DNA from: Saksenaea vasiformis B4078
Lineage: Eukaryota > Mucoromycota > Mucoromycetes > Mucorales > Saksenaeaceae
Direction of reading: 5' to 3'
DNA: 42,530 nucleotides
NCBI GenBank assembly: GCA_000697055.1
Contig: JNDT01001354.1
Location: forward strand, 1-42,530
This document shows, piece by piece, positions 1 to 42,530 of this stretch (the first letter of the stretch is position 1; every line of letters starts with the position of its first letter). A program made the translations under genes and the position numbers. The notes beneath the pieces are model-generated. The model had not been told where the DNA came from and did no database searches. It saw only the letters and a program-made list of their open reading frames with translations.

Positions 1-515
1 AGTGATGGATTCCCAGGATCACCACCAGAAGCAGTAAAGATGTCTCACGATAAGGACAGATTCCACCCAAAATGATCCGTATTTAAAAGAACGCTGGGGT
101 TGACCGAACGAACACGCACACGCACACACACACACAAAGAAAGTCATTACTTTTTGTCTATCACTTCGACCTCTGGTCGTTGAGCATAAAACTGGCCGCT
201 CATCGAACCCATCAACCAACGTTTCTCACCCCACCGACATGGTGCGGGAGTGGCACCTACAATTTGTGGGAATACCCTATGAGGTAAGTAAAATGACATC
301 CAAGTATCATTCCATTTACTAACCATGAACAAATTTTTATGCTGTCCATATAAATTTCGCGTCCATCGAGGGGCCGCGTTGATGTAAGTAGTGTATGAAT
401 TTGTTGCCAACCTATATATTAACGAACGCATATTTGATTCTTTTCTTAGCGTAAAAGTGGCCTCTTATGGACGCAAAGTTTATATAGATTAGCGTAGAAA
501 TCTGGTGAAAATTTA
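1..515 (+). repeat. Dispersed repeat family, copy A (left end cut by window)
   Basis: One of three copies of the same element, all on the + strand; the others are at 4380-4910 and 41290-41965. Landmarks shared in the same order are a start with agtgatgg, a GAAGCAGTAAA box, a TATA-like CGTATTTAAA, TGGTCGTT, a GTAAGT site followed by ATTTACTAAC, a TATAAA..GCGTCCAT arm, GTTGATGTAAGT, and a GCGTAAA..GGACGCAAAGTTTATA arm ending near TAGCGTA. The two arms face each other and could form a long hairpin. Nothing in it reads as a protein. The copies differ strongly in the middle, so it is an old family. Its class is unknown. Confidence 0.8.
108..136. repeat. CA-rich microsatellite
   Basis: An imperfect (CA)n run interrupted by CG sits inside repeat copy A and is absent from the other two copies. 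Confidence 0.85.
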
Positions 516-539
516 TATTTTTATTACGGCCGTGAGCGC

Positions 540-1010
540 AGCGCCTAAAGGCATATTCGCTCTAGCCCGGCCTCGTAGATTAAGTAGAAAAAAAAAACCC
601 TTGCGAGCAAAGGGAAAAGGCAAAGCTAAAGTGTACGAACCATGGAGGGGACGTGAGGGGAGAAGGTGTGGTCGGGCAATGGTGGAGTGGGTCCATGGTG
701 GTGAACCAGCCATGGGAGACAAAGAGCCGGGTGACCACGCGCTTCACGCTATCTTGCAGGGATGCAAGTGCGAGAAGGCAGTGGTGCCGTTGGCGGTGGA
801 GGGCGATTTTCTGGCGCTCTGCGGGAGGGGGCGAGGAGTAGGCGGGATCTTGGAGGTGGATAGGATCGGCGGGGCCAAAGTTGGTGATGGTGGGGATGCG
901 GGCTTGCTGTAGGTGATCTGTGAGTTCGGGCAGGTATCCTTCGCGGACAAGGAGACCGACGACGTGGCGGGAGCGTAAAGATCTCTTCAATAGACAGTAT
1001 TGGTACAGGC
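540..1010. other. GC-rich segment, possible decayed coding fragment
   Basis: This stretch is clearly richer in G+C than the AT-rich DNA on both sides. The minus strand has a long open frame (about 1020 to 580) whose text around 'LLVREGYLPELTDHLQQ' looks protein-like, and shorter frames are open on both strands. No family is recognised and no start or stop context is convincing. It may be a fragment of a transferred or transposed gene, or open by composition alone. Confidence 0.3.
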
Positions 1011-2237
1011 AAAGTAGCAAACGTAATCAGCTATCATATGATTCAATTATGCTAGATGCTTATGCAATACTTTAGATAAGGTCCTGTTTGTTATTCGTAC
1101 AACTTCAAGAAAGATGGAGAAGAGAAGATCATTTGAAGCGGCTGGACATATTGATTTTTTTTCCAATGTCTCTCTATTGTTCGCAATGCAGTCTTTTCAG
1201 AACTAAGATACTCAACGAACAGTTGTCTCCGTGATAGATCTAGCCGCGCTATCTTATGAGATACTCCTGCAATGTCACCGAGTTAGAGATGAGGCATAAT
1301 TGGTGCCGCAGTATTGAGAAGCTCACTGAAATAGACGATCCTGATCTCCCTGTTATGTAACGCATTTCTGAAGGACGTACTCTATGACAGTCCACATATA
1401 CCACATCCGCCGTTACGAGCATGCTCTCGACTATCAGTTTTCAACTCTTCACGAGATTCACAACATCTGTCAAGAAGACGATCATGGGTATCGGCCGTCT
1501 AAGAGGACCATTAATAGCTGTCCGAAGGAAATCGGCCAGAGAAACCTGTGACAACTAAAAAGGTTCGACGACCAGAACCATTTCTATGTTTCTAATAAAG
1601 TGTCTCCCTTTTTAATTCAAGGCCCTGGTAACAGTGAAGAACCTGAAAATAGGCGGGGGATGAAATAAAAGAAAAAGGTCATTGCGGATCACCTCCGGCC
1701 TGGATATAGCAAATATCCGCTGTTACCCAGGGAGAACTGAAGAATCATCTCGGCGAACTGAGGAAGGATTTCCGTTAAGAGTAGGCGGATAGCCAATCTC
1801 ACCCCCTGATTACTTCGTACCTTTCTACACAATAAAACATGGCATAGTAATGGTCAGAGTTCTCTGATATGTGCGTTCTATGTCGCGCAAAAGCGTCCCG
1901 ATTTTGTTTTAACCCTCCAAAAACACATTGAAGGTGGGCTTTAGCGAGGAAATGAAAATTATCATAAGCTTTTCTTTGGTCACAGCGAAAATGCTGAAAA
2001 TAGACAAGGGATGGAAAGTTCGAGGCCTGTATTAACACGAGAGACACTGTAATACTTTGGTAACTGCGGTAGATCAACGTTGGGCATCTGGTGGATTAAG
2101 CTTCGCGTTTTTCGCAGGGATTTCAATGTCTTGCGTAGTATTCAAGTCGTGGCAAAGCGACCAACAGCTAGCTAATGTTTCAGCCGTAGACTGTACACTG
2201 GAGAAAGAGGCTGGAAAAATCTTAGATTTTAGTTACA
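1011..2237. other. Gene-poor stretch upstream of Fanzor relic
   Basis: No supported gene. A 55-codon frame at 1384-1551 (+) begins MTVHIYHIRRYEHALDYQF and is not recognised. It could be a remnant of the missing N-terminal half of the downstream Fanzor. Frames around 1830-2160 are broken by stops. Confidence 0.4.
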
Positions 2238-3248
2238 ATGTCCACTACAGTCGCAATGACCGAACATCGCATCAACTTCCACAAGAATCTATACGAGAAA
2301 TTTATTGCACCAAACAGTGAGGGTACAAAACATTACAAACGTCGGTAATGCATTTTTAACAAAATGATAAAGGATCCTTCGAGCACGCCGCAGAGGCATT
2401 GACATCAGCGACAGAAAGACAGCTAGTTATGCGCCCGCCAAAAGCACACAGAACAACGAGCAGTGCCCTACACGAGAGTTGTCTCACACATTATTTTGCA
2501 AGACTCCGCAATAAAATTAAGGTATGAGTGTAGTATGGAACCTATCTAGTATTCATAACTTACAGGCCAGAAATGCCGATGTCGTGGAGGCAGAGAAAGT
2601 GCTGAGGGAGAACGCTCTGAGGAACGCGTCCTCAGAGGAAGATGTAGATCGCTGTCACAGGGTAAGCGTGATGCAGTAACTGGCACCGTTAACGCATAGA
2701 TTTATGTGTAATTGTAGGTCGCACGAGAATGCCGAAAGGTATTGCGAGATTTTTATCTGTCTCCCAGGGAGCAGCGCCGCCGCAGGACGGCGACCCTATG
2801 GAAAACAAAGATTTACGACCGCACAGCGGCACAGGAATTGAGCTATGTGAAAGAAAGGGATGGTGTCCCTGTGATGTGCATAGGCAACGCAGGGACCGCG
2901 GTGGGTAGCAACATTAAAGGCCATGCCAGAAGAGGTGGCAAATGGCTTCGAAGACTACTTCGGCGACATGCCACTATAGCAATGGTTGACGAATTCAGAT
3001 CTTCTCAAACGTGTCCCTATTGCTTCGGGACGGTGGTTCGGCCGACCATAACGTGTACAAAAAATGGAAAGACGACAAGAATCAAGAGCAACGGCTCATC
3101 TACTTGCTTCAATGTAGAGTGTGTTGGCCGTAAACACAGATTCACCACGCACAATCGAGACACGATAGCGGCTATGAACATCGCTCTCGCAGGGGCCAGC
3201 TCGATGCTGGACGGAGAAACACTGCTCCCTTTCAGCAGACGTCAGTAG
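2238..3248 (+). pseudogene. Fanzor (eukaryotic TnpB-like) RNA-guided nuclease, disrupted
   Basis: The C-terminal half is clear. Exons 2378-2521, 2566-2661 and 2718-3248 join in one frame across introns of 44 and 56 nt. They encode the helical linker (VLRDFYLSPREQRRRR, LWKTKIYD), then IGNAG..GSNIKGHARRGGK, the RuvC-II motif MVDEFRSSQTCPYC with catalytic Glu, a four-Cys zinc ribbon (CPYC ... CFNVEC) and the RuvC-III motif HNRDTIAAMNI with catalytic Asp. A RuvC-I candidate, RRGIDISDRKTASY, lies near 2395 but one frame away, reached from 2238 (MSTTVAMTEHRINF) by a possible 49-nt intron at 2345-2393. The N-terminal ~200 or more residues usual in the family are not found. This suggests a truncated, frameshifted copy. 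It differs from the Fanzor1 at 37.9-41.0 kb, so it is not a recent duplicate of it. Confidence 0.75.
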
Positions 3249-4196
3249 AGATATCGAGAAAATAAAATATTGCGAAAAGTTCTATTGCACATTTGATTCA
3301 CTATCGAGACCTTTTAGAGCTTCGAACTTTAAGTGATATTGTATACTATCTGTACCATTCTAAAAGGCTGTCAAATTTTCAAGTCTGTCGAAATCTTCTC
3401 ATATCCAGCAGGAGTATTCACCGAGCTTCTGGAAGGTAGCATAAGAAATGCAAACTAAATAAGAACTGTATGACGGTAGCAGATGCAAGATAGGCGCACA
3501 AAGAGGAAAAACGTTTTTATCTTCTTCGTCTGCAAATTGGCCGTCTCCAGAGGAAATCTGAACAGTCGGCCCTCACACGCGGCTTTTGCTTGTTCGACTG
3601 CGACATGTCAGACGGCGGATAAACGCACAAAGGGGCACGAAATATTCTCGCGCAAGTGCTTCCAATCGTGAATTGCCTAAGCACACTGGATATCAACTCC
3701 CAAGTTTGATTTTACACAGAAATGAAACAAAGTCCAGGAATTGATGGTTATACTCTATCACGATTTTGTAATCATTTCTCACTGGTGTACTTCACCAGCA
3801 AATGAATGATTTGCAAAGGGTCCACCCATTGAAAGAAATGTCAAATTCTCCCAGTTACGAGAAGCAACGATAAAGCTCCTACGACTCGACATGTAGGCCA
3901 CGAACTTCTGCTGTATGCTAATCGAAACCCTACAATTGCGAAATTCTTCAAGAGAATCAGACACCCATGTCGGATGAAGATCTCGCTGGAGGTGAAACAA
4001 ATTTCAAAAAAAGATGCAGCGACTCACGTTGCATTCATCCATAAAAGGACCGCAGATTCTTTGTGGAGGCGGAAAGTCCTAAGATTTATCTGAAGAGTTG
4101 AAGTTATTGCTTCATCTACTTTGGTCTTGCCCGTGTAAAACAAAAGTTTACACAGATGATTCCGACAGTGTCAATACCCTATCGGAAAACAGCAAA
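3249..4196. other. No gene seen; 3' flank of Fanzor relic
   Basis: There are only short unsupported frames. If the relic were still functional, a guide RNA would be sought in the first few hundred bases after 3248. No shared motif with the 3' flank of the second Fanzor was found by eye. Confidence 0.5.
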
Positions 4197-4423
4197 AATG
4201 TCTCAAGGTTAAGGAAGACGTTCCACGGAAGCAATAACATCGTTTTTTGCATTGAAATGCTTCGGTGATGGTCCTTCCGAAAGCAGCAAAAATTGTTCAA
4301 GATAGGGAAAATGTCTCAAGGTAAGGAAGACGTTCCACGGAAGCAACAACATCATTTTTTTTTTGGCATTGAGATGCTTCAGTGATGGCTCTTCCGAAAG
4401 CAGTAAAAATTGTTCAAGGAAAA
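4197..4423 (+). repeat. Tandem repeat, two ~113-bp units
   Basis: Unit 1 (about 4197-4309) and unit 2 (about 4310-4423) share AATGTCTCAAGGT..AAGGAAGACG, TTCCACGGAAGCAA, a T-run, GCATTGA.ATGCTTC, GTGATGG.CCTTCCGAAAGCAG and AAAAATTGTTCAAG. A third partial unit runs into repeat copy B, whose 5' end is the same GTGATGG..GAAGCAGTAAAAA box. The tandem therefore amplifies the head of the dispersed repeat. Confidence 0.85.
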
Positions 4424-4910
4424 TGTCTCAATCCGTATTTAAAGGAACGCGTGGTTCTTTTTTCTTTTCTTTGGCTCTGTTTTCTCTATTACATCCTCGG
4501 TACGTACTGGGATTTATTATACATACGGGATTCCTCATGTCTTTTTGTCTATTGTTCAGACTCATGGTCGTTAAACACAATAGCCGGCCATCTTGCCGTG
4601 CCGATCCAATCTCGCCGCCCCCACCCGCTATGGTGCGGGGCTGGCCCCTGTCGAATGGCAGGAGTGCCCTTCGGGGGTAAGTAAACTGACATCAAAACAT
4701 ATTTCATTTACTAACCGTGAATGCCGTTTTATGCTGCTCCAATAAATTATGCGTCGACCGAGGGCCATGTTGATGTAAGTAAACGTATGATTTTGGTTGC
4801 CAGTTCGTTAACTAATGACCGTATATTTTATTTTTCTCTCAGCGCAAATTTGGCTCTCCACGGACGCATAATTTATTTAGAGTAGCGTAAAATAGTGTTC
4901 AATAAACAGT
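4380..4910 (+). repeat. Dispersed repeat family, copy B
   Basis: This is the same element as 1-515 and 41290-41965. It has a TATA-like CGTATTTAAAGGAACGC (about 4434), GGTAAGTAAACTGACATC followed by TTTACTAACC, a perfect 14-bp inverted repeat ATAAATTATGCGTC (4742-4755) / GACGCATAATTTAT (4863-4876), and an intron-like segment between the arms (TTGAT|GTAAGT ... TTAACTAAT ... TTTCTCTCAG|CGCAAA). It ends with TTCAATAAACA, which resembles a polyadenylation signal. No open reading frame is conserved between copies, so a spliced non-coding transcript is possible but not shown. Confidence 0.85.
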
Positions 4911-7160
4911 ACAGTACAACGAATTGATTTTATCGTATTTGTATAGGAAGGTTGGATCATGCGAGAGGAAATTTATCAACAGCTGTAGGGCATCACTTTC
5001 TTTAACATCTTCTTCTGTGTAGTGTTGACCAGCACCGATCGACTGAGACGATTCACGCGTTCTGCCGAAAATGAGCTGTTCAAATGGCGAAGACCCATCT
5101 GCCAGCGTTTGTAATTGCCGTTACTGGTGGGAAAGAATCTATTTCAGGTATCCAAACAACACCGGATCAGATATGCGAAATAGAAACAAAAATAAAAGCA
5201 GCTATCTGTACCTCTTCTTAGCACCAGAGTGGGTCTTCAGCTTTGACGCCATGCCTCTGGCCGACTGACCGTAGGGTGCCAAATTGCGAGAAACAAAACC
5301 TCCTATTTCTTATAAGCTATTGTTCGCTATGTAACATGCACACAACTACCTAATGAGCCGAGCATCGCAGGAATGAGACAGGGATCGTTTAAAAAGAAAA
5401 GGAAAGACAGGCCAAAACCAGACACACAAACCGAGCCAGGGATTCCTGGCCAAGCCACTTTCTTAGGCTGTGCGAAAAAATACCTTGACCCATACCCTGT
5501 ATATCACAACGGTATGCCCACTGCAGTTCCTCAATTGTGATGGACTTGTATCTGCTTTTCTCAATTCGACGAGAATAAATGCGACGCGGGACAGGATTCA
5601 TCCAGGATCCGGAGCTGCTATGATTTGGTTTTCTTGTGTATAATTGTACTGTAAAATTTTGCAGTAACCCACATCAATTTCAAGCTGAATTATTTGGTTG
5701 ACAACGCTCTTGCTCAGACGCAGCTTTATTCAAGTTTTTACAGCGATGTAGTGAATAAGCATTCATTATTTATACTTTGAAAGCATCAGAGGAGCATCCT
5801 CAGTAATCTATTCCCGAGCGAATTCTGGCGTCCCCTTAATCCCACACACCGAGGCAACAGTACAGTGTAGCAGCAACAAAGTAGCTGGTATCAAAGCTGA
5901 CTATCGTCAAATCCAAGAATATAAGTTCTTCTAAGGCTTTCAGCGCGTGAACTGCATCATTTTAAGAGAGCTGGGTTGGAAAGCAAACATCGCGGTTTAC
6001 GAAAAATCACATTTTGCATAAAAGAATCATTCCCCCATGGAGTTATTTTCATCGACCACAGCCGGGAGATCATACAGCTTTGAACCTTTATGTTGCTTAC
6101 TGCTTCGTTTATTGAAACCGGTGACTTATTATGTATCAAAGGAAAATCACGTTTTCGCTTGGCTCTTGACAACAGCAAAGGAAGTAAAAATTGGAACCCA
6201 CGACGTAACAAGCGCCAGCATACAAAGAATAACATAACAGATATTTCCTCATCCTGGAACTACTAGCTGTACCATCTTTCTACTATTTCCCATTCTTGCA
6301 ATAGCATATGTACTACCTTTATCCACAAATACCTGCGGGCGGTGTTCGGACAACTACCAGCCATCGATAGTTCCAGTCCAACAGTACATTCTGCATAAAT
6401 CTGATACTATGCGTAATGACTTGAATATCATATTCACTATAGAAACCAAGATTCGATCCAAATCAGGCACGGCCAACCGAAGATCAGATAACAGAAGAAA
6501 TTAACTGTCCGTGATGACTGACAAGCATTGATACAAAATGCTCATCCTGCGGATAGTATCGCAATACTCGGACAATAGAACGTATTAGGTACGACACAAC
6601 AAAAGATACCGCTCATAATCGGTATTTCTAAAAACGTTCTGCCATAGGTTCAAGCCAAGTGTGGCGTCTCTACAGTAGTCCGACGTGTGGTGAGTCAAGG
6701 CAGTCACGAGAAGAAGTGAGGCACCATTGTAAAAAAAAAAAAAAAAAAAAAAGGCCTCCAACTTGGGAACATCATCCGAAACGGGGATTCATATATATAA
6801 TTGAAGTTATGGAAGCTATCTATACTATTCGTTTCCTTGAAATAGCATTTAATGCTCCAACTGATAACCATATATCTCCCTAAAACTGCGCACGGTCTCT
6901 GTATTATTTATGACATCCGTCACTAAATGGGATGTGGCGGAGCTTGTCGCCCTGTAACACAAATCAGCCCGGAAATTCCGTGTCAATGGTGAAGTGTTGT
7001 ACAAAGCCTTTTTTTCTCCAAGGTCAAATGCAGTAAAAAGGAGGTCTAGACAGCTGCATTGACTGCGGCAGAGAAAAATTTTGTGGTGAACTGCGCCAGC
7101 ATTTGGCAGCAAATGACGATAAAAACGCAGGATTGTTTCGTCCTTCTTCCACAAACCAAC
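4911..7160. other. Gene-poor intergenic region
   Basis: No supported gene. A minus-strand frame at 5601-5389 (starting MNPVPRRIYSRRIEKSRYKS) reads protein-like but ends within 70 codons, has no splice continuation that I could find, and is not recognised. The other frames are short and AT-driven. Confidence 0.5.
6731..6752 (+). repeat. Poly(A) tract, 22 A
   Basis: An uninterrupted run of 22 A. It could be a retro-insertion tail or slippage. No retroelement body is recognised next to it. Confidence 0.9.
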
Positions 7161-9494
7161 ATGGAATACGCAAATTTCCCTTCTCATCTTCCTTTCTTCA
7201 AGACACTTCATGATCCAGCACTGCTTGCGAAGGATATTGCCGCACTCTCTATTCCCAAACGCTTGAAGACCGCTAGATCACGAGAAAAGCGGAAGACTCA
7301 GCTCAAGAAGGCCATTCCCGGAAAGCGTTTTGTTGATGCTCTTCACGAAACCAGTAACTTGACAAGAACTACGAACGATGCGCTGGCTCACAAAACAACT
7401 CTCCAGTACTGTGTTGATTTGAGCTTCCAGTTTGGAAACGAAGGCTGGTCTGCTGACGGACTCATTACCCTTTTGAGTAATGCTTGGGACGAGGATGACT
7501 TGTGTACTCTGCGTCAGATTTTCCAGACTCGTTCTATCCATCAGGGGAAAGGTGCCAAACTCCCAGCTTACTTGGCTTATGGTTGGCTTTTGAAGAACCA
7601 TCCGCAAACGGCTCTCAAGAATCTGCACATACTAGTGACCGGAACCATTGAAGGAAGATTGAGACGTCAGAAGGTATTCGAAGATGACTGGGAGTCCGTA
7701 GAGAAGGTGTACCTTAAGTCGCACGGCTACTGGAAGGACCTGCTGAACCTACTGCAGATTTACGCGGCCGGCGAGCTAATGAATCCAGGATTACCAGGGC
7801 TTGGCTACAAGGTATTGAACTGTCCTCGCATGGAGCGTACCAAGTCGTGGAGCGAAAAGGCTGAACACAAGAGAAAACTCAGGGATAACCTCATTCATCT
7901 TCGAACTCTCCCACCCAAGGAAGCAGCCAGGGAGCGAGAGATTCGCGCACGGCGAGTACGCGAGGCCGAAGCTGCTGAGAAGGTTCGAGCACATAATGCC
8001 CGTGTTAAGAAGCGTAAACTACGCCATTCCCACCTAGTGAATCTGCTGAAGAAGGACGCATTGTACCGTGCATTGCATTTCACCGTTGCGAGACTTTTTG
8101 CGGAACAGTTGAAGACCGATAAAGCCCAGTTGGAGAAGAACCGTCAGAAAAAGTCGAACTTTCGGTATGCACTTGCTTACGACCTGAGTCTCGCTGCCAA
8201 GTGGGCGCCATCCCTGCGAAGATCCCATGACAACTACACATTTATCGCGACATCGATTGCTGAATTGCTGTTCCCGCCAGAGCAGTACCAGACCAAGGGT
8301 GAATCAAGACCTGACTACCTCAACAAAGCGCGGAATCTGTATCATAAGGAATACCTGGTGCCCCTACGTACTGCTCTGGATTGCATTGAGGGTCGCATGT
8401 CGAAGAATGAATGGATGAAGATCGATTTTAGCCACGTCCCTTCGTTGTGTATGCAGAGAAATATGGCCAACTTTGTGTCACACGTACCCGAGCAGTTCAA
8501 GGCATACATTGCCCAAGTTTCCAGTGGCAAACGGTCAGTCAGCGGCGCAGCGTTGCAGCCACATGAACTGGTGGCAAGCGTGAGTGAGTTGCATGTCGCC
8601 AGCGAAACCAAGCTTACGAAGCTCTTGGAGAAGGTGAAGGGCCTTGACATGCGCAAGGATATCCAGGAGATTGAGCAAGAGCTGATCAATGGACAGTGGA
8701 GAACGTTGATCGAATCTATCAAGGCATCGGCATCCAGCGACAATGCGAACCTTGGTCAATCAATCGCTATTTGTGACATGTCTGGATCCATGTTCAGTCA
8801 TTATCCCGGAAGCAAGATCGTCCCACTCTACAGCGCTATGGGTTTGTCGTTGGTCCTAACGGCCTTGGCGAAACCACCTTTCGACGGCACAATTATCAGC
8901 TTTGCAGAGAGGCCAGAAGTTATCAAGGTCAACCCAATTTCCCCGTTGCGCACTCAAGTGAAGACACTCGAAGAGTCTAGGGCAGGCTTTACTACCAATT
9001 TCAAAGCAGTGTTTTTGAAATTGCTCTTACCAATCGCGGAAAAATACGAGCTGAAGAAAGAAGAAATGGTCCAGCGCGTCTTCGTCTTTTCGGACATGGA
9101 ATTTAACCAGGGTAGTGGAACAAGGAACTGGGAAACCACATATCAGCACATCAAGCGCAAGTACGATGAGGCTGGCTATGACATGCCTGAAATCGTCTGG
9201 TGGAATCTAGCGGCCCGACGATCGGATGTGTTTGTTCATCAGAATGCCCCGATGCCTGTTACAGCCGATGTCAGGGGTTGCTCGATGATGTGTGGTTATA
9301 ATGCATCCATTTTCAAGTCGTTCCTGGACGGTGACCTGGATGATACTGCAGAAGATACGAACGACGAGAAGGACGACGAAGAAGTCAAACCAGTGAAGGA
9401 AGAAAAGCGAAAAAAGGAAAAGCTCACACCGACAGAGGTTATGTATAAAATCCTTGAACACCCCAGTTTCAAGGATCTCGTTGTAATTGATTAA
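7161..9494 (+). CDS. DUF2828 family protein with vWA domain
   Basis: Intronless, 777 aa from the ATG at 7161, which has A at -3, G at +4 and a pyrimidine-rich leader. The frame is open upstream to a non-ATG codon at 7059, and another ATG lies at 7113, so the start is uncertain. The C-terminal third is a von Willebrand A fold: AICDMSGSM near residue 539 is the MIDAS motif (DxSxS), followed by FAERPEVIK and VFVFSDMEFNQ. The N-terminal two thirds carry the helical DUF2828 pattern (AYGWLLKNHP..AL, GYWKDLLNLL, ALHFTVARLFAEQL, KWAPSLRRSHD). The tail is acidic and lysine-rich. The family occurs in plants, fungi and large DNA viruses, and its molecular role is unknown; the TROVE-like layout suggests RNA binding, which is inference. 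Confidence 0.9.
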   Translation: MEYANFPSHLPFFKTLHDPALLAKDIAALSIPKRLKTARSREKRKTQLKKAIPGKRFVDALHETSNLTRTTNDALAHKTTLQYCVDLSFQFGNEGWSADGLITLLSNAWDEDDLCTLRQIFQTRSIHQGKGAKLPAYLAYGWLLKNHPQTALKNLHILVTGTIEGRLRRQKVFEDDWESVEKVYLKSHGYWKDLLNLLQIYAAGELMNPGLPGLGYKVLNCPRMERTKSWSEKAEHKRKLRDNLIHLRTLPPKEAAREREIRARRVREAEAAEKVRAHNARVKKRKLRHSHLVNLLKKDALYRALHFTVARLFAEQLKTDKAQLEKNRQKKSNFRYALAYDLSLAAKWAPSLRRSHDNYTFIATSIAELLFPPEQYQTKGESRPDYLNKARNLYHKEYLVPLRTALDCIEGRMSKNEWMKIDFSHVPSLCMQRNMANFVSHVPEQFKAYIAQVSSGKRSVSGAALQPHELVASVSELHVASETKLTKLLEKVKGLDMRKDIQEIEQELINGQWRTLIESIKASASSDNANLGQSIAICDMSGSMFSHYPGSKIVPLYSAMGLSLVLTALAKPPFDGTIISFAERPEVIKVNPISPLRTQVKTLEESRAGFTTNFKAVFLKLLLPIAEKYELKKEEMVQRVFVFSDMEFNQGSGTRNWETTYQHIKRKYDEAGYDMPEIVWWNLAARRSDVFVHQNAPMPVTADVRGCSMMCGYNASIFKSFLDGDLDDTAEDTNDEKDDEEVKPVKEEKRKKEKLTPTEVMYKILEHPSFKDLVVID

Positions 9495-10063
9495 AAAAAA
9501 AAAGGAAAGATAAATGTAAATAAAAGCTGCTCTATGAAAATCGATATCTTAAGCTTCTAAATTGCGACAATTGCTACTGACACTTGGGATCGGTTTTTGA
9601 AGGACACTTTTGTAACGTCATTTAGAGTGCTATTGGATAGATACTTTAGCGATAAGATTCCTTACCAACTGTGATGACTGCAGATTTGTTATAGATAACA
9701 CATTCGCGTTGTTATCGCTGTAACTGTAACCCATCCATTTGCAAATAAGTAGAGAAGCGATTTATTTCGGAAGTTGATTCGCTATCAGGATAGCCTAGTG
9801 CGTCAATCATACGTGTGTTACGTTTAGAGACACCTGCATCACCAGAAACAGAAAGGCATAGACATTCACTATGTCCGGTTCGTTTTCAGGTCGCAGGAAA
9901 TCGCAGATGGTGGCTTGCAGCAGGCGGCTTCCCAAAATGAGAAATCGCAACGTACTTTTTACTTGACGACGCGGTAAAAGTATAGCATAAACCATAGAAG
10001 GGTAATGTCATTCTTACAGTCACCACAGTTTAACCTATTTCCTAGTACAGATCGCAAGCTGCA
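9495..10063. other. Intergenic, no gene seen
   Basis: The 3' flank of the DUF2828 gene (with AAATAAAAGC about 9519) and the promoter side of the next gene. No feature recognised. Confidence 0.5.
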
Positions 10064-10839
10064 ATGGTGGATACCGCAACAATGCAGGAGCAGATAGACA
10101 CGCTCAAAATCCTAAGGTACGATTTCGTCGACTGAGACCCGCCTTGTGATTCATTGGGGAAACAGACAAAACACGCAAGCTCTTATGGATTGCAAGGCCA
10201 TGCTGATTCAGAAGACAGAATCACTTGAGCAGAAGCAAAACTTACTGGAGGAGATCACTGCAGAACGGCGGCGTTTACAGAAGGAAAAGAAAAAGCTGCT
10301 AGAAATGATCCAGAACGTTCAACGTGATATGGAGACAGTAAGCCAGACATTGGTACTGATACCAGCTCGTATAACTTGTTAACGTAGATGACCGAAATGG
10401 AACAATCTCTAGGGCGAGAACGTGACGATTTGCAAGAAACCGTCAGCCGAATAAGGAAGGACGAGTATGAGCCTTTGCATGGTATGTCTGTCGATTTTCC
10501 TTGAGAGCATCTTGTCTCACAACTTGAAAGATAAAGTGAATGAAATGCGTGTACAAAAAGGATTACAAAAGTTACCACATCTTCAGATGGAGTTGGAAGC
10601 ACAGATGGCAAGGTAAAAGCAAAAGAGAAGGGGAACTTAGCGTTTGACGTCATGCTATGTATAGAACGCTGGAAGATCAGCGAGAAAGATGGCAGCAACA
10701 TGGTGACACCAGTTCAGCTGTTTCCTCTGCTCTTTTATCATCATCATCGTCGTCGTCGGCAGAAGTCGGATCATCACGTCGTAGGGGAACACCATCTATT
10801 CCAAGTGGACGAGGTAGACCAAGAAAGACTAGACGATAA
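10064..10839 (+). CDS. ZC4H2-like coiled-coil protein lacking the zinc finger
   Basis: Five exons by eye (10064-10116, 10166-10337, 10388-10481, 10531-10612, 10665-10839), 191 aa. Residues ~10-125 form a long coiled coil. The conserved block that follows (RKDEYEPLHDKVNEMR, GLQKLPHLQ, YLEDQRERWQQ) matches the core of metazoan ZC4H2 (HDEYKPLKEHVDALR, GLQRLPDL, DYFEKQKAEWQ). In animals the protein ends with a C4H2 zinc finger. Here the C-terminus is a Ser-rich run, then GRGRPRKTRR, an AT-hook-like basic tail, with no Cys pairs. Animal ZC4H2 is nuclear and works with RNF220 in ubiquitin-dependent control. Whether that role holds here is unknown. The basic tail suggests nuclear or DNA association, which is inference. 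Confidence 0.82.
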
Positions 10840-12320
10840 GGACTCTTTGTTTGTTGCAGTTCTTTGTTTTGTACATACTTTTTCATCCCACCCATTTTTT
10901 GTTCTCTTTTGTTTATAAAAAGCTTAGTGTTGCAGATCCCTACTGTAGGTTCGTAACTCCATAAATAATGGGCATATAGGCTATGAGTGCGTTGTTCGTT
11001 GTCATGATTATCGTTTTCAAAGAAAACAGTATGCTGCATTCCATACAACACAATGCAAGTCATTCGGCACAATTATTGGGTTTTTTTTTTATGGCAAGGT
11101 TAAAGTTGAATTGGCTCGTGCTTTTTCATGGTACACTGATCAGCACGCTTCCCTTGTACAAAGAAGATCACATTAGAAGTTAATGCCAAGTGCTTTAAAC
11201 TTGTCCAGGAAGAACAAGTAAACCCCAGTGATATATAAGGATACGATTGCATCATAAAGCAGAACCAATGATTCGGAAAGAAAGACTCGTGGCCTTCCTG
11301 TCCATGTTTCAAGATCATATCTGTGGCCACATGGCCAGACCATCAACATCATTGTTTACGCAACGCACTCATCCATCGTAACGTTAACCTACGACTAAAC
11401 ACACGTTGCATTTTCCACCAGCGCGTTTCCAAAAGATATTTATGATAGCATTGTTTCCCACAAACACGAACCCCATGGAAAAGACGAAGTCACCGTAACT
11501 TTGCTCAACCAGATATTGCTCTGGATGTTCCTGGTGTATAAAGAAGCTCAGCCGATGTGAACTGTAAAATAGCCAATCAAATAAAGAGCGGCACCCATGC
11601 CGAATGTAATGCATGTGCATTGTACCAATGACTTTGTATTTCTGTTACACATATTCACAGAATCAGCATGAATGTGGAGAGAGAGAGAGAAAAAAAGAAC
11701 CAAGAGACGTGCTCGATGAGGTTTGGATAAATGATACGTTACAAAAAAACGTGAATTAGTAATATATCAATCAAGTTTGCTGTCAGTCAAGCTTCTTGGC
11801 CCAATCGAATGCCCTGGGCGTGAGCAAATTCAAAGTCGTCTGTATAGCGATTATGCGTACTCAATCATTATGAACGCACCAATCACAATGAAACGAAAAG
11901 AAAACACTTGTAGCGGACGCATTACTCACCCATCCGACAACGGGGGACCAGCGAAATCAGACTACTTTCATGTATAAAACCATTATCGAGCATGGTTGCA
12001 AGAGAGAAAGGACTGCTGTTTATTTGAATCATTACAATTTCTCCATTAAGTCGTTGATTTCTCTATTTGGAAATCTGATGCTGCGTGACATGGAGTGATA
12101 CAGAAAAGGGTTTCAAATGGTTTCTCCGTCCTTCCACACTTTTTCCTCTTTCTCTCTCTTTCCTTTGAAGAATCATGCAAACATAAACGAGCTATATCTA
12201 TATTTTTAAGTAATATATGGATCTCCTCCTCATCAAAAAGACAACCAGGAAAATTACCTTACGGCAACTACCTATAATACATACACAAACATTATTTATA
12301 ACATACATACGCATCGCATC
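10840..12320. other. Intergenic, no gene seen
   Basis: There are only short frames. A (GA)n run lies at 11677-11690. The last 300 bp are AT-rich with many ATACATAC motifs and probably hold the promoter of the methyltransferase gene. Confidence 0.5.
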
Positions 12321-13993
12321 ATGGGGCTATCATTAAGCAAACGAAAGAAAAAACAATCTGTTAATACAAGCCAGTTGGGTACTGTCTCCAGTAGTAGTGG
12401 AAGTACAAGACGAGGAAGCCGCGCATCCAATGTTCATTTCGCCTTGAGTTTGACTGGTTCCCATGCATCCAAAAGAGCACAGAGAGGAGAAGCAAGCATG
12501 AGTACCGTCAGTGGTCACAGTATATCGGCCAGGAACACCTACCAAGGCTTGGTGAATCGCATACGGAATCATAGCAAGTCATCCTCCGTTGCATCTTCCG
12601 TTGCCACGTCGACCACCACAGCAAGAAAAGATCCAGTATCATTCGACGGCGGTTCCGCGATGGCTGCTGCTGTTCATGCTGCAGCTTCTGCCACTGCTTT
12701 CTCTGCTGCCTCCTCTTCTTTCTCCTCCATCGACGCGCTGGACGCACCCAATACAGAACCAGCTAAAAGCAGTTTCCAAAAGCTCATTGCTGAACAGTCA
12801 CCAAACGATCACCATATAACGCCCGTGATTCCAAAATATCTAAGCGAACTGATTCTGATGAATCTATACATGCTTCCGGAGAATGATACCGAAAGGCGAA
12901 AAGAATATGATAAGTAAGTCATGATATAATCATTCTAATCTATCAGTGCATTAACCTCTTTTCTTCTCCTTCTCCTTCTTCTTTACTATTAGACAGCAGC
13001 GCCAAGTATGTTTTGACCCTATTTGTTACGCGATAAAGTTCCAAATAACTCATTTTTCTTCTTTGTTACAGCATTATATGTTAAAGCATGTGTGGGGCAG
13101 CAATTTTCAGATTCCTCTTGAATCTCCAAGCTTAATTGTTGACTGGTGTTGTGGTACAGGTTAGCATTTGTAACAAGAAAAAGAGGAAAAAAGAAAAGAG
13201 ACTAAGCAATGCAAGGTGTTTGGGTAATGGAAATGGCTCAGGATTTTCCGAACGCGCAAGTCGTCGGCATTGATTATAGTGCTGCCACTTTAAGTAGCTT
13301 CACTCATACCAAAAATATACGATTCCAAAAAGCAATTATCCACGAAGGCGACAACGGGTTTGATGCCTTTGAAGATAATGTGGTAGATTATGTGATGATG
13401 CGAGATGTCTGGCTGGTCAATTCGCCAAGTCACAAATGGATCAGCATGTTCAAGGATATTAAACGTGTCCTAAAACCAGGTGGATGGATAGAGATCTATG
13501 AACAAGGTAAGAATGAAACCTATGCAGACGCATCTTAATGGTATGGATAGATTTAGGAATAATGTCCCCTGGTCCACACATGGAAGCCTTTGACAGATGG
13601 TTTGATACCTTCTTCGAAAAAGTGGGAATCCAACGCAATATCACCCTGCGGCTTGGTGAATTTTTATCAGAATGTGGCTATATCGTTGTGGATGAACGAG
13701 CACTCGAATTGCCTCTCGGCGAGTGGCCAACCACTTCAGGTAAGTCCTCTCCTACCCATGCGCAAACCTTCTTGGGTCCTAATCACGTGTGTATTACAGC
13801 TCTGAAGGAGACGGGATATTTGTTCAAGGACTTGATGGACAGAAGGTTCCGCACACTCAAACTATGGTTGTGTGAGTACAATCATGTGTCGGAAGCAGAG
13901 CTTTTGAGCACACTTTCCAAAGGGATCGAAGAATGTGAAAAATCAAAGACACGAATGGGCTGGCATTACTACGCAGCCCGTAAACCTCTCTAG
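12321..13993 (+). CDS. Class I SAM-dependent methyltransferase with Ser-rich N-terminus
   Basis: Six exons by eye (12321-12913, 12993-13005, 13072-13159, 13216-13506, 13551-13739, 13800-13993), about 455 aa. The second exon is only 13 nt. The acceptor of exon 5 could also be at 13557, which removes two residues. The protein starts MGLSLSKRKKK, which fits an N-myristoylation signal (Gly2, Ser6) plus a basic patch. Residues ~10-170 are Ser/Thr-rich and low complexity. The Rossmann domain has motif I DWCCGTGVWVMEMA (~226), AQVVGIDYS at strand 2, DYVMMRDVWL and the LKPGGWIEIYEQ post-motif. This layout is common in mucoralean methyltransferases. The substrate is unknown; membrane tethering is inferred from the N-terminus. 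Confidence 0.87.
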
Positions 13994-14212
13994 CTTCTTG
14001 TCTTATTTTTTTTCTTAAAATCAGAGAAAGCTGTGCTTTTTCTTCTTTCTTTCTTTCTTATTCTGTACATCTATAAGCAGCCATTCTGATAAAAAAGGGT
14101 CTTTTTTACAAAAGATGGAACACCGAAAACCGTTATCTATGAATTCTCTGCCTCGGCATCTTCTAATTCCTTTAGTTCCTTGGCGATCTTTTCGAGACAA
14201 TCAATATCAGCT

Positions 14213-15920
14213 CTAATACGTAGCAGCTCCTACCTTTTCTAGTTCCTCTAGATCCCAACCAATATCGCCTTTGTCAACCACAAAGTGATGCAGTTCGTGA
14301 GCCAATGTACGGAGCACATGGTCACTAAAACATACTTGATGAGCACAGCCTCTTAACACTATCTTCGTACCTCGCGTGCTGTATCCATACACAATAATCA
14401 TCCAGCCAGATCTTGCTATAGACATAGTAGACGTCATGATGATCAAACATGTCCTTGAGTTCCAGTAGCGCTTTGAGTATTGCCCGCTTTCCAAGTCGGA
14501 AGAGGATGTACACATCTTGTAAGACCTTTTCACATAATCCAAAGTGACGATACAGAGGATAAGCCAGTACGCGTCGGAAACTTGCGGTCAGCGCTTCTTT
14601 CAAGGTTGTAAATTGCTATTAATCAATCTTTTAATACGCAGCGCTGTGTCATTTTTTTCTCTACCTCCAAACAGGAAATGGTCGGACTGATTTTTCCAAT
14701 GCACCACACAGATTCCACGGTATTCTCACCTTCGGAAATACGATGATTATAAGAATAGGCAAATAAAATGTCAACCAATCCCAGGTATGTAATTTTCTCA
14801 TTCGATAAAAGATCTATGCAGGATCGTCAGATCTGGATCGTCGTAAACAGCACTTACATTCTTTATGTGGAAGGTCACGCATCATCGCTTCATCTTTACT
14901 TGAAAATTTGACTAGCGATTCTTTATGATCCGAAATGGTCAGGGAACCCATGTCAATATCGACATTTTCCTCGCCAACTTCCTGGATCAATGGTGCTGGC
15001 ATAAACGTGTGAACAAAAAAGAATCATAAACTATTAAGTTTACCTTTTGGAGCCAATTTTTCCTGTTCTGCTTTTGCATTTTTTTGTATACGACGAAGCT
15101 CTTTCGACCAGATCGGCTTGTACTTCATTACGCGCTGAATTTCTTCGTCGTGAACAAAGTCCATCGCGTAATAATCTTCATCGAATTTGAGATCTTCGCG
15201 TTCCAGCCTGTCTTTTCGTCTGGATTCCATGGTCGATTTTTCAGGCTCGCTAATATCAATGATTTCATTCATCGTTTCCTGCACATGAGTGAAGTAGCCA
15301 CTGTATTGATTGTTAAAGCCGTAGGACGTCTGGATCATCAGTTCATCCTTGGGCAATTCCTGGGGCAATTCCCAGTTAAAATCCACCGCTGCAAAAGTTG
15401 TTAGAATAAATTGAAGTGGGCCGTCTCTGTAGATTACCATCTTGCAATACATCTGTCTCTGTTGGCTCTTCCCCAATGACCTCGATCAAGGGCTTTTTCG
15501 GTTGATCTTTTTCTGTCTTTTCTCCACGTCGGGCCAACAACTTGGTCAATAGATCAAGATCGGGAAAATGCTCTCCTTTTGTCTCTTTGGATATGCGGAC
15601 AGTGAATTCACCTGAGGAAGGGTCGTACACGGCTTTAGAATCATCATCTTCGATTAGATTTCCGGGAAAATAGAGTCTAAGGACAAGGATAAATCACTCT
15701 GAAACACTCACGGCGAAAGATAAGATATTACCTCAAGAAATAAGGCCGTAAAAATAACCGGAATTCATTGTTTTGGACGTGGAGATCGACATCTTGCGCC
15801 TAGTCATGGACTTAACTCAATGCTCATGACTTCAGTGAAACGTACTCTGACATACGGTGTTTTTACAATGATAGTGACAGAAGCGTCATCTTGTTCTACT
15901 TTAAATGAAGGAGTGATCAT
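14213..15920 (-). CDS. SHQ1: SHQ1, H/ACA snoRNP assembly chaperone
   Basis: Eight exons by eye (15846-15920, 15732-15799, 15438-15676, 15044-15388, 14858-14995, 14665-14813, 14371-14615, 14213-14324), about 431 aa. The N-terminal CS domain begins MITPSFKVEQDDASV and contains PYFLRLYFPGNLIEDD and LDLLTKLLARRG. The Shq1 domain follows with GFNNQYSGYF, DEDYYAMDF, AYSYNHRISEGENTVES, TASFRRVLAYPLYRHF and DVYYVYSKIWLDDYCVW. SHQ1 holds the pseudouridine synthase Cbf5/dyskerin before H/ACA RNP assembly in the nucleus. The frame stops at 14213 right after IGWDLEELEK. A coding-like stretch continues one frame away (RIRADIDCLEK ... AEAENS, stop 14137-14139), so a one-base frame difference or an unseen splice may shorten the C-terminus. 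Convergent with the methyltransferase gene. Confidence 0.94.
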
Positions 15921-17761
15921 GTCACGTTTTGCCAGTGGACAGTTGCAGCCATTTCGTTCGAATTTTTTCTTTTTTTTTTTTTTGCCGTCACAAGTCGATC
16001 TGCGTTTATGCGCTTTTTTTTTCTGACTTGCTCACTAAACGAGGCTCATTTCATTCTGCGGTATGCTGTATTGCCAATACCTGGAAAGGATAATAAAATA
16101 AACATTACTGTTGTCTATTTGCTGTACAATGATCCTATATACATTTGCCATAATTTATACGGCTATTGACAAAAGTTATAGCAATCAACAAAGACATATC
16201 AGACGTGACCGTAGTACAAATCATGTCCAGTCGCCCTAAAAACTTGAAGGTTATAGCTGTTTTGACCGCATCATATGATATCTCACCAATAATTAAAAAT
16301 TGCCCTTTTGGCAGAATCAGCTTTACTGTTTTCTTTTTGAATACCAATCGCCAAGGAAAAGTTGGATATGCGTCATTTGTAATGACATGTGTCTGGCCCC
16401 CGCTGTGGAAGCAAACTTTATTCTAGAGGCACAAAAAGTTATTCATAAGCCGTGAATCGATACCGAGTTACTTACTATAGGGTAATTCTGCGGGTTTACA
16501 GGTGGTACATCCTTCGTCTCATAGGGCGCGTACAGGATAGATTGATTCACAAACCGAAGAAAGTACTATTTTTACTGTTTACCTTTTTCGGAGGATTTGA
16601 AGCGATCTGCTTACTTAAGTGATGAACATGCGTTACACCACAGTCGAATAAAGGTCATGCAACCTAACCGACATGAGTGACCCTGTGTGAATGGTCAATT
16701 AGAAGGCATACCGGGGATGCAATGAACGAGAGCAGAGCCGAAGGAAAAAAGGAAATGCTTTTCTCTTTCAATAGTCTTTATGATAAGATGGTTGACTCAC
16801 CACACAAAGCTCTTCTTTCATTTAAATCTCCTTTATTTGCTTTGAATTAGATCAGTTTAATTTTGTGCCATGTATCTGTCCTTATCGCGTTGCATCCATG
16901 CAAGAATGGTAAAGCCAGATCCAGTGACGCTTTAACCAATTATGCAACGACGGGGAAAATCACCAAGAAAAGACACTGTACACTTAAAAGTTGGCCGAGA
17001 AATGGGGGTGGCTAAACTACGGAAAAGATATACCGGCACGTGGACTTCAGGAAACTGCTGGTAAACTTGCAGCACGCGCCATCAATAAAGACGGCAAGTG
17101 CGGTTAAAACAAGAAAGAAAGAAAAAAAAAAGGTTGCTAATCCTGTAGCATGCGGCAGCGCCTCCTTCCTGATCAACATACTTACCCCGTCTATGGACTT
17201 CTCATTGTCAGGCTTTCGATGCAGAAGAATATTGGTCGTTTCTCATTTGATATCGGTTAAGCTTCGTTAGAACAATCTTGACGCGTAAACACCTGCAATC
17301 ACGTCGGGAAAAATCCAAGAGCATAACTTACATGATCGGTCCAGTCACTTGCATTTACCTGACTACTAGCATTCCAACTTTTAAAAAAAAGTTGCAGAAC
17401 GTAGACCCCATGAACAATTGACGCCGGCGGCGCTGACTATCGCGCCTTATCCTCTTTCCGGACGTCCGACAGAATAGCTTGGATGCGCTTTTGTTCGTAC
17501 ATTTTCCCCTCCTTCCTGAAGTGTTGTAGAAATGGCACCTAGTCTAGTCTATGGTTGTAGGTTTCGTCACAGTGTATTTTCACCTGATAGATGTCAATTT
17601 AAGCTGAAGGAATGAAGGAGAGCTAGAAAGGAACAAATGACGAATCAGGCAAACACGAGAATGGTCTTGGATGCAGCATTACCGTCATTCTTACCACCTC
17701 CCTCCCATTGGTGGCAATTAAATGTTTGGGGTTCTTCGGCTCGATGTTCGGTCTCTATTGG
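15921..17761. other. Intergenic, no gene seen
   Basis: Contains T-runs (15966-15982, 16012-16021) and short AT-driven frames. It must hold the SHQ1 promoter at its left end. No protein family or RNA gene recognised. Confidence 0.5.
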
Positions 17762-17767
17762 TATAAA
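17762..17767 (+). promoter_or_regulatory. TATA box of small secreted-protein gene
   Basis: TATAAA lies 45 bp upstream of the ATG at 17812, giving a short leader. This is typical of strongly expressed small fungal genes. Confidence 0.5.
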
Positions 17768-17811
17768 GCGATACGAACTCTCTTGAATTTCCCGTCACGT
17801 ACCTAACCGCC

Positions 17812-18018
17812 ATGAAACCATTCTCTGAAGCAGCTCTTTACATAGCAATTTTTTTGCTTCTTATTGTTACAACCATTGTGGATGCTCAGGATCCATGTGC
17901 AGGAAAATCTGACGGCGATGTATGCATTTTTCAACTTGGATCTATTATCGAACATGGGACATGCCGGAATGGTGTGTGTATTGTATCAACAAGTGAAAAA
18001 TCCAACCACGAACAATGA
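17812..18018 (+). CDS. Small secreted cysteine-rich peptide
   Basis: A single frame of 68 aa. Residues 1-25 form a clear signal peptide (MKPFSEAALY, then a hydrophobic core IAIFLLLIVTTIV) with likely cleavage after DA. The mature ~43 residues contain four Cys in CAGKSDGDVC and GTCRNGVC, enough for two disulphides. A TATA box precedes it at a suitable distance. No family is recognised with confidence; it resembles effector-like or antimicrobial-like small secreted fungal proteins only in layout. An alternative splice from GTATCA (17970) to an acceptor at about 18094 would replace the tail with two more Cys, which is not decidable here. It converges on PSF3. Confidence 0.55.
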   Translation: MKPFSEAALYIAIFLLLIVTTIVDAQDPCAGKSDGDVCIFQLGSIIEHGTCRNGVCIVSTSEKSNHEQ

Positions 18019-18290
18019 CAAGCAGAAAAGGGAAAAGAAGGAAATAGGTTCAAATCCGTCGACGTATAAGTAAACAAAAAAAAACTATTTTATGCAGCAT
18101 TGCTATGACGGAATCCAAATGTATGCCAACAGAAGTGAAAGTTGTATCCGTCCAAATAACAATAAATAAATGTAGCCCCGTGACAAAGAGTATGTGCTAT
18201 TGCGAAGATAATGATGCTGATGATGATGAGATGAGAGGTGTGGAAAAGCGTGCTTTGAGCTCTGCGGATTTCAGTTGGTGTAGTGATCGA

Positions 18291-19140
18291 TTATGCCATT
18301 GTCGCGATAGGCTGCTGCTGTGCTGTCCAGCCTTCAATACTATCAGTGTAACAAAAAAAATAAGTTCTTCCGCTTTGTCAAAAGACCATACTTGCATTCG
18401 ATTTCTGTCTCGTCCAGACGTTGTAAGAATTCTTGACCTACAACATTGACACCACTCTGCGAAAAATCCATGATTTCTTTGAGACGCATCTTGAAAGCCT
18501 TGGGACATACAAGATTAAGAATCCAATAGTGCAAGCTATGCACAGAGTGTCTTTACCTCGGATAACGTTGGTGCCAAATCTTCATCCATAACTAATTCCA
18601 TAAGTTTTGTGCCAAAAAGGTAAAAATAAGGGCATAAAACCCGAAAATCGACGTTGAGAGCACTTGCGGCTAACGCGTTACGCACTCGTTTTCCATATGT
18701 TTTGGGGATTTCAACAGTTAGAAGTTTTCTAAAGCGTTTTGGCATTAAGTAAAAGGCGGATAGAACGTTGCGCGAAACTCACTCTCCGTTGGGCAGGCTA
18801 TGATTAACAAGAAGGGAGCGGATCAATTCATATCCATGTGATTTCTACTATTTCCTTTTCTTACGTGAACTGTGCTAATGTTTTCGCCATCCAGTACGGT
18901 AACTCGATACGCGTGTTTGCACGGACCTGGAAGACAATGTTGAGATGCCCATTCATTGGTACACAATTTGTTACTTACAATGGAATCATCACCCTGCACG
19001 TTGGCTTCGGCATCGACGTCATGAAGAAAAGTACATGGTATTTTCTAAAGAAAAGACTTAACTTCAAAAAACGCGGTCATATTTCATACAGTATGTTCGG
19101 CCAAGATAATATCAATGTCGTAGTACTCGTCGTTTTCCAT
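18291..19140 (-). CDS. PSF3: GINS complex subunit PSF3
   Basis: Seven exons by eye (19090-19140, 18979-19044, 18865-18926, 18783-18797, 18557-18728, 18392-18498, 18291-18339), 173 aa, close to yeast-size Psf3. The fourth exon is only 15 nt. Family landmarks are MENDEYYDIDIILAEHTKIP at the N-terminus, IELPYWMAKTLAQF, LLTVEIPKTYGKRVRNAL, VDFRVLCPYFYLFGTKLM, and FKMRLKEIMDFSQ with FLQRLDETE. PSF3 is one of four GINS subunits (SLD5, PSF1-3), which join Cdc45 and MCM2-7 in the CMG replicative helicase in the nucleus. The last exon (to ATMA) is the least certain part. Confidence 0.93.
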
Positions 19141-19577
19141 CCAGTACTTTTGTGAAAGAAAACAATGGCAAGGACGGTTATTTGCAGAATTCGTCCTGAA
19201 TTTCCTTTTTGTTTTGCGGGAAGTCAGCGTCATACAAAAGTCCGACGTATTTGCTGGATGTACCTGTTATGCACTATGAATTGGTAGGGCTTTCCAATAG
19301 AGTATACTCCATGCAACAATATAAAAAAAATAGAGAACTCAACATGGCTTTTCCTGCTTAGAAAGTGGGATAGTGTTGGCTTACGTGCATACTGAAGCTA
19401 TGTATAGGAGATATTGTGACTCTGTCCATAATAGAAAAGATGACTTCTGCTGGAGACAATTCCATTATCCCAAGCACTAGATAAAAAGCCAAGTGTATGT
19501 ACCTTTTCAATAAGCAGTATGTATTTTGAAAAAATTGAAATGTGTACGTTTAAGATGCAGTATGTTACTCTCTCTCT
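19141..19577. other. Intergenic between PSF3 and scaffold gene
   Basis: PSF3 promoter side. No gene seen. A (TC)n run lies at 19569-19581, next to the inverted repeat unit that follows. Confidence 0.5.
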
Positions 19578-19724
19578 CTCTGGTTATGTGGACGCGAATT
19601 ATTCCTTGGATTAACGCAAAACAACCTACTTCCCAATGAAAGGACGCACCACAGCCCAGCGCAAAATTTATTCGACTTGAATGTCATAATATTTATTTAA
19701 TGTAAATGCTCACTCAAAATGCAG
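19578..19724 (-). repeat. ~148-bp dispersed repeat, inverted copy
   Basis: Read on the minus strand, this matches 41123-41271 (+) from end to end. Shared landmarks are CTG.ATTTTGA.TGAGCAT, TTACAT.AAATAAAT, TTATG, AATAAA.TTTGCGC, TTTTGCGTTAA.CCAAGGAA and ATAACCAGAG. It begins five bases after the stop codon of the scaffold gene, so it forms that gene's 3' UTR. The other copy lies just behind the Fanzor1 stop inside the mobile element. No long terminal inverted repeats were seen. Confidence 0.85.
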
Positions 19725-19728
19725 TATG

Positions 19729-22700
19729 CTATTTTTCGTTGTCATCAAAAATGGATTGCCGTAGCTCTTGCTCAGCCTTGTTTGCAGTAAGAACACGCTG
19801 ATCTGTCATGGCTGAACTACGCCACTTATCATTGGTGCGAGTCAACATTGGATCGATGGAGTCTTGGTCTTCTTGCTGGTCAACTTCTTCTTGCATTCCT
19901 TCTTGCGTTTCACCGCTGTTTTCTGCCCACGTTTTAATCGCATCAAGCATGTCCATAATTTTTTCCTCATTGCCACCAAAAATATCTGTTTTTTTTAAAC
20001 TTTTGCTTAGTTTCCAATTGTAGTAACAATGCATCTGTCAACTTTTTACCTTTAATTGTAAATCGACCGTCTACCACAACACCATTGCGGCCCATGAATT
20101 TAAATGCAGCTACGATGTTATCCAGCATCAGCATGCTTACAGAGCCGCCCTTTTGCGCAGGGGGTCGTCGCACTGTCTTGTTACTCAATGTTTCCAGCAA
20201 AATGATCAAGGTGTCACTGTTCCGAAATGCACTTGATAAATCGACAACGCGCTTTCCATCCGGAAGATTGTTATTAATCCATTTGACGTACTGCGTCTTG
20301 CTCCATGCACGCACGGGCCTTTCAAGCGATGGTGTAGATGACGATCGATAACTCCTCCTATTCGACGGCGGTTGTTGTGGGTCAATAAGATCCTCGTCCT
20401 CCTCAGCTACAATCAATGCTGCCGAGTCGGTCGGGGACCCAGGGACATCGGGTATGGTGTCCGCATCGCCGTTGAATTGGGCGGGATAGACTGTAACACC
20501 CGATTCGCGCGTTTGTCGGTAAACCGGTGGCGATCTACGTTCTCGCCCCCGGTTCTTGGTTGGCACGTTTCCTTCTTCTTCTTCTTCAAGCATGGTCATC
20601 TTGTTATCGGATATCAATGGTTTCTGGTTTTTATACATAATCACAGAAGGAGGCCTTGGCCTCATTCGCCGAGCAACCTCTAAGGGGACAGTTGCCACGT
20701 GGTTGGAGGACATGACAGGTGCTAGGGTGATACGGTCAGTCTAACTTAAAAATCACAAATAGCTGACTGGGCTTACATGCAAAATCGCGCACAATGGTCG
20801 CTTTCATCAGAATTTGTATCCAGACACGTAACGATTCCTCGGTATCCGTGTAAAAGAAAAAGGTCCGTTCGCGTTCATGCTGTGCCTTAAAACTATACTT
20901 TCCAGGATGTATTGCATCGTCCACAATAATACGGTACCCTCGCAGATTGACAATCCCTTTCATGCGCACATCCTGTTACCAGCCATTCAGCCAAAGATGA
21001 GTAACGTTACTCAAGCAGAACTTCTTAGTCTGTGTACCTTTGGACTTTTAAAATAAAATAAGTTGGCGCCTTTGAGGACAAACCAACGTTTGTTCCAAGT
21101 CTTGTAACGATCACTTTGCTTATGAAGCCAGCCTTCATGCTCAGGTGCCTTGAACGTATCGGTCATGTTTGGTAGATCAGGAGGGTCCGCAGCAGTCTGT
21201 CTACTGCAAAATGTATGTTAATTTTTTTTTTTACTCTCCTATCTATGAAGAAAGACATACGATAGCTGATTCGCTGGACTGCCTTTGAAAACCTGTGAAT
21301 TGGCCTAAACAAAACGGTAAATGATGACTGATGCGTTTCCGAGTTTTCCTCACATTATGGATGGACCAAGACGGATTTCCTGTTGTACTCGATGGTGTGC
21401 TACGTGATGGAACTGGTTGAATGACATTTCGTTCGGCGTTTTCCGATGGCGTCTGGTTTCTGGAAATGGGTTTCAGGCGTGGGGAGAAGAGGCTTGATTT
21501 TTGTTCTGTGGGTCTTTCGTTGCTACGAACTGATCCAGAGGATGCACTTGATTTTTTGGTAGATGCTGTACTAAATGTATTAGAGCGGCTCATGCTTGAT
21601 CCGTAACTTTGAGAAGACGTTGGTCGAATGAAATCATGTTGCGAGTTTCGATGATGATTTTCCGATGCTACACCACCGACCAGCGGGGGTAGAGGGGCTT
21701 TGCGTGGAAACTGGTACAGGCTGTCTGAATCAACTGGAGACGCTGGCTGAGAGAACTGGGAGCTGGTATGTCGTAAGGAACGATCATTTGGTTTACAAGC
21801 AGTACGAATGGTAGATAGGGGTGCATGGCCAGTTGATAACGACATTCTTGGGTTTGGCAAAGGTGTCTGAAGCTGGTATTTTCGTGAGCAAAATGACTTC
21901 TCGTTTTGGGAAAAACCCCTTCCAATTTGTTTTAGTTAGAATGATACCTACATTTGTATGACTTGATTCGTTCATGTCGTTGTTTGCCCCGTAAGCTAAC
22001 GTGGCTTTTAACTTGTTGATCGCCGTCATGACCTTGTAACGTTTGCCGTAGGTTGAAATACCCAGTTCTTTCAACGAATCGACCGTAAGATCCAGCAAAA
22101 TATCACCGGTGATCTCCTGCTCTGTAATAGATCGCAAACAAAACCTATATTAGTACGCTTTTTCCTGTTACATGAACTCCGAAATCCCCTTTCCGTTAAT
22201 TTCCATCTTTTCCATTTTAATATGCCGATTACGGTTTCGCATAGACACGTATCAACGATAGTAATTCCCGGATTACTTACCAATAAATGTATCTGCTACC
22301 ATGCCCATACCGACTGATTGGAGCCACGTAGCCACGCGCTCAGTACTCCAAGTTTCTGGTCGTTCATCGTCATAAGCGGTAGAGGAATCAAGCGAACTTG
22401 AATTTCTTGTGTTTTCCTTTCTTTGGTCAGAGCCTCGTTGACTTGAAGGTGGTGAGGGTAGCTGCATTGAGGTTTCGGGTGTAGGTATGAGTTGTGCTTT
22501 TGAGATGGCATGGTCGATTTGGTCTTCGAGTGTAAACGATGAGCGGTCATACTGTCTGGTGCTGGAATTACTCGCGGTTGAAAGCGGAGACGAATAGGAC
22601 GAGGAATGAGGACTGAAGGATTGTGCGTAGCCGAGATTCGGTTTTATAGGAGAAGTGTAATTCATGGGAAAAAGGCCAATGTCGCCATTGGCGTTACGAC

Positions 22701-22889
22701 CCTAGAGACGCGTCGTGTTTAGTAACAGTAATGAAAAGGGCAACCTTTACGACCCACCTGCCACCAACCGTCTTGGTATTTCTCGTCTTTCTCGAGTACA
22801 ACAATAGGTTCGCCAATGCCAAACGCAATCTCATCTTCGTTCTCTGCTTCGAAATTATGAACGGCGTATACGATCTCAAGATTCATCAT
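19729..22889 (-). CDS. Boi/Pob1-like scaffold: SH3-SAM-PH plus C-terminal CH domain
   Basis: Nine exons by eye (22758-22889, 22281-22701, 21952-22121, 21354-21872, 21261-21304, 21038-21203, 20777-20972, 20050-20721, 19729-19985), about 858 aa. Domains in order are SH3 (~1-60, YAVHNFEAENEDEI, GWWQGRNANGDIGLFP), SAM (~165-235, WSTERVATWLQSVGMG, LLDLTVDSLKELGI), a long Ser/Pro-rich linker with PxxP motifs, PH (~445-550, EGWLHKQSDRYKTWNKRWF, RTFFFYTDTEESLRVWI), an acidic linker, and a CH domain (~688-790, WSKTQYVKWINNNL, VVDLSSAFRNSDTLIILLE). Yeast Boi1/2 and fission yeast Pob1 have SH3-SAM-PH and link Cdc42, formins and the exocyst at growth sites. The CH-like domain would add an actin contact, which is inference. 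Confidence 0.92.
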
Positions 22890-25800
22890 TGGATCTCTTT
22901 CCGGAAAACACGCGCGTGGTCTCTGAGCTGAAATAACGGTTGAAAAAATAAATAAATAGATTTAGATTAAAAACCACACTCTATGAGCGGGAAACACGGG
23001 AAATAAAGAAAAAAACAAGAAGGAAAGAGAGTAAGAAAGAAAGTAAGTAAAATAAGAAAAGAGAGTGATGGAAAGGGGAAAAGACAATTGGACACGGGGA
23101 AATTTTTGTTTCCCTCTTAATGAGGAGCAGCGGCTGCAGGCGGAACTGAATACACGCGTTACACCGGGACAAAAGGTCGGTGCCTCAGCTTACCTCTTTG
23201 TTTCTTAGCAACGAATTTGTCTAGACACTTTATTTACGATAAGACGCACCTGATGATGATATGATCGAGATTACCTCAGTCTGTGAAAATTCCACCGTGC
23301 CACGTATAATAGTACTAGTGCAACCATTGTGCCCTTTCTAAATCCATTGATCTTTGCCTCACGAATGTCGCACAAATCCATTACCTATAAAGGTCATATC
23401 ACCGGACCCCATGACGACGCTTCATTCCTTGCTAATGCCTTCCACTAAAACATAGCCACTGAAAATGTATCGTTCCTTGCATAATACAGCATTTTTGGTT
23501 CTCCGTTACTGAAATCAATCGAGTGTCTGAGCGAGACAATGTTGTATCTCTTGTCAAAGTAAAAAGCGCGGCACAAGAAAAAAAAAAAGGCACGGAGGCA
23601 ACGCAATTAAGTAATCATCTTTCCTTTTCGTTCTTTGCAATGCTGCAAAAGTAGACACTCCTTACTTGACGGACTCTCACGTAACCCCTCGCCACTCCCG
23701 CACTGACTATCTAACATGGCCAAGTAACTGGACCAGCATCTGCATAAATTATCCTCACCAAAAAGTCCCATCTGTCTGCTTCATGTCGTGTAGCCGATGA
23801 GTCAAAAAAAGAAAGTTTCTTTCCGCTTTTCCTGTTCAGGATCTATTGTATTATTGAGATTAAACGTTGTTTTATGAACAAACCCTTCTCCTACATGGCG
23901 TAGCCATGACAGAAAGGGAGTGTGGGTAATCGGCTAAAACTTCAACCCTTTACGTTGTGTGGGGTGGTTAGAAACGCTCCTCCGTCTTTCAACAATGGCT
24001 AGACTCGATTTCAATTGCATGTAGCACACCAAGCATTGTTTCGAGCTTTGAGTTACTTTGCCTTTCTGCACCAGCCTGTTTTACACGGCACCAAGTTGCA
24101 TGGATAGGGTCAACAGAAAAGCCAAAAGAGACAAAAAAAGGGGATAATATGACAAAATTTTGCTGCGAAATATGCTGACTACAAAGGATTATGTGACAGT
24201 AGAATGATCAAAACTTTACTTCTTTATATTCCGGAATGTGCATCGCGTGTTCCTTTTATCTTGTAACAATACAAGATAAAAGTTGTTTGCCACACATGGA
24301 GCACTTACAGCTAACACCTTCTGAAGACACGCCCTCGAGACACGTGGGCAAGTTCCATAGGTTTTCTTTTTTTTTTTTTTCGCCAGGGCGGCAAGAATCC
24401 GAAAGCGTGCTAGTAAATCTCTCAGTGAGCGTTTCACGACTGTGAATTGTACCCCTTCATTGATAGTTGCTGACACTGTGATTGGTCCACGCTCGGATTG
24501 GTTGGCGTTAGAAGGGGTGGAACATGGGGTTGGTCAGCTTGTCGATTGTTGCCAGCAAAGACTATTTGGGTCGTATATTATGGTAGAATAGGAAACGTAA
24601 GGTGAGTTCAAGCATTGCACGCCGTCATGTCTGATTGCCATCTTGGGGATGGGCGATCTTCAACGATTGTTCCCAGATGGTGGGGTTTCCCCATTCAGGA
24701 CTGATACTAATAGTGATAATGCTGCTTTACTGTTTCAAGAAACGTTGAAAGTTGTCGCCCTCCCCCCCAAAGAAAGAATGGAAAACCAATAAGCTCGCGT
24801 AAAACTTCAGGGCGAGAAATGCTTTTTGATGTCTCAGGCGTGTTTCGCAACGGAACCGCCTTCAGACACGCGCAGTTGTCCATTGCCAGCGTGTCCTTTC
24901 CCACGTGCTATGCGGGGATCGAGTGATGCATACACAAGAAACCAGCACATTTCTTATAAGCATGGGGAGTCTACAGTTTAATGGATGACGTACAGATCTC
25001 GGAAAATGTACACAGTAAGGATTGACCGACATGAGCGATTCACAGAAGAAATGAAGATGCAACAATCAACTTATGTGAGTTGTTAAAAAGTTGTACCAAG
25101 GACATATTGCCTTCTTGGCGTTCGCACCGCATTATATTTACAGCGATATACGTAAGTGGATGAACCACAGGGCCATAGGATCACAGGCACCCATGCCATA
25201 CACGATACAAACCAACCGAGATCCATAAATTTGTCGATTGCTCGTAGCGTTCCGAAGTCTATGTGCCATTTTTTAGTCCAGATGGATAATTAAAGCGATA
25301 CAATTAAATATGCTGCTATAGGATACAACAATGATTTTATTGGTCATTTTCTAGCATTATTGCGACACAGTTCGAGTTTTGTCCCAGCATCTGAGAATAA
25401 AGCCCATTCATGTATCCATAAAGACTACTTCCTGCGTATTCGACAGAAGAAACTATAACCTGCCTCCAACACAGATAAAATTCGGAGCTCCGGGGAATCG
25501 GACAATTTCCCTTGATGTATCACAGCCTGTAGAAAGTCTGTCACTGATCTTCAATCCATAGAACAAAAGGAAAAGGGATAGTGCCAGGCTGCATCCTGCA
25601 TGGTTCTAATGACTAGGAGTCTGATACAAGTGTCATTGCCGAAACAAAAGCAAATCAAGTGCGGCCCATCCCTCAATTCATGCAAATCTTAACATAACGA
25701 AACACCGTGCGTAAGCCCGGAAAGTTATACGTAAAGCACATACTTATAGTATTCGTTTGCAATCATGTGATTGGCTTGTGCTGGTGTTGTATACACACAC

Positions 25801-25969
25801 ACTTGCCTGCTACCTCACTCTGACTGCACACAGACCATTTCTTTGTTCATAATCCCAAACCTCTGCTTGACATAAGAAAAAAAAAAACCAGCGCCCTTTA
25901 CTTGAGGCCTCCATTCTTCTCTGCTTCTATAAGCATCACTTGCAAATTCGTAAAAGCGTGGAACAAATA
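22890..25969. other. 3-kb divergent intergenic region, no gene seen
   Basis: Lies between the starts of the scaffold gene (-) and the MAPKKK (+). It holds simple A/G-rich tracts (22995-23085), A- and T-runs (23577-23588, 24369-24380) and several 60-87-codon frames without family likeness or splice continuity. No tRNA, rRNA or transposon signature recognised. Confidence 0.5.
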
Positions 25970-28900
25970 ATGTGGACAATGCCCGACAGAGATACCAAGC
26001 ACGCCGATCGCAAGCATCCAAATGAAATCCTCCTTGGCGGGGAGAGCCAACTGCAGGACTATGAGTCTCTCCATGCTCGCCCTCACCAGCAGGGTATTAG
26101 GTTTGAAAAACAAATACAGTACGACAAAGATGATATCAATCCTGGCTGGTCTTTGGCCCTATCCGGGAATATACCGTTCGGGGATTTTCCCATATCGATG
26201 GATGACGAGGATGACGACTATGATTATGATGATTACGAAAATAGCGACGATTATGACGGTAACAATAGTAACAGTACGAGCAGGCCCATCCCAGAGGAGG
26301 ACGAGGAACCGCCGTTCAGTCAGACGTATCCTCCACATCAGTCGCAGTTAGTACTATCGCCCGAAATGGCGCGTGAGCGGCTTGAATGGCAGCAGATGCT
26401 GCAATCGGTCCTTATGGGCGAAGTGGTTAAATCGGAGAAAAAAAGGCTGATGAGCACTGATCATTTTAAGTTACCGAATCCCGTCCAAGAAATATGGCTG
26501 TCTCTACGAGCGTTATTGCGTGGAAGAACAATTGCACAAGAACAAAAATGCTTGGAAGAATGTAGGCGGGATGTTCCCGGTGTGCTGGACATGGTGCTTG
26601 ATTTCAAGGTGGATGAGGAAGCAAAGTCACCAGCATTGGTCCAAGTAGCCGAAGTACTCAAAAGTATCGACAGAATTGAGTCACTTTATCCAACCCGTGC
26701 AGATATGATCAAGGCCCATCCTAAATATGGCAGCGCTGAATTTCAACAGCGCTTGGACGCACTGAATGCCTGGTGTACTACCACACGTAGTTTGCAGATG
26801 CAGTACAAGATCCTCCGCGATTGGACAGGATCGGAGAATCTGCAGATCACACGAAAGCAGGGTCTTACCGAATATGATACCCAAACAATCCAGTCGTTTG
26901 GACACGCAAACCAACACGATGACCCCTCCTTTCTGGAACGTATACTCAAAGAATCGGCTCTGCAGGATACCTTTGACAAACGCACGCTCTCTGCTCTTAA
27001 CTCGTTGCTTCTGAAATCAAAACAAACAATGATTGACAACACAGACCTGTTCCAGGAACTCCGACTGCCACCCTTCGTCTCTCAGTTGCGAAAGCTGGCT
27101 TACTTCCCAGCATCGTTGGTGGTCGAAGCAATGAAGCTACGTCTTGAATACTCTAGCAGATTGAACGAGCCACCAAAACAGATTATTGATGCCATGCTCG
27201 AAGATTACCGCGGTCTACTAGCGCTTGCATGTCGTGTGAAACAACAACATGAGGCTTTTGTCCAATCTGCTCCCGGGTGGGAATTTCAGGACGATCCCGC
27301 TGTCAGTCAAAACTATGATAACGTGCTGATGGAGTCGATGCTCTTCTACTTCAGGTTAATATCGTGGAAATTAAAGCTGGAGAGAGATAATACCCTGCGT
27401 GTCTGCGAAGTCATGGAAAAGGAATGGGAATTTCTGCAAATGTCTGTCTGTCGTGTTGTTGACAAAGCCTTTGGGCAATGCGCTGAATGTTTCTGGTAAG
27501 TAAACCAATCCAAAGAATAGTTTAAAATTGAGATAGTTTTCTTTTTGCTGGTGTAGCTCCTTGACGAATGTTCAGTTGGAAGAGGTCATGGATGACTATG
27601 TTTCTAGTCTAAAAGGACCGTGGAAAGACAATAGTGCCGAATTAACCTGCACAAAAATCCTGCATACAATGCGCATGCGAGCACGCAAATTGCTCCAATT
27701 TTCAAAGTAAGAATACCAGATAGAAAAGATCGCTGGTCTTTCTTAACTTTCTTTTTTGGGGGGATAGATTTTTCATAAGCCAGTTCGAAAATGCCGCAGA
27801 ATACCTGCTAAACGACGAGAACTTGCCGTTGTTTGTGTCTTGTCTAGTGGAGAGTGGCCATTTTCTGGTATACACTGGTGCTTTTGAAGAAGAACACACC
27901 TACGTTGTTGCATCCCCGTCCTTGTATGGACGCGAAGATATGATCAATTTGCTCCTCAAGTCTCGTTACGCGTTGGGTCATAATCTTGTGGAAACGCCCG
28001 GCACTGCTGGTCAGCTAGCCAGCGCGAGAAAAAACGTCGACTATGTTCTATTCCTGACACCGTGGCAGAATATATTATGGACAGGACATGCTATCGAGAT
28101 CCCTATAGCAAGCATCAACGCAAGGATTAAGCCAGGTCGTATTCGGATCGTCGCAAGAGATTCCAAACTGCTTGTAGGTGCGAAAGCTTGTTTTTGGGAA
28201 GTCATACAGCACACGGGTATCCATATTATTCAGGATCACAAAGCCCATCTTCCCAAAATCAATAAGGAGTTGTCCAAAATCAAGAGCACAGTCTATCGAC
28301 TTGCTAACTCTACAATCGCAAGTGTGCACACAATTCAAGAGCAAACGATTAACTTGGGATGCCAGGAACTTGTTGAAGAGTGCTTTAGCTTCTCCAGCGA
28401 CTTTGGTCTGCGTAGCGCAAAGATGCTAAAACTGAAAATGCGCCAGCAGCTTGACATTAAGCTTATCCGGCTTGCTATCAGCTGGATTTGTTTTGTTACA
28501 GACAAGTGTATTCCTACCGACCGTAAAACGTTTCGTTGGGCGGTCGCTGCTTTAGAGTTCGGCCACACAATGACAAGAGGCCGCAGCATTCTTGCACTGG
28601 AAGAAGATGAATTTGCGACGCTTCAGAGTAAAGTGGCGCGCTGTATCGCTTTGCTCATATCACACTTTGACGTTCTTGGCACGCGTTGGGCCCATGATCT
28701 TCAACTCAAACAGAAGGAAGAAAGAATGCGCGGCATTACTGCAAAGCGTAATTCCTACATGACAGGCAAACGAGTCGATAAGCAATCGATTACAACGAGT
28801 TCAACCTTTGGAGCTGAGACCGACGCTGTATCCTTTTCTGGTGGCGTGACATATATCCGTGACGCATGGATGCGCAGAATTTCAGAGCTGGAAACAAAGC

Positions 28901-30314
28901 GCAACAAAGAAGAGCGGGAATGCAAACTTGTCGGCAAAGTGCTGGACGATCAGAAACCAGAGGATAAATCGTTGATGTTCTTGGCACCCTCATCCTCTAG
29001 TATTTCCTTCCGTTGGCAACAAGGACGATTTATTGGGGCAGGAACTTTTGGATCCGTATATATTGCTATCAATCTTGACACTTCCAGCGTGATGGCAGTG
29101 AAAGAAATTAGGTTCCCTGACTCTAACTCGTTGTCCACTCTGCACAAGTCTATCAAGGAAGAGATGAATGTGATGCAGATGCTATGTCACGATAATATTG
29201 TCCAGTACTACGGCATGGTAAGCATAAAAGATATTCTTGGTAAATGATGAATGGACACAGAACGATCTTCATCCTTAGGAAGTACATCGGGACAAGGTGT
29301 TTATCTTCATGGAATACTGCGAAAACGGCAGTTTGGGCGCATTGTTAGATAACGGAGGACGAATCCAGGACGAATTCTACATTGTTAGTTATGCGCATCA
29401 GCTTCTCAGCGGTCTTGCCTATCTGCACAGCAACAATATCATACACAGAGATATTAAACCCGACAGTAAGGTTCCAATTAAGAGGGCATATTTTTAACGA
29501 GGTGGTTTTAGATATTCTCATTGATTATCAAGGTCGGCTTAAACTAACAGACTTTGGCGCATCAAAAATCCTAGCCAAAGGCCAACGTACAACCGGAAGA
29601 ACGACTATCAATGTGAATGCCAATAGTTTAGCTGGCACACCGATGTACATGGTAAGTAAAGAAAAAAAAAAGGAGAGATAAATAGAGCGAAATTCTCTAA
29701 ACCCTTTGTTTCAGGCTCCAGAAGTAATCACTGGTGGTAATACAGGACGCAAAGGGTCCATGGATATATGGTCATTGGGATGCTGTATTGTTCAAATGGC
29801 TACAGGCCGACGTCCTTGGAGTACGCTAGAAAATGAATGGTCGGTCATGTACCATGTTGTGACAGGCCATCCTCCATTACCAGACGTATCGCAAATGACG
29901 CGACCAGGTATCAGCTTCCTGAAGAAATGCTTTGTACGCAATGCACGGAAACGACCTAGCGCTGAAGAATTGCTCCAAAATCCATGGATCAAAGATTATT
30001 TGAAAAGCATCAGCGAAGAAACACAAGATTTTTCAGCTGGTGATGGTACAACGGTGCCTGTGTCAGCTTTGCCGATGGAAAAACGGGATAGTCTAACAGG
30101 GAGAATGGACCCGCCCTACGCACGAATATATGATAAGCCTATGGAAAGAACCATTCCAAACAGCTTAGCATTCAACGGCATGCTGGACGGCCGCAATGGT
30201 CCAGAAGCACAGACTCATCTTCAAATGATTGCCAAAAACTCAGCACCAGGTCAAGCACTGTCGATACATTCCAACGCTGGAGACGAAATCAATCGCTCAC
30301 AACCTCCGGTTTAA
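25970..30314 (+). CDS. MAPKKK of the Ssk2/Ssk22/Wis4 (MEKK4) type
   Basis: Six exons by eye (25970-27495, 27557-27706, 27768-29217, 29279-29465, 29512-29651, 29715-30314), about 1350 aa, in the range of Wis4 and Ssk2. The frame is open upstream of 25970 but without ATG. A low-complexity acidic N-terminus (~80-115) is followed by the large helical region of the family (IWLSLRALLRGRTIAQEQ). The C-terminal kinase has the Gly loop GAGTFG (982-987), Lys1004 in MAVKEIRF, catalytic HRDIKPD (Asp1100), DFGASKI (Asp1118) and a GTPMYMAPE activation segment. In fungi this kinase takes the signal from the Ssk1 response regulator and phosphorylates the Pbs2/Wis1 MAPKK in the Hog1/Sty1 osmotic and oxidative stress cascade, in the cytoplasm. 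Confidence 0.95.
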
Positions 30315-30698
30315 ATACGAGATGAAACTTCCGTTTTACTAGTGTGGCCAAAAAGAAAGAAAGAAAGAAAGAAAAGGAGCTCACAAAACAAATCCGCAAT
30401 AACATGTACATTTTGTAACATTTTTTCCTTTTTTTTTTGATTTATTGCACATGAAAATGAGATGGCGAGTGGGAAAGTGGATGATTGCTACTCTATCTGA
30501 TCGGCGAGATGGATAAATGATGCGGGGAAGTCCAAAATTGGCAAGCGGCGGAGATCCAAGGGTTCAGCCATCATCCAAAGAGCAGACGGAGAATTGATGT
30601 GACTTGGATCTGTGATGCATTGTCCATTAATGGGAAATCCACAGAGATAAGACATCCAGAGATCATGGATAATCAGTAAGCAATAAAAAAAAGTACCT
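30315..30698. other. Intergenic, tandem gene spacer
   Basis: 3' flank of the MAPKKK and upstream region of homocitrate synthase. It contains an (AAAG)n run at 30353-30375 and a T-run at 30430-30439. No gene seen. Confidence 0.6.
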
Positions 30699-30706
30699 TA
30701 TAAATA
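30699..30706 (+). promoter_or_regulatory. TATA box of homocitrate synthase gene
   Basis: TATAAATA lies 63 bp before the ATG at 30769 and is the best core-promoter match upstream of it. Two upstream ATGs (30713, 30726) follow it closely. Confidence 0.5.
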
Positions 30707-30725
30707 GATACAATGAAAGCAGTCG

Positions 30726-32181
<1,456 letters not shown>

Positions 32182-32221
32182 ACAAGCCAGTTTGATCCAC
32201 CAAGAATTCATTCGCATTCAT

Positions 32222-32262
32222 CGTCTCTCTTTCTCTCTTTCTCTCTTTCTCTCTCTGTGTCT
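32222..32262. repeat. CT/CTTT microsatellite
   Basis: A (TCTCTCTT)n-like tract in the 3' UTR of homocitrate synthase. Confidence 0.85.
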
Positions 32263-32409
32263 CCACATCCATCTTTTTCGTTTCTTGTTGATTCCTTCTC
32301 ATGTATTCCTTTTTTTCTTTCTTTCTGCATCATATAGTCAAACCAATAAATATAAAAAACGCGTTCAGATATAAATTATTTATACTGTGTGTTGAGATAG
32401 CATATCTAT

Positions 32410-35906
<3,497 letters not shown>

Positions 35907-36030
35907 GGTTCTTAGAGTTCGCAGTGGTAATAAAGAAGAAGTGAACTTGTGAATGTGACGCAAAGGAGAATAAGGACGAGCAAAAGCCGATAGCATAAGT
36001 CGACCCGTCAATTGTCATTCAATTTGAAGT

Positions 36031-36039
36031 CTCAGGGTC
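36031..36039 (+). repeat. 9-bp target site duplication, left copy
   Basis: CTCAGGGTC abuts the left terminal inverted repeat and is repeated directly, without mismatch, after the right one at 42109-42117. Confidence 0.88.
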
Positions 36040-36060
36040 GGGTTTTGCTACACGCACCCC
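36040..36060 (+). repeat. Left terminal inverted repeat
   Basis: Begins GGGTTTTGCTACACGC and ends CACCCC. It pairs with 42088-42108 with two mismatches. A shorter inverted copy of its first ten bases (AGCAAAACCC) occurs at 36157-36166, a subterminal repeat or the far end of an older small element. Confidence 0.88.
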
Positions 36061-36282
36061 ATCGGCGCACCCCGAAAATGACGTCAATACAACTAGCCAA
36101 TCATTTAATTTTCTTACCTTCCGGACGCCGTGACGTTCCGGTTCCATCCCGGAAGCAGCAAAACCCGGGCCCGACGGATGGGCTGGATGGCGGGTCCCTA
36201 CCGCCTTACCACTTATAGTGGATATGGGAGAACTGAGTCACAGCCAGGACCTGTAGCTTTTCATCCATAGTCTGATCATCGC

Positions 36283-36366
36283 TGCAAGTTCCAGGAAGTT
36301 CCTACTCTGTCGAATAGACATTGCTGTGAACTCCAAGAAACTCCTGCTCTGCTCAATAGATCTATA
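36283..36366. repeat. Two diverged ~40-bp tandem units
   Basis: GTTCCAGGAAGTTCCTACTC..TCGAATAGAC and GAACTCCAAGAAACTCCTGC..TCAATAGATC follow each other. On the minus strand they lie in an 84-codon frame (36492-36238) and give the repeated peptides SIEQSRSFLEFTAM and SIRQSRNFLELAAM. The frame is not recognised as a gene. Confidence 0.6.
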
Positions 36367-36425
36367 AGAATAATTTTGTGTTTTCTCTTTTACACGTAAA
36401 TCAATACTTACGAAAAAGATGCCCG

Positions 36426-36497
36426 GCTGAGACTGACCGCTTGCAGAGACCCAACAAACTTGGGGGACCAACTTTATTGTAAGCCCCTGCAAGCGGT
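36426..36497. other. Hairpin with 11-bp arms inside the transposon
   Basis: ACCGCTTGCAG near 36437 and CTGCAAGCGGT near 36486 are exact inverted repeats around a ~38-bp loop. On the minus strand a TATA-like CCTTTATACC lies just upstream. This could be part of an old LTR or a promoter. The class is not decided. Confidence 0.45.
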
Positions 36498-36519
36498 ATA
36501 AAGGAAGCCTAGAAAGATA

Positions 36520-37854
36520 GCTGTAGTTAATTGTTTCTTGGTGAAAGAAAAAAAAAGAATTGTTACATTCCTGTCAAATTGTTGTCGCATGCATGAATAA
36601 ACAACCCAGGGTCACTTGAAAGGAAGAAGTACGAGATCTTGTGCCACGTGGAAGAGAGTAAAGTAATCTACTTTTCCAAGTTAATGGAGTTTATTATAAA
36701 CATAAACAGCTTACCAAGCTTGACACCATCCGTAAATCGCCCTTTTGCAGAAATGTCACCAACAGAAGGTATGCTTTCTTTTTTAGATCTTTACACTCTG
36801 CATCAGAAAACAATGTGGAAACTACTGTATACTTACCGATAAAAGACAAAATAAAAACATGAAAGGCAGAAAGAAAAAGAGAAGTGACAACGAATGGAAC
36901 AAAAAGAAAATCTTTCACGTCACCGTCCCGGCCTTTTTCACACGGGACATACTCAAATCGTAGATCTGTATCCCTTGTCGAATCAACTACTTGACTATAG
37001 TCGTAAACTTCACGTCTGTGGATGCGCCAGCGTGCCCTGTATAACCAACACCTCCTCCGGGAAACGATGGTCTGATAGTCGGAACTTTCATCCTCTAAAG
37101 CGTCCGTTTTCAGATCCAGCTGTCACATAAAGACATTCTGAAGTACCAAGGTTCCAAGCAGATCGGTTTCATACAGATAAGCATGTCTTGGCACTGCTCT
37201 GAACCCGACCGCCGTGCTCGTATAACTTCTGCTGTAAACGACAAGCACACAAGGATCTTCACGACTTTGTGTATGTATTGGCTCGCTCTTTAACAATGAT
37301 TAAGATACCGACACAAATATGTATAATTTCTCTTCCTCTCAAACGTTCACGTGCAGAGACGGATCTAGAATCACGGGATTATTACTTGCGAACGTTCCTG
37401 AGAGCATCCTCAATAAGCATTTCCTTGCTAAACACCCTGCCTTACAAGATCGATATCCAGCGGTTGCCCTTATAAAATACAAATCATAGAAAATTGGCCC
37501 CATCAACCGCCCCAGATCTTTTATGTAATCTAAATCGTACGTAATACTTGAGGTATTTAGTGTAGCTTTTATCGGGGTGGCATATAGGAATCCTTGGAGA
37601 CTCTTGTTTATTATAAGTAAAAAGGGTGGGAGAAAGCATAGGCTGTCTGCTACACTGCTCTTAACTCATTGATGGTGTTACAATACACTTGGTCGGTAAA
37701 TACGACAAGACTCAATTAAGCTGTTCCAATTTTCCTGTTCGATGTATAAACAGTAAATTGTTGTCTACAGTAATATGAGGGACTGCCAACAAGACGGGAG
37801 CAAACAAAGGATTTTCTTCAAAGAAAAGATCCCCTTATTTTTTTTATCATTGTG
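36520..37854. other. Left interior of transposon, no gene seen
   Basis: About 1.3 kb between the terminal region and the Fanzor1 start. No transposase motif and no frame over 78 codons. It presumably holds the Fanzor promoter. Confidence 0.55.
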
Positions 37855-40800
37855 ATGGAGCCACAGAGATTTAGAGCAGCCTTGTTATCACGTAATGAAG
37901 GTCAATGTACCCTTATCTCCAGAAAAGAAAACCTCAGTTCACTGCTTCGGGACGATTACAAGTATCTTCGGGTATGCACTGCTGCGCATCATCCGGTTAC
38001 CAATGATTATTAGGGCCATATGCGCGTGGCGGCAGAAGCATTCTCCGTTGCAAGACGTGATGCTCTTAATTTAGTGAACATCTACATTCGGAGGTGGATC
38101 GAGTCTGAGTTCAACACTTTCCCACCGATCGGCAGGGGAGTCTTCTGGTCTGCCTCCCTGAAGATGGGTCTCCTTCATCAAAACCGAGGAATTATCGTTC
38201 GTTATGTGAGTATCTATGCCGCAGTAGTATGCTGTAGCTCATGATGCATAATAGCCTCAGGACCAGTGGGTAGACGATCTCCGTAGGACGTACCATGAAT
38301 GCTACAATCCAACGAGGCACAGTGACTCGCCAGGAGAGGGTGAATCAAAAATATACTACAAAGATATGATGTCTCATACAATAATGGTATAGCGCTCACT
38401 GAAATCCTTCGGGTGCAGGCCCACGAGTACGCGCCAAACGCTGCCGCAAGGCAGTATAATGAGTCTCAAGAAAATTTAATAGAAGTTAACGGAAACCTCA
38501 GACGCTAGAGAACACTTGACTTCAAATTTGACCAGCAATTTACGCAACCTATGGAAGAGCTTTTTTCTATGGATTCGAGATGAATTCTCGATAGAACTTC
38601 CACAAGGTCCCATCGCCCTTAGTAAACACATTGTGATAATCACCATACAGCTGATACATTCTGTGAAATAATTGACAATAGCCAACACAGTTATCAGAAG
38701 CGTCGCACAGCATACCGCGCCGGAGGACATAAACGTCCTACGCCCACATTTTGCTCAAGAAATCGTGCGCCAGTTCTATCAGTGAGTCCTAGAAAGAGAC
38801 AATCGATACAGAAAAAATGACCCTTAAATATATATACAGGGCCTTGATGATAGAATTTGAATCGATGTTTGGAGAACGCACACTTCAACAAATCGAAGAG
38901 AAAGAAGAAGAAGATCTCCTGTCGAGCTTCGTACTATTCTCAGCTTGGTTGTTGGCGCGGCAAGAAATATTGGGTGGGAAAGTCTGGTCGCTAATGCCAA
39001 TGCCTGGGCATCAAATCGGTAAATTCAGTACTAAACAAAATACATGATCTAACTGCAACACCTACATGCAGTCTACGTGCAGATAAATACAGAAGCATTG
39101 TATTATATTCTACGGGATTCCAGAAACGCAGGCAACCCGCTTCCTGACGAGATCGCAGTAAGTTCTATGTTCTATCTGAAGATACTCATATAAGGTTAGT
39201 CCGTGATGACCACGAAAGATACCTTCATGGATCATTATCGGGGGGCGCATCGCAAAGAGCGACTATGGGAAACTATCTTCAATATTGACAGTGTTGAACC
39301 CAGAAGGCGTCGGCATCAAAGTAACATAGCCTCGTTTGTAAATATACTAGAAGCATGTAGATCTCCATACTGTAAATCAACAGATGCGCCCAGTGGAATT
39401 TGCGAACACAATTCAGACGGACGGAGCAATGGTGAGCGTCCGCTTCTACATAAGAAGGACAGGTATGTTGGTCTGTGCACAGGTCTTATAATTATAACCC
39501 AATATTTGGCATTACAGAACAATATCCATCATCTCAAAGAGAATTCCGCCTCCTTAAAAGAAATGAAGATCTTTCTAACGGAGAGAGAGGAATTACCCAT
39601 CTGAAAAAGGAACCAGTAGGATTCACCCCGGATGACCTGCAAGAGTGTAGGATTGTGGGGATCGATCCCGGTACGTTCTTAAGACCCGACCACTGTCATT
39701 TGACGATTCGCACCAGGGATCCGATCCTTAGTGACGACGGTTGACACGTCAGAAGGTCTTCAAGACCGAATACACCGAGAAGCGCACACCTTCTCCCAAA
39801 CAAACGCCGATTACCAGTAATGCTGCGGTTGCATCTGTCATAGATATTAACTAGCACCGGGGTAGAATTCGTTCAATGTTTCGATGGGCACAACAGCTAG
39901 AGAAGAAGCACAGAGAACGTAGTGGCATTCAATCCGTATATGATAACTTGAGCACGTATCCAGGAAGAGTTCTGACTGCTCAAGCATTCAAAGATCATCT
40001 GCTGGTGTTACACAGAAATCACCCAAAGTAAGGGGCTTATATTGCTTTTCTAGTGCTAACTGGTCCTACAGACTATTTAACTTCAGCAGGAGATACAGGC
40101 ACAGAGAGACGAGAGGCACACTTTTCTCTGCACGCCAGTCGGCAATGAGCACGATAGCAAATAAGCTATCGGGAGCCTACCCGTCGGTGCAACTGGTATT
40201 CTTCGATAAACTTTAATGAATGCATGGTACTTACTAGTGCTACTGTAGCCCCAAACATGGGTGCACAAATCGACGTCCGCTCAAAGACGCCGTGTTAGGC
40301 ATAACATGTGGAGACACTCGGCGATGCCAATAGACCACAGAAGGACAGTTATCGCGTACGGCGACGCGGACCTCAAGTCCTCGTATAAAGGACGCGCGCC
40401 TTTGCCAACGAAAGTAATCTCCATATTGACGAATGTAAGTAGCTGTTGACATGTAAACATGTTAGAGCTTTCGAAAAGTCGTTGCACAAAAAGCCCTAGT
40501 CGTCTGCGTCGACGAATATATGACTAGCAAGGCATGTAGCCGGTGCCACATGAGAACTGTTGATTTCCGACAGCCTGCACAGAAGTGCAACCACAAGTAG
40601 GCTGTTATAATCATAAACGGGAATAACTACTAATTCATTATCGACAGGAACAAACTGTTGCGACTCCGCAACGACAAGCGCAAGTACCGCTACTGCCTCG
40701 ATGACAATGGAAATATTATACAAAAGAGCAGCCAATGTCCTATGCAGCGTGAACTACGTGGGTTCTATAAAGAAAAGATCATCCATTTAATTGTTAGAGT

Positions 40801-41041
40801 TAATGTAGCCCCCAACGACAACCGAAACGTCGTATATTCTATACGGTTGTGTGAGGAATGCGCCAACGACACAGAAAGGCCTTTGGTAAGCCTTAATTCG
40901 AGGCAATACGAGTATACTCACGGAAGTTAGTTTTGGAACCGGGACATTAACGCCGGGATAAATCTTAGACAAGTACTCGTGGAGTACATTCAATCAGGTT
41001 GCAATATCGATTCTCGTCCACAGTACCTTGCAAGAAATTAA
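37855..41041 (+). CDS. Fanzor1, eukaryotic RNA-guided endonuclease, apparently intact
   Basis: Eighteen exons join in one frame: 37855-37971, 38014-38205, 38261-38386, 38419-38453, 38509-38621, 38682-38781, 38840-39018, 39072-39157, 39200-39337, 39384-39462, 39518-39670, 39732-39816, 39866-40027, 40072-40195, 40249-40434, 40466-40596, 40648-40885, 40931-41041; 784 aa. The N-terminal helical part (ARRDALNLVNIYIRRWI, INTEALYYILRDSRN, LWETIFNIDSV, NTIQTDGAMVSVRFY) is followed by RuvC-I VGIDP (Asp438), a linker (IQSVYDNLSTYPGR, FNFSRRYRHRETRG), YGDADLKSSYKGRAPLPTK, RuvC-II VDEYMTSKACSRCH (Glu642), a zinc ribbon (Cys649, 652, 737, 740) and RuvC-III FWNRDINAGINL (Asp753). All catalytic acids are present. 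The Gly usual after RuvC-I DP becomes Val with the chosen splice. Fanzors cut DNA under guidance of an RNA from their own 3' flank. Two introns (31 and 32 nt) are very short and should be checked. Confidence 0.9.
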
Positions 41042-41289
41042 AGTCGTATATTTGCTTCATTTTGCGTTAATCCAACGTTGAACCTTTACCTATCGTATTT
41101 CTACCATGCTGACCCAAAAATACTGGATTTTGACTGAGCATTTACATCAAATAAATGTTATGTGACGTTAAAGTCAAATAAAGTTTGCGCCGGATGGTGA
41201 TACGTCTTTTCGGTGAGAAGTGGTTTATTTTGCGTTAACCCAAGGAATAGTTCAGGCCTGGATAACCAGAGTCTTGCATTATGGTACTC
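41042..41289 (+). ncRNA. Candidate guide-RNA (omega-RNA-like) region of Fanzor1
   Basis: Fanzor and TnpB guide RNAs are generally encoded at and beyond the 3' end of the nuclease gene. This 248-bp flank has a conserved unit (41123-41271, see 19578-19724) and the motif TTTTGCGTTAA.CCAA twice, at about 41068 and 41230. Conservation of the unit at a second site supports a functional or mobile sequence. That it is the guide RNA is inference from position. Confidence 0.4.
41123..41271 (+). repeat. ~148-bp dispersed repeat, direct copy
   Basis: Pairs with 19578-19724 on the other strand over its whole length with scattered mismatches. It starts 82 bp after the Fanzor1 stop codon. Confidence 0.85.
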
Positions 41290-41965
41290 CAGTGATGCAT
41301 ATCCAGGATCCCATCGGAAGCAGTAAAAACGTCTCACAATAAGGAAAGATTCCAACGTATTTAAAGGGACGCATGAATTTCCTTTTTTTCTTTCTTTGGC
41401 TCTGTCCTTTCCAAGAAACATTCCGGTAAGGGTGTCCGTTCTTCAAAACGTATACAGGATCATTCATTCTCCGTGTTCATATTTTAGCTTACAAGACCTC
41501 TGCTCGAACCACTTTGGCTGCGTGAGCTCCCTCTTGTCACATTCAATAAATGAAATGACAACCATTTGTATGCACAGCTGTCGCTCATTCTTACATCCTT
41601 CAAGCCCTCACCAGGTGCTACATCGCCCAAGTCCTCTGTACTGCTATCAAAACTCGGCTGTATGGCCATTTGCAATCTCCACTGGGCCCACCGGTCCAAG
41701 GTGCGGTGCCAGCCCCCAGCATGAGCTGGGAATACCCTTCGGGGGTAGGTGAAGGACATCAAAGTATCTTCCATTTACTAACTGCGAATGGATTTTATGC
41801 TGCTCCAATAAATTATGCGTCCATCTGGGACCAAGTTGATGTAAGTGGAATATTATTTTATCGACTGGTAACCGCGTATTTGATCCCTTATTTAGCGCAA
41901 ATCTGGCTCTTGATGGACGCAAAGTTTACAGAGTAGCGTAAAAACCCATTCAATAAACATTATGT
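41290..41965 (+). repeat. Dispersed repeat family, copy C
   Basis: Longest copy. AGTGATG..GAAGCAGTAAAAA at the head, TATA-like CGTATTTAAAGGGACGC, TTCTTTGGCTCTG, TACCCTTCGGGGGTA, CATTTACTAAC, then the arms ATAAATTATGCGTCCAT (41808-41824) and ATGGACGCAAAGTTTA (from 41913) and the end TTCAATAAACA. It is about 150 bp longer in the middle than copy B. It lies inside the Fanzor-bearing transposon in the same orientation. Confidence 0.85.
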
Positions 41966-42087
41966 CAGATTTGTGTCAAGCGTCACAGATCTTTTCCCAT
42001 GCACATAAATTGCAGATCCGTGTTCCTTGTCAGATAAACTACATCACTAAAGCCTTAAACTACGTCATTTTTTGGGGTGTGGGGTGT

Positions 42088-42108
42088 GGGGTGCGCGTAG
42101 CCAAACCC
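42088..42108 (-). repeat. Right terminal inverted repeat
   Basis: Reverse complement begins GGGTTTGGCTACGCGC. A short GGGGTGT triplication (about 42074-42091) lies just inside it. Confidence 0.88.
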
Positions 42109-42117
42109 CTCAGGGTC
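42109..42117 (+). repeat. 9-bp target site duplication, right copy
   Basis: CTCAGGGTC, identical and in direct orientation to 36031-36039. Because it is direct and not inverted, it is not part of the TIR. Confidence 0.88.
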
Positions 42118-42530
42118 CCCAGATCGCGGCCACAGCAAACGTAAAAGTTAGGGACACGGTTTTGACTTTCCATATATGGTCTTGCGGACACGGTTTTACT
42201 GAAAACATTGTCCATGAGATATTTCAATACAAGTATATGTATATTGTAGTTGAATACATATAAATATGTTCATTATATACTGAACATTATAATGATCGTA
42301 TTCACTGTGCGTTTAAACGTATGTAACCATACTGTCGTTATTCAAACGTGTATAAGCATATCTATCTTGAATTTAAATACATATAGACGCCTTTATTGCG
42401 ATTATATATGTATATAGGCCCCCAATATTTGTTATGATCATCATCTTTCATTCTATATACGTGCCAAAGAGTAAGCAAAGGATCCACTTCTCAGCAATGG
42501 CTTGTCGTTTTGTTTGGCTCTATACTTGGC
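42118..42530. other. AT-rich flank, no gene seen
   Basis: Many ATATAT/ATGTATAT words and a small palindrome (TGTTCATTATATACTGAACA near 42269). No gene recognised. Confidence 0.5.

Follow-up and report, generated by a model that had tools for sequence, protein, structure and literature searches.

A Fanzor1-family gene with 18 predicted introns, carried by a 6,069-bp transposon with MuDR-like ends in Saksenaea vasiformis

A 2013 publication described Fanzor1 genes within transposase-less MuDR-like elements flanked by 9-bp duplications in Rhizopus, Phycomyces and Mucor. In the element Spu-1 of Spizellomyces punctatus the Fanzor1 protein SpuFz1 is encoded between inverted repeats and uses a guide RNA from the right end, and the same report states that the role of Fanzor for host or transposon is unknown (PMC10432273). 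Fanzor proteins have been given two fingerprints, DPG at the first RuvC aspartate and a RuvC-II glutamate six residues ahead of the zinc finger (PMC10711439), and a pattern which reads D-X(125,275)-[TS]-[TS]-X-X-[C4 zinc finger]-X(5,50)-RD (PMC3627910).

We analysed a window of 42,530 nucleotides from Saksenaea vasiformis B4078 (contig JNDT01001354.1), in which a first-pass annotation had placed an intact Fanzor1 nuclease gene. Its location, start (ATG at 37855), stop (41039-41041) and GT-AG introns were confirmed, as was the motif order VGIDPG, YGDADLKSSYKGRAP, VDEYMTSKACSRC, CEEC and FWNRDINAGINL, and the 17 introns, 18 exons and 784 aa first claimed are replaced here by the following best-supported model.

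37855-41041, + strand: Fanzor1-family gene, 19 exons, 18 introns, 760 aa (predicted)
37855-37971, 38014-38205, 38255-38339, 38393-38453, 38509-38621, 38682-38781 and 38840-39018, + strand: exons 1-7
39072-39157, 39200-39337, 39384-39462, 39518-39670, 39717-39816 and 39866-40027, + strand: exons 8-13
40072-40195, 40249-40413, 40466-40596, 40648-40757, 40809-40885 and 40931-41041, + strand: exons 14-19
39664-39666, + strand: D433, RuvC-I aspartate in VGIDPG (residues 430-435)
40514-40516, + strand: E635, RuvC-II glutamate in VDEYMTSKAC
40535-40861, + strand: zinc-finger cysteines C642, C645, C713 and C716, with two introns in between
40943-40945, + strand: D729, RuvC-III aspartate in NRDIN

All three catalytic acids stand, but their numbering changes from D438, E642 and D753 to D433, E635 and D729. 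In the earlier numbering the last two acids stand 17 residues further apart than here, a difference equal to the 51-nt stretch 40758-40808, and the 784-aa model had probably kept this intron in. The stretch is open in frame; we read it as an intron because one family copy (L009) has an additional base inside it and no such insert is present in the homologs C537, C275 and Rhizopus P0001. At the intron 38454-38508 an alternative donor at 38427 yields a 751-aa model. As had been noted, six-frame translation gives only fragments of the gene, the longest stop-to-stop ORF within it being 134 aa. A blind splice search run at four intron penalties returned four differing open models (570, 667, 715 and 751 aa), only the last of which, from the strictest penalty, comes near the final one, so that an open frame proves little and the proof of the gene is comparison. 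Spliced alignment of the window protein with C537, one frameshift being permitted in the latter, scored 1328, whereas 18 other stretches of the window gave no more than 299 and five shuffles no more than 253. Twelve of the 17 introns of C537 match the window gene in both residue and phase, splice sites are mostly retained in a 44%-identical paralog and GT-AG is kept at all 25 testable introns of the family copies (14/14 in L007, 9/9 in L008 and 2/2 in L009). We infer that the gene is spliced in the cell.

The predicted protein has DPG within its VGIDPG motif, and E635 is followed by YMTSKA and then C642, which places the glutamate in the displaced position. The longer pattern is also present in full (D433; T638 and S639; the cysteines C642, C645, C713 and C716; R728 and D729), the C4 finger being long, and in the paralogs C537 and C275 the second zinc-finger CxxC is not intact. 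Profiles for structure and database searches were built from only the C-terminal 488 of the 760 residues. The broader profile A5, which also holds the distant database proteins P0010 and P0011, matched the Fanzor1 of Parasitella (E 6.1e-14) and, uniquely among the profiles, that of Spizellomyces (1.4e-12). As P0010 and P0011 may drive these strong values we ran profile A6 as a control, comprising the window protein, one paralog and three Rhizopus proteins, and it again matched Parasitella Fanzor1 (E 4.1e-4), as profile A1 did at E 0.093. With A5 and A6 the PDB matches under E 0.1 were exclusively Fanzor1 chains. The Fanzor placement of the first-pass annotation therefore holds on DPG, the displaced glutamate, RD and these sole PDB matches, and by its sequence the window gene probably belongs to Fanzor1 rather than Fanzor2; RNA-guided activity of the protein would follow by inference. 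That it is some other RuvC protein, such as a TnpB or a Cas12-like contaminant, is very improbable: searching with the single sequence yielded nothing in the PDB up to E 1 or in the protein database up to 1e-3, which would suit such an origin, whereas the introns, the eukaryotic-type genes neighbouring the locus, the DPG with its displaced glutamate and the Fanzor1 structures at the top of the profile searches speak against it. An alignment search of 5.8 billion proteins then succeeded, returning 11 proteins, none of which is the window gene. PF07282 reached 22.7 bits (E 1.1e-4) on the ORF 40466-40597 and 19.1 bits on the 751-aa model, both below its cut-off of 26.3 bits. The suggestion that automatic annotation would miss the gene fits both of these results.

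The gene lies within a whole transposon whose parts are as follows.

36040-42108, + strand: whole transposon, 6,069 bp, with the Fanzor gene, terminal inverted repeats and a 9-bp duplication, and no recognised transposase
36031-36039, no strand: left 9-bp target-site duplication, CTCAGGGTC, identical to 42109-42117
42109-42117, no strand: right 9-bp target-site duplication, a perfect copy of the left
36040-36060, + strand: left terminal inverted repeat, 21 bp, 19/21 matching the reverse complement of 42088-42108
42088-42108, - strand: right terminal inverted repeat, found by pattern match
36040-37046, + strand: 5' unit including a decayed right end, aligning full-length with Fanzor-less relatives of about 1 kb
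36958-37046, + strand: internal second right-end block with a decayed inverted repeat, found by local alignment

Homology to other copies starts at 36040 (L011) and stops at 42108 (L009). The 5' unit is identical to the relative L037 at 649 of 942 aligned positions, with similar values for L038, L031 and L027, and the internal right-end block, with a local alignment score of 71 where none of 200 shuffles exceeded 42, recurs in copies L007, L008 and L011. No match spanning both flanks as an empty site was found among the loci examined. The first-pass annotation had mentioned neither the transposon with its duplication nor the Fanzor-less relatives nor the candidate guide region.

The 9-bp duplication and the 21-bp terminal inverted repeats are those of MuDR/Mutator elements. 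No transposase was matched in the 19 ORFs scanned beside the Fanzor gene, no MULE match lies on the window's contig and none of the 51 MULE matches listed for the genome falls inside an end pair. As no MULE transposase was matched in the element or in elements with the same ends we call it MuDR-like by its ends only and not a proven member.

Across the genome 11 convergent pairs of ends lie 0.1-9 kb apart: seven span 933-1026 bp, and the other four, at 6.07-6.5 kb, include elements of 6.3 kb (C626) and 6.5 kb (C565). The seven short ones are relatives of about 1 kb that carry the same two ends and no Fanzor. When ten end pairs were scored for a duplication two were perfect, one had 8/9 and seven had 4-7 of 9, the ends of these seven being decayed or imprecise; by locus, a perfect 9-bp duplication is also found in L073, L037 and L038, and 8/9 in L031. 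The genome contains many other Fanzor loci (at least 96 listed), and in the comparison of these with 51 MULE matches and 100 ends, the ends were associated with Fanzor, as 12 of the 96 Fanzor loci listed had an end no more than 6 kb away on their inner side versus about 1.5 expected, the 12 including three copies of the window element's own family. Before the 16 left ends tested no target-adjacent motif was fixed, the last base alone showing a bias, towards pyrimidines, and a nuclease needing a set motif could thus cut only some of the empty sites. On viral contigs there were 50 pattern matches, none of them confirmed.

We compared the window gene with its family copies in order to assess the selection acting on it. 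The dN/dS was 0.22 for L007 (562 codons), 0.195 for L008 (395 codons from residue 365, with 53 dropped) and 0.25 for L009 (98 codons); over all 448 aligned codons of L008, which include a misaligned stretch and two stops, it was 0.33. Among the copies dN/dS ranged from 0.17 to 0.25 and dS from 0.13 to 0.36. Purifying selection on the gene is supported by these ratios. Recent activity or selection had been proposed, and it is the selection that stands with dN/dS of about 0.2, though this dS means that the compared copies are not a very recent burst. These values bear on the view that the gene is an intact-looking relic in a silent transposon, mobilised by other elements and making neither Fanzor nor guide RNA. 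Damage among the other copies fits such decay (L007 has a frameshift and is truncated by a contig end, L008 is without its 5' part, L009 begins at a contig end and C185 is a fragment), and so does the relative L073/L074, whose Fanzor was scrambled by inversion, yet of which at least two copies were made, so that elements can spread without an intact Fanzor in cis. Against this are the low dN/dS, the open frame of 760 aa and the perfect 9-bp duplication of the window transposon, and we regard a silent relic as unlikely.

By analogy with SpuFz1 (PMC10432273), from which the guide position is taken, a guide RNA would be expected to comprise the right end and the host flank.

42003-42108, + strand: right-end block of about 106 nt, candidate guide-RNA scaffold (predicted), common to the Fanzor-less relatives
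42109-42124, + strand: host DNA at the guide position (predicted), its first 9 bases being the target-site duplication
41121-41965, + strand: repeat of about 850 bp

Thirty other places in the genome match the right-end block in whole or in part, and in 15 aligned copies the host DNA after each one differs. With up to one mismatch the 18-mer from 42109 has a single occurrence in the genome, and allowing two mismatches adds two more. We found no convincing RNA fold for the right end (consensus -8.1 kcal/mol, double changes in 2 of 12 pairs, the observed energy being reached by 1 of 60 column shuffles), and neither Rfam at gathering scores nor a tRNA search gave a match. The repeat of about 850 bp was rejected as the main guide source since few of its copies adjoin a Fanzor: with 40 of 1016 candidates scored, a listed Fanzor match lies within 3 kb of just three of the 36 copies listed, and these three adjoin the family's own Fanzor copies. 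The abundance of right-end blocks each with its own flank, together with the seven short relatives having the same two ends, would also agree with a nuclease that is host-adopted or works in trans on behalf of other transposons, perhaps guarding the genome as a whole with guides from the Fanzor-less relatives, and help in trans has been raised for S. punctatus (PMC10432273). Set against this, the transposon holding the gene is intact and has a duplication of its own, many other Fanzor loci are present, and in this one strain nothing pointed to a fixed host locus; we hold this explanation to be quite unlikely.

Our preferred reading, which is probably correct, is that this intron-rich Fanzor1-family gene within its transposon encodes an RNA-guided DNA nuclease whose guide would run from the right end into host DNA. 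The right end would be transcribed into the adjoining host DNA and the resulting RNA loaded into the Fanzor protein, which, once the element leaves, would cleave the re-joined empty site; repair from the sister copy would then restore the element and raise its copy number. The transposase would be supplied in trans, likely from the MULE elements of the genome, among which none with the same ends as the transposon was found. More tentatively, one intact Fanzor may possibly serve the whole transposase-less MULE-ended family in trans through a shared right-end scaffold with each member's own flank as guide. Because the first nine letters of a guide are those of the target-site duplication, each guide would already address the empty site that remains once its element has gone. 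Such an arrangement, if real, would amount to an RNA-guided system, distributed and self-updating, that restores a cut-and-paste family with a transposase from elsewhere. In this genome a full-length copy whose ends and duplication are exact stands beside short relatives that share its right end and scrambled relatives that nonetheless spread, a combination that allows Fanzor action in cis versus trans to be tested, along with the need for a target-adjacent motif, which the insertion sites of the transposon appear not to provide.

Among solved structures the best match is the Fanzor1 of Parasitella parasitica (PDB 9cf0-9cf3; PMC11423790), although the similarity is weak. The closest of the 11 database proteins are the Rhizopus microsporus hypothetical proteins P0001-P0008, of which P0001 aligns with 100% of the 488-aa query at 31% identity (E 7.5e-84); they are at most 550 aa long, are named as hypothetical only and in P0001 and P0003 have DLG where the window protein has DPG. 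The Chlamydomonas elements CRe-1, CRe-2 and CRe-3 likewise hold multi-exon Fanzor1 genes, with 5 to 10 EST-supported exons, but differ in their Helitron ends and fewer exons (PMC3627910). Spu-1 is accompanied by 'ghost' loci whose ends are similar but which lack a Fanzor (PMC10432273), comparable to the Fanzor-less relatives here; it is described as a single ORF in about 2.1 kb with a putative TA duplication (PMC3627910), whereas the window element has 19 predicted exons, 6.07 kb and a 9-bp duplication. The Rhizopus, Phycomyces and Mucor elements share with it Fanzor1, MuDR-like inverted ends, 9-bp duplications and the lack of a MuDR transposase, a likeness by description, the section that describes them making no mention of short relatives sharing the right end. 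The Saksenaea transposon is a well-preserved new example of elements already known in these related fungi.

Stop-to-stop ORFs within 37855-41041 yield fragments only, the longest in the gene being 134 aa in the six-frame listing, just as the first-pass annotation had described. Searched blindly for GT-AG introns leaving an open frame, the stretch gave differing models at four intron penalties; an open spliced frame alone is therefore weak evidence and the gene model was decided by comparison. Five further genomic loci carry the DNA of the gene, C377 (locus L007), C501 (L008), C138 (L009), C185 (a 76%-identical piece) and C315 (a short match to the start region). Among the six places only the window copy fully spans the coding region: L007 is frameshifted and runs out at the contig end, L008 lacks the first part and L009 begins at the contig start. 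When aligned to the window, GT and AG are kept at every doubly covered intron (14/14 in L007, 9/9 in L008 and 2/2 in L009). The protein predicted by comparison has 760 aa and 19 exons, replacing the 784 aa and 17 introns first proposed; one donor is ambiguous, 38454 giving 760 aa and 38427 giving 751 aa, with 38454 producing the more typical intron length. We infer that the discrepancy stems mainly from a 51-nt stretch at 40758-40808 that contains no in-frame stop; an extra base occurs within it in L009, and there is no such insert in C537, C275 or the Rhizopus protein P0001.

A divergent paralog on C537 is identical to the window protein at 322 of 726 aligned residues, and its spliced alignment scored 1328 vs at most 299 for 18 other window stretches and at most 253 for five shuffles. 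Its model requires one frameshift and contains 17 introns, 12 of which share residue and phase with the window and the remaining five of which lie no more than four residues away, in models biased toward agreement by the use of the window protein as query. Window intron 39019-39071 has no counterpart in the C537 model.

Selection was assessed as dN/dS by the Nei-Gojobori method, which gave 0.22 for the window and L007 (562 codons), 0.195 for the window and L008 (395 codons), 0.25 for the window and L009 (98 codons) and 0.17 for L007 and L008 (198 codons). As dS between copies is 0.13-0.36, varying with pair and gene part, the constraint appears sustained and not merely a recent burst; of the "recent activity or selection" originally suggested, selection is thus upheld.

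Matches to Fanzor1 came from profile searches. PF07282 scored below its cut-off of 26.3, at 22.7 bits for the exon ORF and 19.1 for the 751-aa model, and single-sequence searches found no match at 1e-3 among 5.8 billion proteins and none up to E 1 in the PDB. A profile of three sequences (A1: window, C537 and C275) matched 11 database proteins, eight of them hypothetical proteins of Rhizopus microsporus (best 7.5e-84), its sole PDB match being Parasitella parasitica Fanzor1 at E 0.093. Replacing C275 with three Rhizopus proteins (A6) brought this match to 4.1e-4, with a ribosomal protein as runner-up at 1.3, and adding two distant proteins (A5) gave 6.1e-14 for the P. parasitica protein and 1.4e-12 for Spizellomyces punctatus Fanzor1, followed by LaTranC chains at 0.29 and 0.45. 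A5 is invariant at, among other columns, the D and final G of DPG, GD in YGDA, DE and T in VDEYMT, and RD-NA; the Fanzor fingerprints given in PMC10711439 are DPG and a glutamate six residues ahead of the zinc finger. The predicted RuvC triad of the window protein is D433, E635 and D729.

Homology to other copies places the start of the element carrying the gene at 36040 (L011) and its end at 42108 (L009), a length of 6,069 bp, and in many copies the 5' start falls near 36040. Both limits carry 21-bp inverted repeats matching at 19/21 positions, and the element is flanked by a perfect direct repeat, CTCAGGGTC, which is the target-site duplication. With up to three mismatches the end motif occurs at 100 genome sites vs 1 for a reversed-pattern control, and convergent pairs 0.1-9 kb apart number 11, of which seven measure 933-1026 bp and four 6.07-6.5 kb. 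Further full-size elements with the same ends lie at C565:168152-174625 (6.5 kb), which contains a Fanzor match, and C626:83248-89554 (6.3 kb). Perfect 9-bp duplications are found elsewhere at L037 and L038, both short Fanzor-less relatives, and at L073 (6.1 kb); among ten end pairs scored, L037 and L038 were perfect, L031 matched at 8/9 and the other seven at 4-7/9. Such ends together with a 9-bp duplication point to MuDR/Mutator-type insertion. No transposase match was found among the 19 ORFs beside the Fanzor gene. Genome-wide there are 51 MULE-domain matches, 48 of them exceeding the family cut-off; none of the 51 falls between paired ends, and the single one within 10 kb is located beyond a closed pair. 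Fanzor loci, by comparison, are near such ends in 12 of 96 listed cases where about 1.5 would be expected (the 12 include three copies of the window family itself). The transposase is thus probably supplied in trans.

The last ~106 bp (42003-42108) are found, whole or in part, at 30 other places, and an alignment of 15 copies shows a well conserved right-end block followed directly by host DNA that is distinct in each. In S. punctatus, according to PMC10432273, guide RNAs run across the right end and into 14-15 nt of flank, and there are ghost loci with no Fanzor gene; the window element resembles this layout in its shared right end with variable flank and in its Fanzor-less ghosts. By analogy, a candidate guide would start with the target-site duplication CTCAGGGTC and continue with CCCAGAT; the genome has one match to the corresponding 18-mer at 0-1 mismatch and two more at 2 mismatches. 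No convincing conserved fold emerged for the putative right-end RNA: the consensus gave -8.1 kcal/mol, with double changes in 2/12 pairs and 1/60 column shuffles equally good. Positions 36040-37046, the element's 5' part, align full-length with the short relatives (649/942 positions with L037), and a decayed second right end lies inside the element at 36958-37046, upstream of the gene, as it does in L007, L008 and L011. On this basis the element resembles a ghost-type unit to which a Fanzor gene and another right end have been added, in an order of events that we infer.

Two loci of 5.5-6.1 kb, L073 and L074, have the window element's ends and in both the Fanzor's C-terminal half runs opposite to its N-terminal half; with 88% identity between the two loci over 4.7 kb, an element with a broken Fanzor has multiplied. 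Left flanks (n=16) show no fixed motif, the last position being a pyrimidine in 14/16. Fanzors are known to require a target-adjacent motif, and if this holds for the window Fanzor only some empty sites would qualify; screens for such motifs feature in PMC10432273. The multiplied scrambled elements and the lack of a fixed left-flank motif speak for a Fanzor that acts on some of the copies, or works in trans, rather than for a strict one-element cycle.

The surrounding window contains the following repeat pieces and genes:

1-502, piece of the ~850-bp repeat
4395-4911, piece of the ~850-bp repeat
7050-9494, DUF2828/DUF7788 protein gene, host gene
19578-19727, piece of the ~850-bp repeat, inverted
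25871-29247, MEKK4-type kinase gene, host gene
30730-31581, HMGL-like enzyme gene, host gene
32984-33796 and 34415-34918, minus strand, formate-tetrahydrofolate ligase and THF dehydrogenase domains, host genes

The MEKK4-type kinase, HMGL-like and formate-tetrahydrofolate-ligase neighbours show a eukaryotic chromosome, and from the R. microsporus protein matches the host is likely a fungus related to Mucor. The high-copy ~850-bp repeat itself occupies 41121-41965 and shows neither inverted ends nor an evident target-site duplication (40 scored of 1016 first-look candidates). The right flank, 42140-42530, is repetitive too, recurring at 100% identity on C322, 98% on C330, 93% on C157 and 88% on C510, which may be the reason the contig ends here. 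A second Fanzor-type C-terminal ORF, MVDEFRSSQTCPYC ... CFNVEC ... HNRDTIAAMNIAL, is found at 2718-3248 (+), with PF07282 at 2.3e-5 and 24.9 bits vs the cut-off of 26.3; a piece of the ~850-bp repeat also lies downstream of it, and the 3.7 kb around it (500-4200) are 100% identical on C88. The 38.7-Mb genome is very Fanzor-rich, with 193 six-frame matches to the C-terminal part of the window family and 138 to this second family.

Fanzor1 genes in MuDR-like elements that lack a transposase and have 9-bp duplications were described in 2013 from Rhizopus, Phycomyces and Mucor, and multi-exon Fanzor1 is described in Chlamydomonas in PMC3627910; the window element belongs to this already described kind. 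Measured against the papers cited here, the additions are a complete copy whose limits are exact, a dense intron structure backed by comparison, ghost relatives having ends of this type, and scrambled relatives.
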